NCBI GenBank assembly: GCA_947486785.1
Contig: CANKUU010000005.1
Coordinates: 1 to 64,000 of the forward strand
Length of the DNA: 64,000 bases
Direction of reading: 5' to 3'
From: an uncultured Flavobacteriaceae bacterium
GTDB taxonomy: Bacteria > Bacteroidota > Bacteroidia > Flavobacteriales > Flavobacteriaceae
Of this stretch, positions 1 through 64,000 are shown piece after piece. Made by a program: the position numbers and the translations under genes. Under the pieces are notes generated by a model, which did not search any database, was not told where the DNA came from, and was given only the letters and a program-made list of their open reading frames with translations. The number at the start of each line of letters is the position of its first letter. Position 1 is the stretch's first letter.

Positions 1-151
1 CTTCAATCAAATTTGAAACAACAAATACCACGCAGTTAACTCTTTTTTACTAAATTCCTTATGTCGAACTCAGGTTAGAATTAATAATCTATTACTTAAA
101 ATCTAATTGAAAACAGCTATATTTAGCAACTTCTTAAAACCAATATATCAT

Positions 152-1213
152 ATGAAGTTTCTTGTTATTCAGTTAAAAATGATTGGCGATGTTCTGACAA
201 GTACTGTGATATGCGAAAGTCTAAAATATCATTTCCCAAAAGCAACAGTTCATATGGTTGCAAATGAAAATACACTTCCTGTTTTAGCTGAAAATCCCTT
301 CATTGATGAATTAATTGTTTTCAAAAAAGAGTACAGAAGTAATAAAAAGAAGTTCTATTCTTTTTTAAAATCGGTACAAAAAACCAAATACTATGGCGTA
401 ATCGATGCTTTAGGAAAACTAGAAAGTAATTTAATTACCTATTTTGCAACATCAGATATAAAAATAGGTATTCATAAATGGTACACCGCTTGGGTTTATT
501 CGAATACTATTATAGAATCAAAACAATCTGATGAAGTAACCCCCTTGGCCATCTCAAATAGACTGCTTTTACTTCAACACTTAGTAAAAGGCAAAAAATT
601 TATCACCTATCCTAAAATCTACTTAACAGACTTAGAAATTTCAAAAGCAAAGGATACTCTTAAGGGTATTAAAAAAGCAAAAGCGCAAAAGCTGGTAATG
701 GTTAATATTCTTGGAAGTTCGCCGCACAAAACATATCCAAAAAAGTATATGGCTCATATACTTGACGTGATTTGTGAAGAAAACGATGTAATACTGTTAT
801 TTAATTACATACCTGAACAAAAGAAAGAAGCACAATCAATTTTACAACAATGCTCAAATAACACTAAAAATTGTACACAATTTAATTTTTACGCCCCTTC
901 GCTACGAGACTTTATTGCTATTTTATCTCAATGTGATCTACTTGTGGGTAATGAAGGGGGTGCCGTAAATATGGCCAAGGCCCTCAACATACCCTCTTTC
1001 TGTATTTTTAGTCCGTTTATTTTAAAACAAGCATGGCACGGAAACGCATACAAAAACCATGAGAGCGTACATCTAAAAGATTTTAGACCAGAACTCTTTG
1101 AGCAGGTAGACAAAAAGGCAATTAAAAAAAAATCGAAACAACTCTACCAATATTTTCAACCACAACTTTTTGAAGAAATTTTAAAATATTTTCTTAAAAA
1201 TAACTTGCACTAG
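152..1213 (+). CDS. Glycosyltransferase family 9 (heptosyltransferase-like)
   Basis: Likely transfers a sugar from a nucleotide donor during lipopolysaccharide or other surface-glycan assembly on the cytoplasmic face of the inner membrane. The N-terminus (MKFLVIQLKMIGDVL) is the glycosyltransferase-B opening typical of ADP-heptose:LPS heptosyltransferases. Near the C-terminus GNEGGAVNMAKALNIP matches the family's donor-site loop (usually GNDSGPMHLA). The frame stays open upstream to a TTG at 107, but the ATG at 152 starts exactly at the conserved fold and is preferred. The family-2 glycosyltransferase follows after 3 bases, so the two are probably cotranscribed. The acceptor and donor cannot be read from the sequence. 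Confidence 0.85.
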   Translation: MKFLVIQLKMIGDVLTSTVICESLKYHFPKATVHMVANENTLPVLAENPFIDELIVFKKEYRSNKKKFYSFLKSVQKTKYYGVIDALGKLESNLITYFATSDIKIGIHKWYTAWVYSNTIIESKQSDEVTPLAISNRLLLLQHLVKGKKFITYPKIYLTDLEISKAKDTLKGIKKAKAQKLVMVNILGSSPHKTYPKKYMAHILDVICEENDVILLFNYIPEQKKEAQSILQQCSNNTKNCTQFNFYAPSLRDFIAILSQCDLLVGNEGGAVNMAKALNIPSFCIFSPFILKQAWHGNAYKNHESVHLKDFRPELFEQVDKKAIKKKSKQLYQYFQPQLFEEILKYFLKNNLH

Positions 1214-1216
1214 TTT

Positions 1217-2158
1217 ATGTCGGAAATAGAAAACAAAAAATTTGACCTAGCGGTTGTTATAATTAACTATAACTCTTCAGAGTATAGCAAAGCATGCATT
1301 TCAAGTGTTTTAGAAAATACATCTAGGTCTATTTCTTATGAAATTATTGTAGTTGATAATTGTTCAGAAAAAGAAGAATACGAAAAGTTAGATACTTTTA
1401 TTCGTCAGCTAGGTAATATGTCTGTTAAACTATTTAAAAGCAGAATAAATATGGGTTTTGGCGGAGGTAATATGTATGGCATCCAATATGCCTCGGCGCA
1501 CTATTATTTGTTTTTAAATAATGACACTTTACTACTAAACGACCCCATTCAACATTGTTACAACTTTATGCAGGCAAACCCATCTGCGGCCATTTGCGGA
1601 CCTCAAATTTACAATGAAAACGAAGAAAGAGTAATTAGTTTTGATCATTTCACTTCATTTGCAAGAGAAGTTTTTGGTAGAAAAACTCCAGAAATATTAT
1701 TCTCAAAACCTGATAGAAAAAAAAAATACCAAAACCCCATAGAAGTAGACTATGTTAACGGTAGTTTTATGTTCTTTAGAGCTGCTGATTTTGATAGTGT
1801 AGGAGGATTTGACACTAATATTTTTCTATATTTTGAAGAATGTGACATTTGTTTTCGCCTAAATAAAAAAGGAAAAAAAACATTTTTTATACCCTCTGCA
1901 AGTTACATACACTATCAAGGGGTTAGCGTTAACAAAACCAAAATACCAATTGAAAGTAAAATTGAACTAAAAACTTCGATGTTTTATGTTATCAGAAAAA
2001 ACTATGGTTACTTACACTATTTATTACTCCGCCTAGTTTTTATTATTCGTTATGGGCTTACTTCGTTAATAAAACCAACATACTTTAAACTCTTTTGTAG
2101 AATTTTAATTGGATTGCCTTTAGGAAAATCTTTAAAGCAAAAACAAGTCATTCAATAA
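1217..2158 (+). CDS. Glycosyltransferase family 2
   Basis: Inverting glycosyltransferase with a GT-A fold, probably a rhamnosyltransferase-like enzyme of surface-polysaccharide synthesis. The N-terminus VVIINYNSSEYSKACISSVL is the family-2 start. The metal/nucleotide motif appears as FLNNDT near residue 105. FEECDICFRLNKKG near residue 215 is the acceptor-side ED motif seen in the WcaE/rhamnosyltransferase branch. A hydrophobic stretch near residues 265-290 suggests membrane association. It starts 3 bases after the family-9 glycosyltransferase. Confidence 0.85.
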   Translation: MSEIENKKFDLAVVIINYNSSEYSKACISSVLENTSRSISYEIIVVDNCSEKEEYEKLDTFIRQLGNMSVKLFKSRINMGFGGGNMYGIQYASAHYYLFLNNDTLLLNDPIQHCYNFMQANPSAAICGPQIYNENEERVISFDHFTSFAREVFGRKTPEILFSKPDRKKKYQNPIEVDYVNGSFMFFRAADFDSVGGFDTNIFLYFEECDICFRLNKKGKKTFFIPSASYIHYQGVSVNKTKIPIESKIELKTSMFYVIRKNYGYLHYLLLRLVFIIRYGLTSLIKPTYFKLFCRILIGLPLGKSLKQKQVIQ

Positions 2159-2189
2159 TTAAAAGCCCTCAACTAGAACTAATTTAAAT

Positions 2190-2750
2190 ATGAATAAAGA
2201 AATTGACAATGCCATATCAGTTTTAAACGACGGAGGGCTTATACTCTACCCTACCGACACACTATGGGGTATTGGTTGTGACGCTACTAATGAAAAAGCA
2301 GTGCAAAAGATTTACACCCTAAAACAACGTATAGATAGCAAAGCTTTAATTTGTTTAGCCGCAAACGATTTTATGCTAGAAAAACACATTAAAAAAGTGC
2401 CAGATGTAGCCTATGAACTTATGGATCTTAGCACTAAACCAATCACCATAATTTATGATCAACCGATAGGTGTTGCTAAAAATTTGATCGCTACCGATAA
2501 TACTTTAGGTGTTCGGGTAGCTTCAGATAAATTTTGCAAATACTTAATAAATAAATTTAAAAAGCCTATCGTATCAACCTCAGCAAATATTTCTGGGCAA
2601 CCTGCACCAAAAACTTATGCAGAAATTTCTAATTCAATTTTAAAAGGTGTTGACTATGTGGTAGATTTGCAGCAGAACCATACTACTGGAGAAGCATCAA
2701 CAATTATAAAATTGAGTAATGATGGTACAGTAAAAGTGATACGTAACTAA
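2190..2750 (+). CDS. tsaC: L-threonylcarbamoyladenylate synthase (TsaC/Sua5/YrdC family)
   Basis: Makes threonylcarbamoyl-AMP from threonine, bicarbonate and ATP, the first step of t6A37 modification of tRNAs that read ANN codons; cytoplasmic. The 186-residue length fits the short YrdC/TsaC form without the extra Sua5 domain. Visible family features are GGLILYPTDTLWGIGCDA near the N-terminus, LGVRVASD, and PIVSTSANISGQPAP. Its TAA overlaps the ATG of cca (TAATG at 2748-2752), so the two tRNA-maturation genes are translationally coupled. Confidence 0.93.
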   Translation: MNKEIDNAISVLNDGGLILYPTDTLWGIGCDATNEKAVQKIYTLKQRIDSKALICLAANDFMLEKHIKKVPDVAYELMDLSTKPITIIYDQPIGVAKNLIATDNTLGVRVASDKFCKYLINKFKKPIVSTSANISGQPAPKTYAEISNSILKGVDYVVDLQQNHTTGEASTIIKLSNDGTVKVIRN

Positions 2751-4168
2751 TGCAACAAACTTTTCAAGAAGCACTTCAACTTCCTATTTTTACAATATTG
2801 CGCCAAGCTGCAAAAGAAAACCGAGTTGATTGTTACGTTATTGGTGGTTTCGTGCGAGATTATTTACTTCATCGTGGCACTCCTAAAGATATTGATATTG
2901 TAGCAATAGGTAGTGGTATTCAATTAGCAGAAAAAGTTGCATCATTGTTACCAAATAAACCCAAAGTATCTGTTTTTAAAAATTTTGGAACTGCAATGCT
3001 TAAATATCAAGGTGTTGAACTAGAATTTGTGGGTGCTCGTAAAGAAAGTTATCATCATAGTAGTAGAAAACCAATAATTGAAAACGGCAGTTTAGAAGAT
3101 GATCAAAATAGGCGAGATTTTACTATTAATGCCTTAGCAATATCTTTAAACGAAAGAAATTATGGGGCGTTAATTGATCCTTTTAATGGAGTTACGGATT
3201 TAAAGGAGAAAATTATTCGTACTCCATTATCACCTGAAATAACTTATTCTGACGATCCGTTAAGAATGATGCGTGCCATTCGTTTTGCAACACAGTTAGA
3301 ATTTAAAATTGCGCTACCATCTTTACAAGCTATTGGCGCAAATAAAGACCGCATTACCATTATTTCTAAAGAACGTATTGTTGATGAGTTATGTAAAATT
3401 TTAGCAAGTAAAAAGCCCTCTATCGGACTTTCATTATTGCACAAAACAGAGCTCTTATCATATATTTTACCAGAATTAGTTGCGTTGCAAGGCATAGAAG
3501 AGATTGAAGGCCAACGCCATAAAGACAATTTTTGGCATACTTTAGAAGTTGTAGACAACATAAGTAAAACTACAGATAACTTATGGCTTCGTTGGGCAGC
3601 ATTATTACATGACATTGGTAAAGCCCCAACTAAAAAATTTCATAAAAAATTAGGATGGACTTTTCACGGGCATGAATTTGTAGGCGCTAAAATGGTATAT
3701 AAAATTTTTAAACGCCTAAGAATGCCACTAAATGACAAAATGAAGTTTGTGCAAAAAATGGTTTTAATGAGCTCACGTCCGATAGTTCTTTCAGAAGATT
3801 TTACGACGGATTCGGCCGTTCGCAGATTGGTTTTTGATGCTGGCGATAACGTAGAAGATCTTATGACCCTTTGTGAAGCGGATATCACTACTAAAAACAT
3901 AAAAAAACAAAATAAGTACAAAAATAATTTTAAACTGGTTAGGCAAAAAATTAAGGAAGTTGAAGAGCGCGATCAGGTACGCAATTTTCAGCCCCCAGTT
4001 TCTGGAGAAGAAATTATGAGAATTTTTAATTTAAAGCCTTCTAAAGAAATCGGCATCATTAAAGAAGCGATTAAAGAAGCGATTTTAGATGGTAAAATTC
4101 CAAATGATTATGAGTCTGCAAAACAATATATGTTTAAAAAAGCTGAGCAACTAGGTATAAAGTATTAA
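2750..4168 (+). CDS. cca: CCA tRNA nucleotidyltransferase with HD domain
   Basis: Adds or repairs the 3'-terminal CCA of tRNAs. The N-terminal nucleotidyltransferase head carries YVIGGFVRDYLL and the metal-binding pair in TPKDIDIVAIG. RRDFTINALAISL and DPLRMMRAIRFATQL are the family's B-D motifs. An HD phosphohydrolase domain follows (WAALLHDIGKAPT near residue 285). The length of 472 residues is usual for Bacteroidota enzymes. The start codon overlaps the tsaC stop. Confidence 0.93.
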   Translation: MQQTFQEALQLPIFTILRQAAKENRVDCYVIGGFVRDYLLHRGTPKDIDIVAIGSGIQLAEKVASLLPNKPKVSVFKNFGTAMLKYQGVELEFVGARKESYHHSSRKPIIENGSLEDDQNRRDFTINALAISLNERNYGALIDPFNGVTDLKEKIIRTPLSPEITYSDDPLRMMRAIRFATQLEFKIALPSLQAIGANKDRITIISKERIVDELCKILASKKPSIGLSLLHKTELLSYILPELVALQGIEEIEGQRHKDNFWHTLEVVDNISKTTDNLWLRWAALLHDIGKAPTKKFHKKLGWTFHGHEFVGAKMVYKIFKRLRMPLNDKMKFVQKMVLMSSRPIVLSEDFTTDSAVRRLVFDAGDNVEDLMTLCEADITTKNIKKQNKYKNNFKLVRQKIKEVEERDQVRNFQPPVSGEEIMRIFNLKPSKEIGIIKEAIKEAILDGKIPNDYESAKQYMFKKAEQLGIKY

Positions 4169-4393
4169 TATTTATGGCTCCTTTTTTATTTAAACAACAC
4201 TTACTCAAAATCCTACCACACTTTTCGCCGCTTTCACAACAAAAAATTAGAAAACGTCAAAATTTTAACAAAAAAGGCACTTCTAAACCCTAGCTTTGTT
4301 AAAATTTATGTATTTTCATTGCATTTTATTTATTTCTTTACAAAAAATGAAATTAAAATTCAGAATAGGTTTAATAAATAGCATTTCAGATTA

Positions 4394-4430
4394 AAGGTTT
4401 TTTCGATTGCCAAAAAAATGGTAAAACCTT
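4394..4430 (+). promoter_or_regulatory. Inverted repeat in the leader of the calcium-repeat gene
   Basis: AAGGTTTT (4394-4401) and AAAACCTT (4423-4430) form an 8-bp stem with a 21-base loop just upstream of the 4474 start. It lacks a terminator-like T run directly after it. It could be a leader hairpin or chance in AT-rich DNA. The rest of 4169-4440 shows no gene. Confidence 0.3.
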
Positions 4431-4473
4431 AGCTTATGATATGCTTTTCAAAGAAAAATTAACAATACTTTAT

Positions 4474-7400
4474 ATGTTAAACAAGTCATTTTTTTCAAAA
4501 ACAAGCCTCAACCTATTACTTTTTTTAGCGATAAGCATATTTTCATCTAAAATAATTTTTGCTCAAGACGCAGATAATGATGGCATTATTGATTTACTGG
4601 AAAATGCAATTGCCGACGGGGATAGCGACACCCTTGCTAATAGTAATGATATAGATAGTGATAATGATGGTATTGCTGACAACATCGAATACGGAGTAGA
4701 TATCAGCGGAGTAAATTTTGCGAATGATTCTGATAATGATGGCATACCAGATGACATGGATGCATCATCCGGAGGAATAGACGCTAACGAAAATGGAATT
4801 ATTGACACTTTTGATCCAATTGATACAGATGGCGATGGTGTTTTTGATTATCTTGATTTAGATAGTGATAATGATGGGATGTTTGATCTTGTTGAAGCAG
4901 GATTTTTCTCATTAGACCCCGATTTAAATGGCAGAATAGCTATCGATAATACTAACGACAACAATAGTGATGGCCAAGTAGATTCTACTTCCTCTTCTAC
5001 CCCACCCAATACGGTAGAGACAACACCAGCTAACTTTATTAATGTAGATAGTGATGGTGATGGCTGCCCTGATGCACTAGAAGCTGGCGGAAGTTTTTCA
5101 CCCGATGATTTAGATTCAGATAATAGTTTAGGAGACTTAGTAAATTCGGCTGGTGTATTAAATATTGCTCCGTCAGGACAACCGATAACTTCTGCTGTTA
5201 CTAAAAACTTTGAAACTGGCATTTGTGATGCATTTATTGATACCGATAACGACGGCATTGTAGACATTGATGATTTAGATGACGATAATGATGGTATACC
5301 AGATGAAGAAGAAGGCATTTGTGATCAAGTCAACACATTTGATGTGTCATCAGAAGGTTGGTTTACTATTAATGATAATGATAATAATAAGATACAATCT
5401 GACCCTGCATCACACTCAAGAGATTCAAAAACATCTAGTGTTAAATGCAATATTAACACCACAGGCTTAGCTAATATGTCTATTGCAGGTGCTAGTCCAA
5501 CAGGTACTGACTATATTGTAGACGCTGACCCCAATGACGGGATCAATTATTTAAGAAGTCCAGATTTTGGTGGCATCGACCTTAGTAATTTACTCGGGGG
5601 ACAAGTTGAATATGATGCCTATAATTATAAGGTTGGAGAAACGGGAGATCCTGGGTGGATAACAGAGACATCAGAGTCCGATCGAAAAGCTAGAGTCTTT
5701 TTATTTGATACAAATGGTAATTCTGTTTCTTCAATTTTTGATTTAACGCCAGAACAACTAACCAATTGGGAAAACGGTTTTTGGAATACAATTAAAGTGC
5801 CCTTGGTAGAAGCCAACTGGTCTGGATCTAGCCCTTCCGTAGATCTTGAGAGTGTTTTATCTAATTACAGCTACATTAGTATCAGAATGGAGTTTATATT
5901 TGCTGGAAATACTCAGGACTGTAATTCTACAGAATATTACGCCATTGACAATGTAGGATTATCCAATTTGTCAGGTGGCAATGCCACTTGCGATTTTGAT
6001 AATGACGGCATACCAAATAGCCTAGATTTAGACAGCGACAACGACGGTATTTTAGATGTTTACGAGGCTGGTGGAACCGATGAAAATGGCGACGGCATTA
6101 TTGATGACTTTACCGATATCGACATGGATGGTTTAAACGATGCCCAAGATAATATTAATAATGGCGGTGCAAATGAAGTTACAACGGGTACCCCACTTCC
6201 AATTACCAATACAGATGGAAGCGGTGCTCCTGATTACATAGACATTGATGCAGATGATGATGGCATTGTTGACAATATTGAGGGGCAATACACAAATTTA
6301 TACCAACCACCCCTAAATGCTGATGATGATAACGACGGCATTGATAATCAATACGATATTGATTTTACAGGAAATAACTCCTTTTCTGCGGTTGACACCG
6401 ATGGTGACAATTTAGACGATTATCGCGACTTAAATTCAGATAATGATATGTTCAGCGATCTTATTGAAGGATGGGATACAGATGCAAATGGTACTGCTGA
6501 AACAACACCCCTAAATGTAGATATTGATGGTGACGGTCTTGATGATGCTTTTGACAATGATCTTACAACCTTTAACCCTACAAACGGACAAGTACCAACT
6601 GATTTTCCTGATGCGCAATTACCAGGTGATGATAGAGATTGGCGGCAAAGCTTAGACAATGATAATGATGGTATCGTAGACACCATAGATCTTGATGACG
6701 ATAATGATGGAATACCTGATAGTGAAGAAGGTAATGGGGATTCAGATGGAGACGGAATTAAAGATAGTTTTGATCTTGATTCGGACAACGATGGTATCGC
6801 GGATGTTACCGAGGCTGGTGGAAATGACGAAAATGGAGATGGTCTTTTAGATGATTTTGTTGATGCAGACAATGATGGTCTTCATGACGCCGTAGACAAT
6901 TTTGATAATGGTTCTTCACAAGAGGTTACTAATGGTACTCCTTTAGAAAACCCAGATAGTGATAACGATGGTGTTGATGATAGAATAGATATAGATTCTG
7001 ACAATGATGGATTACCAGACAATATAGAAGCTCAAACTACAGCAGACTATATACCACCAACGGGCATTTCAACTCCCAATGGTTTTGACTCAGCATATCC
7101 TACTGCACTTACTCCTGAAAACACAGACAATACAGATGAGCCTGATTATTTAGATACAGATAGTGACAATGACGGAATTAATGATGTAATAGAAGGAGAA
7201 CGGGGTACGTTTCAGGGTGTAGATACCGATGGTGATGGTCTTGATGACGGTTTTGAAGGCTCTGAAATAAACGATCCAAATGACACTAACGATGAAATTG
7301 ATGACCCCACCTTATTGCCAGATATGCAAATGCCAGGTGGTGATGTAGACTACAGACAGGGTGTTGATTCTGACGGTGATGGTGTAACAGACAGTCAAGA

Positions 7401-8145
7401 AACAACTGATGGCACAGATCCAAATGATCCATGTGACTTTTTAATCGCTAGTATTACTGAACCACAATCAGGTAACTGGTGGACGGCAGATTGTGATGGT
7501 GACGGCGTTACCAATGGTCAAGAAACTGATGATAATACTAATCCTGAAGACCCATGCGAAGCCGATGCTGCCAGTATAACTTTAGCCCAATCAGGTGACT
7601 ACTTAATTGCAGATTGTGATGGAGACGGAGTTACAAACAATCAAGAAATCATTGACAGTACAAACCCAAATGATCCTTGTGATTTTTCTGAAGCTAGCAT
7701 ATCACTAGCTACGTCAGGTGATTGGCTCACTGCTGATTGTGATAATGATACCATTGCAAACGGACAAGAAATAACCGATAATACTGACCCATATGACCCA
7801 TGTAGCTCAATCGGAGGAACACCTCCTGCAGGCGCAAATTGTGAAATAGAAATACAGGTAGAATCTGATTTAGTTAGTCCAGATTTAAATGATGGTATTT
7901 TTAAAATTACAAATATTGAACTCGTTCCAAACAATGCTGTAAAAATATACAATCGTTGGGGGATCCTTGTTTTTGAAACACAAGGATATGATAATAATAA
8001 CAATGCTTTTCGAGGTGAATCTACAGGTCGAGCTACACTTCAAGCGGCAGAAAAACTGCCAGTTGGTGTCTACTATTATGTTATAGATTATGTTCAGAAC
8101 GGTGATTCAACCACGCTAAGCGGATACCTTTATATTAACAGATAA
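4474..8145 (+). CDS. Calcium-binding (thrombospondin type 3 repeat) surface protein with type B T9SS sorting domain
   Basis: Predicted large cell-surface or secreted protein. The N-terminus is a signal peptide ending in SKIIFAQ; the ATG at 4474 gives a normal 31-residue signal, while the frame extends to an ATG at 4441. Nearly the whole chain is built of DxDxDG-type calcium motifs (many copies of DSDNDGI, DTDGDG). About residues 285-500 are different and resemble a laminin IV/LamB domain ([37 protein letters not shown]). Four 41-residue Cys-containing repeats follow, and the last ~90 residues are a gliding-motility-associated C-terminal domain ([31 protein letters not shown]). PorP/SprF and PorE-like genes follow directly, as expected for a type B cargo. 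The ligand is unknown. Confidence 0.85.
7366..7857 (+). repeat. Four tandem 123-base (41-residue) Cys-containing repeats
   Basis: Units begin at 7366, 7489, 7612 and 7735, exactly 123 bases apart. Each encodes a D(S/C)D(G/N)D calcium motif, then TNP-DPC and a SGxW/Y-TADC segment. The first unit has Ser where the others have Cys, and the last keeps the framework but departs from the motif (DCDNDTIA) and runs into the sorting domain. The paired cysteines could form inter-repeat disulfides in the surface-exposed stalk. Confidence 0.7.
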
Positions 8146-8173
8146 ACATGACTAGAACTTTAGAAAAAAAACT

Positions 8174-9103
8174 ATGAATAAATTTATTATTTCGCTGTTG
8201 TTTTTGTTTATCTCGGTATCTAGCCTAGAAGCTCAGCAAGATGCGCAGTATACACAATACATGTACAATACCATAGCTGTAAATCCTGCATACGCAGGAT
8301 CTAGAGGCATGTTAACTATTCATGCATTGCATCGTTCACAATGGGTTGGTCTTGATGGTGCTCCAACAACCCAAACCTTAAATTTTCATACACCTACTAG
8401 AGGTCGAATAAGTTATGGCCTATCCATAGTTAATGATCGTATTGGTAATGGTACCAATCAAGACACTTATTTTGACGGTGTTGTTTCATATACCATTCCA
8501 ACCTCACAAACTGGTAAACTATCATTTGGTCTTAAAGCTGGGGGTCATGCTCTAAATATTGATTTTAATCGACTTAGAAACTACAACAACGAAGCAAATC
8601 AAATAGGCTTATCAAGTATAGAAAAGAAGTTTGCTCCCAATTTTGGTGTTGGTCTTTATTATAGAACAACACATTTTTATGCAGGTCTTTCTGTTCCAAA
8701 TTTTTTAAAAACCGAGCATTTTGAAACTTCAACTAGCAGTTTGGCTGAAGAAAGATTAAATTTTTATTTTATAACAGGTTATGTATTTGACCTCAATCCA
8801 AATTTAAAATTTAAACCAGCTATTCTTACAAAGGCCGTTAGTGGTGCGCCATTGCAAATCGATTTTTCTGCTAACTTTATGATAAAACAAAAACTAACCT
8901 TAGGGGCTGCTTATCGATGGGATGCCGCGCTTAGCGCACTTGTCGGCTTTCAATTATCTGAAAGAATAATGATTGGTTTAGCCTACGATAAGGAAATTAC
9001 CGAATTGGGTAACACCACGTTTAATGATGGCTCTTTCGAGATACTGCTTCGTTATGAATTTCGAACTAAATATAAAGGTGTAATAGCTCCTAGATTCTTT
9101 TAA
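8174..9103 (+). CDS. PorP/SprF family type IX secretion outer-membrane protein
   Basis: Outer-membrane beta-barrel protein of the PorP/SprF family; family members assist secretion or surface attachment of type B cargo proteins. A signal peptide (LFLFISVSSLEAQ) precedes the diagnostic opening QDAQYTQYMYNTIAVNPAYAGS. The length of 309 residues is typical, and alternating beta-strand-like segments run to a C-terminal LLRYEF-type strand. It lies 28 bases after the calcium-repeat protein, its probable dedicated cargo, and 10 bases before the PorE-like gene. Confidence 0.9.
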   Translation: MNKFIISLLFLFISVSSLEAQQDAQYTQYMYNTIAVNPAYAGSRGMLTIHALHRSQWVGLDGAPTTQTLNFHTPTRGRISYGLSIVNDRIGNGTNQDTYFDGVVSYTIPTSQTGKLSFGLKAGGHALNIDFNRLRNYNNEANQIGLSSIEKKFAPNFGVGLYYRTTHFYAGLSVPNFLKTEHFETSTSSLAEERLNFYFITGYVFDLNPNLKFKPAILTKAVSGAPLQIDFSANFMIKQKLTLGAAYRWDAALSALVGFQLSERIMIGLAYDKEITELGNTTFNDGSFEILLRYEFRTKYKGVIAPRFF

Positions 9104-9113
9104 AATTAAAAAA

Positions 9114-11054
9114 ATGAACAACATAAAAGCCTTTTTACTTTGTGCAACCATAATGGCAACGATGTCAGTATTTTCACAAAATAAAAAAACTAAAAAAGCA
9201 GATGATAATTTTAAAAGTCACGCCTATGCCATAGCAATTGAAGACTATAAAAATTTAGTTGACCAAGGTTACGATAATACTGAAATTTATAAAAGACTCG
9301 GCGATGCCAACTATAGAAATGCTAATTATAGTGAGGCTGCAAATTGGTATAGCAAATTATTCATGATAGAAAATGCAACGATTGATGCTAAATATATGTA
9401 CAAATACGCTCAATCCTTAAAGTCATCAAAAGAATATGAAGCTTCTACCATTTGGATGCAAAAATATAGAAGTACCAAAACAGTAGAAGAGCGATCTAAA
9501 AGGTTCTTGCAAAACCCAAATTATCTTGAGAATATTGAAAAAAACTCAGGACGATATGATATTATAAATCTTGCAATTAATTCAAAATCATCTGACTTTT
9601 CCCCAGCTTTTAAAGGGGAACAATTGGTTTTTTCTACCGCCAGAGATACAGGTTACGTCTCTAAACGTGTTCACACCTGGAATAATGCACCATTTACCAA
9701 TTTGTATACAGCAACACCAAACGCTAACGGTGATTTTACCAAGGCAAGTCCACTTTCTTCGTTAAACAAAAGAACTCATGAAGCTTCTGCTATATTTACA
9801 AAAGATGGCTCAACCGTTTATTTCACTCGAAACAACTCATCCAATGGAAAATTTGCTAGAGATTTAAACGGCGTAAGCAGGCTAAAAATTTACAGAGCAG
9901 AATTGAAAGATGAAAAATGGATAAATATTACAGAACTTCCGTTTAATAGTGATGAGTTTTCAGTTGCCCATCCAGCATTAAGTCCAGATGAAAAAAAGTT
10001 ATATTTTGCTTCCAATATGCCAGGCACTTTAGGTGAGTCAGATATTTTTGTTGTTGCTATTAACGAAGATGGCAGTTTTGGCACCCCAAACAATTTAGGA
10101 ACCTCAATTAATACAGAAGCAAGAGAAACTTTTCCATTCATATCAGAATCAAATGTACTTTACTTTGCTTCCGATGGTAGACCTGGACTCGGCGGCCTAG
10201 ATGTATTTGCTGCTAAATTAAATGACCTAGACGATCTTACCGTTTTAAATGTTGGTAAACCAGTAAATAGTGAACAAGATGATTTTTCTTTTATAATCAA
10301 CGACCAAACAAGACGAGGTTTTTTTACATCAAACCGAGATGGAGGAAAAGGCAGCGATGATATTTATGCCTTTGAGGAAAATAAAGCACTATCCTTTAAA
10401 ACAAAAACCGTTATTGTTGGTATCACTACAGATCAAGACAAGGGTATACCTCTAGAAGGTGCCCAAATTATACTTTTAGACAAAGAAGGAAAAAAATTGA
10501 GCGAGGTACTAACTAAAGCAGATGGTTCATTTGTTTTTGATAGCAAATATAATTTTGATGATTACATCATTTCAGCCAATGGAGAGGGTTATGAGAAAAG
10601 AGAGGTAAGCTTTTCTGCCGAAAACAAAAAAGACACTACAAGAGTTGAAGTACAATTAAAGAAGATTTTAAAAAGAGCACCTGTGGGCACTGACTTAGCC
10701 AAATTTTTAAATCTAAACCCTGTGTACTTTGATTTAGACAAATCAGTCATACGACCAGATGCCGCAAAAACATTTGATGCTGTAATTAGTTATTTAAACG
10801 TATTTCAAGATATTAAAATTCAAATACAATCGCATACAGACGTAAAAGCTAGTAGTGCATACAATATGCAATTATCAACAAAAAGAGCTAAAAGCACGCT
10901 TAACTATTTAATCGACAAGGGTATTCATCCAGATCGTCTTACCAGTAAAGGTTTTGGTGAAACAAAACTTGTTAATGATTGTGTAACCTTAGCAAAATGT
11001 ACTGACGAAAGACATGAAGAAAATAGAAGATCAGAGTTCATTGTTTTAAAATAA
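9114..11054 (+). CDS. OmpA-family protein with TPR, PD40 and carboxypeptidase-regulatory-like domains (PorE-like)
   Basis: Periplasmic/outer-membrane protein expected to tie the secretion apparatus to peptidoglycan. Order: signal peptide to about residue 22; TPR-like helices (~25-130); a PD40/WD40-like propeller (~155-400) with repeats such as SPDEKKLYFASNMPG; a carboxypeptidase-regulatory-like domain (~430-510); and a C-terminal OmpA domain (~535-646) with YFDLDKSVIRPDA, IQSHTD and NRRSEF. This is the architecture of PorE of Porphyromonas, although similar proteins occur in several copies per flavobacterial genome, so the symbol is withheld. It is the last gene before a strong terminator. 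Confidence 0.85.
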   Translation: MNNIKAFLLCATIMATMSVFSQNKKTKKADDNFKSHAYAIAIEDYKNLVDQGYDNTEIYKRLGDANYRNANYSEAANWYSKLFMIENATIDAKYMYKYAQSLKSSKEYEASTIWMQKYRSTKTVEERSKRFLQNPNYLENIEKNSGRYDIINLAINSKSSDFSPAFKGEQLVFSTARDTGYVSKRVHTWNNAPFTNLYTATPNANGDFTKASPLSSLNKRTHEASAIFTKDGSTVYFTRNNSSNGKFARDLNGVSRLKIYRAELKDEKWINITELPFNSDEFSVAHPALSPDEKKLYFASNMPGTLGESDIFVVAINEDGSFGTPNNLGTSINTEARETFPFISESNVLYFASDGRPGLGGLDVFAAKLNDLDDLTVLNVGKPVNSEQDDFSFIINDQTRRGFFTSNRDGGKGSDDIYAFEENKALSFKTKTVIVGITTDQDKGIPLEGAQIILLDKEGKKLSEVLTKADGSFVFDSKYNFDDYIISANGEGYEKREVSFSAENKKDTTRVEVQLKKILKRAPVGTDLAKFLNLNPVYFDLDKSVIRPDAAKTFDAVISYLNVFQDIKIQIQSHTDVKASSAYNMQLSTKRAKSTLNYLIDKGIHPDRLTSKGFGETKLVNDCVTLAKCTDERHEENRRSEFIVLK

Positions 11055-11073
11055 CAAAACATCAATTTTTTTT

Positions 11074-11108
11074 AAAGGATCATTTGTTGCGAATGATCCT
11101 TTTTTTTA
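11074..11108 (+). terminator. Rho-independent terminator after the PorE-like gene
   Basis: A perfect 11-bp stem (AAAGGATCATT / AATGATCCTTT) with a 7-base loop runs straight into a T tract, 19 bases after the stop codon. It closes the three-gene surface-protein operon. Confidence 0.9.
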
Positions 11109-11212
11109 TTTAATTCTTCTATTGAAAACTAACAGATTTTCAATACACAAAATTGAAGATGAAGAATGTGATATATTTATCGAGTTTTAATGTTATTTCA
11201 TAATTTGTGTGG

Positions 11213-11220
11213 TAATTTTG
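11213..11220 (+). promoter_or_regulatory. -7 promoter box TAATTTTG before heme A synthase
   Basis: Exact match to the Bacteroidota TAnnTTTG -7 element. A start about 6 bases downstream would leave only ~6 bases of leader before the ATG at 11232. No convincing -33 TTTG box is seen at the usual spacing. Confidence 0.4.
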
Positions 11221-11231
11221 CAAAAAAACAA

Positions 11232-12251
11232 ATGGAGAAGAAAGCAAACAAATCAGTCATATATTGGCTTTTAACAGGCTGTTTTTTAATTTTAATTATG
11301 GTACTTGTTGGTGGAATAACAAGATTAACACACTCAGGACTTTCTATATCAAACTACAAACTTTTAAGTGGCACTTTACCCCCACTTAATGAGCAAGAAT
11401 GGAATGATGCATTTGAACTTTACAAACAGTATCCTGAATATCAAAAATTAAACAATAATTTTACCCTTGAAGATTTTAAAGATATTTATTTCTGGGAATG
11501 GCTTCATCGTCTAATAGGTCGTATTATTGGAATTGTATTTTTAGTTCCTTTCTTTTATTTCTTACTTAAAAAGAAATTAAATGAGTCTACCCTCAAAAAA
11601 TGTGTTATTTTATTATTTATGGGTGGATTTCAAGGTTTTCTTGGTTGGTACATGGTTAAAAGTGGTCTAATCGACAAACCTGATGTTTCTCACTACCGAT
11701 TAGCCGCACACCTTACAACGGCATTTTTAACATTTGCCTATAGCTTATGGGTCGCATTAGACCTTATATATCCTAATAAAAAAGAAGTTAATCATTCACT
11801 AAGAAATCTATTGCGATTTGGTTTTGCCATACTTGTTATACAAATAATCTGGGGGGCATTCGTTGCTGGCTTAGATGCAGGTTTTATTCACAATCATTGG
11901 CCACTAATGAGCGATAGCAAATTAATACATGAAACCGTTTATATTGAACATACACCAACTTTTAAAAATTTTATTGCGGGTAGAAGTGGTGTACAATTCA
12001 TTCACCGATACCTAGCATATGCAGTTGTAGCAGTTTGTTTTCTAATTTGGTATCGAACTAAAGATATTGACTTGAGACAAGACCAAAAAAAAGGAATTCA
12101 GGTTATACTAGGTTTAGTAGGTGTACAATTTATTTTAGGGGTTTTTACGCTACTCTACGCCGTACCCATATGGTTGGGAGTCGCTCATCAAATCGTGGCA
12201 TTCTTTCTTTTAGCCGCAATGACGTTTAGTATGCATCGCTTTTCTAAATAG
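11232..12251 (+). CDS. ctaA: Heme A synthase (COX15/CtaA family)
   Basis: Integral membrane enzyme that oxidises heme O to heme A for aa3-type cytochrome oxidases. Eight hydrophobic segments are visible. GGITRLTHSGLSI is the family's first-helix signature. The heme-ligand histidines can be placed in WEWLHRLIGR, SHYRLAAHL, QFIHRYLAYA and GVAHQIVAF. The frame extends upstream to an ATG at 11190, but the -7 box at 11213 lies inside that extension, so the start at 11232 (MEKKANKSV) is chosen. Confidence 0.92.
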   Translation: MEKKANKSVIYWLLTGCFLILIMVLVGGITRLTHSGLSISNYKLLSGTLPPLNEQEWNDAFELYKQYPEYQKLNNNFTLEDFKDIYFWEWLHRLIGRIIGIVFLVPFFYFLLKKKLNESTLKKCVILLFMGGFQGFLGWYMVKSGLIDKPDVSHYRLAAHLTTAFLTFAYSLWVALDLIYPNKKEVNHSLRNLLRFGFAILVIQIIWGAFVAGLDAGFIHNHWPLMSDSKLIHETVYIEHTPTFKNFIAGRSGVQFIHRYLAYAVVAVCFLIWYRTKDIDLRQDQKKGIQVILGLVGVQFILGVFTLLYAVPIWLGVAHQIVAFFLLAAMTFSMHRFSK

Positions 12252-12268
12252 TTGTTAACTAATTATTA

Positions 12269-12276
12269 TAACTTTG
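12269..12276 (+). promoter_or_regulatory. -7 promoter box TAACTTTG
   Basis: Exact TAnnTTTG match, 24 bases before the ATG of the pRiA4b ORF-3-like gene. A TTG lies upstream at 12252 but at 14-base spacing, shorter than the usual ~19, so the -33 element is uncertain. Confidence 0.35.
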
Positions 12277-12300
12277 CTTTTCCAAAATTAAAAACAAAAT

Positions 12301-12795
12301 ATGATTTACAAAGTGCGTATCATTCTTGATGCAAAAGAAGATATCTTTAGAGATATTGAAATTGACGCTGCAAGTACTATGGAAGAGTTTCATAATGCTA
12401 TCACTCAATCTTTCGGTTTTTTGGGTAACGAAATGGCTTCATTTTATACTTGCGATGAAGAATGGACCCAAAACGAAGAGATCGCACTTTTTGATATGAG
12501 TGAAAATGGATCAGAGGTGCGTCTTATGAACGAAAATTTTTTAGAAGATGTATTAACTGAAAATACACCAAAACTAATCTACGTATATGATTTTTTAAAT
12601 ATGTGGACATTTTTCGTTGAACTAGCAGATATTGTTGAAAAAGAATCAGGTGTAGCCTATCCAAATCTACTATTTAGTTTTGGAGAGTTACCCGAGACAC
12701 CACCTGAAAAAAATTTTAAATCAGATATGTCATATGACTATGATGACAGTCATGAAAATTACACCGACCTTGATTTTGACGAAAATTGGAATTAA
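12301..12795 (+). CDS. Plasmid pRiA4b ORF-3-like protein
   Basis: A 164-residue acidic protein of the pRiA4b ORF-3-like family, whose function is not established. The N-terminus (VRIILDAKEDIFRDIEIDA followed by a short helix) and the central ASFYTCDEEW and KLIYVYDFLNMWTFFVEL segments carry the family pattern. The C-terminal ~35 residues are very rich in Asp, Glu and Tyr and look disordered. Despite the plasmid-derived name, nothing here suggests mobility. It has its own putative promoter. Confidence 0.65.
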   Translation: MIYKVRIILDAKEDIFRDIEIDAASTMEEFHNAITQSFGFLGNEMASFYTCDEEWTQNEEIALFDMSENGSEVRLMNENFLEDVLTENTPKLIYVYDFLNMWTFFVELADIVEKESGVAYPNLLFSFGELPETPPEKNFKSDMSYDYDDSHENYTDLDFDENWN

Positions 12796-12909
12796 CATTG
12801 GCTGCTGCCATCCAGTAGGTAAAATATAGTTGACTCTAGTAATCATTACCTCTGCCCTACTAGCCAAAATATTAAACAGACGATAGGGTTTAACTTTAAA
12901 AAATAATTC

Positions 12910-13968
12910 ATGATTAATCTTTATTCTACTCAAATTGAAAGCATATCCTTACATCGTGTAGGCAATCAAAACAAAGGTGAAGGAGTGTTTTTATCTGAAG
13001 AACCATTTGCTTTAAATGATGAAACTACTGGACTCTTAAAAGAGTACTTTTTTAAACCTTTTCGAGAAAAAGAAGAGAATTATTTTAAATTATCGAATGA
13101 TGTTGATGTTGAGTTTAATGAAATATTTAAAATTGTATCTCAAATTTTTGATGATCCTTCATCCTGTCATTTGAATTCAAAAAAGATTGCTTCTCATTTG
13201 TTCGAGCAATCAAATCATCCACACATTAAAAGTGGTGAAGTATACGTAGGCCACTTAACTGGCATTTTGTTAGATAATAAAAAGGTAGATGCAATTGGCA
13301 TTTTTAAAAGCGAGCTTAAACATGATTTTCTTCAGTTAGAAGAGCGAGGAAATAATCTTGATATCCTTGTACAACAAGGCATTAATATTAATAAGTTAGA
13401 TAAAGGCTGCTTAATATTTAATGTTGAAAAAGAAGAAGGATACAAAGTACTTTCTGTTGATAGCAACCGCTATGACGCTAAATATTGGATAGAAAACTTC
13501 TTAAGCGCAGAACCCCTTTCTGATGATAACTTTAAGACAAAAAATTACCTAAAATTCTGTCAAAATTTCGCTAAAGATGTTGTTTTACCCGCAGAAGACA
13601 AGCAACAAGAAGTGTTGTTTATGAACAGAGCAGTAAATCATTTCGCAAAAAATGATGCTTTTGAAGAAAGTAACTTTCTAACAGAAGTCATAGAAAATCC
13701 TGAATTAATACCCGAATTTAAGCACTATAAGGTAGAAAAAGGACCTAAATATAGTATTGAAGACGTTTCTAGTTTTGATATTGCAAATAAAGCGGTATCA
13801 GATGCCCGAAAAAAAATAAAAAATGTAATTAATTTAGATACCAATATTCAAATTAAAATGGATTTTATTAATCCTGAATCTGCAGAAAAATTTGTAGAAA
13901 AAGGATGGGATGAAGAGCGTCAAATGTATTACTATCTAGTGTACTTTAACAAAGAACAAAAAACCTAA
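12910..13968 (+). CDS. Nucleoid-associated protein (NdpA/YejK-like, 37 kDa family)
   Basis: Belongs to the 37-kDa nucleoid-associated family (E. coli YejK). Supporting features are the N-terminal ISLHRVGNQNKGEGVFLSEEP, the central KSGEVYVGHLTGILLDNKKVDAIGIFKSEL, and WIENFLSAEPLSDDNFKTKN, all characteristic of Bacteroidota members. At 352 residues it is full length. The ATG at 12910 follows a 114-base gap in which nothing else was recognised. Its cellular role is unknown beyond DNA association in the model family. Confidence 0.75.
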   Translation: MINLYSTQIESISLHRVGNQNKGEGVFLSEEPFALNDETTGLLKEYFFKPFREKEENYFKLSNDVDVEFNEIFKIVSQIFDDPSSCHLNSKKIASHLFEQSNHPHIKSGEVYVGHLTGILLDNKKVDAIGIFKSELKHDFLQLEERGNNLDILVQQGININKLDKGCLIFNVEKEEGYKVLSVDSNRYDAKYWIENFLSAEPLSDDNFKTKNYLKFCQNFAKDVVLPAEDKQQEVLFMNRAVNHFAKNDAFEESNFLTEVIENPELIPEFKHYKVEKGPKYSIEDVSSFDIANKAVSDARKKIKNVINLDTNIQIKMDFINPESAEKFVEKGWDEERQMYYYLVYFNKEQKT

Positions 13969-14022
13969 CCACATAAAGGTTACTAAACTTTACATAAAGT
14001 CTGCTTAAAAGATAATTGAACC

Positions 14023-15087
14023 TTAAATTTTAATTTTTTGTTCGATAATCTGCTTCATGCTAACATTTTCATAATTTCGTTTCACAAAATTTAGCGCTAA
14101 GGTTAAAATTTCGCCCATAGTTTTGCATGCTTTAAATTCAACATCTAAGGTAAGTTCATGAATTTGCTCGGCTAATTGTTGAATATGATCTGGGTAAGAA
14201 ATATCATCTTGGCGGCATATTTCTATTAATGCTTCAATTCTATCTTCGCAGCTAATAATACGTTTTGCAATAATAGATCGTTCTTCTACTTTATATTGAT
14301 CTACAGAATTTCGCTGTAATTTTTCACGAACCAACTCAACCATTAAAAAATTCTCTTTAAAAAACTGAGGTCGGTATACTTTTAGTTTTCCTTCAAAACA
14401 TTGTTGATCAAAATCAATGGCCCTAATATTATAAACCACATGATCAAAATCATGAGTAGGCACTATAACATAATTGTATGAGCGCATATCACCCAATAAC
14501 CTAATCATGCAACGCTCATTGAACTTCACAAACTCCTTCGCAAGTTGAGCCTTTTCAGATTCGGTACATTTAGGCAACATTTCTTTGATAAAAACATCGC
14601 CAGGTATACCTACTATATGCTCTTCAATTAAGGTGTCTTTATAAACCAAAAAATTAAGATTATAAGGAGAAAGCATATGCTCTAATTCTAAACCGTAAAT
14701 ACGTGATGCATCTGTTTTTTTAACATAGAAGTACGTAAAATTATCATTAAGAATGTTTCTTATTTTGATACGAAAAGGCTTAGAGTTGCCGAAAGTACAA
14801 TAATCAACGGCATCTACATTTAAGTACTCCATAATATGATCACTACCATCTGAGTGCAAAATAGAATACACTTTTTTTAGAGATAGATCAATTTCTTGTC
14901 GTTCAACGTCAGAATAATAAACTCTTACCCATAAAGTATCTTCATCATTACCATCATACACAATAACTGAACCAGCAAAACGTAATAAGTCATCATAAAA
15001 AATAGGTATCTCTATTTTACGATTAAAATGATCAAGATACGCATCAAGCTTTTTACTAACCGGATATGCTGGTTTCTTCTTTGACAT
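14023..15087 (-). CDS. Conserved protein of unknown function
   Basis: I do not recognise this family firmly. The ~354-residue protein lacks a signal peptide and membrane segments. RLLGDMRSYNYVIVP followed by IRAIDFDQQ vaguely recalls the Asn/Asp pair of kinase-like folds, but no glycine-rich loop is apparent. The C-terminus is helical. The frame opens at a TTG (15129) with ATGs at 15105 and 15087; the ATG at 15087 is chosen because AGGAG lies 9 bases upstream, rare in this phylum. A -7 box sits at 15143-15150. The ABC transporter gene is divergent. Confidence 0.6.
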   Translation of the reverse strand: MSKKKPAYPVSKKLDAYLDHFNRKIEIPIFYDDLLRFAGSVIVYDGNDEDTLWVRVYYSDVERQEIDLSLKKVYSILHSDGSDHIMEYLNVDAVDYCTFGNSKPFRIKIRNILNDNFTYFYVKKTDASRIYGLELEHMLSPYNLNFLVYKDTLIEEHIVGIPGDVFIKEMLPKCTESEKAQLAKEFVKFNERCMIRLLGDMRSYNYVIVPTHDFDHVVYNIRAIDFDQQCFEGKLKVYRPQFFKENFLMVELVREKLQRNSVDQYKVEERSIIAKRIISCEDRIEALIEICRQDDISYPDHIQQLAEQIHELTLDVEFKACKTMGEILTLALNFVKRNYENVSMKQIIEQKIKI

Positions 15088-15142
15088 TAATTTTTCTCCT
15101 AACATATCATTTACTTTTAACTCATTCAAACTACAAGTGTAA

Positions 15143-15150
15143 CAAATTTA
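15143..15150 (-). promoter_or_regulatory. -7 promoter box TAAATTTG (minus strand)
   Basis: The minus strand reads TAAATTTG, an exact -7 match, upstream of every candidate start of the unknown 14023-15087 gene. A TTG occurs upstream but only 12 bases away. Confidence 0.35.
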
Positions 15151-15208
15151 AGCTTTTGTCGTCAAGTATACTATATAGGCTAAGAAAGCTTATTTTGCAC
15201 TTTCATAA

Positions 15209-16126
15209 ATGACTAAAATCAACCCTGCTTTGAAACAGATACTTACCGTAAATAACCTCACTAAAAAATTTGGCTCTTTAACCGCAGTCGACAAGCTTTC
15301 GTTTTCAATTGAAAAAGGTAATGTATATGGCGTTTTAGGACCAAATGGTAGCGGAAAATCTACCACTTTAGGGGTTGTGCTTAATGTGGTAAACAAAACT
15401 AGCGGCAACTTCTTTTGGTTTGACGGCAGTACTTCAACCCATAATGCGCTTAAAAAAGTAGGTGCCATTATCGAGCGTCCTAATTTTTACCCCTATATGA
15501 CCGCTCAACAAAATTTAAAATTAGTTTGCAAAATAAAAGAAGTTTCGGAAAACAAAATAAACGAAAAATTAGATTTAGTTGGCCTTCTAGACAGAAAAGA
15601 TAGTGCCTTTAGAACCTACTCTTTGGGCATGAAACAGCGACTAGCAATTGCTTCTGCTCTTTTAAACGATCCAGAGATTTTAATTTTAGATGAACCCACC
15701 AATGGCCTTGATCCTCAAGGAATACATCAAATACGAGAGATTATAAAAAAAATAGCTCATCAGGGTACTACAATACTTTTAGCCTCTCATTTGTTAGACG
15801 AGGTTGAGAAAGTATGTAGCCATGTAATAATTCTTAGAAAAGGAAAAAAACTCTATTCGGGTCGCGTAGATGCTATGATGAAAACGCATGGTTTTTTTGA
15901 ATTAAAGACTTCACAACAGAACGAACTACTTCAAGTTTTAAAAAATAATACGAGCATAGGCGAAGTTAAAACCGAAAATGGATTAACTACTGCTTTTTTA
16001 ACAGAGGACCTAAACGCCGATACATTTAACAAGTTTTTATTCGAAAACGGAATTATATTATCACATCTTGTAAAAAGAAAAGAAAGTTTAGAAGAACAAT
16101 TCTTAGACCTCACTAATAAAAATTAA
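15209..16126 (+). CDS. ABC transporter ATP-binding protein (ABC-2 type)
   Basis: Cytoplasmic ATPase of an ABC-2 exporter. Walker A is GPNGSGKST near residue 45, the signature is YSLGMKQRLAIASALL near 140, Walker B is ILILDEPTNGLDPQG, and the switch His is in LLASHLLDEVEKVC. The C-terminal ~85 residues are the variable extension typical of BcrA/NatA-like ATPases. The permease follows after 19 bases. The substrate cannot be inferred. Confidence 0.92.
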   Translation: MTKINPALKQILTVNNLTKKFGSLTAVDKLSFSIEKGNVYGVLGPNGSGKSTTLGVVLNVVNKTSGNFFWFDGSTSTHNALKKVGAIIERPNFYPYMTAQQNLKLVCKIKEVSENKINEKLDLVGLLDRKDSAFRTYSLGMKQRLAIASALLNDPEILILDEPTNGLDPQGIHQIREIIKKIAHQGTTILLASHLLDEVEKVCSHVIILRKGKKLYSGRVDAMMKTHGFFELKTSQQNELLQVLKNNTSIGEVKTENGLTTAFLTEDLNADTFNKFLFENGIILSHLVKRKESLEEQFLDLTNKN

Positions 16127-16145
16127 TTAAACTAGCACTAAATCT

Positions 16146-16976
16146 ATGATTCGCTTACTAGAAATAGAATATATTAAACTTTGGAATAATAGAGCAAGTA
16201 AAGCACTAATCATCTCATATTTTGTTCTTTTATCGTTGATCGCACTTATTTCCGTAATTAAGTTACCAATTGGTGAAGGAGTTCTTTTGGCAGATATGGG
16301 CATTTTTAACTTTCCTTATATCTGGCACTTCAATAGCTGGGTTGCTGCTCTTTTTAAACTTTTTCTAGCCATCGTTATTGTTTCAATGATGGCTAATGAG
16401 TATAGCAATAAAACCATAAAACAAAATTTGATTGATGGCCTTTCAAAGAAAGAATTTATACTCTCTAAATTCATCACACTAGTATCTTTTTCACTTTTGT
16501 CAACATTATTTGTTTTTATTATTTCATTGTCATTAGGATTTATTTTTTCAAATGATACCGAATTATCTATAGTTTTTAGAGACTTAGAGTATTTACTTGC
16601 CTTTTTTATAAAGCTAGTGGGCTTCTTTTCATTTTGCCTTTTTTTAGGAATATTTGTAAAACGATCTGCTTTTGCTCTTGGTTTTTTGATATTGTGGTTA
16701 ATCTGCGAACAAGTGATATACGGCATCATAGGTTGGCAATTTTCGAGTTGGAATACCGCACAACAAATTAAAAACCTACTCCCTCTAGAATCAATGCAAA
16801 ATTTAATTAAAGAGCCTAGTCGTCGACTAGATCTAGTTAAAGCCGTCGGAAATCAAATTGGAGCTGATATTTCTTATGACTATGCTGTTCATTGGTACCA
16901 ACTACTAATTGTTCTTATTTGGACAGCAATTTTCATATACTTATCTTTTTTACTCTTAAAAAGGAGAGATCTATAA
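16146..16976 (+). CDS. ABC-2 type transporter permease
   Basis: Six hydrophobic spans are visible over 276 residues: near residues 20-38, 60-80, 110-132, 150-172, 178-195 and 250-270. ANEYSNKTIKQNLIDGLSKK between spans two and three is the conserved cytoplasmic ABC-2 permease loop. It partners the ATPase encoded immediately upstream. It resembles BcrB/NatB-type bacteriocin or sodium exporters only in general layout. Confidence 0.88.
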   Translation: MIRLLEIEYIKLWNNRASKALIISYFVLLSLIALISVIKLPIGEGVLLADMGIFNFPYIWHFNSWVAALFKLFLAIVIVSMMANEYSNKTIKQNLIDGLSKKEFILSKFITLVSFSLLSTLFVFIISLSLGFIFSNDTELSIVFRDLEYLLAFFIKLVGFFSFCLFLGIFVKRSAFALGFLILWLICEQVIYGIIGWQFSSWNTAQQIKNLLPLESMQNLIKEPSRRLDLVKAVGNQIGADISYDYAVHWYQLLIVLIWTAIFIYLSFLLLKRRDL

Positions 16977-17093
16977 TTTTGTTGTTACAATTAAAAAACG
17001 ACATTACTTAGCCTTTTTTAAAGGTATTAATAGATGTTTTTGTGTGAATATTTGGAATTACACTATATTGTTATCTGAAGTGTGTCCTAAAAA

Positions 17094-19475
17094 ATGAAAA
17101 AAAATACTTTCCTATTTTTATTTATTTCATGTATTTACTCATATTCGCAACGAGCCAATGACTGTGTTGATGCGTTTTTAGTTTGCGGTAATACTTTTGT
17201 ATCGAGTAATGTATCTGGCTTTGGCATACAGGAGCTAGATGCCTCACAAAATGCTTGTGGTTCTGAAGAAACCAATAGTGTTTGGCTGCGCTTAACAATT
17301 GCAGAAAGCGGTAGCTTAGCTTTTACTATAAGGCCAAATAATACGGATTTAGAGGTAGATTATGACTTTTATGTCTTTGGACCAAATAGTAATTGTACTG
17401 GTTTTAATGACCCTATTAGATGTAATACCACAAACCCAATCGCGGCATCTTTAAGTAATAATTTAACTGGCTTACGAGACTCTGAGAGACGCACTACCGG
17501 AGGACCCATTAAAGATGGTAATGGTTTTGTTGCATCAATTCCCGTAACTGCAGGCGAACAATACCATATACTGGTAGACCGGCCCGTTGGAAACGGTGGC
17601 TTTCATTTAGAATGGACTGGCACCGCTGGCTTTATAAGTCCTCCACAAGTAAATGACCCTGAAGACATAGAAGTTTGTTATGATGTCACCAACCTGCAAA
17701 TTGACCTTACAGAGCAAGAAGCACAAATAAATACAGATATCAATAACACAATAAGCTACTACACGAATTATGAAAATGCATTTGATTTAGAAAATAAAAT
17801 TCTCGATCCTAGTCAATTCATGTACATGGGTAATGAAATCGAAATTTATATAAGAGTTGAAAACCCTAACGGGTGTTTTGAAATAGTTGATTTTAAGATT
17901 AAACCATTTAACTTTGAGCCTATTTCTACTTTAGAAATCACCTCATGCGATAGTGACCGAAATGGCACCGAAGATTTCTCTGTAAATCAAATAAGAGAAG
18001 AAATAGAAAATAAATTTGGCACTAGAGCCGAATTTAATTTTTCACTGCACAACACAGAAGATGACGCAAATAACAATAGAACGCCCATTTCACAAGCTTC
18101 AATTACTAGGCCTACCTCTAAGATTTATGCCCGCATAAGCTCAAAAAGGATTCCTAATTGTAGTACAATTCAACCCTTAGACTTAATTGTACTTGATGCC
18201 CCTTATCCTGCTGTGATTAACTTAGTACAATGCGATGTAGACGAGTTAAATTCACTAGATGGCATCACCAGAATAAATCTAGAGCAAACATTTTTAGGAG
18301 AGAACAACGTTGAAATTTCATATTATCAGTCTATCAATGACCGAAATGCCAATAGACCAATTAATACACCCCAAGACTACACCAATCAAATCCCATTTAA
18401 TGACAGGGTTTATTACCGAGTGGTATCACAGACCTGTGAAACTACGGGTGAAATTGCACTAGAAATAAACCCAACTGTAATTAGCCTAAATACTACCAGC
18501 CCAATTATGGTCTGTGCCGAGAATGATAATTCTTCAATTTCTAAAGGCATATTTAATCTTGAAAACATCAGACAAGCAAGTTATGCTGGTTTAGATGTAA
18601 CGTTTTATGCGAATCGGACTGATCTATCCTTAGAGCAAAATCCCCTAGAAGGTAATCTAATTTCTTCATCAAAAACACTTTTTGTTCGTATTGAAACCAG
18701 TAATCAATGCCAGGGCGTTGAGGAAATCGAGCTTTTAGTAAACCCAATTCCCAATATAGAATTAGAAGAAAGCTATCAAGTTTGTACCGATGGCCAACCT
18801 TTAATCATTCAAGCTCCAAATAATTTTGACAGTTACAAATGGTACAACTTAGATACCTCTCCCCCTACAGAAATAGCAAACACACCTCAAGTTTCCATTT
18901 CTGAAAGCGGTAATTATCAATTAGAGGTAAGCACTAATTATGAAACCAATGGTCAAAGCAATACTTGTTTTGCATCCAGTGATTTTATAGTAACAGCCTC
19001 TAATAGAGCAATAATTGAGAATATTAAAATTCAAGATGCCTCAGACGTTAATTCTTTTGAAGTATTTGTTAGAGGCGATGGCGATTATGAATTTTCTATT
19101 GATAACCAAAATTATCAAAACGAGTCTTTTTTCGAAAATGCCCCCGCTGGTTTTTTTACCGTTTATGTAAGAGACAAAAAAGGTTGTGGTATTAGCCAAG
19201 AAGATATCGCTATTATTGGCTTTCCAAAATTTTTTACTCCCAATGGCGATGGTGTGAATGATATTTGGCAAATTATTGGCGTCAACGAAGAATTATTAAA
19301 CACAAGTATCAACATTTATGATAGATACGGAAAGCTATTACAACAATTTAGAGCTAGAGATCTTGGTTGGAATGGAACTTTTCAAGGCCGTAAAGCGCCT
19401 GCAGCAGATTATTGGTTTACTATTAATTTTTTAGATAGAGAAAAATTTAGAGGTCATTTTACGCTAAAGAGATAG
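17094..19475 (+). CDS. Surface protein with type B T9SS sorting domain
   Basis: Predicted secreted or surface protein of 793 residues. The signal peptide is LFLFISCIYSYSQ. Residues ~20-185 form a PPC-like beta domain (ESGSLAFTIRPNNTDLEVDYDFYVFG, VTAGEQYHILVDRP). Several Ig-like/beta modules with paired cysteines follow, and the last ~95 residues are the gliding-motility C-terminal domain (FFTPNGDGVNDIW, INIYDRYGKLLQQ, ending FTLKR). No PorP/SprF gene is adjacent, so it may use one from elsewhere. The C-terminal ~150 residues are paralogous to the next gene. Confidence 0.85.
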   Translation: MKKNTFLFLFISCIYSYSQRANDCVDAFLVCGNTFVSSNVSGFGIQELDASQNACGSEETNSVWLRLTIAESGSLAFTIRPNNTDLEVDYDFYVFGPNSNCTGFNDPIRCNTTNPIAASLSNNLTGLRDSERRTTGGPIKDGNGFVASIPVTAGEQYHILVDRPVGNGGFHLEWTGTAGFISPPQVNDPEDIEVCYDVTNLQIDLTEQEAQINTDINNTISYYTNYENAFDLENKILDPSQFMYMGNEIEIYIRVENPNGCFEIVDFKIKPFNFEPISTLEITSCDSDRNGTEDFSVNQIREEIENKFGTRAEFNFSLHNTEDDANNNRTPISQASITRPTSKIYARISSKRIPNCSTIQPLDLIVLDAPYPAVINLVQCDVDELNSLDGITRINLEQTFLGENNVEISYYQSINDRNANRPINTPQDYTNQIPFNDRVYYRVVSQTCETTGEIALEINPTVISLNTTSPIMVCAENDNSSISKGIFNLENIRQASYAGLDVTFYANRTDLSLEQNPLEGNLISSSKTLFVRIETSNQCQGVEEIELLVNPIPNIELEESYQVCTDGQPLIIQAPNNFDSYKWYNLDTSPPTEIANTPQVSISESGNYQLEVSTNYETNGQSNTCFASSDFIVTASNRAIIENIKIQDASDVNSFEVFVRGDGDYEFSIDNQNYQNESFFENAPAGFFTVYVRDKKGCGISQEDIAIIGFPKFFTPNGDGVNDIWQIIGVNEELLNTSINIYDRYGKLLQQFRARDLGWNGTFQGRKAPAADYWFTINFLDREKFRGHFTLKR

Positions 19476-19596
19476 TGTATATTTCTAAATGAATATTTTT
19501 ATAAAATAGAGCGCCTAAATTTTACTGATGATTATGGTATGGCTAACAAATGAAATAAGTTACTCAATTAAATAATTTAAAAGACTAATATTCTAT

Positions 19597-20190
19597 TTGT
19601 TTTTATTTTTCTGTTTATTGGAACTACAAGCACAGGAATTTGGAAGCACTATTGAATGTGCTAGCATTCAAGAATTTAGGGTTTCAAATTCTGAACCCGC
19701 AACTATTATACAAATAAGCCTTGTTCGCGAAAACGGCACACTTTCTATAAAGGTAGAAGTTAGCGGCATTGGTGATTACGAATTTGCTCTTGATTCTGCA
19801 AATGGTCCTTATCAAAATTCTCCAATTTTCGAGGCCATTTCTCCAACAGAACATACCATTTACGTTCGTGATAAAAATGGATGTGGCGTAGTTGAAAGAA
19901 ATCTAAAAGAAAACATCACTTCAGAAGATTTCCCTTCTTTTTTCACCCCTAACGGAGATGGAATTAACGATTATTGGCAATATAAACCTCGAAAAGACGC
20001 ATTAGAAATTAATGTTGAAACCATTTGGATTTTTAATAGATATGGCAAACTAATTGCGCAAATAAATGCAAATTCAATTGGATGGAATGGTGAAATGAAT
20101 GGCGAACCTATGCCTTCATCTGATTATTGGTTTAAAGCTGTTACATATAACGGAAAAGAGTTTTACGGGCATTTTTCACTAAAAAGATAG
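19597..20190 (+). CDS. Short paralogue consisting mainly of a type B sorting domain
   Basis: Only 197 residues, most of which align with the C-terminus of the preceding 793-residue protein (GDYEFALDS, TIYVRDKNGCG, FFTPNGDGINDYWQ, FNRYGKLIAQ, GHFSLKR). The N-terminal cargo region is missing. A hydrophobic signal-like segment (LFLFFCLLELQAQ) is present, but no ATG precedes it: the frame opens at a TAA (19573) and the first possible start is TTG at 19597. Reading upstream codons gives a natural-looking KRLIFY signal start lacking an initiator, so the start may have decayed. It may be a degenerate duplicate or a minimal exported protein. Confidence 0.6.
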   Translation: MFLFFCLLELQAQEFGSTIECASIQEFRVSNSEPATIIQISLVRENGTLSIKVEVSGIGDYEFALDSANGPYQNSPIFEAISPTEHTIYVRDKNGCGVVERNLKENITSEDFPSFFTPNGDGINDYWQYKPRKDALEINVETIWIFNRYGKLIAQINANSIGWNGEMNGEPMPSSDYWFKAVTYNGKEFYGHFSLKR

Positions 20191-20328
20191 ATAGCTTGTT
20201 TTGTAAATGCAAGGCCATTACTTTTTACGATTAAGATCTAAATCACAAAAAAGTATACGTTTAAAATAGCTTTCTAATTATCTAAGCTCAAGAATGAAAT
20301 AGACGCGCTTCATTTTGTATTTTTGACT

Positions 20329-22317
20329 ATGAAATTTAAAGTAGTATCTGAATTTAAACCTACTGGAGATCAGCCCCAAGCAATCAAGCAATTAGTAGAT
20401 GGCATGGTTACTGGTGAAAAATATCAAACGCTTTTAGGCGTAACTGGCTCAGGCAAGACTTTTACGGTGGCCAACGTTATTGAAAAAGTACAACGGCCTA
20501 CATTGATTTTAGCACATAATAAAACCTTAGCTGCCCAACTATACTCTGAGTTTAAACAGTTTTTTCCTGAAAATGCAGTAGAGTATTTTGTTTCCTACTA
20601 TGATTATTATCAACCAGAGGCTTTTATACCAACATCGGGTCTTTACATAGAGAAAGATCTGTCTATAAATGAGGATATTGAAAAACTTCGATTAAGTACA
20701 ACTTCTTCGTTACTCTCTGGGCGTCGAGATGTTATTGTAATTGCATCTGTTTCATGTTTATATGGTATTGGTAACCCTGTAGAGTTTCAAAAAAATGTGA
20801 TCAACATAAAAAAAGATCAAGTAATTGCTCGTACAAAGTTTTTGCATCAATTAGTACAAAGCTTATATTCAAGAACTACCGCAGATTTTAGAAATGGTAA
20901 CTTTAGAGTAAAAGGTGATGTCGTTGATGTTTTTCCTAGCTATGCAGACCACGCCTATCGCATTCATTTTTTTGGCGATGAAGTGGAAGAAATAGAGGCT
21001 TTTGATCCATTTAACAATACCATTATAGAGGTTTATGACAACCTGAATATATACCCTGCAAATATGTTTGTTACTTCGCCAGATATACTGCAAAACGCAA
21101 TTCATCAAATACAAGAAGATATGGTGAAACAGGTTGATTATTTTAAAGACATCGCAAAACCACTTGAAGCCAAACGACTAGAAGAACGAACTAGTTTTGA
21201 TTTAGAAATGATTAGAGAACTGGGTTATTGTTCAGGTATTGAAAATTATTCGAGATATTTAGATGGAAGAGAACCTGGCACTCGACCTTTCTGTCTATTA
21301 GACTATTTTCCTGATGACTATTTGATGGTTATTGATGAAAGTCATGTCACAATACCACAAGTGCATGCCATGTATGGCGGTGATAGATCAAGAAAAGTGA
21401 ATCTCGTAGATTATGGATTTCGCTTACCCGCAGCCATGGATAATAGACCGTTAAAGTTTGAAGAATTTGAAGCGCTACAAAATCAAGTAATCTACGTTAG
21501 CGCAACACCTGCAGATTATGAAATGAAACTTAGCGAAGGGGTTTTTGCAGAACAAATAATAAGACCCACAGGTTTATTAGATCCTATTATAGAAGTTAGA
21601 CCAAGTCTAAACCAAATAGACGACCTAGTTGAAGAGATTCAACAACGGGTTGAAAAGGATGAGCGAACATTGGTTACTACATTAACCAAAAGAATGGCAG
21701 AAGAACTAACAAAATATCTAAGTAGAATAAACATACGATGCCGATATATTCATAGCGATGTTGACACCCTAGAACGTGTTGAAATTATGCAAGATCTTCG
21801 CAAAGGTATTTTTGATGTATTGATTGGAGTTAATTTACTTAGAGAGGGCTTAGATTTACCCGAAGTTTCATTAGTCTGCATCTTAGATGCAGACAAAGAA
21901 GGTTTTCTTAGAAGTAATAGATCTCTTACTCAAACTGTAGGTAGGGCTGCTAGACATTTAAATGGAAAAGCGATAATGTACGCCGATAAAATTACGGCAA
22001 GTATGCAAAAAACAATTGATGAAACTACCTATAGGAGACAAAAACAAATTGCATACAATACAAAGCACAAACAGGTACCTGAAGCCTTAAATAAAAGTCT
22101 GGATAGCGTATTATCTAAAAACTCTGTTTCCACTTATCATTTTGAGAAAGAAGAGATGCGAGCTGCTGAACCTGATTTAGACTATTTAACGAAAGAACAA
22201 ACTGAAAAACTGATTCGCGACAAAAGAAAGTCTATGGAAAAAGCAGCTAAAGAATTAGACTTTATGAAAGCAGCGCAACTAAGAGATGAGATAAAAATGC
22301 TGCAAAACAAAGCGTAA
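20329..22317 (+). CDS. uvrB: Excinuclease ABC subunit B
   Basis: Damage-loading helicase-like subunit of UvrABC nucleotide excision repair. Walker A is LLGVTGSGKTFT near residue 40, the beta-hairpin region follows (YYDYYQPEAFIP), LMVIDESHVT is helicase motif II, and QTVGRAARHLNG is motif VI. The C-terminal UVR domain (LIRDKRKSMEKAAKELDFMKAAQLRDEI) contacts UvrC. Its ~662 residues are full length. The frame includes an upstream TTG at 20323, but the ATG at 20329 is the conserved start. Confidence 0.96.
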   Translation: MKFKVVSEFKPTGDQPQAIKQLVDGMVTGEKYQTLLGVTGSGKTFTVANVIEKVQRPTLILAHNKTLAAQLYSEFKQFFPENAVEYFVSYYDYYQPEAFIPTSGLYIEKDLSINEDIEKLRLSTTSSLLSGRRDVIVIASVSCLYGIGNPVEFQKNVINIKKDQVIARTKFLHQLVQSLYSRTTADFRNGNFRVKGDVVDVFPSYADHAYRIHFFGDEVEEIEAFDPFNNTIIEVYDNLNIYPANMFVTSPDILQNAIHQIQEDMVKQVDYFKDIAKPLEAKRLEERTSFDLEMIRELGYCSGIENYSRYLDGREPGTRPFCLLDYFPDDYLMVIDESHVTIPQVHAMYGGDRSRKVNLVDYGFRLPAAMDNRPLKFEEFEALQNQVIYVSATPADYEMKLSEGVFAEQIIRPTGLLDPIIEVRPSLNQIDDLVEEIQQRVEKDERTLVTTLTKRMAEELTKYLSRINIRCRYIHSDVDTLERVEIMQDLRKGIFDVLIGVNLLREGLDLPEVSLVCILDADKEGFLRSNRSLTQTVGRAARHLNGKAIMYADKITASMQKTIDETTYRRQKQIAYNTKHKQVPEALNKSLDSVLSKNSVSTYHFEKEEMRAAEPDLDYLTKEQTEKLIRDKRKSMEKAAKELDFMKAAQLRDEIKMLQNKA

Positions 22318-23002
22318 TTTCCTTTTAAATATCTTATTTTTGATCGTTGCGTTTTATCAAATTTAAGCTTAAGTACTATTTAACATAAACTATATTAAAA
22401 TTTTGAATATCAGTAAAATAAATATAATTTTTAGACAAGACTAAAAATAGAAATTACTACATTTTACCATATAATTTACATTCACGAGTCGCTAACTATC
22501 ACCATGATTATCGACTGAACAAAAAAACAGAATTAGTAATTATAGTACAAACCATATGATCACTAAAATATTTACACGGGGCGCAAATTTAGTTCGTGAT
22601 ACGTACCGTAGCAGTCAAAAAATTTATTGTGCTTAATGAAGAAAAAATAGCTACTAATTTAAAAGAAAACACCATAGCTTTTAACAGATTTTCATAGCAA
22701 TTTAAACTCATTAACACCTACAGAATTTTACTTTAAAACTTCACTTATATTATAGTTAGCATATATAATTGAACTATAAAATAGCTCATATTTGATCAAC
22801 TCTTAAATAGTATTTTGTTCTTAGTATTTTACAAAAAAAACTTAATCTATTATTTTTTTTCCTACAAAAAAGTGAATAGAACTTGAGCGCCTAGTATGTA
22901 CTTTGCCAAGTATTATCGTACACTTTATGTTTTAACAAAACCATTATTACTGCCAATCTTAAAATGAACCGACCTCATTAAAAAGATGGCTTTACAGCCA
23001 TT
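22318..23002 (+). other. Gene-poor stretch downstream of uvrB
   Basis: About 685 very AT-rich bases without a convincing gene. A 34-codon GTG-initiated frame near 22592 reads as coding-like but is too short to support. No tRNA, repeat or promoter was recognised. It may be decayed sequence, like the next intergenic regions. Confidence 0.4.
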
Positions 23003-23041
23003 AAAAAAAGCGCCCTTATCTTAAGACAAGAACGCTTTTTT
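23003..23041 (-). terminator. Terminator downstream of hsp20 (possibly bidirectional)
   Basis: AAAAAAAGCG (23003-23012) pairs with CGCTTTTTT (23033-23041), and the interior adds TTATCTTAAGACAA-type pairing. A and T runs flank both sides, so it could stop transcription from either direction. It lies about 70 bases beyond the hsp20 stop. Confidence 0.75.
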
Positions 23042-23113
23042 AACTAACCAACCAAACCTAACATTTGTAAGAACCTTTGCGAACTAGGGTGCTACAAAAT
23101 CATTAAATTATTT

Positions 23114-23536
23114 TTAAGATATTTCTATCACCTTTTTTGGTTTTGGTAAGGCCTCTTCTTTTTTAGGTAATACAAAGGATAAAATTCCATCTTTATAATT
23201 TGCTTCAATACCCTCTGCATTTACCGTATTTGGCAAGGTAAAAACTCTATTAAAAGCATTGAAAGCAAATTCTCTTCGAGTATACTCACCTTCATCGTTA
23301 TGCGTATCCTTTGCTTCTGATGATACTATTAACTCATCATTTTCAATCTCTATTTTAAAATCTTCTTTCTTTCCTCCGGGCACACAAAGTTGTAATTCAA
23401 AATTGGTTTCGTTTTCTTTTATATTAACTGGTGGTAATTTACTAGAAACCTTTTCTAAGCCACCAAACCAATCGGGCTGAAAAATTTCATTCATTAATGC
23501 AGGAAAAATGGGGTTGTTGTTTTTAACTAAGCTCAT
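23114..23536 (-). CDS. Small heat shock protein, Hsp20/alpha-crystallin family
   Basis: ATP-independent holdase chaperone of the cytoplasm. The alpha-crystallin domain spans about residues 35-130, with FELQLCVPGGKKEDFKIEIE, DELIVSSE and the strand NAEGIEANYKDGILSFVLPK. The C-terminal VIEIS is the I-x-I/V oligomerisation motif. At 140 residues it is normal length. It is monocistronic, with a terminator downstream. Confidence 0.93.
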   Translation of the reverse strand: MSLVKNNNPIFPALMNEIFQPDWFGGLEKVSSKLPPVNIKENETNFELQLCVPGGKKEDFKIEIENDELIVSSEAKDTHNDEGEYTRREFAFNAFNRVFTLPNTVNAEGIEANYKDGILSFVLPKKEEALPKPKKVIEIS

Positions 23537-23688
23537 AATATATATTTTTAAGGATTAAGTTTTTATTTCTTTCTGTTAAAGTCAAAAGCTGTACCAAGGC
23601 AAAACAGCTGCCCTTTTGTCTTGTTTAGGTTAAATTTTAATGACATTAAGTCTGATATTGTCTTTTTTTTGCTAAAAAACAACAAAAT

Positions 23689-23911
23689 ATGCCCAAAAAC
23701 ATCAAAGAAACAGCTGAACACAGACTAAAACTTATAGCACCTAACAAGTTTATGATTAGCTTTAAAACATCTAGAAGTACTGTAGGCGGCAGAAAATAAT
23801 GCTTTATTAGCTTTCGTATTTAATGAATTCTACGAACAAAAAAATAAATTTAAGATTTTGAACTCTAAAATAGAGAAGGTAATACGCTATACAAACCTTA
23901 AAAAAGCGTAA
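23689..23911 (+). pseudogene. Possible frameshifted gene remnant, unrecognised family
   Basis: A 36-codon frame starting at ATG 23689 stops at 23797-23799. Immediately there, the +1 frame is open for another 39 codons to 23911 and reads smoothly onward (NNALLAFVFNEFYEQKN). Together they give about 75 residues with coding-like composition and one frameshift. The family is not recognised. Chance alignment of short frames is possible. Confidence 0.3.
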
Positions 23912-23983
23912 AAAATTGAATAGTAAATACTACTTAGGCTTAAAAAATTATACACTTTTACACCTTTTAAATCGGTTGTTTTC

Positions 23984-24100
23984 AATGCTAAAACGAAACT
24001 CTTTATCTTGCTCTAACCTCAAAAAAAACCAAGCTTAAACTACATTGATGAACTTCGCAAAAACTGTACTATTACAGAACATACCTCTATTAACCTTTAA
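23984..24100 (+). pseudogene. Degraded tyrosine recombinase (integrase) fragment
   Basis: One frame, interrupted by a single TAA, reads AKTKLFILL-stop-PQKKPSLNYIDELRKNC then TITEHTSINL. This resembles the stretch of Bacteroidota integrases between the R-KT--PLLP segment and the LN-YLKEIADICGI--LT-H region just before the catalytic ARHTFA box, with intervening residues deleted. The ARHTFA box itself is gone. The assignment rests on a short pattern and is tentative, but it fits the debris-like character of 23.5-24.2 kb. Confidence 0.35.
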
Positions 24101-24249
24101 AGGTGCTAAAAAACATGTACTAGATGGGTAGTAACGAATTAAGGTTTAAGTTAACAACAGAAATGCCATATCGTTTAAAAAGAAGATAAACGAGTGTTGT
24201 TTTACTGGGTGGCAGTAATTTTATAATATCTTGCAGCAAAATAAAAATA

Positions 24250-24618
24250 ATGACCAATAACGATATTTTCAAAAAACTGAGAGTGGCGCTCATGCTTAGA
24301 GATGACGAAATTGTTGAAATTTTAAAATTAGTAGATTTTAAAATTTCAAAAAGTGAACTAGGGGCTTTTTTCAGAAAAGAAGAGCACCCAAATTATATGG
24401 AATGCGGTGACCAGGTACTACGCAACTTTTTAAATGGCTTGGTAATTCATTTACGCGGCACTAAAGAAAACCCCAAAAACCCAGGAGAAGTACTTTTACA
24501 AAAAAAAACACCCGCGTCAAAACCACACAAACCAAAGCCTGTTTACAAAGCCATACAGCGTAAAAAAGCAAACTTTGAGATTGATCACGTAAAATACAAA
24601 AACAAAAAAAAGTCCTGA
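24250..24618 (+). CDS. DUF1456 family protein (YehS-like)
   Basis: A 122-residue protein with one clear DUF1456 unit: NNDIFKKLRVALMLRDDEI, then FKISKSELGAFFRKEEHPNY and CGDQVLRNFLNGLVIHLRG. E. coli YehS (about 156 residues) carries two such units; here the second is largely replaced by a Lys-rich basic tail. Function is unknown. The stop codon lies within the left arm of the downstream hairpin. Confidence 0.75.
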   Translation: MTNNDIFKKLRVALMLRDDEIVEILKLVDFKISKSELGAFFRKEEHPNYMECGDQVLRNFLNGLVIHLRGTKENPKNPGEVLLQKKTPASKPHKPKPVYKAIQRKKANFEIDHVKYKNKKKS

Positions 24619-24643
24619 AATCACCTTTAGTGATACAGGACTT
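24604..24643 (-). terminator. Terminator of the 24666-25010 gene, overlapping the DUF1456 stop
   Basis: AAGTCCTG (24610-24617) pairs with CAGGACTT (24636-24643), with an inner ATCAC/GTGAT stem. On the minus strand the hairpin runs into eight T residues; on the plus strand it is followed by a mixed sequence. It therefore best serves the minus-strand gene ending at 24666. Confidence 0.75.
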
Positions 24644-24665
24644 CTATACTAGTCATTCACCAACC

Positions 24666-25010
24666 TTAACTAGCAATTTTTACGGCTATTGTATATTTTT
24701 TACCTGGCTTGTAGGTTTTCAAATCTACCTTTTGATAGTTCAATTTATTTTTAATAAATCGCTCAATATGTTTCTCATCAGTATTTACTGACAACACCAC
24801 AATCTCCATATCATTATTTAACATAAATAAGATATCGGCAGAATGACCCAAATCATTTTCTGCAAACGCATTCTTCTTGTTTAAAAGGCTACTAATTTGT
24901 TTTGCCAATTTTTGACCCTGAGAAGGCTCTGTACCATTTGTGGTATCATTTGCAAAAACACTACCTAAAGAAAATAAACATACTACTAAGAATAAACTAA
25001 CTTTTTTCAT
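24666..25010 (-). CDS. Small exported protein of unknown function
   Basis: 114 residues with a clear signal peptide (MKKVSLFLVVCLFSLGSVFA). The mature part has no cysteines or known motif. Its charged helical middle and beta-strand-like end (ADILFMLNNDMEIVVLSV, KYTIAVKIAS) suggest a small periplasmic alpha/beta protein. I do not recognise a named family. It converges on the DUF1456 gene with a shared hairpin between them. Confidence 0.65.
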   Translation of the reverse strand: MKKVSLFLVVCLFSLGSVFANDTTNGTEPSQGQKLAKQISSLLNKKNAFAENDLGHSADILFMLNNDMEIVVLSVNTDEKHIERFIKNKLNYQKVDLKTYKPGKKYTIAVKIAS

Positions 25011-25138
25011 GACTGTTTGTTTTTAAAACCTTAATTCGTTGATTAGCGAAATATGATAAGGTTTGATTAATAATTAATTGATGATTTACTATAAAGACGT
25101 CACAGTCACACAATTGTTACACTAGATCATTATTTTAA

Positions 25139-25678
25139 CATTTTTTTGGCTTAAAAGCAGGTGGTGGATTTGTAGATATTAACCTAAATAATGCAGGAGC
25201 TCCAGAAACAGACCCATTGTTTACTCAAAATCAAAGTTTTTTTAATCCGCATTTAGGGGCCGGAGTTAGCTTAATACACAATAAGTATTATGTAACACTT
25301 TCTACACCTAATTTTTTGAGCGGTGACCGATATGAAAAAGAAATAAACACGCCGAGAGCTGCCGTTGATAATCTCTCCCTGTATTTGGGAGGGGGATACC
25401 ATTTCGCATTAACCGATAATATTGAGTTACACCCGGCGCTGATGATGAGATATCTACAAGGAGTACCAACATCTTATGATATTTCTAGTACCTTAAGTGT
25501 AGATCAAAAATATAGCTTAGGATTTAATTATAGAGTAGATGAAATGATTTCTGTTTATGGATTTTTACAACTGATCAAAAAATTAAAACTAGGAATCTCT
25601 TACGATGCTATTATTTCTTTACCTACTAGAGTAGGTGATGATAATTCTATAGAAATGATTTTAAAATATCAGTTTTAA
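25139..25678 (+). pseudogene. 5'-truncated PorP/SprF family gene
   Basis: The frame opens after a TAA at 25136 and reads FFGLKAGGGFVDINLNN, which aligns with the middle of the intact PorP/SprF protein at 8174 (SFGLKAGGHALNIDFN). It then continues to a normal barrel end (IEMILKYQF). The N-terminal ~110 residues, including the signal peptide and QYTQY-NP-YAGS signature, are absent. An internal TTG at 25217 would give 153 residues without an export signal. It lies 308 bases before a giant type B cargo gene and is probably its inactivated former partner. Confidence 0.75.
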
Positions 25679-25986
25679 GCTAAATATGTTAGGCCGTAAA
25701 TATTTAAAACTGCTCCCCTATCGCTACGCCATTAACCTCAAAGTTCAGAACATCATTTAGCATTAAATTTTGATTTAGAAGAATCCTTTTCTACAAATAG
25801 CACCTAAGTATTATTTTATAGTAGTAAAAACAATTAATAGTAAGAAAATACGTTCTGTGAATATTTTATAAGACAAAAATATCGATATGGGAACCATTTT
25901 TACCGTTAACTAGCAAAAAAATGTCCCACAGCGCATTTTAAATGAGCAAGAGCAAAAAACAAAAAAGTAATCAACGAAATTAAAAA
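25679..25986 (+). other. Intergenic stretch before the giant adhesin
   Basis: About 308 bases without a recognisable gene, terminator or strong -33/-7 pair. It presumably carries the promoter of the adhesin, but nothing can be assigned. Confidence 0.4.
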
Positions 25987-28900
25987 ATGAAAACAACACT
26001 ACTTAAAGTAACCCTCCATTTATTTACAGTCTTTCTACTAGGTATGGCTACAAAAGCCAATGCACAGGATGCTGTTGGCGATGAGTTTGAAGTAAATTTC
26101 ATCACATACAAAATCACATCAACCTCTCCCTACGAGGTTGAAACTTCCGATTATAACGAATCAGGTGTAACTACTGTTGTTATTCCTAGTACAGTAGAAG
26201 ATACTAATGGTGTTAGCTATAACGTGACAAGGGTAGGAGAAAATACTTTTAATAATGCAGCTCCCGAAGAACATATAAAAATTAGCAGTGTAGTCATTCC
26301 AAATAGCGTGACAAGTATAGGAGACTTTGCTTTTCAATTTAACAAATTAACTAGTGTAACCATCCCTAATAGCGTAACAACTATAGGAGGACATGCTTTT
26401 GGCATAAACGAATTAGAAAGTGTCACCATCCCCAATAGCGTGATAACTATAGGAAATTCTACTTTTAGTGGTAACAAATTAGAAAGTGTCACCATCCCTA
26501 GTAGCGTGACAAGTATAGGAAATGGTGCTTTTAGTCAGAACCCATTAACCAGTGTGACCTCACTAGCAACAACACCACCAACCATTACTACAGGAGAATT
26601 TTTTGATACTTTTGGAGGTACTGCCGCTCGTGCGAATATTGATGTGTTCGTGCCTAATGGTACTAGAGATTTATACCTAGCGAATGAATGGACTGGTTTT
26701 GAATCAGTAACCAGTCTTGATACTCCACCTACCACCACCACGCCAACTATTTCAGGCACCCATAATATTGGCGATACTTTAACGGCGAATTATACCTATT
26801 CCGATGCTGAAAGTGATGCGGAAGCAGGTACCACCTTTAAATGGTATCGTTCAAATGATGCCTCAGGTACAGGTAAGGCACAAATATCAGGTGCAGCTAG
26901 TCAAACGTATATGTTAGTTGCAGCCGATGCGGGTAAGTATATTAGTGTAGAAGTAACTCCCAAAAATACGAATGGCACTGGTACGGCAAAAGAGAGTACC
27001 TTGGTAGGGCCTGTTGATACTCCGCCAACCGTCAGTGATGTGACATTCAATGGCATAAGGATTATAGACAATACCTTAACGGGAAGTTATACCTATAACG
27101 ATGCGGATGGTACAACGGGCGATAATGCCGAATCTGGAACAACCTTTAAATGGTATCGTTCAAGTGTTTCTTCAGGCTCAGGCGCGACAGAAATTTCAGG
27201 CGCCACTAGTAGTAGCTATGTATTAACAGCAGCTGATGTAGGTCGGTATATTGGCTTTGAAGTAACACCGAAAAATGCTAAAGCTACAGGCACAGCAGTA
27301 AAATCTAACTTCCAAGGTCCAATTGCGGCCAAATCTGCCACCATAACAGCAGGCGGTGGCCGAGATGCGACTAAAATATCCTCCACCGCTACAAGTTTGA
27401 GTAGCGCAGTAAATGTTTATGATATAGTGATTAATGATGGTTTCACCTCAGATGGGCTACCAACGAAAGTCACTGAGATTAAATTTCATGCCTCTGGGTC
27501 GGCAAGCGCTGAACATTACCGAGATATTGAATGGCGTTTAGATGGTTTGGATATCACTAATATAGTGGGGTTTTATGCCAGTGGTGTGATCACCTTTAGT
27601 GGTTTACCTATTTCGGTAAGCAATGGCCGTAGTGAAACCTATACCCTTAAAGCCTATTACACAGATAATACCGCAATAACCGATAATGCCACCTTTATTT
27701 TATCTGTTGATGGTGATACCGATGTCACTTTAGGCACAAACAGTACTCAGATGGCAGCCACCTCACCTGTCACTAATGGCACCGGTATGAAAGCCGATGT
27801 TTTCGCCGTTAAGCTTGGATGGCTTACCGAGCCAGCAGGATCTGAATCGGGTAAAAAATTAACCACACAGCCGGTGGCGGCAGGAGTTGATGCAGCGGGT
27901 AATGTGGATAAAGATTTTGATGAAACATTTACCATACGTAAAGAATCAGGTAACGGCAGCCTAACATATACACCGGTCGCTACAGTAGATGGCGTAGCCA
28001 CTTTTACAGATGTGACTTATACCGCTACCGACGATAACCAACTATTCAGATTTGCCGTCGATGATGTAGATACTATCGGCATGAATTTTAGTAGACTTAT
28101 TGTAGAGTTAACATCTAATATTACAGCAACAAAACTAATCTATACCACCCAACCTGCACCAACAAGCTTTATTTCTGGTGAAGAAACGAGCTTAACGACG
28201 GTGCCAGTGGTGAAGGCCGTTAATGCGGATAATATTGTTGATAGAGATTTTACCAATACCATTCGATTAGAAGAAGTGAATGGCGCAGGCTCGGCGACCA
28301 TGAGTTTAGGTAGCCCAGCTGCCCCAAGTATTAGTAAAGCCGCTAACTCAGGTGTTGCTACTTTTTCTGGTCTAAAACTCACCTATACCGCATCGGGTAG
28401 CGCTGACGAAACCTTTAATTTAAAAGCCAGTGATACCGCTGCCAGTAGTGACATCTCGTCAATAGAAAGTGACCAATTATCGGTAAGTGTTATTGCCAAA
28501 GAAATTACGGTTGTGGCAGGTAGTGCACCTGAGGCAACCACCTTAAGTACCACTAAGAATACTGCTGCGGATGCAGTCACCTTGTTTGACTTTAAAATCA
28601 GTGATGCAGGTACAGGTGATATTAAGCCAGCTAAAATTACTGGATTAACAGTGCATGTTTCAGGGACTTCCACTGCCACTGATCGCGGTAAAGTCACATG
28701 GCGTTTAAATGGACCTAATGCTACCAATGTTGCAGGTACTTACGCTAGCAATAAAATCACTTTTAGTGGTTTAAATCTCAATATTGCTAATGGCGCTGAC
28801 GCAACCTATGCCATTACGGGGTATTTTAATGACAATACGGATTTAACAGACAATAAAACCTTTATCTTATCAATTGATGGCGATACTGATGTCACTTTGG

Positions 28901-30987
28901 GCTCAGGTAGTAGTTTACTAGCAACAGGTGTTGATGCTGTCACTAATGGTACAACTGGTTTTAAAACCGATGTTGTCGCCACTAAACTTGCCTTTACCAC
29001 ACAACCGAGCGGCTCAGTTTCAGGGATAAATCTCACCACACAACCTGTGGTTAAAGCAGTAGATGCCGTAGGTAATATTGATAAAGACTTTACTGAGACT
29101 ATCACCTTAAGCGAAGATAGTGCGGGTACATTAAGTGGCGCTTCAGAACAGGCTAGTGAAGGGGTTGCTACTTTTAATAACCTTAAATACAACGCCGCCG
29201 CAGATAAAGAAAATGTCACCTTAAGTGCCAATGATGAGGACAATGCTGGCAGTAACTTAAACACCATAAGTGCTACAAGTTTTATCTCTGATGTAGTGGC
29301 GACGAAACTGGTGCTTGAGACACCATTCCCAACCAATGTGCATAGTCAACAAAACTCAGATACAGATACCTTTAGTAATTTTGATACCAAATTAGCCGAC
29401 TCTTTTAAAGTAAAAGCGGTGAATGCGGAAAACATTGTCGATGTCGATTTTGTGCAAAGCGTTCGTTTATCTGAAACGAAAAAACCAAATGGTAGCACCA
29501 CTACCCTTACTTTTAATGGTGATACTGACAGCGATAATGCGACAGTTAGTGTTAACGCCATAGCGGGTATTGCCACCTTTACCAATACGGTATTTAGTTA
29601 TCAAGCTGGTAGTGCTAATGATACGGTACAACTAGCGGCCTCAGAAAGCGATAACAGTACCAACTCATTAACCCCAGCTTTAGGTGCGGAGGTGGTGGTA
29701 AATATTCTTCCTTACATTAAAGAAGAAAATGATGCCTTTAGTGTTAGTGTTGATGAAGATGTTAAAACCGACATTAACACCTCGGATATTCTCCTTAATG
29801 ATGCTAATGGTGACAACGTTACTCTGGTATTTAGTGTGGATAAAGGCTTGTTATTTACTACTGACCAAGATGGTATTATTGATGTTGATGGAAGTTCTGT
29901 GACAGAAACCGATAGGGTGACGATCTCTGGCAGCAATGATACTGCAGGTAGTGACACGATCACCTTGCAAGGGAATTACATGGATATAAACAACTATCTT
30001 GAAACGGTTCGTTTTAAATATCAAACAGCCGAAAATGATGATACCAACGCAACTTTAACGGGTGTCATTACAGATGAGTTTACTATTAATACCCATGTTG
30101 ATTGGAATATGTTAACTGAAACCATTGTAGTGACCGCAGTTAATGATGCGCCAACTATTACTGGTACGCCAATCACATCAGTAAACCAAGATGCAGCTTA
30201 TAGCTTTACACCAACAGCAACAGATATTGATACTGATGATACTACACTCACCTTTAGTATTATGAATAAACCAAGTTGGGCTAGTTTTAATACGGTTACA
30301 GGAGAATTAAATGGAACACCAACAAATAGTGATATTGGCACTACAGCCAGTATTATAATATCGGTTAGCGATGGTGAATTAATGACCTCTCTACCTGCAT
30401 TTAACCTTGAAGTGACTAAGGTCAATAATACGCCAAGCATTACTGGTACGCCAAGCACATCAGTAAACCAAGATACAGCTTATAGCTTTACTCCAACCGC
30501 AACAGATATTGATGCTGATGATACTCTCACTTTTAGTATTATGAATAAACCTACATGGGCTAGTTTTAATACGGTTACAGGAGAATTAGCTGGAACACCA
30601 ACAAATAGTGATGTTGGCACTACCAATAATATTGTTATTTCTGTTTCTGATGTAGAAAATGAATCTGCTAGCTTACCAGCTTTTAATATTGAAGTGGTAG
30701 CTACACCAACTTCTAGAGCTAAAAAATACGGCTTCTCCCCCAATGGAGATGGTATTAATGATACGTGGACTATTGATTATATCACTCAATACCCTAATAA
30801 TACGGTAAAAGTATTTAACAGATCTGGAAAACTTGTTTTTGAACAAAATGGATATGATAATACTTGGAACGGAATTTCGAATCAAATTAATACAAGTGTA
30901 AAGTTACCCGTAGGAGCTTATCTATTTGTGATAGACCTTAAGAGTGGAGAAAAATTAATAAAAGGATGGGTGTACATCAATTATTAA
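25987..30987 (+). CDS. Giant mosaic adhesin-like surface protein with type B T9SS sorting domain
   Basis: Predicted surface protein of 1666 residues. After the signal peptide (to TKANAQ, residue ~27) come BspA/TpLRR-type leucine-rich repeats (~100-190). Two Ig-like modules follow (~244-342 and ~343-445; FKWYRS, ITVEVTP-like strands). Next are two long related blocks (from ~452 and ~839; FILSVDGDTDVTLG and FILSIDGDTDVTLG), each with Ig-like TTQP-VKAVDA--NIDKDF modules, then a cadherin-like block (~1240-1385) and two 94-residue Ig repeats (~1389-1574). The sorting domain starts near 1578 (FSPNGDGINDTW). Residues ~245-1385 have higher GC than the ends, suggesting acquisition. Its ligand is unknown. 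Confidence 0.85.
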   Translation: MKTTLLKVTLHLFTVFLLGMATKANAQDAVGDEFEVNFITYKITSTSPYEVETSDYNESGVTTVVIPSTVEDTNGVSYNVTRVGENTFNNAAPEEHIKISSVVIPNSVTSIGDFAFQFNKLTSVTIPNSVTTIGGHAFGINELESVTIPNSVITIGNSTFSGNKLESVTIPSSVTSIGNGAFSQNPLTSVTSLATTPPTITTGEFFDTFGGTAARANIDVFVPNGTRDLYLANEWTGFESVTSLDTPPTTTTPTISGTHNIGDTLTANYTYSDAESDAEAGTTFKWYRSNDASGTGKAQISGAASQTYMLVAADAGKYISVEVTPKNTNGTGTAKESTLVGPVDTPPTVSDVTFNGIRIIDNTLTGSYTYNDADGTTGDNAESGTTFKWYRSSVSSGSGATEISGATSSSYVLTAADVGRYIGFEVTPKNAKATGTAVKSNFQGPIAAKSATITAGGGRDATKISSTATSLSSAVNVYDIVINDGFTSDGLPTKVTEIKFHASGSASAEHYRDIEWRLDGLDITNIVGFYASGVITFSGLPISVSNGRSETYTLKAYYTDNTAITDNATFILSVDGDTDVTLGTNSTQMAATSPVTNGTGMKADVFAVKLGWLTEPAGSESGKKLTTQPVAAGVDAAGNVDKDFDETFTIRKESGNGSLTYTPVATVDGVATFTDVTYTATDDNQLFRFAVDDVDTIGMNFSRLIVELTSNITATKLIYTTQPAPTSFISGEETSLTTVPVVKAVNADNIVDRDFTNTIRLEEVNGAGSATMSLGSPAAPSISKAANSGVATFSGLKLTYTASGSADETFNLKASDTAASSDISSIESDQLSVSVIAKEITVVAGSAPEATTLSTTKNTAADAVTLFDFKISDAGTGDIKPAKITGLTVHVSGTSTATDRGKVTWRLNGPNATNVAGTYASNKITFSGLNLNIANGADATYAITGYFNDNTDLTDNKTFILSIDGDTDVTLGSGSSLLATGVDAVTNGTTGFKTDVVATKLAFTTQPSGSVSGINLTTQPVVKAVDAVGNIDKDFTETITLSEDSAGTLSGASEQASEGVATFNNLKYNAAADKENVTLSANDEDNAGSNLNTISATSFISDVVATKLVLETPFPTNVHSQQNSDTDTFSNFDTKLADSFKVKAVNAENIVDVDFVQSVRLSETKKPNGSTTTLTFNGDTDSDNATVSVNAIAGIATFTNTVFSYQAGSANDTVQLAASESDNSTNSLTPALGAEVVVNILPYIKEENDAFSVSVDEDVKTDINTSDILLNDANGDNVTLVFSVDKGLLFTTDQDGIIDVDGSSVTETDRVTISGSNDTAGSDTITLQGNYMDINNYLETVRFKYQTAENDDTNATLTGVITDEFTINTHVDWNMLTETIVVTAVNDAPTITGTPITSVNQDAAYSFTPTATDIDTDDTTLTFSIMNKPSWASFNTVTGELNGTPTNSDIGTTASIIISVSDGELMTSLPAFNLEVTKVNNTPSITGTPSTSVNQDTAYSFTPTATDIDADDTLTFSIMNKPTWASFNTVTGELAGTPTNSDVGTTNNIVISVSDVENESASLPAFNIEVVATPTSRAKKYGFSPNGDGINDTWTIDYITQYPNNTVKVFNRSGKLVFEQNGYDNTWNGISNQINTSVKLPVGAYLFVIDLKSGEKLIKGWVYINY
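26287..26550 (+). repeat. Four tandem 66-base leucine-rich repeats
   Basis: Units begin at 26287, 26353, 26419 and 26485, exactly 66 bases (22 residues) apart. Each encodes SVTIPNSVT-IG--AF--N-L, the Treponema/BspA-type leucine-rich repeat consensus. DNA identity between units is high, so unit number could vary by recombination. Confidence 0.85.
30151..30708 (+). repeat. Two tandem 282-base Ig-like repeats
   Basis: The segments starting at 30151 and 30433 are near-identical at DNA level over most of 282 bases (94 residues). Both encode SVNQD-AYSFTPTATDID, SIMNKP-WASFNTVTGEL and GTPTNSD. This is the putative Ig (He_PIG) domain pattern. The second copy runs into the sorting domain. Confidence 0.85.
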
Positions 30988-31408
30988 TTTAAATTCAATA
31001 AAACCATTCATTTTGCAAAAAAGGAAAGATGAGATTATTATCATATAATCTGAATTCAAAAAAAAGTCAATTGATCTGTACTACTTGGTTTTAAAGTCTC
31101 CTCGTTAAAAGGAATAGCAAAGGTGATTTATTCAGGCTATACTGAAGAAGCCTCTGCTTTGTTAAACCAATTTAAAAATTGCCCACTAGTACTAAATATT
31201 TATGCAAGGTAAACATAGCGTATCAGCAATAGTTTTTGCAATACAAAACGTAGATACTTTAAATTCAATTCAGGTTCGTACTAGCAAAACAGCACAAAAA
31301 AAAGGTAATACTACTTTGGTATTACCTTTTTTTAAATTTTGTATTAGTAGTATCGAACATGTATTTTACCGCTACTACAAAGATACTAGTGCACTATAGC
31401 GCTATCAT
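30988..31408 (+). other. Intergenic stretch between adhesin and sucC
   Basis: About 420 bases. An open stretch of roughly 42 codons without a start, ending at a TAA near 31210, reads as coding-like (AKVIYSGYTEEASALLNQF) but matches no family I know. A frame starting at ATG 31202 runs through the terminator hairpin and is not accepted as a gene. The only firm element is the terminator. Confidence 0.4.
31296..31333. terminator. Bidirectional terminator between the adhesin region and sucC
   Basis: AAAAAAAAGGTAATAC (31296-31311) and GTATTACCTTTTTTT (31319-31333) form a long perfect stem around a 7-base loop, with A and T tracts on the two sides. It can end transcription from sucC on the minus strand and from the adhesin side on the plus strand. 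Confidence 0.85.
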
Positions 31409-32602
31409 TTAGTTTAATACTTCTTTTACTTTATCTGCAGCTTCTTGAAACTGAACGGCAGACTTTACTGCTAAGCCTGAGTTGTCAATAATTTCTTTTG
31501 CTAACTCGGCATTAGTACCTTGTAAACGAACAATAATTGGCACTTTTATTGCGTCACCCATATTTTTATAAGCATCTACAACACCTTGAGCAACACGATC
31601 ACAACGAACTATTCCTCCAAATATATTAATGAGTATTGCTTTTACAGCAGGGTCTTTTAAAATAATTCTAAAGGCCTCTTCTACCCTTTTGGCATCAGCA
31701 GTACCACCGACATCTAAAAAATTTGCTGGCTCACCACCTGCCATTTTTATAAGATCCATGGTAGCCATGGCTAGCCCTGCACCATTTACCATACAACCCA
31801 CATTACCATCTAAATCAACATAATTTAATCCTACTTCACGTGCTTCTACTTCAATTGCATTTTCTTCTCGAAGGTCACGCATTTCTGCATATTGTTTTCT
31901 TCTAAAGAGTGCATTATCATCTATAGATACTTTTGCATCTACAGCCATAATTTTATCATCAGAAGTTTTTAAAACTGGGTTAATTTCAAACATGCTTGAA
32001 TCACTCTCAACATACGCTTTGTATAAGGAAGAAACAAACTTGGTCATTTCTTTAAAAGCAGTACCAGATAAGCCTAAATTAAATGCAATTTTTCTAGCTT
32101 GAAAAGGGAGTAAGCCGGTTGCAGCATCAATTTCTTCATTGTAAATTAAATGTGGTGTATTCTCTGCCACTTCTTCAATATCCATACCGCCTTCGGTAGA
32201 ATACATAATCATATTTTTTCCTGTTGCTCTATTTAACAAGACAGACATATAAAACTCATTAGTTTCACTATCTCCAGGATAATATACGTCTTCTGCAACC
32301 AAAACTTGATGCACTTTTTTACCCTCGGCCGATGTTTGAGGAGTAATCAAATTCATTCCAATTATTTGACCTGCAATTTCTTCAACTTCTTTAAGGTTTT
32401 TGGCAAGCTTTACGCCTCCGCCCTTTCCACGACCACCTGCATGTACTTGTGCTTTTATTACGTGCCAACCTGTGCCAGTTTCTTCTGTCAATTTTTTGGC
32501 CGCATCTACAGCTTCTTTTGCATTTTGCGCAACAATACCACGTTGAATGCGTACGCCAAAGCTTGCTAATATTTCTTTTCCTTGATATTCGTGAAGATTC
32601 AT
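31409..32602 (-). CDS. sucC: Succinate-CoA ligase (ADP-forming) subunit beta
   Basis: Beta subunit of the TCA-cycle enzyme that converts succinyl-CoA and ADP/GDP to succinate and ATP/GTP. The ATP-grasp domain starts MNLHEYQGKEILASFGV, with KAQVHAGGRGKGGGVKLA for nucleotide binding. The C-terminal ligase domain has NFLDVGGTADAKRVEEAF and ILINIFGGIVRCD. At 397 residues it is full length. sucD is not adjacent. A -7 box lies 28 bases upstream. Confidence 0.96.
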   Translation of the reverse strand: MNLHEYQGKEILASFGVRIQRGIVAQNAKEAVDAAKKLTEETGTGWHVIKAQVHAGGRGKGGGVKLAKNLKEVEEIAGQIIGMNLITPQTSAEGKKVHQVLVAEDVYYPGDSETNEFYMSVLLNRATGKNMIMYSTEGGMDIEEVAENTPHLIYNEEIDAATGLLPFQARKIAFNLGLSGTAFKEMTKFVSSLYKAYVESDSSMFEINPVLKTSDDKIMAVDAKVSIDDNALFRRKQYAEMRDLREENAIEVEAREVGLNYVDLDGNVGCMVNGAGLAMATMDLIKMAGGEPANFLDVGGTADAKRVEEAFRIILKDPAVKAILINIFGGIVRCDRVAQGVVDAYKNMGDAIKVPIIVRLQGTNAELAKEIIDNSGLAVKSAVQFQEAADKVKEVLN

Positions 32603-32630
32603 ATGTAAAAGGTGTATTTAAATTCGATTA

Positions 32631-32638
32631 CAAAAATA
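32631..32638 (-). promoter_or_regulatory. -7 promoter box TATTTTTG before sucC (minus strand)
   Basis: The minus strand reads TATTTTTG, an exact TAnnTTTG match, 28 bases before the sucC ATG. No TTTG is found at 19-base spacing. Confidence 0.4.
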
Positions 32639-32710
32639 GGAAACATGACCCATTTACACTAATGAATTAAAAAATGGTTTTAATTTATAAGTAAATGAAA
32701 GTTAATATTT

Positions 32711-33352
32711 TTAGTTTAAGGTAAAACCCTCAAAATCTAAAGGGTCAAAATTTTTAAAATCGCCATTAAGCTTAATCGTGTGCTTCGTTCTATTTACCTC
32801 TTCAAGAACAGCGATGGTGCTTATTAAGTGATTTTTTATGTAGGTTAATCGCCCACTTTCTCTTTCAATTTGCAACAATTCATATTCTTGCTCAAATGAT
32901 AGTCCCATTTTATGGATTAAAATATGACTATGAAATTTATCAACTTCAATGGGCGTAAAGGGTACCGACATAAGGTTGTATAGCGTTTCTATCAACCCAA
33001 GAATTTCAATTTTAAAAGTATGATCCACATCATAGATGTTTTCTAAAAACGCTACCTCACCCCCTGAATATGGCTTGTTTTTTAGTTGATTTTCAAAAGT
33101 AATCATTTTAAAAACTTGTCGCGCAACACAAGTAACATCCATCTCACCACTATCATATGTATTTACAATTTCTACGAGTTGTACTTCCGTTCCGTATGAA
33201 AAAGTATCGTTTATATACACCGGAATACCAAAGGTGATTGCCTCATCTCGGCAGTCTTGAATCAATTGTTTGTACCTATCTTCGAAAATATGCAAGGGAA
33301 CCGTCTCTCCTGGAAAAAAAATAGACCGTAAAGGAAACATGGGTAATTTCAT
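32711..33352 (-). CDS. LON N-terminal (substrate-binding) domain protein
   Basis: A stand-alone protein of about 213 residues related to the N-terminal domain of Lon protease, without ATPase or protease domains. LPMFPLRSIFFPGETVPLHIFEDRYKQL is interrupted only at the usual loop positions of the LON domain, and FGIPVY and VTCVARQVFK continue it. The role is unknown; such proteins may bind unfolded substrates. The start is taken at ATG 33352 rather than the TTG one codon upstream. Confidence 0.85.
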   Translation of the reverse strand: MKLPMFPLRSIFFPGETVPLHIFEDRYKQLIQDCRDEAITFGIPVYINDTFSYGTEVQLVEIVNTYDSGEMDVTCVARQVFKMITFENQLKNKPYSGGEVAFLENIYDVDHTFKIEILGLIETLYNLMSVPFTPIEVDKFHSHILIHKMGLSFEQEYELLQIERESGRLTYIKNHLISTIAVLEEVNRTKHTIKLNGDFKNFDPLDFEGFTLN

Positions 33353-33432
33353 CAATTATTTATTTTGGTTTGCTAAAATACAATACCCAAAGCGCATCGA
33401 CAAATTAGAACATCGAGGATAATGTTACAAAA

Positions 33433-33447
33433 ACAACAAATTGTTGT
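33433..33447. promoter_or_regulatory. Palindrome ACAACAA-A-TTGTTGT between LON-domain gene and lysA
   Basis: A 15-base near-perfect palindrome (only the central base unpaired) in the divergent intergenic region, 26 bases upstream of the lysA -33 box. It could be an operator for either gene; no regulator is known. Confidence 0.3.
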
Positions 33448-33472
33448 AAAAATAAATTTTATATCCTTTTAT

Positions 33473-33503
33473 TTTGAGAAATGATTTTAGTGAAATAGAT
33501 TTG
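33473..33503 (+). promoter_or_regulatory. lysA promoter, TTTG-N19-TAGATTTG
   Basis: TTTG (33473-33476) and TAGATTTG (33496-33503) are separated by exactly 19 bases, matching the Bacteroidota housekeeping consensus TTTG-N19-TAnnTTTG in full. This is the best promoter in the window and decides that lysA starts at ATG 33522 rather than the upstream TTG at 33474. Confidence 0.75.
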
Positions 33504-33521
33504 ATAAAAATAGATTTCGAT

Positions 33522-34763
33522 ATGAACAATGCCGACTTGATTAAAATTGCCAAAACGTATGGAGATCCTGTATATGTATATGACGCTGCAAAGATAATCT
33601 CGCAATATAAGCGATTAACCAATGCCTTTAGCGGCGTTAAAAACTTAAGTTTAAATTATGCCGCGAAGGCCTTATCTAATATCGCTATTCTGAAATTAAT
33701 GAATAGTTTAGGGAGCGGCCTTGATACGGTTTCGCTGCAAGAGGTACAACTAGGCTTGTTGGCGGGTTTTAAACCCGAATCAATTATATTTACCCCTAAT
33801 GGAGTTTCTTTAGAAGAAATTGAAGAAGCTGCAAAATTAGGAGTTCGTATCAATATTGATAACCTTTCTATTTTAGAGCAATTTGGCAGTAAACATCCTG
33901 ATATACCCGTATGTATAAGAATTAATCCGCATGTTATGGCTGGAGGCAATTCTAATATTTCTGTAGGACACATCGACTCTAAATTTGGTATTAGTATTCA
34001 TCAAATTCCACACTTACTTCGCATAGTTGATTTAACAAAAATGAATATTAACGGTATTCACATGCACACAGGAAGTGACATTCTTGATATTGAAGTTTTT
34101 TTATACGCTTCCGAAATATTATTTGAAACCGCAAAAAACTTTTCAAATCTTGACTTTATTGATTTTGGAAGTGGCTTTAAGGTGCCATATCAAGAAGGAG
34201 ATATCGAAACAAATGTTGAAGAACTTGGCAAAAAACTTAGTGCCCGATTCAATGAGTTTTGTAAAGAATACGGCAAAGAATTAACGCTAGCTTTTGAGCC
34301 AGGTAAATTTTTAGTTAGCGAAGCTGGGGTGTTTTTAGCGAGAGTAAACGTGGTAAAACAAACTACCTCTACGGTTTTTGCAAGTATTGACTCGGGCTTT
34401 AATCATTTAATACGCCCTATGCTCTATGGCGCTGCACATACTATCGAAAACATTTCTAATGATCAAGGTAGAGAAAGGTATTACTCCATAGTTGGTTATA
34501 TCTGTGAAACCGACACCTTTGCCAGCAATAGACGCATTAAAGAAATATCGGAAGGAGACATACTTTGCTTCAAAAATGCTGGAGCCTATTGCTTTACCAT
34601 GGCTAGTAATTACAATTCTAGATTTAGGCCACCAGAAGTGTTATGGTATGATGGAAAAGCTATATTAATTAGGCAACGAGAAGATTTTGATGACTTAATT
34701 CGAAATCAAATAGATGTTAAAGATTTATTTAATTTTGAACAAGAAAAAGCCCTTTCAAAATAA
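33522..34763 (+). CDS. lysA: Diaminopimelate decarboxylase
   Basis: PLP enzyme that decarboxylates meso-diaminopimelate to lysine in the last step of lysine synthesis. The PLP lysine lies in LNYAAKALSN. GIHMHTGSDI and the glycine loop DFGSGF hold the phosphate region. FEPGKFLVSEAGV and CETDTFASN (catalytic Cys) are typical. At about 413 residues it is full length. No other lysine-pathway gene is adjacent. Confidence 0.92.
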   Translation: MNNADLIKIAKTYGDPVYVYDAAKIISQYKRLTNAFSGVKNLSLNYAAKALSNIAILKLMNSLGSGLDTVSLQEVQLGLLAGFKPESIIFTPNGVSLEEIEEAAKLGVRINIDNLSILEQFGSKHPDIPVCIRINPHVMAGGNSNISVGHIDSKFGISIHQIPHLLRIVDLTKMNINGIHMHTGSDILDIEVFLYASEILFETAKNFSNLDFIDFGSGFKVPYQEGDIETNVEELGKKLSARFNEFCKEYGKELTLAFEPGKFLVSEAGVFLARVNVVKQTTSTVFASIDSGFNHLIRPMLYGAAHTIENISNDQGRERYYSIVGYICETDTFASNRRIKEISEGDILCFKNAGAYCFTMASNYNSRFRPPEVLWYDGKAILIRQREDFDDLIRNQIDVKDLFNFEQEKALSK

Positions 34764-34825
34764 AGCATTGGTATTTTCGTTAGATTTGGTATAATTATTG
34801 GACTAATTTTCAAAATTAAAACCTA

Positions 34826-35359
34826 ATGAAAACGATTACCTTAACAACGAGCATAAAAAGCCTCTTAGCTTTTACATTTTTTATAAGTATTTCTGTAAAC
34901 GCGCAAGAGGTTAACTGGCTTTCTTGGAGCGAAGCTGAAACCTTGGCGACCACCGACAAAAACCCAAAGAAAATTTTTATTGATGTGTATACCGATTGGT
35001 GTGGATGGTGTAAAAAAATGGATAAGGATACCTTTCAAAATGAGGAGGTAGCTGCATATATGAAAGCTAAGTTCTACATGGTAAAATTGGATGGTGAAGG
35101 AAAAGAAGAGATTAAATACAAAGGCAAAACCTTTAAATTTGTTCCATCTGGACGTAATGGATATCATGAATTTGCTGCTGCGCTAATGAATGGCAAAATG
35201 AGTTACCCAACTACGATTTTTTTAGATGAAGAGATGAATATGTTGTCACCAATTCCTGGTTATCAAAAACCACAACCCTTCTTAAATATTGCAAAATATT
35301 TTGGCGAAAACATTTACAAAGATCAAGATTGGGAAACCTACACGAAGCAAGGAAAATAA
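34826..35359 (+). CDS. Exported thioredoxin-like protein with CGWC motif
   Basis: A 177-residue protein with a signal peptide (FTFFISISVNAQ) and a thioredoxin-fold active site, YTDWCGWCKKMDKDTF. The cis-proline follows in SYPTTIFLDEE. It probably acts in the periplasm as a thiol-disulfide reductase or isomerase. It starts 62 bases after lysA; nothing nearby reveals its substrate. Confidence 0.88.
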   Translation: MKTITLTTSIKSLLAFTFFISISVNAQEVNWLSWSEAETLATTDKNPKKIFIDVYTDWCGWCKKMDKDTFQNEEVAAYMKAKFYMVKLDGEGKEEIKYKGKTFKFVPSGRNGYHEFAAALMNGKMSYPTTIFLDEEMNMLSPIPGYQKPQPFLNIAKYFGENIYKDQDWETYTKQGK

Positions 35360-35629
35360 AATAATCTTTTTTTAAATGGAGCAGGTATCAATTCATCAGG
35401 CGCTTCGTATTTGGATAAAATAAAGTGATTTTTAACTGAATCATTTGCGCCTTACTGTATACCAGAAATTTCATTTTTTAGATTACCTTAAGCGTCTTAA
35501 AACAAGTGCCTTCTCATACATCGGGTATAATTGGCCCTACCTGGTAGATTTTCATTTTAAAGGCTTGTAATCATCCCCTACTTTAGCTATCTTCCTTTTT
35601 TAACCTACATCACCATAAACACTTTGGTA

Positions 35630-38209
35630 TTGAAAAAAATTGTGAAGTATCTTTTTACCCTTTTTATTTCTGTTTCAGTCTTTTTTCAGTCTTGCACCGC
35701 TGATATTAAAATAGATTCTTTTTTACAAGAAGGGGTACCACTAAAACTTGCTGAATTTAGAAAAAAACAAATATCAAATGTAGAATATTCGCTCTCGTTT
35801 ACTATTCCAAAAAAAGCAACAACACCAATAGCAACAAGCTTGGTCTTAAACTTAGACCTTTTAAAAGTAACTGCGCCATTACTTCTCGATTTTAAAGAAA
35901 AAACCGCTAATATACATGCTATTATTGTCAATGGCACCGCAATAAAAATAGTATATCAAAAAGAACATTTGATCATCGCTACCAATGAACTATTAAAAGG
36001 GGCAAATCAAATTGAAATTACATTTACTATGGGCGAATTGTCACTCAACAGAAATGAAGAGTACCTTTATACCCTTTTGGTTCCGGATAGAGCTCGCACA
36101 CTATTCCCTTGTTTTGACCAGCCCAACTTAAAAGCAAAATATGCACTGCAAATAACCGCACCGAATGACTGGAAAGTGCTTTGTGGAGCTCCTCTTTTAA
36201 AAACTGTAAATAACAAAACTAGTATAACACATCATTTTAAGCAAACCGACAAAATTAGCACCTATCTTTTTTCTTTTGTTGCTGGTAAGTTTGAGCAACA
36301 AAATAAAGCAGTAGACGGTTTTGATATGAATTTATTATTCCGCGAAAATGATAGTTCAAAAATAGCTTTGAGCCTGCCTGCTATTTTTAATTTACATAAA
36401 CAATCTATCGATTTTTTAACAAACTATACCGCTTACTCTTTTCCATTCCAAAAAATTGATTTCGCTACTATTCCAGGGTTTCAATATGGAGGTATGGAAC
36501 ATGTCGGAGCTATACAATACAGAGAGAATGCTTTGTTTTTAGACGAAACTGCTACCATAAAAAGACATCTAGGTAGAGCGAAACTAATTGCTCATGAAAC
36601 CGCTCATATGTGGTTTGGTGATTTGGTGACTATGGATTGGTTCGATGATGTTTGGATGAAAGAAGTTTTTGCCAATTTTATGGCCGATAAAATTGTGAAC
36701 CCCGCTTTTCCGGAGATTAATCACAATTTAGCCTTTATGGTTTTACACTACCCTAGCGCCTACAGCGAAGATCGTACCCAGGGAACAAATCCAATTCGGC
36801 AGCCTTTAGAAAACTTACAAAATGCTGGATCATTATACGGTAGTATCATTTACAACAAAGCACCGATTATGATGCGCCAATTAGAACTTGTTATAGGCAA
36901 GGCAGCTTTTCAAAAAGGAATTCAGGAATATATCAATACCTATGCCTTTGGCAATGCAGTTTGGAATGATCTTGTTGAAATTTTAGACAAACAAACCCCC
37001 GTAGATCTAAAATTTTGGAGTGAAATTTGGGTAAACCAAGCTAGCCGTCCGATATTCTCAGAGCATTTAACCTTCAATGATGACCATACTATTGCGAGTT
37101 TTGAAATTGAACAAAAAGCAGAAGATGGTAGCTCCAACATTTGGCCCCAAATATTTGAAACAACTTTTGTATATGAAGATACTACCATTACCTTAAACGT
37201 TAATACGCGTGGCAAAAAAACAGCAATAGCGACAGCAAAGGGTTTAAAAAAACCAAAAACAATTTTGTACAACTCGAATGGTTTAGGTTACGGCATTTTT
37301 CCTTTACACAACGAGCAATTAAAAGAAATTCCGAACATTAAAGACCCCATTGCCCGAGGTTATGCTTACATCAATTGCTATGAAAATGCTCTTACAGGAA
37401 ATAGTTCTGCTTTAGATACTTTTCAAATGTATAAAGAAAGTTTAAAGCGTGAAAAAAATGAATTATTACTAAATTTATTAAACAGCTATATCACTAATAT
37501 TTATTGGAAATTTCTTTCAAAAGAGCAACGCAAAAAACAACTCCCCATTTTTGAACAACAGCTTATAAATCAGTTACAATCTAATCTATCATCTAACACT
37601 AAAAAAGTACTTTTTAATTGCTTTAAATCAATAGCTTATTCCAATTTAGGAAAGAAAACCCTTTATGATATTTATACTAAAGACCTTTCTATTAAAAACC
37701 TAAAACTAAATAAAGATGATTTTACTGAAATAGCAATGTATTTGGCTCTTTTTGAACATGAAAAAGCTGACGAAATTCTCGAAAAGGCAAAAAAACAACT
37801 TACCAATACTGATAAATTAGCTCGTTTTAAATTTATTATCCCTTCTTTGTCTAAAAAACAAGAAATTCGGGATCATTTTTTTGAATCACTTAAAAATGAA
37901 GAGAATAGAGCTAAAGAAAGCTGGGTACTTAGTGCTTTAAATTTCTTAAATCACCCATTAAGGCAACATGAAAGCATTAAACACTTAAAAACTAGTTTAT
38001 CTCTTTTAGATGAGATTCAAAAAACTGGTGATATTTTTTTCCCAAAAAGATGGCTGGCGAGTACTATTGGTAAGTACACTTCTGAGGAGGCATTTACTAT
38101 TAGAGAGGAATTTATTAGAAATAACCCAAATCTGAACCCAGCGCTATTAAAAAAATTGCTTCAAGCTTCTGATGATCTAAGGCGAATTCAAGAATTAAAA
38201 AAACTATAA
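35630..38209 (+). CDS. M1 family metallopeptidase (probable lipoprotein)
   Basis: Zinc aminopeptidase of about 859 residues, probably anchored to a membrane facing the periplasm or surface. The zinc site is HETAHMWFGD with the third ligand Glu in WMKEVFANF. The substrate-amine motif is GGMEHVGAIQYRE, where many M1 enzymes have GAMEN. The N-terminus is a signal peptide ending VSVFFQSC, a loose lipobox. No ATG lies near this start: TTG at 35624 and 35630 are the options, and 35630 (MKKIVKYLF) makes the better signal. The C-terminal half is helical as in the ERAP1-like domain. Confidence 0.88.
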   Translation: MKKIVKYLFTLFISVSVFFQSCTADIKIDSFLQEGVPLKLAEFRKKQISNVEYSLSFTIPKKATTPIATSLVLNLDLLKVTAPLLLDFKEKTANIHAIIVNGTAIKIVYQKEHLIIATNELLKGANQIEITFTMGELSLNRNEEYLYTLLVPDRARTLFPCFDQPNLKAKYALQITAPNDWKVLCGAPLLKTVNNKTSITHHFKQTDKISTYLFSFVAGKFEQQNKAVDGFDMNLLFRENDSSKIALSLPAIFNLHKQSIDFLTNYTAYSFPFQKIDFATIPGFQYGGMEHVGAIQYRENALFLDETATIKRHLGRAKLIAHETAHMWFGDLVTMDWFDDVWMKEVFANFMADKIVNPAFPEINHNLAFMVLHYPSAYSEDRTQGTNPIRQPLENLQNAGSLYGSIIYNKAPIMMRQLELVIGKAAFQKGIQEYINTYAFGNAVWNDLVEILDKQTPVDLKFWSEIWVNQASRPIFSEHLTFNDDHTIASFEIEQKAEDGSSNIWPQIFETTFVYEDTTITLNVNTRGKKTAIATAKGLKKPKTILYNSNGLGYGIFPLHNEQLKEIPNIKDPIARGYAYINCYENALTGNSSALDTFQMYKESLKREKNELLLNLLNSYITNIYWKFLSKEQRKKQLPIFEQQLINQLQSNLSSNTKKVLFNCFKSIAYSNLGKKTLYDIYTKDLSIKNLKLNKDDFTEIAMYLALFEHEKADEILEKAKKQLTNTDKLARFKFIIPSLSKKQEIRDHFFESLKNEENRAKESWVLSALNFLNHPLRQHESIKHLKTSLSLLDEIQKTGDIFFPKRWLASTIGKYTSEEAFTIREEFIRNNPNLNPALLKKLLQASDDLRRIQELKKL

Positions 38210-38664
38210 ATTAAAAGTGCGCAGCAAAATAAAGCGTTTTAAACTATTAAAACCTATCGGTTGTAAAACAGCCACAGGGGATAATTAGCTAAAAAAAATT
38301 ACCCATATCAAGTTTCATATACGTAGAATTGAAAAAAGGTCTTGCAAAAGCATAAAAAATGCCCCAAAAATAAATTTAAAGACATTTTTAATTTATCCTA
38401 TTTCTAAAAATTGGATTACTCCAAGTGCCTGTGTCCTACAAATAGATTCTAGATTTAGCTATAATAGACATATTTTTCTTGCATTTGCTATGTTCTTCTA
38501 AATATCTCCAATTATTGAAATAGCTAGAGCAATTTGGCATAGGTTTTTAAATGAATACCCAATACTCCCATTAAACGAGCGGTTCAAATATATGAACCCT
38601 TAATTGAGAACTAACGCAGAATTCATTAGGCGCTCTAAAGGATAAGAAAAACCTAAAAAATATG
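38210..38664 (+). other. Convergent intergenic region holding a dispersed repeat
   Basis: About 455 bases between the M1 peptidase and guaB, which converge. No gene was recognised. A ~124-base segment at 38307-38430 has a relative at 45746-45871. Confidence 0.5.
38307..38430 (+). repeat. Dispersed intergenic repeat, copy 1
   Basis: Shares a colinear run of similarity with 45746-45871, including ATTGAAAAAAGGTCTTGCAA, then CCCAAAAATAAATT and TTTTTAAT--ATCCTATTT. Both copies have the same orientation and both lie between converging genes. It contains the imperfect inverted repeat ATAAATT/AATTTAT. It may be a decayed miniature element or gene fragment. Confidence 0.6.
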
Positions 38665-40137
38665 CTACCTACTGTAGTTTGGAGATTCTTTAGTGATGGC
38701 GACGTCGTGCGGATGACTTTCGTTAATACCACTCGATGTTATTTTAACAAAACGCCCTCTTTCTTGTAAAGTGGCAATGTCTTTAGCACCGCAGTACCCC
38801 ATACCGGCCCTAAGACCACCGACAAATTGATGAATACTTTCAAACAACTCTCCCTTATAAGGTACACGACCCACAATACCTTCTGGCACTAATTTCTTAA
38901 TATCGTCCTCAACATCTTGAAAATACCGATCTTTAGAACCCTGCTTCATTGCTTCAACAGAACCCATCCCCCGATAAGATTTAAACTTTCTTCCTTCGTA
39001 GATAATTGTTTCTCCGGGTGACTCCTTTGTGCCAGCTAACAAAGAACCCAACATAACGGTATCTGCACCTGCTGCAATCGCTTTAGGAATATCTCCAGTA
39101 TAACGAATACCACCATCTGCTATAACCGGCACACCACTACCCTTAATGGCTGCTGCCACCTCAAGGACTGCTGAAAACTGCGGAAAACCAACACCTGCGA
39201 CTACCCTTGTTGTACATATAGAACCAGGTCCTATACCTACTTTAACAGCATCTGCACCAGCATCCACTAAATATTTAGCAGCTTCACCAGTTGCAATGTT
39301 ACCTACTATAACCTCTAATTGTGGAAATTTCTTTTTTACTTCTTTCAAAACTGTTACCACTCCTTTGGTATGCCCATGAGCAGTATCAATAACAACGGCG
39401 TCAACACCAGCATTTACCAATGCTTCTGCCCGTTTTACAGCGTCTAAGGTTACCCCAATTGCGGCGGCTACTCTTAAACGCCCGTATTGATCTTTATTAG
39501 CACTTGGCTTTTGGGTTAGCTTTGTTATATCTCGAAAAGTTATTAAACCAACGAGCTTGTAATCTTCATCAACTACTGGTAGCTTTTCAATTTTATATTC
39601 TTGCAAAATCTCTTCGGCTTCTGAAAGTGAAGTACCTACTGCTGCGGTCACAAGATTTTCAGATGTCATTACTTCCGAAATAGGTCTTTCAATATTTCTT
39701 TCGAACCGCAAATCACGATTAGTTACAATTCCAATCAATCTACTATCGCTATCTACAATAGGAATACCACCAATACTATGCTCTTTCATTTGAGCTTTTG
39801 CATCACTCACTTTTGAGTTTATAGGTAAGGTTACTGGGTCTAATATCATACCACTTTCGGCACGTTTTACCTTTCTAACCTTTAAGGCTTGTTCCTTTAT
39901 TGTCATATTCTTGTGCAGCACGCCGATGCCTCCTTCTTGAGCAATCGCAATCGCCATTCGTGATTCGGTAACCGTATCCATAGCTGCAGAAACTATAGGC
40001 ACATTAATTGTAATATTTCTTGTAAATTTTGTTTGAATACTGACTTCACGAGGAAGAACTTCTGAGAAAGCGGGTACTAAGAGTACGTCGTCATAAGTAA
40101 GACCTTCTCCAACAATTTTATCTTTGTGGGCGTTCAT
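38665..40137 (-). CDS. guaB: Inosine-5'-monophosphate dehydrogenase
   Basis: Converts IMP to XMP with NAD in guanine nucleotide synthesis. The TIM barrel carries [17 protein letters not shown], the phosphate loop and catalytic Cys in [19 protein letters not shown], and the flap [15 protein letters not shown]. Two CBS domains are inserted at about residues 95-205 ([36 protein letters not shown]). At 490 residues it is full length. A TAnnTTTG box lies 23 bases upstream. Confidence 0.97.
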
Positions 40138-40160
40138 AGCAATTACGTATTAATTGCAAG

Positions 40161-40168
40161 CAAAAGTA
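40161..40168 (-). promoter_or_regulatory. -7 promoter box TACTTTTG before guaB (minus strand)
   Basis: The minus strand reads TACTTTTG, an exact -7 match, ending 23 bases before the guaB ATG. The -33 region is not conserved. Confidence 0.4.
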
Positions 40169-40189
40169 GCGATTTAAATTGAAATTACT

Positions 40190-40690
40190 TTATGCTTTCT
40201 GATTAGGATTTAGGCTAAGTTGATATAGCACTACAATTGCAGAGGCCGTAAAGCTAATAGTCATTAAAAAACCCGAAAAAACGACTACATATTTCATCCA
40301 TAATACGCCCGACCAAATAAAATAAATTCCACCGAAAGTTAAGAGAACAGATACAAAGGGTTCTACAGTTAAAAAAAGTTTTAATTTAGATGAAAGACGT
40401 GTCATCCATACCAATCCCCCTAAAAGAAAAAAGATAAAAGACATGGACAACACGTGTGTGTGAACAATAGTTAGCATTTCTCGTTCACTCTTTTTAAACT
40501 TCATTACATCGGCGTCTTCATCATCTTCATTCCCATTATAATTCTCTACCACACCGTTTGGAGAGCTCGTGCTCGTTTCACTTACAAAAAGCAAACCCGT
40601 ATAAAAACCTACTGATAATAGTACTACAAAAGCCCCTACAAAAATTTTTATTCCCTTCGGAAGTGAAGATAGCAACTCATTGTAGGGCAT
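40190..40690 (-). CDS. Four-helix membrane protein linked to FMN-binding protein
   Basis: 166 residues with four predicted membrane helices (about 15-35, 75-95, 105-125 and 130-155). After an acidic loop (NGNEDDEDADV), IVHTHVLSMSF places two histidines at the start of helix two, which could ligate heme or another cofactor. I do not recognise a named family. Its ATG overlaps the stop of the FMN-binding gene (TAATG), implying coupled synthesis and a shared function, perhaps membrane electron transfer. Confidence 0.65.
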   Translation of the reverse strand: MPYNELLSSLPKGIKIFVGAFVVLLSVGFYTGLLFVSETSTSSPNGVVENYNGNEDDEDADVMKFKKSEREMLTIVHTHVLSMSFIFFLLGGLVWMTRLSSKLKLFLTVEPFVSVLLTFGGIYFIWSGVLWMKYVVVFSGFLMTISFTASAIVVLYQLSLNPNQKA

Positions 40691-41226
40691 TACAAGACGT
40701 TATTTACTTGAAGAATTTCTACTGATTTAAGCAAATCGTCTATGGCACTAGTCATTGAACGCACTGAAATTGTAGCGCCTGCTATACCATCAATATTGGT
40801 TTGGTAATTAACACGATCACCCCCTGTTTTACCTAAAAATTGTTTTAACCAACGTTTACTGCCAATTTCTCCACCATATTCTTCTCTATAAATAAGCACT
40901 TTCGAATGTTTAATTTTTAAACTTTCATCAAAAATTATGAGATAATCAAATTTCGCAGTTTTACTAGGCGCCTGAGAAACGAATACATAGCCTAAAACAT
41001 CATCATCTTTGGTTATTTTAAAAAAATTGTCTTGAGTGAATTTGGCAGAAAGCTGTGATTTAAAATTTTCATCAATTTGAACAGGTACCATTTCAAAACT
41101 TCCGATTTCGAAAACTTTGTTAACCTCTTTTATTACTTTTTTCTCTATTTTCTTAGGAATCCCGAAACTAAAAAATAACATCGAAGCAACTAAAACAATA
41201 CCTAAAAATTGTTTGTTTTTAAACAT
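40690..41226 (-). CDS. FMN-binding domain protein
   Basis: Exported protein of about 178 residues with an N-terminal hydrophobic anchor (GIVLVASMLFFSFGIP) and a C-terminal FMN-binding domain. NIDGIAGATISVRSMTSAI matches the flavinylation motif (D-x-x-S/T-G-A-T), in which a Thr/Ser receives covalent FMN from ApbE in known members. It probably shuttles electrons outside the cytoplasm. The start is ATG 41226; a TTG precedes it by two codons. It is coupled to the downstream membrane protein by a TAATG overlap. Confidence 0.82.
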   Translation of the reverse strand: MFKNKQFLGIVLVASMLFFSFGIPKKIEKKVIKEVNKVFEIGSFEMVPVQIDENFKSQLSAKFTQDNFFKITKDDDVLGYVFVSQAPSKTAKFDYLIIFDESLKIKHSKVLIYREEYGGEIGSKRWLKQFLGKTGGDRVNYQTNIDGIAGATISVRSMTSAIDDLLKSVEILQVNNVL

Positions 41227-41351
41227 AAGCAAATGTATTAATTTAGAATGAATCTGATTAAATATAGCGCTTTTTTTTTACAAGAAAAAATTACTTTCTT
41301 AAACGACTATATTAAGTTTAGTGTACGGGATAATTATAAATTTACTGCTTT

Positions 41352-42536
41352 TTAAAACCAAACACCAATACCAAAATTTAATCGATCTTTAGTATTTACA
41401 TCAGACCCATTAGAACGAAATTGGTAGTCTCCTTTAACCACTACCCCAGGCGCAATATGGTAGGTAAGCCCTGTTGTAATATCGGTTTTATCAAATGAAG
41501 GGTTTTTTGCCAAACCTCCCTCAGTTTCTGCATGGGTGTTGTATTTCTCGAATCGTGTAAAAGCAAACAATTTTTGCTTGTTACTTAATGGTAAAAGATT
41601 GTAGGCACCTTCTACGTAAAAACCTTGCAAAGAACTACCTAAATCTTTACCTGTTAAATTGTTATATTTATCGGTGTCTGAAAGTGAGGCATAAATAAAC
41701 TCTCCACGTGCTGTAAATCTTTGATAAGCATAACGTGCATCTAAACCAACCATTGCAATACCAATATTTGCGCCTTCGCGGTCTTCAATCTCATCTTCGG
41801 CCTGCGTATCACCGAAATAACCTGAAAGACCTAAACGAAGTCCGGGCACCCCATAATAATCTAGTTTCATTGAAAGAGTAGGACTATCAACAGTTGATTT
41901 GATAGCCTTTTGACGACCACTTCTAAGTCCGTTAGAGCCCTTTAAAAAACCTGAAACGCCACCCTCGCCATCTGATTTAGTAGACTTAAAACCATTAAAA
42001 ATATAGGCTTGGTACCCTAGTGAAATATCGTTAATTCGACCAGAGACACCAATACCCATTTCACGCCAAGTAGTAGGCACAATAACATTATTTAGCCCAG
42101 GTCTTTCGGTACCATTATACGTGGTTGGTTCATGATATTCATTAATAATACCCATCGGCACCAACATTAAGCCCCCACGAAGACTAACATTATCACCTAC
42201 CGCATAATTTACGAAGGCCTGCTCTACAAAAACCTCATTAACATGTTCTAGCTCAACCTCAGTTACAAATTGTGTTTTTTCATTAAAACGATAACCAAAC
42301 AACAACACTAGTCGCTGTACATCTAGCTCGCCATTGTCTCCTTCTGGTTGATTATACAGCATTTCGCCATAAGCACCCACGGTAACAGCAGAGCCATAAT
42401 TACCCGACAATAATCGTTGTGCTGCGTTTAATTGCGATTGTGGCATTAAGGTAATAGAATCGGTTTTAGTTTGTGCTAAAACTGTGCCAGCTGAAAAGAG
42501 ACTTACTACTAATAGATAACTAATTTTCCTTAACAT
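41352..42536 (-). CDS. Porin-like outer-membrane beta-barrel protein
   Basis: About 394 residues, with a signal peptide (VVSLFSAGTVLAQ) and alternating strands ending in an aromatic terminus (LNFGIGVWF), as expected of an outer-membrane barrel. EVELEHVNEVFVEQAFVNY and LRGGLMLVPMGIINEYHEP are reminiscent of phosphate-selective porin O/P-like proteins. The frame extends to 42572, but the ATG at 42536 (MLRKISYLL) gives the normal signal. An identical 17-base site recurs upstream of it and of the Cys-rich gene. The substrate is unknown; the neighbours suggest iron or another metal. Confidence 0.78.
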   Translation of the reverse strand: MLRKISYLLVVSLFSAGTVLAQTKTDSITLMPQSQLNAAQRLLSGNYGSAVTVGAYGEMLYNQPEGDNGELDVQRLVLLFGYRFNEKTQFVTEVELEHVNEVFVEQAFVNYAVGDNVSLRGGLMLVPMGIINEYHEPTTYNGTERPGLNNVIVPTTWREMGIGVSGRINDISLGYQAYIFNGFKSTKSDGEGGVSGFLKGSNGLRSGRQKAIKSTVDSPTLSMKLDYYGVPGLRLGLSGYFGDTQAEDEIEDREGANIGIAMVGLDARYAYQRFTARGEFIYASLSDTDKYNNLTGKDLGSSLQGFYVEGAYNLLPLSNKQKLFAFTRFEKYNTHAETEGGLAKNPSFDKTDITTGLTYHIAPGVVVKGDYQFRSNGSDVNTKDRLNFGIGVWF

Positions 42537-42624
42537 TTCTTTTTTTTTATTTAGACTTATTTTAAACAACATGAATATTTTGCCACAAAACTAAGTTGAA
42601 AATTAGTTTTAGCAAAATTTATTT

Positions 42625-42641
42625 TTATTAAATCTAAATAA
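42625..42641 (-). promoter_or_regulatory. 17-base shared site TTATTTAGATTTAATAA, copy 1 (candidate operator)
   Basis: Minus strand reads TTATTTAGATTTAATAA, 88 bases upstream of the porin start, and is identical to the site at 42856-42872. A half-match in the other orientation (TTATTTAGACTTATTTT) lies at 42547-42563. The partial dyad and iron-storage context suggest a metal-responsive regulator, but no regulator gene is in view. Confidence 0.4.
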
Positions 42642-42706
42642 AAATAAAATTGAAAATTTAAAACTAAAAAATTGAACTATTAAAGAAGATTGTTAAGTTG
42701 TATCTC

Positions 42707-42850
42707 TTAAAGATTAGGACAACGCTTGCAGTTGGTTTTGCCCTTCTTCTTGTATTTCTTACAGCACTTCTTTTTTCTGTCACCAGAAACACAATCACCA
42801 CAGCTTGAAGCTATTATAATACAAGGACTAACTATTACTGCTGCTTTCAT
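42707..42850 (-). CDS. 47-residue Cys- and Lys-rich putative lipoprotein
   Basis: A small gene between the porin and ferritin. The N-terminus VIVSPCIIIASSC is a short hydrophobic signal with a plausible lipobox (ASSC, Cys17). The 31-residue mature part has GDC, KKKCCKKYKKKGK and NCKRCP, giving six cysteines counting the lipidated one and about eleven lysines. This pattern suggests metal binding or disulfide cross-links at a membrane surface. A TAGTTTTG -7 box and the shared 17-base site lie just upstream, and the ferritin terminator separates it from ferritin. No family is recognised. Confidence 0.6.
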   Translation of the reverse strand: MKAAVIVSPCIIIASSCGDCVSGDRKKKCCKKYKKKGKTNCKRCPNL

Positions 42851-42855
42851 TATTC

Positions 42856-42872
42856 TTATTAAATCTAAATAA
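42856..42872 (-). promoter_or_regulatory. 17-base shared site TTATTTAGATTTAATAA, copy 2
   Basis: Identical to 42625-42641 in the same orientation, 5 bases upstream of the ATG of the Cys-rich lipoprotein and downstream of a TAGTTTTG -7 box. A regulator bound here would block transcription or translation start. Confidence 0.4.
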
Positions 42873-42876
42873 TGAC

Positions 42877-42884
42877 AAAACTAC
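42877..42884 (-). promoter_or_regulatory. -7 promoter box TAGTTTTG before the Cys-rich gene (minus strand)
   Basis: Exact TAnnTTTG match on the minus strand, between the ferritin terminator and the 17-base site. It gives the small gene its own promoter. Confidence 0.4.
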
Positions 42885-42889
42885 AAATA

Positions 42890-42918
42890 AAAAAGATTCT
42901 GTTAAACAGAATCTTTTT
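42890..42918 (-). terminator. Ferritin terminator
   Basis: AAAAAGATTCTG (42890-42901) and CAGAATCTTTTT (42907-42918) form a perfect 12-bp stem with a 5-base loop, 26 bases beyond the ferritin stop, with A/T tracts on both sides. Confidence 0.85.
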
Positions 42919-42943
42919 AAAATTTAAATTTTTATTTATTTAC

Positions 42944-43450
42944 TTACTCTTCTAGGTCTACTGACGTAGCTATTGTATTAATATCTCTATCAAACATATA
43001 ATGACCCGACTTATCATCGCCAATAATATTTAATTTATCTAATAATGTTCTTGCTACCGCTTCTTCTTCTAATTGTTCTGTAACATACCATTGCATAAAA
43101 TTGTGAACATTGTAATCCTTTTTGTCAAGGCATTCGAAGATAACATGATTAATCTGTTGTGTGACAAACATTTCACTTTCTAAAAAAGCTTCAAAAAGCT
43201 CTTGTAATGAATCATAAGTATCCTTCGGCTTATCTAGAGCAGATACAATAACCTTACCTCCTCTTTCATTCACAAATTTTACCAATTTAATCATGTGAAC
43301 TCTTTCTTCCTCCGATTGCGCATAAAAAAAGTCTGCTATTCCATTATACCCTTCAGCATCTGCCCATGATGCCATAGCCAAGTAGTGCATTGAAGCATTT
43401 GCTTCATATTTAATCTGATCGTTTAATAAGGCTTCTATAGTTGTGTTCAT
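42944..43450 (-). CDS. ftnA: Ferritin
   Basis: Iron-storage protein forming a 24-subunit shell. The ferroxidase centre residues are visible in LLNDQIKYEANASMHYLAMA (Glu), QSEEERVHMIKL (Glu, His) and QWYVTEQLEEE. At 168 residues it fits bacterial non-heme ferritins. The ATG at 43450 (MNTTIEALL) is preferred over an upstream in-frame start five codons earlier. Its promoter and the site cluster tie it to the porin/FMN-binding neighbours. Confidence 0.95.
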   Translation of the reverse strand: MNTTIEALLNDQIKYEANASMHYLAMASWADAEGYNGIADFFYAQSEEERVHMIKLVKFVNERGGKVIVSALDKPKDTYDSLQELFEAFLESEMFVTQQINHVIFECLDKKDYNVHNFMQWYVTEQLEEEAVARTLLDKLNIIGDDKSGHYMFDRDINTIATSVDLEE

Positions 43451-43462
43451 TTCTTTTTTTTT

Positions 43463-43494
43463 CAAATTTAGTTAGATTTTAGTTTACACCACAA
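43463..43494 (-). promoter_or_regulatory. Ferritin promoter, TTG-N21-TAAATTTG (minus strand)
   Basis: Minus strand shows TTG (43494-43492) and TAAATTTG (43470-43463) separated by 21 bases, close to the TTTG-N19-TAnnTTTG consensus. The -7 box ends 12 bases before the ATG at 43450, again favouring that start. Confidence 0.5.
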
Positions 43495-43571
43495 TTGCGC
43501 AAATAAAAAAACATCATATTGCCTACCAAAAATAGCAATGACATGTATTGCAAAAACAGCAAACCCTACAT

Positions 43572-44438
43572 TTAATGATAGTTAGAAAATAAATCGGATG
43601 CTTTGTTGTAGGCTGCCTCAAAATCTAACCAATTTACTCCGGTAGCCACTTTTTCTGTATTGAAATAAGACAGTATTTTTTCTGTTGGCATATTACCCGT
43701 TAATTCATCTTTTGCCATAGGGCATCCTCCAAAACCCTGAATTGCTCCGTCAAATCTTCTGCATCCTGCTTTGTAGGCTGCATTCACTTTTTCATGCCAT
43801 GTTGTAGGAGTGGTGTGCAGATGTGCCCCAAACTCAATATGAGGGTATTTCGGAATTAAATTTGAAAATAAATAATCAATTACCTCGGGGGTAGATGTGC
43901 CTACAGTATCAGAAAGTGATAAAATTTCCACGCCCATTTCAGCTAATTTTTCGGTCCAATGTCCAACCACCTCAACATTCCATGGATCTCCATAAGGATT
44001 ACCAAAGCCCATAGAAATATAGGTGACGACTTTTTTCCCTGATGCGTCGGCAATATTCAAAATCTCTTGTAAAGCCTCAACAGATTGCGCAATAGTTTTG
44101 TGGGTATTACGCATTTGAAAATTTTCTGAAATAGAAAAAGGATACCCTAAATATTGTATTGCTTCATGTTGACAAGCATCTTTAGCACCGCGCACATTAG
44201 CTATAATTGCTAACAAATTACTTTTAGATTTTGAAAGATCTAGTTGTGATAATACTTCGGCAGTATCTACCATTTGCGGAATTGCCTTTGGCGAAACAAA
44301 ACTACCAAAATCGATGGTATCAAAACCACAGCTAAGTAGGGCCTGTATATACCTCACTTTTGCCTTTGTGGGTATAAGGGTCTTAATACCTTGCATGGCA
44401 TCTCTTGGGCATTCTATGATTTTAACTTTTGCTGACAT
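43572..44438 (-). CDS. mvaB: Hydroxymethylglutaryl-CoA lyase
   Basis: Cleaves HMG-CoA to acetoacetate and acetyl-CoA in leucine degradation. The opening KIIECPRDAMQGI is the family's E-x-x-PRD-x-x-Q motif with Cys where Val-Gly is usual. The metal-binding histidines are in GAHLHTTPTTWHEK, and GFGGCPMAKDELTGN holds the catalytic cysteine. The start is ATG 44438; the frame's TTG two codons earlier is not needed. A -7 box lies 22 bases upstream. LysE lies 32 bases upstream in the same direction. Confidence 0.9.
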   Translation of the reverse strand: MSAKVKIIECPRDAMQGIKTLIPTKAKVRYIQALLSCGFDTIDFGSFVSPKAIPQMVDTAEVLSQLDLSKSKSNLLAIIANVRGAKDACQHEAIQYLGYPFSISENFQMRNTHKTIAQSVEALQEILNIADASGKKVVTYISMGFGNPYGDPWNVEVVGHWTEKLAEMGVEILSLSDTVGTSTPEVIDYLFSNLIPKYPHIEFGAHLHTTPTTWHEKVNAAYKAGCRRFDGAIQGFGGCPMAKDELTGNMPTEKILSYFNTEKVATGVNWLDFEAAYNKASDLFSNYH

Positions 44439-44459
44439 TATCAACTAAATTTATAAAAG

Positions 44460-44467
44460 CAAAATTA
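44460..44467 (-). promoter_or_regulatory. -7 promoter box TAATTTTG before mvaB (minus strand)
   Basis: Exact TAnnTTTG match on the minus strand, upstream of mvaB and just beyond the lysE stop. TTA rather than TTG lies about 18 bases further upstream. Confidence 0.4.
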
Positions 44468-44470
44468 CAG

Positions 44471-45097
44471 TTATTTATTTGATAGTAAGAGATAGGTGGC
44501 AATACTAATGAATACAATAATTTGCATCCATTTTAGATAGAAACCGGTTTTAGCGTGTTTACGTAAATAACCAGAAATATAAACCGATGATACCACCAAA
44601 ATACTAAAGACAACACTAGACACAAACATAAATATCAACCCCAGTACATAAAACTGAACGAAAGTGCTCAATTTTGAAGAAAATAAAAATCCTGGAAAAA
44701 ACGCCAAAAAGAAAATACTAACCTTAGGGTTTAAAACATTCATTATAAAACCTTGACGAAAAAGTTGTAAAATTTCTTTTTTAGGCGCACCATTCTCTGA
44801 AATAGTTAAGCTGTCATCACCTTTAAAAACCTGATATGCTAGGTACACCAAATAGGCGACTCCAAATAATTTAATTCCGAAATAGAGCCTTTGATTCTGC
44901 CTTAAAATTGCAGAAATACCAACCGCCAAAAAAGTGGTATGTACCAAGCAACCCGAAATTAAACCCGCAACAGTAGCTAAACCATACTTTCTACCATGGC
45001 TAATACTTTGCACAAGTACATAAATATTATCTGGCCCAGGAGAAATAGCCAGCGCGGCAGTAGCCGCCATAAAGGCTATTAAAATTTCATACTCCAA
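44471..45097 (-). CDS. LysE family translocator
   Basis: Inner-membrane exporter of the LysE/RhtB superfamily for amino acids or related small molecules. Six hydrophobic segments span 208 residues, and the N-terminal SPGPDNIYVLVQSISHGRK is the family signature. LNPKVSIFFLAFFPGF is the conserved second half. Its promoter region is occupied by a 9-base tandem repeat that could alter expression. Confidence 0.92.
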   Translation of the reverse strand: MEYEILIAFMAATAALAISPGPDNIYVLVQSISHGRKYGLATVAGLISGCLVHTTFLAVGISAILRQNQRLYFGIKLFGVAYLVYLAYQVFKGDDSLTISENGAPKKEILQLFRQGFIMNVLNPKVSIFFLAFFPGFLFSSKLSTFVQFYVLGLIFMFVSSVVFSILVVSSVYISGYLRKHAKTGFYLKWMQIIVFISIATYLLLSNK

Positions 45098-45104
45098 TTT
45101 TATA

Positions 45105-45163
45105 GTTTTTAGAGTTTTTAGAGTTTTTAGAGTTTTTAGAGTTTTTAGAGTTTTTAGAGTTTT
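45105..45163. repeat. 9-base tandem repeat (GTTTTTAGA, six copies plus a partial)
   Basis: GTTTTTAGA repeats at 45105, 45114, 45123, 45132, 45141 and 45150, with a broken seventh. It begins 8 bases upstream of the lysE ATG (minus strand) and ends about 60 bases before the Dabb gene (plus strand). Perfect units of this kind can change copy number by slippage. Confidence 0.9.
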
Positions 45164-45223
45164 AAAAATACAAATTACATGGCATTAATTATCCTTTTTT
45201 ATATCTTTCTACAAATTAAAGTC

Positions 45224-45643
45224 ATGAAAATAAAAGTCGTTTCAATAGTTCTACTCACCGTTTTTGTACTCCTAACATTTATTTCTGCAAAATGGAAAGT
45301 TGACCCTAAACAGCAGAAGGTGGACAAAATACATACAGATCGTATTTTACGACATGTTGTTCTTTTTAAATTTAAAGAGGGAACCTCAGTAGAGAACATA
45401 AATAAAGTAGAAGCAGCGTTTAATGCTTTACCTTCAAAAATTAAAGAAATTCAAGATTTTGAGTGGGGTATAAATAATAGTCCTGAAGGGCTTGACAAAG
45501 GTTTTACCCATTGCTTTCTGTTGACTTTTAAAAGTGAAGAAGATAGAGCTATTTACTTACCTCATCCCAATCATAAGGCATTTGGTGAAGTTTTAACGCC
45601 CTATTTAGAGGATGTACTAGTAATTGATTATTGGTCTAAATAG
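45224..45643 (+). CDS. Dabb (stress-responsive alpha/beta-barrel) domain protein, exported
   Basis: About 139 residues. An N-terminal hydrophobic segment (VVSIVLLTVFVLLTFISA) suggests export or membrane anchoring. The Dabb domain follows: ILRHVVLFKFKEGTSVENINKVEAAF, FEWGINNSPEG, THCFLLTFKSEEDRAIYLPHPNH, ending VIDYW. Related proteins form small dimeric barrels, but function is not assigned. The ATG at 45224 is preferred over 45179 because it gives a standard signal. Confidence 0.85.
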   Translation: MKIKVVSIVLLTVFVLLTFISAKWKVDPKQQKVDKIHTDRILRHVVLFKFKEGTSVENINKVEAAFNALPSKIKEIQDFEWGINNSPEGLDKGFTHCFLLTFKSEEDRAIYLPHPNHKAFGEVLTPYLEDVLVIDYWSK

Positions 45644-45745
45644 GCTATTTCAAAAGTAAATCAATCTAATGATTTTCAGATATATAATTCTTTTTTTAGA
45701 CAAAAAAACTCCGAATATGAGTTTACAATACCAAACCTCACACAA

Positions 45746-45871
45746 ATCAAGGTTCAAATCCATGGTATTGAAAAAAGATCTTGCAAAAAATAAAAAATGA
45801 CCCAAAAATAAATTCAAAGGCCTTTTTAATACATCCTATTTTTAAAAATTTGGTTTCTCTTAAAAGTGTCT
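45746..45871 (+). repeat. Dispersed intergenic repeat, copy 2
   Basis: Relative of 38307-38430 in the same orientation, again between converging genes (Dabb and the acyltransferase). It includes ATTGAAAAAAGATCTTGCAA and CCCAAAAATAAATT. The palindrome AAAGGCCTTT sits where copy 1 has AAAGACATTT. Nothing else was recognised in 45644-45935. Confidence 0.6.
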
Positions 45872-45935
45872 AAAGATGATAAACTATTTTAACTAGCTAG
45901 TGTATACCCTACTGAGAGGTGTTAAATATCTTAAA

Positions 45936-46481
45936 TTATACAAAACTATTTTCTGGCACCTTACCTTTAACGCCTTTAAAAAAGGTGTTAATTTTTTCAA
46001 AATCTGCTTGTTTATCCTCTGAAACATTAAAAGGTTCTGCGACTATAACTTGCTTATTTTCAAAATCAAAAGCAATCATAACAATGGGCACATTCGCGGT
46101 TTTAGCAATATAATAAAACCCGGTTTTTAAAGTATTTACTTGCTTTCTGGTACCTTCTGGTGCTAAACTTAGCCGAAAAACTTCTTTTTTCTTAAAAACA
46201 TTTGCCGTTGCTGTTACAAAGTCTGTAGATTTTGTTCGGTCTATGGGTGTGCCACCCATCCATCGAAAATACCAACCAAAAGGAGCTCTAAATAGGCTTT
46301 TTTTACCCACAAAATTTATTTCTGCTTTCCAAACGTTTCGAATCAAAATACCAATGTAGAAATCATGCCAACTGGTATGCGGAACTACAGGGAGTACGCA
46401 CTTTTTAATGTGAAACGGAAATTCTCCTTGTATTTTCCATCCCATTAACTTGAAGTAAATAAATTTTGCAATTTTGTGCAT
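45936..46481 (-). CDS. PlsC-like 1-acyl-glycerol-3-phosphate acyltransferase family protein
   Basis: About 181 residues with the acyltransferase motifs HTSWHDF (H-x4-D form) and LSLAPEGTRK. GKKSLFRAPFGWYFRWMGGTPIDR carries the substrate-binding block. It is shorter than classic PlsC and probably acylates a lipid or phospholipid at the inner membrane. It is the last gene of the kdsB operon, so an envelope-lipid role is plausible. ATG 46481 is chosen; the frame's first start is TTG. Confidence 0.88.
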   Translation of the reverse strand: MHKIAKFIYFKLMGWKIQGEFPFHIKKCVLPVVPHTSWHDFYIGILIRNVWKAEINFVGKKSLFRAPFGWYFRWMGGTPIDRTKSTDFVTATANVFKKKEVFRLSLAPEGTRKQVNTLKTGFYYIAKTANVPIVMIAFDFENKQVIVAEPFNVSEDKQADFEKINTFFKGVKGKVPENSFV

Positions 46482-46508
46482 GATATTCAAACATTAACGG
46501 TGCGATGC

Positions 46509-47636
46509 CTATATTTTTTCGTAAATCTTCCTTAATCTTTCAGGAGTAATAGTATCTCTCCAGTTTGGTCCAAGTGCATTTTCCCAAAGCGGATGCATTC
46601 CCATCGCAACAGAGATCATGGTATCAAAATCAGAATCGCTCATGTTAGCACAAACATTTTTTGGTAGATGTATGTTATGCCTGCTTCGCATTTTATTAAA
46701 AAGTTTTACCCCATCAGGATAAAATTCAGATAAATGTTGAAAAACTAAGCAGTTTCCAAGACCATGCTTTATACCCAGCGAATACCCTAAACCATAGCTT
46801 AATGCATGCGCCACGCCTACTTGAGAGTAAGCAATACTCATACCACCATGCCAAGAAGCCATCATCAATTTATTTCGTGAATCTTCTGACGACAAATCAC
46901 CTAAAAAAACCTCCTCACACAAGGCTAATGCTTTCTCACCATAACTTTGACTAAACGCATTTAAATACGTACCATTAAGAGATTCCACACAATGAATATA
47001 GCAATCCATACCAGTATAAAACCATTGTTCTTTAGAAATACCTTGTGTCAAATCAGGATCTAAAACAACTTGATCAAAAGTGGTGTAATCTGAATTAATA
47101 CCTAATTTTTTTTCAGGCCCTAGTAAAACTGTTGTTCTAGAAACCTCGGCTCCTGTTCCGCTAATGGTAGGCACACCAACATGGTATATCGCTGAATTGT
47201 TTACCAAATCCCAACCTTGATACCGAGCAGCCCCCCCTTTATTGGTGAGCATAAGTGCCACCGCTTTTGACAAATCTAATAAAGTACCGCCCCCTATGCC
47301 TACTATACCTGAGGGTAATTCTGAAAACTTAGATTTTATTTGGTGTACTAAAGCATCTACTTGTTCTGTTTTTGGCTCTTCATTCGCCGAAATAAAAATA
47401 ATCTGATCATTAAAAATAAGCGGTATTCTTTTTACTAAGTCTTGTGTTTCAAAAACATCATCTACAAGAAAAACAAAAGGAGCGTCAGAATGCGCTCTTT
47501 TGGGCATTAAAATATCCCCCAATTGGTCAAAGCTACCATTACCAAATACTACTCTTGGCACCAAGGGTAAATTACGAAATACCGTTTTTTTTCTCACCGT
47601 TCGGTTTTCTACTTCAATATCATTTTTTACTTCCAT
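46509..47636 (-). CDS. Iron-containing alcohol dehydrogenase family, KdnB-like (Kdo 8-oxidase candidate)
   Basis: 375-residue member of the Fe-ADH/dehydroquinate synthase superfamily. The nucleotide loop is GIGGGTLLDLSKAVAL. Metal-ligand regions are GMDCYIHCVE, GVAHALSYGLGYSLGIKHGLGN. In Shewanella, KdnB oxidises the C8 hydroxyl of Kdo before KdnA aminates it. Position two genes from kdsB supports that role, but no kdnA aminotransferase is in the window. A different short-chain polyol dehydrogenase is the alternative. Confidence 0.75.
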   Translation of the reverse strand: MEVKNDIEVENRTVRKKTVFRNLPLVPRVVFGNGSFDQLGDILMPKRAHSDAPFVFLVDDVFETQDLVKRIPLIFNDQIIFISANEEPKTEQVDALVHQIKSKFSELPSGIVGIGGGTLLDLSKAVALMLTNKGGAARYQGWDLVNNSAIYHVGVPTISGTGAEVSRTTVLLGPEKKLGINSDYTTFDQVVLDPDLTQGISKEQWFYTGMDCYIHCVESLNGTYLNAFSQSYGEKALALCEEVFLGDLSSEDSRNKLMMASWHGGMSIAYSQVGVAHALSYGLGYSLGIKHGLGNCLVFQHLSEFYPDGVKLFNKMRSRHNIHLPKNVCANMSDSDFDTMISVAMGMHPLWENALGPNWRDTITPERLRKIYEKI

Positions 47637-47644
47637 ACGAAAAA

Positions 47645-48343
47645 CTATAAATGCTTTAAAACATCTTTTAAACTATTAACTCTTAAAAATCTATCTTCAT
47701 TCTCTTTTACTGAACATTCTTCATGTTGCCATGTGGTATGAAAAGGTACATGTATAGCTTTAGCGCCTATATTCACCAACGGTAATATATCTGATTTTAA
47801 AGAATTACCAATCATCAAAAACTCTTTTACATCGATTTTTAAATACGCTAATAATTGTAAATAATTCTCTTCCTTTTTATCGCTTAATATCTCAATATGA
47901 TGAAAATATTTACTTAAACCAGATTTTTTAATTTTTCTTTCTTGATCTAATAAGTCACCTTTTGTTAAGACAATCAGTCGATAGTTATCTTTAAGTTGGC
48001 TGAGCACTTTATTTACATCCTCCAATAACTCTACCGGATGTGCTAACATCTTTTTACCTAGATTCAAAATAGTAGAAATAGTTGCTTGAGAAATTGTATT
48101 ATCCGAAATTTCTAAAGCAGATTCTATCATCGATAAAACAAAACCCTTAATACCATACCCATAGATTGCTAAATTTTTAATTACCATTTTAAAAAGCTCC
48201 TGCTCTATTCTATTTTTGGTTTCAAAACCATTTAAGAGTGTCGCAAATTCTGCTTCCGCTGCCCTAAAATATGTTTCATTAACCCATAGGGTATCATCTG
48301 CATCAAATCCAATAACTTTTATATTACTATAATCTACTTCCAT
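47645..48343 (-). CDS. HAD family hydrolase
   Basis: 232 residues with HAD motif I ([10 protein letters not shown]), motif II (LIVLTKGD) and motif III/IV ([20 protein letters not shown]). The insert between motifs I and II is a helical cap as in YjjG/phosphoglycolate-type phosphatases. It is too long and capped to be a standard KdsC, yet it overlaps kdsB by 10 bases, so it may act on a sugar phosphate of that pathway. Confidence 0.88.
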
Positions 48344-49062
48344 GCTAGCTGAGCTCGCTTTAGATCTTCAGGGGTATCAATTTCAATGCCACTTACTACT
48401 GTTTCCACCATTTTTATTTTCTTACCATACTCTAAATATCGAATGGCTTCAATTTTTTCTGTAGCCTCTAAACTTAACATTGGTAGACGCTGAAAATCCA
48501 TCAAGGCACTTTTTCTAAAAGCATAAATGCCCTTATGTTTGTAATAATGGGTTTTACTGGATGCAGCTCTAGGGTAAGGTATTGGAGATCGAGAAAAATA
48601 TAAAGCGAAATTTCGATTATCAACAATAACCTTCACCGTATTAGGGTTTTCAATTTCTTCTTTCTCCTCAATTTTAACCATTAATGAAGCTAAATCTATC
48701 TCTAACGCTGTATCTGTTTTAAAAACTTCTAACACATCGGTTAAACTTTGAGCGTCTATAAACGGTTCATCTCCTTGTACGTTAACAATAATATCTACTT
48801 CCATATCAACAACTGCTTCAGCTATTCTATCGCTTCCACATTCATGCTCTTTAATACTCATTAAAGCCTTACCCCCTGCCTCAGTAATTGTATTAAAAAT
48901 TATACTATTATCAGTAACCACATACACTTCATCAAATAAATTGGTTTGAACAGCTGCTTCGTAGGTGCGCACGATTACGGGCTTACCAGAAAGGTCTTGC
49001 ATTAGTTTTGCAGGAAACCTTGAGGCCGCATATCTTGCGGGTATCATTGCTATAATTTTCAC
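48334..49062 (-). CDS. kdsB: 3-deoxy-manno-octulosonate cytidylyltransferase
   Basis: Activates Kdo (or 8-amino-Kdo) with CTP to give CMP-Kdo for lipid A-core synthesis. [24 protein letters not shown] is interrupted only by the usual family variation and holds the CTP loop; NVQGDEPFI and [12 protein letters not shown] are the other signatures. At 242 residues it is full length. It starts with GTG. It overlaps the HAD gene by 10 bases. Confidence 0.95.
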
Positions 49063-49084
49063 GTCTGTTAATTTAAAATAAAAC

Positions 49085-49654
49085 TTATGTTTTGGCTTTA
49101 GGCCTTAATTTTCTATAGATTCTTAATATGATAAATAAAATTAGTACTACCAGTACGCCCGCCAAAATGGGAGCAAATATTGATGCAATAGAAACAAAGG
49201 CTGCTGCGCTAGTTTCTACCGTTGTAACAATAGGATTTGCTAAGCCTCCAGTAGACGCGGTAGATACGAGTCTACTAGTTGCTCCTGCCCCTTTAATTGC
49301 CGTTGCGCTACCCCCACCAGCAATAACAGCTAAAGACCAGGTAACTAATGGATCTAAACCCACTACTGTACTTACCATTACCGCTGTACCTGCAATCGTT
49401 GCTAGAGGAAGTGCTAAACTATCTAAAATATTATCAAACCAAGGAATAAAGTAGGCAAATATTTCAACTACCGTTGCAATACCCAAGGTTAAAACGGCCG
49501 CCAAGCTTCCGATCCATTCCCAATTTTCATTAAGCTGCCAAACATCAAAAAAAGCAGCAAGACTCAACGCAAAAAGCGGCAAGAATACTCTAAAACCAAC
49601 AGAAGCAGCTAAACCTAGTCCCAAAAATATACTGAGTACAGTTTCAGCAGTCAT
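49085..49654 (-). CDS. DUF4126 family membrane protein
   Basis: 189 residues with four to five hydrophobic helices and glycine/alanine-rich loops ([34 protein letters not shown]). Matches DUF4126, a membrane family of unknown function. A basic C-terminus ([11 protein letters not shown]) probably faces the cytoplasm. It is the promoter-proximal gene of the kdsB operon, 22 bases ahead of it. Confidence 0.8.
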
Positions 49655-49767
49655 ATTTTAATGTTTTTTAGTAAAGAGTGTGAGCCACAACTTAATGGTC
49701 ATCAAATTAAATTAAACAAAAACTAATTCTATTAAGCCTAAGAAGCATGTCTTCTTTCAAATTTAAT

Positions 49768-51207
49768 CTATTCCTCATCAACAAAAAAATCGTTTTTAAA
49801 ACCAATTAAATAGAGTTGTTTCTTAGCTCTAGTTACCGCGGTATATAACCATCGTAAATATTCTTTACTTACACCATTGGGCAAGTAGGGTTGCTCAACA
49901 AAAACGGTATTCCATTGGCCCCCTTGAGATTTATGACAGGTAATTGCGTACGAAAACTTTACTTGTAATGCGTTGAAGTATTTGTTGCCTTTAACCCCTA
50001 AAAATTTCTTGTATTTTGAAGTTTCAGAAGCATAATCTTCCATTACGTTTTGATAAAGTCGATTACCATCTTCATAAGAAAGGGAGGGCGTATTTGCTTG
50101 AATAGTATCGAGTAACAATACGGTTTCAAAAGGTTTCATATTCGGATAGTCGACTAGCTTAACTTTTACTTCTGCAAATTTAAACGAATACAACTCTTTG
50201 ATACTAAATAATTCGAGCACCTCAATAATATCGCCATTGGCAATAAAACCAGCCTCTGATTTAGGCTCAAGCCAAAAATAATTATTCTTTACAACCATCA
50301 TAAAATCGCCTACTGCAATTTCATTTTCTAAGTACAAAATTCGCTGACGAATGTTTTCGTTGTATAAATTTGCTCTTTTGTTTGAACGAACAATAAAGGC
50401 TGTTTCTTCTTTACCATGTGTTGTATATGAAGTATCAATAGCCTCTTGAATTTCATTTCCTTCTAACAACCTAACTATATCTTTAAAAGGAGAAACAATA
50501 AACTGAAAAGCATCAAAAAACTCACTTTGTATTTGCTCTCTTAACTGGGTCGCATTAACTAGAATTCCTGAATCTTCGGTTTGTCGAACAACCTCATTCA
50601 ACTCTAGCCGAATAACATCCTTATTATAGTTTAGCTCAAGCTTATCTGCATCCAATGCCGGACTCAAATCTAATCGAACTGGAGGTAATTGGGCAGTATC
50701 ACCTATTAATATTAACTTGCAATTATGACCAGAATAAATAAATTGTAGCAAATCGTCTAACAAAGATCCGTTCTCAAATAGTTTTGAATCTGCTGGAGTA
50801 TCTGGTATCATCGACGCCTCATCTACTATAAAAATCGTATTTCGATGCTTATTAGGTGCCATTACAAATTGTATGCCTCCCCCATTCTGCTTTTTTGGAA
50901 AATAAATTTTCCTATGAATTGTAAAAGCTTGCGTTTTTGAATAATTAGACATGACTTTTGCAGCCCTTCCGGTAGGTGCCATCAATACCGACTTCATTGT
51001 CGACATCCATAAACTGTTTACTAAAGTACCTACCAAAGTGGTTTTACCGGTTCCAGCAAAACCTTTGAGCAAAAAAATAGTGTCTTTATCTTTACTTAAA
51101 ATAAAAGAAGCTAGCTTTTGTAAGGCAACAGATTGTAAAAGCGTAGGCGTATGAGGAAATTTTTCATTTAAAATGTTAAAAAAAGAAGCTTCGGTTAGAG
51201 GTTTCAT
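49768..51207 (-). CDS. RecD-like ATP-dependent DNA helicase
   Basis: 479-residue superfamily 1 helicase. Walker A is KGFAGTGKTTL near residue 50, motif II is IVDEASMIPD, motif III is LILIGDTAQLPP, and the C-terminal UvrD_C_2-like block has SYAITCHKSQGGQWNTVFVE and YTAVTRAKKQLYLIG. It lacks an OB or HhH extension, so it is a short RecD2/Dda-like form. Its partner, if any, is not in the window. Confidence 0.88.
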   Translation of the reverse strand: MKPLTEASFFNILNEKFPHTPTLLQSVALQKLASFILSKDKDTIFLLKGFAGTGKTTLVGTLVNSLWMSTMKSVLMAPTGRAAKVMSNYSKTQAFTIHRKIYFPKKQNGGGIQFVMAPNKHRNTIFIVDEASMIPDTPADSKLFENGSLLDDLLQFIYSGHNCKLILIGDTAQLPPVRLDLSPALDADKLELNYNKDVIRLELNEVVRQTEDSGILVNATQLREQIQSEFFDAFQFIVSPFKDIVRLLEGNEIQEAIDTSYTTHGKEETAFIVRSNKRANLYNENIRQRILYLENEIAVGDFMMVVKNNYFWLEPKSEAGFIANGDIIEVLELFSIKELYSFKFAEVKVKLVDYPNMKPFETVLLLDTIQANTPSLSYEDGNRLYQNVMEDYASETSKYKKFLGVKGNKYFNALQVKFSYAITCHKSQGGQWNTVFVEQPYLPNGVSKEYLRWLYTAVTRAKKQLYLIGFKNDFFVDEE

Positions 51208-51266
51208 AGAGTTGCAAGATAATCAGGATTTTTATGCTAAAAACTTTTACGATTGAAAAAAAAATG

Positions 51267-51274
51267 TAAATTTG
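51267..51274 (+). promoter_or_regulatory. -7 promoter box TAAATTTG before the 51304 operon
   Basis: Exact -7 match 29 bases before the ATG at 51304. The -33 element is weak. It would drive the 51304-DUF3822-rsmD operon and lies between divergent genes. Confidence 0.4.
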
Positions 51275-51303
51275 CTTGAACCACTAAATTAATAAGAAAC
51301 GAA

Positions 51304-51951
51304 ATGAAGACTGGAATACAGATTTTACTTTGGATATTATGCGGAGTATTAGCATATGCCATTTACAACTCCATCACAGGGCCAATTAGATTTCAAAAAG
51401 TTAAAGAAGAACGTTTTACCAAAGTTATAGCAAAACTTAAAGACATTAAAAGCGCTCAAGAAGCTCACAAAAGTGTTACTGGTAAATACGCCAATGATTT
51501 TAAAAGTTTAATTAGTTTTATAGATACAGGTAATTATACTATCACGCAGCAACGTGATACTTCATTTATGGTTTTTGATAAAGTATACAAAATTGATCTT
51601 CAAAAAGACAGTACATTAATTGATACGTTAGGAACGGTATCTGTTAGAGATTCTTTGTTTAAAAAAGACGATCGCTACAAAAGTTTGATGAATGTGCCAG
51701 GAGCTTTAAATGGTGAAAAATTTACTTTAAAAGCTGATGTAATTGATAAAGGTGGTTACAAAGTTCCTGTGTTTGAAGCTAGCGTACCAAAGAAAGCAAT
51801 TTTAGGCGATCAACCTGCAGATTTACTTTCTCGTGAAAATGCACAATCGAGCGTTGAAGAAGTTGATGGACCAACAATTAAGGTAGGTTCTCTTAGCCAA
51901 GTTAGTACTAGCGGAAACTGGCCTCCAATTTATGACAGAAAAAAGAATTAA
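51304..51951 (+). CDS. Membrane-anchored protein of unknown function, pseudopilin-like N-terminus
   Basis: 215 residues with one N-terminal membrane helix (ILLWILCGVLAYAIYNSI), a helical stretch (KLKDIKSAQEAHKSVTGKYANDFKSL) and a beta-rich periplasmic part. The layout recalls type II secretion or type IV pilin-like proteins, but no prepilin cleavage motif is seen. It overlaps the next gene by 20 bases. Confidence 0.65.
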   Translation: MKTGIQILLWILCGVLAYAIYNSITGPIRFQKVKEERFTKVIAKLKDIKSAQEAHKSVTGKYANDFKSLISFIDTGNYTITQQRDTSFMVFDKVYKIDLQKDSTLIDTLGTVSVRDSLFKKDDRYKSLMNVPGALNGEKFTLKADVIDKGGYKVPVFEASVPKKAILGDQPADLLSRENAQSSVEEVDGPTIKVGSLSQVSTSGNWPPIYDRKKN

Positions 51952-52765
51952 TAAAGAAACGGTAAATTCTTTTTCTAAAGAGTTTAACAAACTATCCATT
52001 CAAGTTAGCTTGAATGGATTTTCTTTTTGTGTAGTTGATACTATCAACGGGGCTATAGTTAAATCTGAACTTGTCTCGTTTGCAGGGGAACAAACGCCGT
52101 ATCATCTTAAAAAAAAACTTGCAAGCCTTTTTAACAAGTATAATTTAAATAAAGATAAATTTTCAGAGGTTGTTGTAATTCATAGAAACAAGCTCTTTAG
52201 TTTTGTTCCGAAGTCTTTGTTTGACGAGGCAGAAATGCCAAACTATTTAAAATTTAACGCTAAAATACTAGCCAACGACCATATTGTATTTGATGAGTTA
52301 GATAACTACGACATGGTTAATGTTTATGTGCCGTTTGTAAATATCAACAACTATATTTACGAGCTGTTTGGTGAGTTTATATTTAAGCATAGTGGTACGG
52401 TAATGGTTGAGTCGTTATTATCGAATCAAAGTAATGTTAATGAACCCCAATGTTTTGTGCATGTCACACAAAAAGAAATGGAAGTCGCCATAATATCTCA
52501 AAAAAAATTACTTCTTTACAATAGTTTTAATTTTAATAGTAAAGAAGATTTTATTTATTACTTACTCTTTACACTTGAACAACTAAAATTAGATACAGAA
52601 ACCATCAAACTAAAATTATTTGGGTCGATTGAAGAAGGTGATCTTCTTTACAATATATGCTACAGTTATGTAAAACATGTTTCTATTTTTGTACCCTCTA
52701 ACCCGACTTATCTAACAGAATTAAACAAAACATCTGTTGATTTCACCATTTTAAACACGCTCTAA
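51932..52765 (+). CDS. DUF3822 family protein
   Basis: 277 residues; the pattern SIQVSLNGFSFCVVD, FNKYNLNKDKFSEVVVIHRNKLFSFVP and CFVHVTQKEMEVAIIS matches DUF3822, a Bacteroidota-specific family with an ASKHA-like (actin/hexokinase) fold. Function is unknown. Its stop overlaps the rsmD start (TAATG), a conserved coupling that hints at ribosome or RNA work. Confidence 0.8.
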   Translation: MTEKRINKETVNSFSKEFNKLSIQVSLNGFSFCVVDTINGAIVKSELVSFAGEQTPYHLKKKLASLFNKYNLNKDKFSEVVVIHRNKLFSFVPKSLFDEAEMPNYLKFNAKILANDHIVFDELDNYDMVNVYVPFVNINNYIYELFGEFIFKHSGTVMVESLLSNQSNVNEPQCFVHVTQKEMEVAIISQKKLLLYNSFNFNSKEDFIYYLLFTLEQLKLDTETIKLKLFGSIEEGDLLYNICYSYVKHVSIFVPSNPTYLTELNKTSVDFTILNTL

Positions 52766-53304
52766 TGCGAATTATCTCAGGAAAATTAAAAGGTAGACGC
52801 GTAATAGCTCCAAACAAATTACCAGTTCGTCCTACTACAGATATGGCGAAAGAAGCGCTATTCAATATCCTAAATAATAGTTATTACCTTGATGAGATTT
52901 CGGTTTTAGATCTTTTTGCTGGAACTGGAAATATAAGCTATGAATTTGGATCAAGAGGCACAACAAAGATTACTGCAGTAGATGCACATCTTGGTTGTAT
53001 ACAGTTTATAGATACTATCGCTAAAAATTTTGAGCTGCATATCAACACTATCAAAAGTGATGTTTTTGATTACTTAAATAAAAGTAATCTAAAATCGGAT
53101 GTTATTTTTGCAGATCCACCTTATGACTTGGCTTTAGAAGATTTTGAACAAATTTCAGAATTAGTTTTTAAAAATCAACTTCTACTTGATAATGGAACTT
53201 TAATAATTGAACATGCGAAACAGACAGATCTTTCGCATTTGGCTCATTTTAGTAACAAGCGTAAATATGGCGGAAGTGTGTTTAGTTTTTTTGAGTTACC
53301 CTAG
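52765..53304 (+). CDS. rsmD: 16S rRNA (guanine966-N2)-methyltransferase
   Basis: SAM-dependent methyltransferase acting on 16S rRNA G966 during 30S assembly. MRIISGKLKGRRV, RPTTDMAKEALFNIL, VLDLFAGTGNISYEFGSRG (SAM loop) and VIFADPPYDLAL (catalytic DPPY) are all present. At 179 residues it is full length. The start overlaps the DUF3822 stop. Confidence 0.94.
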   Translation: MRIISGKLKGRRVIAPNKLPVRPTTDMAKEALFNILNNSYYLDEISVLDLFAGTGNISYEFGSRGTTKITAVDAHLGCIQFIDTIAKNFELHINTIKSDVFDYLNKSNLKSDVIFADPPYDLALEDFEQISELVFKNQLLLDNGTLIIEHAKQTDLSHLAHFSNKRKYGGSVFSFFELP

Positions 53305-54030
53305 AAAATCATCCTTCTTAAAAATTTAAAAGTAAGTACCCCTATTTTTTAATCCTTTCTCGATATTAAAAAATTGCAAGCAACAAAATGTAAAATAGTC
53401 AAAAGGTATGTTACGTAGCTGCAGAATTTGAAACATTAAAACACTTAAATTCAATCATTTATATTCTTACAGTTACAAAAGAACAAAAAAATGACATCCT
53501 AATAATTGTAGCAAGCTATTTTAGATTAAACGGAATAAAAACCGTAAATGATGGTGGTTACCTAATAGACGATAGCATTTTTTACCATCAATAGATTCAT
53601 AAAAACAATGCATAAAAAATTATAAAAAGACCTTAGATTAGGTTTGGGCAAAATCATGCAACTTGTTGGCATTATTATCTATTACCGTAATATAAAAGAG
53701 CTAATAAAACCTAAAAACGAGAATTAAACTAGCGTTTAAAAGCAGTTGTCTTAAGAACCATTAAAAAGAAATTTATTTAGAAAACTCTAAATTGCAACAA
53801 TTATGATAAAAGGTTTTCATTGAAGAAAATAAAGATAAAACAAGCTCTAAAAGCGAACAAATTAATCATAGAAAGTACTTCTTTAATAATAGTACAACAG
53901 AACCGAAAACTAAAAAGGTCACAAATTTTATAATTTCAAATGAAGACGTTAGCCTACCTTAAAACAAACACCTTATTAAAAACTAACTTGTTTTTAATAT
54001 CCAATGGCAAAGAAATAAACGGTTAAGCGC
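53305..54030 (+). other. Intergenic stretch with a decayed coding fragment
   Basis: About 726 bases without a complete gene. An open stretch of 66 codons at 53394-53594 has no start codon but reads like protein (VAAEFETLKHLNSIIYIL, RLNGIKTVNDGGYLIDD). I do not recognise it. The remainder is AT-rich with short broken frames. Confidence 0.4.
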
Positions 54031-54900
54031 TTGAAAAAAATTGAAAGCCATATCGCAACTAATCCAAAGCAGCCCATTCGTTTACAAGAATATGGTATAG
54101 GCATCTTTACAAATTTACCAACTAAATCTGCACTAAAAAAAGCCATAAAAAAACAGCTTATTTATGTAAATGGAAAGGTTGCTAGCACGGCTACCTACAT
54201 TCATGACAATGATGTTATAGGTTATCATGCACCCGAAGAAGAACCTAAAAAAAAATTCTTACTAGACTTAGAAGTGATTTATGAAGACGAACACTTAGCA
54301 GTAATTAATAAACCTGCTGGCATTTTAGTTAATGGCAATACTTTAAAAACCATTGATAATGCACTTATGCAAAACCTAAAAAAAAGCCCGCAACCTGACG
54401 CTATTCGACCTCGCCCTGCACATCGATTAGACTATGCTACAACAGGTCTTTTACTTGTTGGAAAAACAACTCATAGCCTTTGCGCTTTAAATAAAATGTT
54501 TGAGCATAAGCAGATTGAAAAAACTTATGTGGCGATTAGCATAGGAGCTATGAATTTGAAAGGAAGTATTACTTTTACCGTGGATGGCAAAAACGCTGTT
54601 ACGGACTATAGTGTGCTAAAAACAGTAACTTCTAAAAGATTTGGAGCTTTAAATTTTGTGCGTCTTTGTCCAAAAACTGGTCGACGTCATCAGTTAAGAC
54701 AACATTTATTAGCACTAGGAAACCCCATTTTAGGAGACCCTGTATACCATAAAAAAGGTTTATTTTTAAAAGGAAAAGGCTTGTACCTACATGCATATTC
54801 ATTACGTTTTATGCATCCTTTTACCAATGAGTTGCTATATTTTAAGAAAGAAACATCTTTAAAGTTTCAAAAAATTTTAAAAAATAAAAGCAGGTCATAA
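54031..54900 (+). CDS. RluA family RNA pseudouridine synthase
   Basis: Isomerises uridine in rRNA or tRNA. An S4-like RNA-binding region comes first (SALKKAIKKQLIYVNGKVAS). The catalytic domain has VINKPAGILVNG and HRLDYATTGLLLVGK with the nucleophilic Asp in HRLD. KTGRRHQLRQHLLALGNPILGDPVY completes the family pattern. No ATG is near; the gene starts with TTG. Its last 12 bases overlap the 3' end of rnpB on the other strand. The target site is unknown. Confidence 0.92.
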   Translation: MKKIESHIATNPKQPIRLQEYGIGIFTNLPTKSALKKAIKKQLIYVNGKVASTATYIHDNDVIGYHAPEEEPKKKFLLDLEVIYEDEHLAVINKPAGILVNGNTLKTIDNALMQNLKKSPQPDAIRPRPAHRLDYATTGLLLVGKTTHSLCALNKMFEHKQIEKTYVAISIGAMNLKGSITFTVDGKNAVTDYSVLKTVTSKRFGALNFVRLCPKTGRRHQLRQHLLALGNPILGDPVYHKKGLFLKGKGLYLHAYSLRFMHPFTNELLYFKKETSLKFQKILKNKSRS

Positions 54901-55197
54901 GCCGGATTCTGTTATAGCCTAAAGCTACTCCTTATCATTTATCTAGGCTATTGGTTACCCAAAAGCTCAAACCGCCTACCCTTCGGCTCGGGCGTGCAAC
55001 CCTTAAACACCGATTTACATGACGTTTCACCGCATAGAGTTTACCTGGTTTCACTACAGCATTACCTGTACATACTTTCTGCTGCACTTGTCCTAAACCG
55101 CCGAAACGGAATGACGGGCGTTACCCGCTATGCTGCACTATGGTGTCCGGACTTTCCTCGTCTCACAAAAATGATCCGCGATAAGGCGACCTGCTTT
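54889..55197 (-). ncRNA. rnpB: RNase P RNA, bacterial type A
   Basis: Catalytic RNA that removes tRNA 5' leaders. The minus strand contains GAGGAAAGTCCGGAC (P4 side), ACAGAATCCGGCTTAT (the other P4 strand) and the terminal helix pair AAGCAGGTC/GACCTGCTT at the two ends, which fix the limits. Length is about 309 nucleotides. It converges on the pseudouridine synthase gene and overlaps its end. Confidence 0.95.
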
Positions 55198-55200
55198 ATA

Positions 55201-55208
55201 CAAAGGTA
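55201..55208 (-). promoter_or_regulatory. rnpB -7 promoter box TACCTTTG (minus strand)
   Basis: Exact TAnnTTTG match ending about 4 bases before the predicted RNA 5' end, which is the expected start distance. It supports both the promoter and the 5' end. Confidence 0.55.
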
Positions 55209-55283
55209 GCGCAATAGTCTATAATTGTTGATAAAATATTACTTAAACCAGCAGATTTAGCATTATAAATATACTCCAATATT

Positions 55284-55291
55284 TATATTTG
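55284..55291 (+). promoter_or_regulatory. -7 promoter box TATATTTG before dnaX
   Basis: Exact TAnnTTTG match 36 bases before the TTG start of dnaX, in the divergent region shared with rnpB. No TTTG at normal spacing. Confidence 0.35.
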
Positions 55292-55327
55292 TGACACAGA
55301 CGCATATAAGCAAAAACATTAGCCAAT

Positions 55328-57229
55328 TTGGAACCTTTTATAGTATCAGCACGCAAGTATAGACCACAAACATTTAAAGATGTAGTGGGGCAGCAAGCCA
55401 TTACCAATACCTTGCTGAATGCTATTGAAAATGATCATTTAGCGCAAGCCTTACTATTTTGCGGCCCAAGGGGCGTAGGTAAAACTTCTTGCGCTAGAAT
55501 TTTAGCCAAAAAAATAAATCAGGATGGTAATCTAAACGAAAATGAAGATTATGCATTTAATATTTTTGAGTTAGATGCAGCTTCTAATAATTCTGTAGAT
55601 GATATTCGTAATTTAAACGATCAGGTTCGCATTCCTCCACAATCAGGAAAGTACAAGGTTTATATTATTGATGAGGTACATATGTTATCTTCAAATGCCT
55701 TTAATGCATTTTTAAAAACCCTTGAAGAGCCTCCAAAACATGCTATTTTTATCCTTGCAACTACAGAAAAACACAAAATAATACCAACTATCCTTTCGCG
55801 CTGTCAGATATTCGATTTTAAACGGATTACAGTAAAAGATGCGGCTAATTATTTGAAATATATTTCAGAAAATCAAGGCATAGAAGCCGAAGACGATGCG
55901 CTTCATATTATCGCTCAAAAAGCAGATGGTGCCATGAGAGATGCGCTCTCTATTTTCGACAGAGTAGTCAGCTTTTGTGGTAAACATCTAACAAGAAAGG
56001 CTGTTACTGAAAATTTAAATGTTCTCGATTATGAAACTTATTTTGAAGCTACCGATTATATCCTAAGCCATAACATTCCTGAGTTACTGCTTTTATTTAA
56101 TCGTACTTTGGCTTTGGGTTTTGAAGGTCACAATTTTATTGGCGGCTTAGCTACTCATTTTAGAGACTTAATGGTGTGTCAACACCAGAATACTATAAAT
56201 TTATTAGAAGTTAGTGATACTGCAAAACAAACCTATTTAGAACAATCTAAAAAGACAACGAGCTCATTTTTAATTCAAGCTTTAACTATTGCAAATGACT
56301 GTGATCTAAAATACAAGACGAGCAAAAACCAGCGACTTCTAGTAGAGTTATCATTAATGAAATTAGCATCCATCGGTTTTGATGGAGAAAAAAAAAATTC
56401 TGAATCCGAAGCTATAACTGGCGAAAAAATAGATTTCATTGCTCCAGCCTCTTACTTTAGCGCATATACCTCATCAAAAAAATCGACAGAAGAAACTCAA
56501 ACTAGCTTAAAAGATGGTGTCAAATTAGCTCCTGAAAAGGCCATTTCACCATCTAACACCGTAAAAAAACATAAAGAGCTTCTACATCAAAATGAACAAA
56601 AATCTGGAAGTGCTGAGTCTAATCCGACAATCGCAAAAAAAAATATTGATGTTGCTAACGATGAAATAACCGCGACCCCTAAAACAATCATACCGCCTAA
56701 ACTTGATGTAGATAAAACCAAATCTGAAATAAATACCATTAATAAAGAGCCTTTAGCTATTGCTCCAAAAAGGGTTTCTGCTCTTTCTATATCAAGTTTA
56801 AAAGCAAAAAAGGTACATCAACAAAATAGAAAAGATCAGGTTATAGATGAAAGCCAACTGCCAAAGGAAAGTTTCAGCGAAGAATCACTACGAAAACTCT
56901 GGGCTGAATTTGTTAATAAAACAGAACTTAAAGGTCAAAAAATTCTTGCTTCAAATTTAAATATAGACCTTCCTAAGTTAAAAAATGAAACTACTATCTG
57001 CATTGAGCTACCTAACGAGTCTATGAAGAAAGAAGTGGAAAGAGAGCAGTACGATTTAATGGAATTCTTGAAAAGTAAGTTAAAAAATTATTTCATTAAT
57101 TTAGAGATAACGGTAAATGAAACAGCTATTAAAAAATTTGCTTTTACACCCGAAGAGAAGTATAACAAACTAAGAGATAAAAATCCTGTAATCGATTTAC
57201 TCCGAAAAGAATTTGATTTAGATTTTTGA
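55328..57229 (+). CDS. dnaX: DNA polymerase III subunit gamma/tau
   Basis: Clamp-loader ATPase of the replicative polymerase. The conserved start is EPFIVSARKYRPQTF, initiated by TTG. Walker A is FCGPRGVGKTSC, Walker B is VYIIDEVHMLS, and the arginine-finger motif is ILSRCQIFDFK. The zinc-binding cysteines that normally lie just before FELDAASN are replaced by an acidic loop (NLNENEDYAF), common in this phylum. After about residue 360 a disordered linker leads to a C-terminal helical part. The 3' end overlaps the convergent TMEM220-like gene by 12 bases. Confidence 0.93.
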   Translation: MEPFIVSARKYRPQTFKDVVGQQAITNTLLNAIENDHLAQALLFCGPRGVGKTSCARILAKKINQDGNLNENEDYAFNIFELDAASNNSVDDIRNLNDQVRIPPQSGKYKVYIIDEVHMLSSNAFNAFLKTLEEPPKHAIFILATTEKHKIIPTILSRCQIFDFKRITVKDAANYLKYISENQGIEAEDDALHIIAQKADGAMRDALSIFDRVVSFCGKHLTRKAVTENLNVLDYETYFEATDYILSHNIPELLLLFNRTLALGFEGHNFIGGLATHFRDLMVCQHQNTINLLEVSDTAKQTYLEQSKKTTSSFLIQALTIANDCDLKYKTSKNQRLLVELSLMKLASIGFDGEKKNSESEAITGEKIDFIAPASYFSAYTSSKKSTEETQTSLKDGVKLAPEKAISPSNTVKKHKELLHQNEQKSGSAESNPTIAKKNIDVANDEITATPKTIIPPKLDVDKTKSEINTINKEPLAIAPKRVSALSISSLKAKKVHQQNRKDQVIDESQLPKESFSEESLRKLWAEFVNKTELKGQKILASNLNIDLPKLKNETTICIELPNESMKKEVEREQYDLMEFLKSKLKNYFINLEITVNETAIKKFAFTPEEKYNKLRDKNPVIDLLRKEFDLDF

Positions 57230-57577
57230 TCTTTTCGTTAAATATGTTCTAATTGCAAAGCTAAATAGAACAATTGCAATAATTAATAGTCCAAAAGCCT
57301 CGCGACCTTCTTCTACATTTTTAATATCGCCTGCACCAATTTCAAAACCTTCAAACTTTTCAGGGTAGCAGTAAAAAAAACCGCCAAAAGCCATAATACT
57401 AGAAAATAATAGCGGTGTAAACGATATTTTATTTAGTGCAAATGCTAATGAAAAAAGTGCTGCCATACTCCAAACAACAACCCATATAAAGGTATCAGGA
57501 TCATTATACTGCAATGCTGCAGCAACAACAAATAGTACTGCAAATAAAAATCCAAGAATTCTAAACAATTGTTTCAT
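57218..57577 (-). CDS. TMEM220-like four-helix membrane protein
   Basis: 119 residues with four hydrophobic helices; the N-terminal FLFAVLFVVAAALQYNDPD is the TMEM220 family pattern. Function is unknown. It starts 20 bases after eboF on the same strand, so it is probably the last gene of the ebo operon. It overlaps the end of dnaX. Confidence 0.8.
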   Translation of the reverse strand: MKQLFRILGFLFAVLFVVAAALQYNDPDTFIWVVVWSMAALFSLAFALNKISFTPLLFSSIMAFGGFFYCYPEKFEGFEIGAGDIKNVEEGREAFGLLIIAIVLFSFAIRTYLTKRSKI

Positions 57578-57597
57578 ATTTATATTTTTAATAGGGG

Positions 57598-58974
57598 CTA
57601 AGTTACCTTTACGTGAGCTTTTAAAACATGATAAACCTCAGTTGGTTTAATTATTTCTTCTCTAATAAGTTCTTTTTTGTTGCTAATAAAAATAGGATAA
57701 TCTTCGGTGTCCTCAGGTATTCTGCCATGAGAACCCTTTACCAATTCTGCTTTTAGCGGAATAATATCTAAAACCGTTCTAAAACCCAATTTTTTCTTTA
57801 ACAACTTACCAATCACTTTTAACATAACCAGCTTATCTTTAGGGTCTGTCAACATTTCAACAGGGTCGTAGCCTGGTTTTTTATGAATATCAACCATACG
57901 AGCATAATCGGGTGCTAGTGCATCATCAAACCAAAAATAATAGGTAAACCAAGAGTTGGCATCGGCTAAAACCACCAAATCACCACAACGATCATGATTC
58001 AATTTTACAGCTTCTAATTCATCGTCAGAAAATACTTTTTCTACACCTTTTACCTTTTCCAATAAGGCCTTTACCTCTTGCTTTAGAGCAATGTCGTTTA
58101 AATAAATATGTGCAATTTGATGGTCAGCAACCGCAAAAACTTTACTTGCACCAGTATCTAAAAGTTCTAATCCTCTTTCTACTCGAATAGAAATAAAACC
58201 TTCTTTGCGCAATATTCTATTTAAATGAATTGGATTATTCACATTGGTGATGCCGTATTCCGATAGCAAAACAACATTAGTATCTAACTTTTCATAATAA
58301 TCCACCAACTGCTTAACCACCAGATCAATCTCATTTAAATCTTTAGAAATAACCTCAAAGTTTAAACCATGTCGTTGCAAATTATAATCTAAATGTGGCA
58401 AATAAATAAAGGTTAAGGTTGGATCGTGAAGCTCATCTGTTTTAATAGCGGCATTTGCAATCCACTGGCTTGACTTTATGCTTGTTTTTGGGCCCCAAAA
58501 GTGGAATAAAGGAAAAGTACCTAATTCCTTTTGTAGTGTATCACGTAATTCGGCTGGATGCGAGTAGAAGTCGGGAATTTTTCTGCCATCTGCCAAATAA
58601 TTTGGTCTTGGCGTGGTACTAAAATCGACAGTAGAATACATATTATACCACCAAAAATGATTGGCACATGTAAAATTGGGGTTTTCATATTTAAGTTCAT
58701 CCCAAATTTTATCTTGCTGTACAAGCTTATTAGACTGCCTCCAAAATTTAACTTCGCATTCTTCTTTAAAGTACCATCCATTACCAACCACTCCATGTTC
58801 TGAAGGATGTTTACCCGTCAAGTATGTTGATTGTGCCGAGCAAGTAACCGCAGGCAATACAGGGCTAATGAATGATGCTTTTCCTCTATTCAAAAATGAT
58901 TTAATAAAAGGGGTGTGTTTACCGATAAGACGCTTGGTTAAGCCAACAACATTTATAACAACTGTTTTCTGCAT
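57598..58974 (-). CDS. eboF: EboF, alkaline phosphatase-fold (nucleotide pyrophosphatase-like) protein
   Basis: 458 residues of the alkaline phosphatase/NPP superfamily. The nucleophile region LPAVTCSAQSTYLTGKHPSE aligns with the NPP block, with Thr44 in the nucleophile position, and VKGSHGRIPED keeps the distal His. However, the usual first-metal Asp (V-D-G-L) reads VVGL, and the S-D-H-G-M ligand pair reads SEYGI. Catalysis may therefore be unusual. Sixth of the ebo genes, 6 bases after eboE. Confidence 0.88.
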   Translation of the reverse strand: MQKTVVINVVGLTKRLIGKHTPFIKSFLNRGKASFISPVLPAVTCSAQSTYLTGKHPSEHGVVGNGWYFKEECEVKFWRQSNKLVQQDKIWDELKYENPNFTCANHFWWYNMYSTVDFSTTPRPNYLADGRKIPDFYSHPAELRDTLQKELGTFPLFHFWGPKTSIKSSQWIANAAIKTDELHDPTLTFIYLPHLDYNLQRHGLNFEVISKDLNEIDLVVKQLVDYYEKLDTNVVLLSEYGITNVNNPIHLNRILRKEGFISIRVERGLELLDTGASKVFAVADHQIAHIYLNDIALKQEVKALLEKVKGVEKVFSDDELEAVKLNHDRCGDLVVLADANSWFTYYFWFDDALAPDYARMVDIHKKPGYDPVEMLTDPKDKLVMLKVIGKLLKKKLGFRTVLDIIPLKAELVKGSHGRIPEDTEDYPIFISNKKELIREEIIKPTEVYHVLKAHVKVT

Positions 58975-58980
58975 GCTACT

Positions 58981-60174
58981 TTATAGTCTATTTTTTAACC
59001 AATTCATCTCTCGAACAATACTTTGAGATAAATCTTTCTTTAATTCGCTTGGTAACACATCCCAAGTATACGTTTCAATTTCTAAATGCTCAGAAACAGG
59101 GTCTTGTTTTAAATAAGCAAGTACTTTTAAGATATGGTCTTGTGTAGAATACAACTTACCAAATTGCTCTAAAAAAATAGGAACATGAAAATGCGCTCTT
59201 AATTCTGTAAAGCTATTTTTAGACTCAAGAATCATCGGTAAATCAGCATAGGTTTTCACCTTTCCAGAAACTTCTTGGGTCACTTGATGTAAATAGGTGG
59301 GCTCGTCAAAACGACTTAATGTACTCCATATTTCTTGTACATCAACCTCGTTATAGAGAATTTTTAAAGCAGCACTTACCTGAATTTTGCCAATTTTTAA
59401 ACCAGCATCTTTAAACTTTTTAAAAGTACTTTCTGGTTCTTCGTATGCAAGTGAAAAGTGACAAATATCATAACATACCGTAATATATCGCTTAATTGTT
59501 TTTTCAATATCAGCCTCAGCTATTGTACTTTTTTCTTTTAATATAGTAGATGCAATTGGAATTAAATAGGCGTTAAAAAACTCAAGTAGCTCATCGCTAT
59601 TTTCTAATAAACCATCTGGCTCTGGTTCAATATCTAAATGTAAATATGTATTAGATTTTTTTTCTATTTCTTGTAATTGCAATACTATTTCTGCTAAATG
59701 CTTTGCACCTGAAGTTAAGGCTGTTTCCTTTTTCTTTTCCGAATTATGCCAATATTTATAACTTATAGGTGAAGTTGATATACCTCCAGACATTCCGTTT
59801 GGCAATAGCTTGGCCAGCTGTTGAAATAATCGCTTAGTGTAGACTAATCTTTCGTTGGTAGTCCAATCTGGAGAGTGCACATTTTCTTTTACCCGTTCGT
59901 TATGAAAATTGCCATAAGGAAAACCATTCATAGTAAATACATAGATCTCATTTTTAGAAAGCCATTCTTGAAATTCTGTCAAATTAGAACCTTGATTTAA
60001 CTCTTCACTAGCCTTATTAGATAAACGTAAACCTAAACCAAAATGAGCCTCAGGACAGACTTCTCTTTTAATTTTCGGAACATACAACTTTAAGTTTCGA
60101 AAGGTACTATTCCAATCAGAACCACCATGTATATTGGTACAGTAACTCACATGAAACAAATTTTTAATACGCAT
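58981..60174 (-). CDS. eboE: EboE, TIM-barrel metabolite traffic protein
   Basis: 397 residues resembling xylose isomerase-like TIM barrels (sugar-phosphate isomerase/epimerase fold). FHVSYCTNIHGGSDW opens the family. THLDIEPEPDG-type acidic strands (YLHLDIEPEPDGLLE) and VCYDICHFSLAYEEP carry likely metal ligands. It belongs to the EboE family of the ebo cluster. The substrate is not known. It is spaced 6 bases from each neighbour. Confidence 0.88.
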   Translation of the reverse strand: MRIKNLFHVSYCTNIHGGSDWNSTFRNLKLYVPKIKREVCPEAHFGLGLRLSNKASEELNQGSNLTEFQEWLSKNEIYVFTMNGFPYGNFHNERVKENVHSPDWTTNERLVYTKRLFQQLAKLLPNGMSGGISTSPISYKYWHNSEKKKETALTSGAKHLAEIVLQLQEIEKKSNTYLHLDIEPEPDGLLENSDELLEFFNAYLIPIASTILKEKSTIAEADIEKTIKRYITVCYDICHFSLAYEEPESTFKKFKDAGLKIGKIQVSAALKILYNEVDVQEIWSTLSRFDEPTYLHQVTQEVSGKVKTYADLPMILESKNSFTELRAHFHVPIFLEQFGKLYSTQDHILKVLAYLKQDPVSEHLEIETYTWDVLPSELKKDLSQSIVREMNWLKNRL

Positions 60175-60180
60175 CTTTTA

Positions 60181-61338
60181 TCAGCTATTCAGTTTACATC
60201 GTTTATATAATTCATCAATTGCAAGTCGCATTTTTACTTTATCTATTTGATTAACATCGTGTTTAACTCCTATGCCGTTAATCAATGTAATACATAATTC
60301 ACCACCTAAATGCTCTTGAAATTCTTGTAGCCCTTTTAGCAATACCTCTATCTCAGATTCGGTTTCAACGGGTATGCTAAGATCGAAACCAATTTGCTGC
60401 ATTAGGTTTAAGATTCTTTTTAATTCAGATTCTGTAATCAGTTCTAACAAATAAGCATAAGTAACATCTAAAGCAATGCCTTTAGCTACAGCCTCGCCAT
60501 GACGAAGTTCGTAGTTTGTAATTTGCTCCATCTTATGTGCTGCCCAATGACCAAAGTCTAAAGGTCTTGAAGAGCCGCTCTCAAAAGGGTCTCCCCCTTG
60601 CGCAATGTGTTGCATATGCATTTCTGCGCATCTATAAATCATATAATTCATGGCTTTCATATCTCGTTTTTGAATAGACGAGGCATGTTCTTCTAAGTAT
60701 TTAAAAAAGACTTCATCTTTAATTAAAGCAACTTTTATAGCCTCAGCAACACCAGATATCCAATCGCGTTGCTCTAATGTTTTTAAAAAATTACTATCGT
60801 TAATTATGGCAAAAGGTGGCGCAAATGTGCCTAAGAAATTCTTTTTACCAAAAGTATTTATACTATTCTTAACGCCTACTGCAGAATCATTTTGTGATAA
60901 AACCGTGGTTGGAATTCTAACTAATTTAACTCCTCTGTGCGCCACAGCAGCAGCATAACCCACCATATCAATAACAGCACCACCACCTATTGCTACAACA
61001 AAAGAATGTCTATCTATATGAAACTCATTTATGGCTTTTAAAACTAGATTTACTTGCTCATAGTCATTTTTACATTGTTCACCCCCTTTAACAATAAGGC
61101 TTGAAGTATACTTTAACTTTGAATTATGAGCTTTGCAATATGCTATTATATCGTTAATCAAATTTGCATGATGTTTGGCAACACCATCATCAATTACAAA
61201 TAAAAGTTTACTATTTGTTGTTTCTGTCAAGACATCAAAAACAGCACTAAACTGGTTATTTTTTAGATTAAATAAGCCTTGTGTAAAGTATAATTTATAC
61301 TGATACGAAACAGAAAAAGATTGTGCTATAGGTTTCAA
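60181..61338 (-). CDS. eboD: EboD, 3-dehydroquinate synthase-like sugar phosphate cyclase
   Basis: 385-residue sugar phosphate cyclase homologue. NAD loop AIGGGAVIDMVGYAAAVAHRG, then IPTTVLSQNDSAVGVKNSIN. The metal ligands are in GVAEAIK (Glu), LDFGHWAAHKM (His) and ELRHGEAVAKG (His). All catalytic elements appear intact, so it probably makes a cyclitol. Context assigns it to EboD rather than the shikimate enzyme AroB. It starts 15 bases after eboC. Confidence 0.88.
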   Translation of the reverse strand: MKPIAQSFSVSYQYKLYFTQGLFNLKNNQFSAVFDVLTETTNSKLLFVIDDGVAKHHANLINDIIAYCKAHNSKLKYTSSLIVKGGEQCKNDYEQVNLVLKAINEFHIDRHSFVVAIGGGAVIDMVGYAAAVAHRGVKLVRIPTTVLSQNDSAVGVKNSINTFGKKNFLGTFAPPFAIINDSNFLKTLEQRDWISGVAEAIKVALIKDEVFFKYLEEHASSIQKRDMKAMNYMIYRCAEMHMQHIAQGGDPFESGSSRPLDFGHWAAHKMEQITNYELRHGEAVAKGIALDVTYAYLLELITESELKRILNLMQQIGFDLSIPVETESEIEVLLKGLQEFQEHLGGELCITLINGIGVKHDVNQIDKVKMRLAIDELYKRCKLNS

Positions 61339-61353
61339 TAGAATTAAATTTAG

Positions 61354-62244
61354 TTAGGTAACTGTAAAAAGCTTTGAAAGTAACATTGATAATGGTAATA
61401 GTAACAAAATCATCAAACCATACCACCATACTGAAAAACCAACAGCAAAAGCAGCATCTAATACAATCAACGATAAAACCCCCGAAATAACCGCTTTTTT
61501 AATATTTTCTGGTGAGTTTAACCGGTATGCGTTAAGCAATGGCTTGAAAACTAAAAATGCAAAAAGCAGTAAAAAAGGAATTGTTTGCAAAATTTGGTCT
61601 GTTTTAGCTACTACCAAACTTACAACGCCAAAAATTACAAGAGCGTACAAAATACTTGCCCAAATAATATGATTCTTATTATTACCATGTACTTCTCCTC
61701 TACTTATCAATGTAATAGCGAATATATATACTAACGGAATTATGGCAAACCACCAGTTGTTTAACACTCCTAAGATTGACATTCCTAGCAATAGATTTAA
61801 ACTACGGCACAAACCCATATTAAAAGGACCTAAAAAGTCATACTTTTTAAAAAAAGAATTATAACAGACAATCGCAACTGCAAGGATTAAAGCAAGATAT
61901 GCGCTTAGGCGACCTACATTATAAGCCAAAACAATTCCTATAAAAAGTAAAATTACAGCATACAAAGCAGCAGATTTCACAGATATTAATCCGCTGGGCA
62001 AAGGTCTTTCAGGTCGCTCAATAGCGTCAAGCTTTGCATCAAAAACGTCGTTAAGTACAACTCCTCCCGCATATAAAAAAACAGAACTAAATACCAAATA
62101 AAACAAAGACAAATAAGAACCCTGCCCATCGCCTGAACCTAATAATAGACCTGCAATAGCTGCCCCAGCAAAAATATCGGCTGCGGCAGTAGGAAGGTTT
62201 GCTGGCCTTGCTAAACTTAAATAGCCTTTAAAAATCGCATTCAT
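61354..62244 (-). CDS. eboC: EboC, UbiA-like prenyltransferase
   Basis: 296-residue membrane protein of the UbiA superfamily with about eight helices. The first Asp-rich motif is complete (NDVFDAKLDAIERPERPLPSG). The second is not a normal D-x-x-x-D; the same loop reads SRGEVHGNNKNH. It is expected to prenylate the EboD-derived product at the membrane. It is directly abutted by eboB with no spacer. Confidence 0.88.
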   Translation of the reverse strand: MNAIFKGYLSLARPANLPTAAADIFAGAAIAGLLLGSGDGQGSYLSLFYLVFSSVFLYAGGVVLNDVFDAKLDAIERPERPLPSGLISVKSAALYAVILLFIGIVLAYNVGRLSAYLALILAVAIVCYNSFFKKYDFLGPFNMGLCRSLNLLLGMSILGVLNNWWFAIIPLVYIFAITLISRGEVHGNNKNHIIWASILYALVIFGVVSLVVAKTDQILQTIPFLLLFAFLVFKPLLNAYRLNSPENIKKAVISGVLSLIVLDAAFAVGFSVWWYGLMILLLLPLSMLLSKLFTVT

Positions 62245-63153
62245 TTAAACGATTTTATCGGTATCTATTTTTGGCTCTTGCCCTCTTAAGACACTATTAT
62301 CATTAAATAATTTGGTTTGATTAATTCCTTCAGGGTTTAACCAATCCGATTCTTTCATTTTACCATTTTTACCAAAAACATCAAGTGCATTTTGGTAGCA
62401 AGTTTTTACAACGTGTGCTCTATCAATTCCTCTCTTTAACATTAATGCAGCGGTTTTAGGCACTGCTAAAGGATCGCTAACACCCCAATCTGCAGAGCTA
62501 TCAACAATTATATTGGTGCTTCCGTATTTTTCAACAACAGCTACCATTCGCTCATTACCCATTTTAGTTTTAGGATAAATGGTGAAAGCAGCTATAAAAC
62601 CACGATCTAATACCTCTTTAACTGTTTCTTCGTTATTATGGTCTATTACCACCATTGACGGATCTAGACCATGTTCTAAGCAGACTTCCATACTTTTTAT
62701 TGTTCCTGCTTTTTTGTCTCTATGCGGTGTATGTACTTGCACTACCATACCAAGTTCTTTGGCCATCTCTAATTGTAGCCTAAAGTATTTGTCTTCTGCT
62801 GGAGTTTGATCATCATAACCAATTTCACCAATAGCTACCACATTTTGTTTATGTACATAAAGCGGAAGAAGCTCCATTACCTGTTCGGCTAAAGCCTCAT
62901 TATTCGCTTCTTTAGAATTTAAACCAATCGTACAATAATGTTGAATTCCAAATTGACTTGCTCTAAAAGGCTCCCAACCCACCAGGCTGCTGTAGTAATC
63001 TTGAAAAGATCCTACCTGGGTTCTAGGTTGCCCTAACCAAAATGAGGGTTCTATTAACGCTACTACACCAGCATCGGCCATAGCTTGATAATCATCAGTT
63101 GTTCTCGACGTCATGTGCACATGAGGATCGATTATCATCATTTTTTTTTCCAT
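62245..63153 (-). CDS. eboB: EboB, TatD family hydrolase
   Basis: 302-residue amidohydrolase-like TIM barrel. The metal motif IDPHVHMTSR lies near residue 10; VAIGEIGYD, VQVHTPHRDK, VVIDHNNEE and DSSADWGVSDP carry further metal ligands. It belongs to the TatD-like group seen in ebo clusters. The hydrolysed bond is unknown. It starts 2 bases after eboA. Confidence 0.88.
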   Translation of the reverse strand: MEKKMMIIDPHVHMTSRTTDDYQAMADAGVVALIEPSFWLGQPRTQVGSFQDYYSSLVGWEPFRASQFGIQHYCTIGLNSKEANNEALAEQVMELLPLYVHKQNVVAIGEIGYDDQTPAEDKYFRLQLEMAKELGMVVQVHTPHRDKKAGTIKSMEVCLEHGLDPSMVVIDHNNEETVKEVLDRGFIAAFTIYPKTKMGNERMVAVVEKYGSTNIIVDSSADWGVSDPLAVPKTAALMLKRGIDRAHVVKTCYQNALDVFGKNGKMKESDWLNPEGINQTKLFNDNSVLRGQEPKIDTDKIV

Positions 63154-63155
63154 AA

Positions 63156-63974
63156 TTAATTTTTTAGGCTACTCCAGCTTATATTTTTTGTTTTAACTTG
63201 TTCTAGTAGTTCTGGGTATTGTTCTAATAGCTTTTGAGCTTCTGTGTGTTTTGAATAATAAAGACAAAGAGCTGCTGCTTGGTTTTCTTTATGATTTTTA
63301 CTAGCTAATAAGCGTTTCATATCAATTAAAAGAGTCTCATCTATAAATTTTGATACTGGTCGCCAAAAAAGAGGGTCGATCGTTCTTGATGCTGCCCAGC
63401 GCTCATGAGCATAATCTGAAATAATTCTTGTTAAATCTCTATTAGCTCTTTCATCTATATTCAATATTGCGCTTAAATCACCTTGCATAAAAGCCGTTTT
63501 AAGAAACATCTGGTTCCATTGCTGCTCGTTAAAATACATTGAAGGGTATGGATTATTAAACGCTATGGCATTAAAAATCGTTGAAATATTTGTTCGTAAA
63601 GCTTCAACCGCTACATTTTTGTATTTTTCAGGATTGGGTAAGAAAATTAAAAATTTCAAAAAAGTCTCTAATTCGCCGGTATCTGAAACTTGAATTATAG
63701 TAGCAACTTGGGGACTAAAAAAATCTTCATCAGCCTTTAAAACTTCTAATAACAAATACATTCTAGTAATTTGTTGCAAAGTACCTTTCTGAATTTGTAT
63801 ATAATTTTTTAAATCAGTAGCTGCAGCTGAAATATCAAAATTTTCGTTAACACTTACCTTATTTGCTATTAAACTATAGGTGAGAAAGAGCTCCTTAGCA
63901 GATTTTTCTTCAGTTATTTTGGTGATTTTATCGCTTAACCAATGTTCAACTGCCAAATTCATATTGGACTTCAT
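63156..63974 (-). CDS. eboA: EboA domain protein
   Basis: 272-residue, mostly helical soluble protein with no catalytic motif visible. SDKITKITEEKSAKELFLTYS and AFNNPYPSMYFNEQQWNQMFLKTAFM fit the EboA family. It leads the operon. ATG 63974 is taken; a second ATG lies four codons in. Its promoter is at or beyond the window edge. Confidence 0.8.
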   Translation of the reverse strand: MKSNMNLAVEHWLSDKITKITEEKSAKELFLTYSLIANKVSVNENFDISAAATDLKNYIQIQKGTLQQITRMYLLLEVLKADEDFFSPQVATIIQVSDTGELETFLKFLIFLPNPEKYKNVAVEALRTNISTIFNAIAFNNPYPSMYFNEQQWNQMFLKTAFMQGDLSAILNIDERANRDLTRIISDYAHERWAASRTIDPLFWRPVSKFIDETLLIDMKRLLASKNHKENQAAALCLYYSKHTEAQKLLEQYPELLEQVKTKNISWSSLKN

Positions 63975-64000
63975 AATTTTATAAAGCTGTAGATTTAAGT

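Follow-up and report, generated by a model that had tools for sequence, protein, structure and literature searches.

Operons of ebo genes are known from bacteria and from some plastids, and the gene order ABCDEF has been called apparently ancestral in Bacteroidetes and cyanobacteria (Yurchenko 2016, PMC5133447). In Nostoc punctiforme an ebo cluster is tied to scytonemin synthesis; in the accessible part of its description, each of five deleted ebo genes was needed for metabolite translocation to the periplasm, deletion blocking translocation of the sunscreen precursor (Klicki 2018, PMC6282210). Three EboC homologues (Maribacter, Zobellia and Algoriphagus) farnesylate 8-hydroxyquinoline-2-carboxylic acid (8-HQA) in Escherichia coli membranes, and of 14 aromatic acceptors offered to the Maribacter enzyme 6 were converted, while a MenA homologue yielded no product; in the accessible part of that report the quinolines are substrates offered in assays, not shown to be the natural ones (PMC9235831). 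The words 'cyclitol' and 'inositol' are absent from its main text, and no Ebo product was reported in the literature found.

The operon described here lies in a 64-kb stretch of DNA (the window) from an uncultured member of the Flavobacteriaceae. It has the same six families, order and strand as the ABCDEF operons of Bacteroidota, cyanobacteria and eustigmatophyte plastids, but carries a TMEM220-family gene after eboF; 'TMEM' is absent from the main text of PMC5133447. It shares homologous eboA, eboB, eboC, eboE and eboF with the N. punctiforme cluster, whose eboD is nearby in the opposite direction (PMC6282210), whereas eboD is inside the operon here and no scytonemin genes were seen. Ubi-297, the EboC of Maribacter sp. 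MS6, shares its protein family and, in marine Flavobacteria, its gene neighbourhood with the EboC of the window; the activity of Ubi-297 was measured (PMC9235831), while that of the window's protein is predicted from sequence.

The six ebo genes and their setting

The genes are six consecutive minus-strand open reading frames in the order ABCDEF, with intergenic gaps of 2, 0, 15, 6 and 6 bases; the ORF coordinates confirm the run and the gaps given in the first-pass annotation. That annotation also called the operon complete, which the Ebo model matches, the EboD tree and the gene order conserved in relatives support; its gene content for 57218-63974 stands for the six ebo genes, while its count missed the TMEM220 gene. 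The six-gene set is ABCDEF, a layout already known in Bacteroidota.

Searched protein by protein, as had been proposed, EboA, EboC and EboE match curated Ebo models, while EboB and EboF have superfamily matches only, with no Ebo-specific match in Pfam or NCBIfam. EboA (63156-63974) scores 144.1 bits against the EboA domain model NF035938 (cut-off 50) and 166.7 against the stricter EboA family model NF035937 (cut-off 320), and is therefore filed under the domain only, outside the narrower subfamily. There is an in-frame ATG 13 codons further upstream (at about 64013), beyond the window edge; in 12 of the 15 relatives compared the mechanically called start aligns with its column, and the true start is probably there, outside the window. 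As predicted by AlphaFold (pLDDT 94.9), the window version is all helices, and a structure search of the PDB gave weak ARM/HEAT-type helical-repeat matches only (best E 0.052). EboA is thus modelled as an alpha-solenoid and is a probable scaffold.

EboB (62245-63153), a TatD-like metallo-dependent hydrolase (PF01026, 64.2 bits), is the most conserved Ebo protein, the median identity of relatives being 87% in 17 family loci and 70% across all loci compared. Its nearest solved structure is AF_1765 (3guw, 65.3 bits) rather than TatD (1j6o, 26.5 bits). EboF (57598-58974) is type I phosphodiesterase/nucleotide pyrophosphatase-like (PF01663, 210.2 bits), with one distant solved relative, 1ei6 (22.5 bits). 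To the copies in relatives' ebo loci, EboB is 63-95% and EboF 45-82% identical, some of the EboF matches being partial; synteny is the ground on which the two are assigned as probable EboB and EboF. EboE (58981-60174), a xylose-isomerase-like TIM-barrel protein, matches NF035939 at 482.5 bits (cut-off 250).

Downstream the operon is bordered by the convergent dnaX (55328-57229, plus strand; NF011531, 696.6 bits against a cut-off of 685), and a miaE-like gene lies beyond eboA. The operon was apparently inherited at this conserved dnaX-miaE site. Recent horizontal transfer was rejected on composition, the operon's GC content (0.33-0.35) being similar to that of the flanking DNA. Between miaE and eboA there was no full match to a Bacteroidetes promoter consensus. 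The host is likely a flavobacterium, as had been proposed: in the EboE tree members of its family cluster with named Flavobacteriaceae loci, and type IX secretion genes are present in the window.

EboC, EboD and a proposed cyclitol

EboD (60181-61338, TTG start) had been described as dehydroquinate synthase-like. It scores 557.2 bits with its best model, PRK06203/NF004852 (cut-off 333), and fails the aroB model TIGR01357 (238.5 bits, cut-off 305). In a tree of 18 EboD and 18 AroB sequences the two form separate clades (support 100/99 each), with EboD beside sedoheptulose-7-phosphate cyclases and the window's copy monophyletic with EboD from other ebo operons (18 rows, 100/99); the host genome has a separate AroB on contig 16. 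EboD has Ser at the conserved Arg column of AroB (Ser or Ala in other EboD) and lacks the DKK motif. It has Asp at a column that is Asn in 18 of 18 AroB, Asp in all three annotated sedoheptulose-7-phosphate cyclases, Glu in the inosose synthase row and Ala in the mycosporine-type cyclase. E199, H264 and H280 are retained. The ligand residues of EboD are conserved. By alignment and phylogeny, the protein is a sugar phosphate cyclase that belongs to the EboD clade, and not a 3-dehydroquinate synthase.

EboC (61354-62244) is a probable UbiA-superfamily intramembrane prenyltransferase that matches NF035940 at 373.5 bits (cut-off 250), with every other model at or below 149.3 bits. The first Asp motif, NDxxDxxxD, is retained in 115 of 116 aligned sequences. 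At the site of the second Asp motif of DGGGP synthase, EboC has an S-[RQ]-G-E type sequence, Glu184 being present in 115 of 116; this altered motif we counted against our main explanation. The nearest solved structure is DGGGP synthase (6m31, 58 bits), an ether-forming prenyltransferase, which we counted for that explanation.

Elsewhere an unrelated cyclitol synthase occurs in place of EboD. Inositol-3-phosphate synthase lies within 4 kb of EboE in 23 of the 24 actinobacterial plasmid records listed, many of them near-copies (40 of 47 EboE-bearing plasmid records were compared), and one Gemmatimonadota cluster has this synthase and is missing EboD. Four stretches examined for EboD (L116, L117, L252 and L253) yielded none. 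The SCO3242-type Streptomyces clusters (L116, L117) resemble the operon here in having EboA, EboB, EboE and EboF-type genes in a row together with a UbiA-family prenyltransferase; they differ in having inositol-3-phosphate synthase and a sugar phosphate isomerase/epimerase but no EboD, and in a prenyltransferase that belongs to a different family model from EboC. From the presence of inositol-3-phosphate synthase in EboD's stead, on the actinobacterial plasmids and in the gemmatimonad cluster, it follows that the ebo product should contain a cyclitol, and we infer a prenylated cyclitol. No earlier report of this swap was found in the literature. The Streptomyces stretch L253 has EboB, EboE and EboF, but its 20 kb contain no EboD and no inositol synthase; it was counted against our main explanation.

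A TMEM220-family gene beside ebo

The TMEM220-family gene (57218-57577, minus strand) begins 20 bases after eboF, and its 3′ end overlaps dnaX by 12 bases. The protein matches PF15071 at 65.1 bits (gathering score 27) and is modelled by AlphaFold as a four-helix membrane protein (pLDDT 93.1). Its invariant acidic and basic residues, NDxD after helix 1 and ExxRE at the start of helix 4, form a conserved charged face that is probably outside the cytoplasm. A structure search gave no match with E below 1; a VKOR-like match (TMq 0.60, E 2.5) was not trusted. Human TMEM220 is a Golgi protein reported to affect glycoprotein secretion.

Of 132 ebo loci scanned, 6 without EboE were dropped, leaving 126, a set in which some genomes come from both source sets and two identical EboE pairs were seen. 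TMEM220 is at the ebo edge in 41 of the 126, in four placements, and does not adjoin ebo in the other 85; it adjoins ebo in 0 of 33 non-Bacteroidota loci (by NCBI names). The window's TMEM220 had no match at E 0.01 in the plasmid collection. Adjacency needs 14 changes, at least 10 of them forced, on an EboE tree that is a quick one with SH-aLRT support only and omits 2 of the 126 loci (EboE under 300 residues). Presence is associated as well: among the genomes sampled in the host's family, 22 of the 23 with ebo have TMEM220, as do 10 of the 126 without it, and in a sample of the phylum the corresponding counts are 24 of 31 and 26 of 364 (Fisher values 1.2e-17 and 1.2e-18, with genomes treated as independent, though they are related). 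Since TMEM220 was sought by a profile built from ebo-adjacent copies and other neighbour families were grouped by BLAST only, the comparison among neighbours favours TMEM220. No earlier report of the linkage was found in the literature.

TMEM220 thus often tracks ebo in Bacteroidota, which gives the export model a candidate membrane protein. We tentatively suggest, at somewhat less than even odds, that the Bacteroidota ebo system has TMEM220 as a seventh component, whose extracytoplasmic charged residues would receive, flip or finish the prenylated cyclitol that EboC and EboD would make. If so, TMEM220 would be the missing membrane part of the export model, and the bacterial protein would offer a way into the study of its human counterpart.

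Proposed function and alternatives

The genome scan found EboE-bearing loci in ten phyla, and plasmid records extend this to four more; for this widespread system the present data offer two testable constraints, a cyclitol in the product and TMEM220 as a candidate membrane protein. In the mechanism we propose, EboD would cyclise a sugar phosphate, probably sedoheptulose 7-phosphate, and the isomerase-like EboE, the hydrolase-like EboB and the phosphoesterase-like EboF would finish the resulting cyclitol. EboC, with EboA as scaffold, would prenylate this cyclitol in the inner membrane, and the amphipathic product would help a small metabolite to reach the periplasm. In Bacteroidota, TMEM220 as a further membrane part may bind, flip or finish this lipid. 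We hold it an even chance that the operon makes a prenylated cyclitol aiding such transfer with TMEM220 as a further membrane part; both product and export are inferred. The first-pass proposal that the organism makes, prenylates and exports a cyclitol was plausible; the inositol synthase swap strengthens its cyclitol but not its putative export, and it omitted the EboC homologue assays (PMC9235831).

Those assays, with farnesylation of 8-HQA by three homologues and the acceptor range of the Maribacter enzyme, are what favours the main rival, in which EboC prenylates 8-HQA or a like compound to a farnesylated aromatic, quinoline-type product and a cyclitol is minor or absent. We consider this unlikely: EboD falls in a non-AroB clade of sugar phosphate cyclases, and loci lacking it usually have inositol-3-phosphate synthase, for which a pathway to aromatics only would not account; the quinolines were substrates offered, not shown to be natural ones, in the accessible part of that report; and the window ORFs that were scanned include no obvious quinoline-acid pathway genes. 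More improbable still is that the Ebo proteins form a complex carrying metabolites across the membrane directly, with no diffusible lipid made. The modelled alpha-solenoid of EboA would suit a complex, as would the five Nostoc single deletions, all of which build up the same cytoplasm-restricted monomer, gene-specific intermediates being unseen in the accessible part of the description (PMC6282210); yet EboD retains its conserved residues and EboC its first Asp motif, and the exchange of one cyclitol synthase for an unrelated one fits an enzyme role, not a structural subunit. To the reading that aroB, ubiA and tatD housekeeping paralogues, whose Pfam family names do match, stand together here by chance we give a negligible probability, since same-order homologues of eboA-F recur in relatives and the curated Ebo models and EboD phylogeny speak against it. 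Grouping with the housekeeping families, which the first-pass annotation had named as refuting its own reading, was not seen in the EboD tree, the EboC score or the solved relative of EboB; the paralogue reading is refuted for EboA, EboC, EboD and EboE, and for EboB and EboF synteny is what argues against it.

For TMEM220 the alternative is that the gene plays no role in the ebo system and is merely carried along by its position at the dnaX-miaE locus, which we rate as rather unlikely, if less so than the quinoline product. Three genomes (G032, G037 and G126) have TMEM220 between dnaX and miaE with ebo absent, and a fourth (G018) has it there with ebo elsewhere in the genome; the protein evolves fast (median identity 46% within the family), and outside the host's family TMEM220 and ebo are apart in 17 of the 20 genomes of the phylum sample with both. 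Against this, TMEM220 adjoins ebo on either side and strand in loci of Sphingobacteriaceae, Chitinophagaceae, Cyclobacteriaceae and Hymenobacteraceae that have no dnaX or miaE match, at least 10 changes are forced on the EboE tree, the two co-occur even where unlinked, and TMEM220 is missing from G021, in which eboE alone is left at the dnaX-miaE site.

Neither the Pfam scan of 48 window ORFs nor the 10 kb beyond the window showed a partner biosynthetic or cargo cluster. The earlier statement that the window has no pigment or secondary-metabolite genes holds for those 48 of the 65 rows of at least 100 aa, the others being mostly overlapping ORFs and those at 23-26 kb, and the paired cluster that it proposed to look for beyond 64000 was not seen in the 10 kb read. 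The genes there, named by eye from translations, are miaE-like, ppk, sixA, pdxH, RNase Z, STAS-like, pyrB, pyrR and rpsA.

Gene borders and family assignment of the window operon

The first-pass annotation placed a six-gene ebo operon on the minus strand at 57218-63974. ORF coordinates bear out the positions and order of eboA (63156-63974), eboB (62245-63153), eboC (61354-62244), eboD (60181-61338), eboE (58981-60174) and eboF (57598-58974), with gaps of 2, 0, 15, 6 and 6 bases, but the count has to be raised to seven, since the interval's lower boundary is the 3′ end of a further minus-strand gene, TMEM220 (57218-57577). This gene, encoding a four-helix membrane protein, starts 20 bases past eboF, scores 65.1 bits against PF15071 (gathering score 27), and is convergent with dnaX (55328-57229, plus strand), with a 12-base overlap. 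EboA probably starts outside the window: an upstream in-frame ATG at about 64013 would give 285 residues, and its alignment column is the mechanically called EboA start in 12 of the 15 relatives listed. GC composition across the operon is unremarkable. The layout and gene families of ebo were published in 2016 (PMC5133447); as presented there, they are like those of the window operon, which is of an already-known type.

EboC and EboE score far above curated NCBIfam cut-offs; EboA matches its domain model and misses the more stringent family one. For EboD, PRK06203 gives 557 bits (cut-off 333), while its score with the aroB model stays below cut-off. A genuine AroB, reaching 328 bits with that model, is encoded elsewhere in the genome, on contig 16. 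In a maximum-likelihood tree of 41 sequences, for which the program flags long branches and uneven composition, 18 EboD proteins form one clade (100/99) and 18 AroB proteins another (100/99); because the two are separate, the first-pass identification of EboD survives the possibility that this is a housekeeping AroB. Three proteins annotated as sedoheptulose-7-phosphate cyclases and a mycosporine-type cyclase of Nostoc fall on the EboD side (100/99). Residue columns agree with this placement. AroB carries an Arg-[KR]-x-L-N-[FY]-GHT stretch, where the window EboD reads SRPLDFGHWAAHK, and a DKK motif, which EboD lacks; at AroB's Asn column EboD has Asp, as do all three annotated sedoheptulose-7-phosphate cyclases. 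The lost Arg is one that we take to bind the DAHP carboxylate in AroB. E199, H264 and H280 of EboD, presumably metal ligands, are invariant in a 17-row alignment (A1). Median identity within the family is 87% for EboB, versus 56-73% for EboA and EboC-F.

Elsewhere in the window, a Pfam scan marks a minus-strand run at 45936-49062 (acyltransferase, iron-dependent alcohol dehydrogenase, HAD hydrolase and cytidylyltransferase) that is perhaps, at a guess, a Kdo-type sugar nucleotide set. A protein of 1666 residues encoded at 25987-30987 combines leucine-rich repeats and Ig-like domains with a type IX secretion signal; its gene lies in a stretch with GC of 0.41-0.42 between flanks of 0.32-0.34.

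Occurrence of ebo and its linkage to TMEM220

Of 149 family genomes searched, 23 had EboE over cut-off. Seventeen of these loci lie between dnaX and miaE, as in the window, and another is an orphan eboE in the same position; one more runs off its contig towards dnaX, and the last four are at other sites. Within the genus, an EboD-type second cyclase was matched in 9 of 12 genomes, including the window's; of the remaining three, one is a genome of just 57% completeness. Most simply read, the operon has long occupied the dnaX-miaE site and has often been lost. The orphan (L088 6555-7754, genome G021) sits where relatives carry the full operon and is the sole ebo gene visible in its 19.5-kb locus; a genome-wide search for EboC found none over cut-off. 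It may be an operon partway through decay, or EboE may have a use of its own there.

Of the 23 EboE-bearing family genomes, all but G021 carry TMEM220 (22 genomes), versus 10 of the 126 lacking EboE (one of the 10 scores under the Pfam cut-off). In a phylum sample of 395 genomes, 24 of the 31 with EboC over cut-off carry it, versus 26 of the 364 others, one of those 26 scoring under cut-off. Beyond the window's family, TMEM220 is present in 20 of the 27 EboC-bearing genomes; it adjoins ebo in 3 of them and lies away from it in 17. We compared 80 named loci, the best 80 of 579 relatives from a genome-contig scan (47 Bacteroidota, 33 others): TMEM220 flanks ebo in 16, all Bacteroidota and including 10 named genera, and in none of the 33 others. 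Each other listed neighbour family reaches at most eight loci and four genera, an uneven comparison in that TMEM220 was found by profile and the others were grouped by BLAST. At the operon edge, TMEM220 is found in 41 of 126 EboE-bearing loci: downstream on the same strand in 22 (one separated from ebo by 3.2 kb), upstream on the same strand in 14, upstream opposite in 4 and downstream opposite in 1. On an EboE tree built by a quick method from 124 rows, this distribution of placements needs 14 changes, at least 10 of them forced by well-supported branches. Three family loci with TMEM220 upstream of eboA (L058, L059, L069) cluster on that tree with Flagellimonas, Allomuricauda and Snuella loci, a distinct lineage of ebo.

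Against an association, TMEM220 sits at the dnaX-miaE site in three genomes with no EboE match (G032, G037, G126), and in G018 it occupies that site with ebo at another. TMEM220 can thus persist alone and unlinked from ebo; on balance, a functional association still seems the likelier reading. No published link was found among the matches listed from the open-licence PMC literature, or in the main texts of PMC5133447, PMC6282210 and PMC9235831.

The AlphaFold model of TMEM220 (23 sequences, pLDDT 93.1) has helices at 3-25, 29-47, 53-70 and 85-118; a structure search found no useful solved-fold match. Invariant residues are M1, F16, N25, D26, D28, W32, E89, R92, E93 and G96. Mean K+R is 1.9 at the N terminus, 3.6 at the C terminus, 0.1 in the helix 1-2 loop and 1.3 in each of the 2-3 and 3-4 loops, the latter net acidic; under the positive-inside rule, this charge pattern probably puts the conserved NDxD and ExxRE segments outside the cytoplasm. 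According to PMC6979480, human TMEM220 is a Golgi protein, and knocking it down fragments that organelle and affects the secretion of glycoproteins.

Evidence for a cyclitol, and a proposed prenylation step

A tblastn search of plasmids with EboE matched 47 records; 40 were listed, 24 of them actinobacterial and many of these near-copies of each other. Coordinate comparison places an inositol-3-phosphate synthase within 4 kb of EboE in 23 of these 24 among the matches listed; the exception (L253) has neither EboD nor inositol synthase within 20 kb. Two Streptomyces clusters (L116, L117) run inositol-3-phosphate synthase, SCO3242-family prenyltransferase, sugar phosphate isomerase/epimerase, EboA, EboB, EboE and EboF, and no EboD was found in their annotated stretches. 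Likewise, in a Gemmatirosa locus (L252, Gemmatimonadota), EboE, B, F and a UbiA-family match are accompanied by matches to inositol synthase and isomerase, and EboD was not matched there. In the alphaproteobacterial, betaproteobacterial, Deinococcus and Bacteroidota plasmid clusters examined, "3-dehydroquinate synthase" is annotated in the EboD place. Because an unrelated cyclitol-making enzyme stands in for EboD, this is good evidence that EboD makes a cyclitol. The word inositol is absent from the main texts of PMC5133447, PMC6282210 and PMC9235831, and no paper joining ebo with inositol synthase was found among the literature matches listed; for SCO3241-3243, the literature matches were two transcriptome papers. 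In L116, a ScyD/ScyE-family protein and a multicopper oxidase (2948-4147 and 13110-14588, record annotation) flank the inositol-type cluster.

EboC keeps the first Asp motif of its best solved relative, DGGGP synthase, and has a conserved Glu motif at the position of the second. DGGGP synthase (EC 2.5.1.42) forms an ether on glycerol phosphate. From these motifs and this kinship, we favour a role for EboC in prenylating a cyclitol or its phosphate, possibly through an ether bond, and EboF may strip phosphate in inositol-type clusters. The rival, that EboC farnesylates 8-hydroxyquinoline-2-carboxylic acid rather than a cyclitol, has direct biochemistry on its side, reported for three EboC homologues (PMC9235831). 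For the cyclitol speaks the synthase replacement. In Nostoc, deleting the ebo cluster, or eboA, B, C, E or F, is reported to abolish scytonemin and leave the monomer cytoplasmic, and the authors of that work suggest a cyclitol lipid carrier (PMC6282210). The present data fit that model as outlined there, and TMEM220 is a candidate for an added membrane part.

In one Rhodothermales genome, an EboC over cut-off (G494; L086) lies about 0.5 Mb from the EboE locus (L216), apparently on the same 2817622-base chromosome, and in three relatives EboC also occurs with no other ebo genes nearby (L085, L102, L103). A gene pair encoding a PF12902 ferritin-like protein and a protein of about 590-660 residues lies next to or within the ebo genes of one Bacteroidota, one betaproteobacterium and two cyanobacteria (L111 1064-4124; L114 2051-5069; L146 10855-14136; L175, by BLAST only). 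Since we take PF12902 to be a VioB/RebD-type dimer synthase domain, an aromatic other than scytonemin is a possible ebo cargo.
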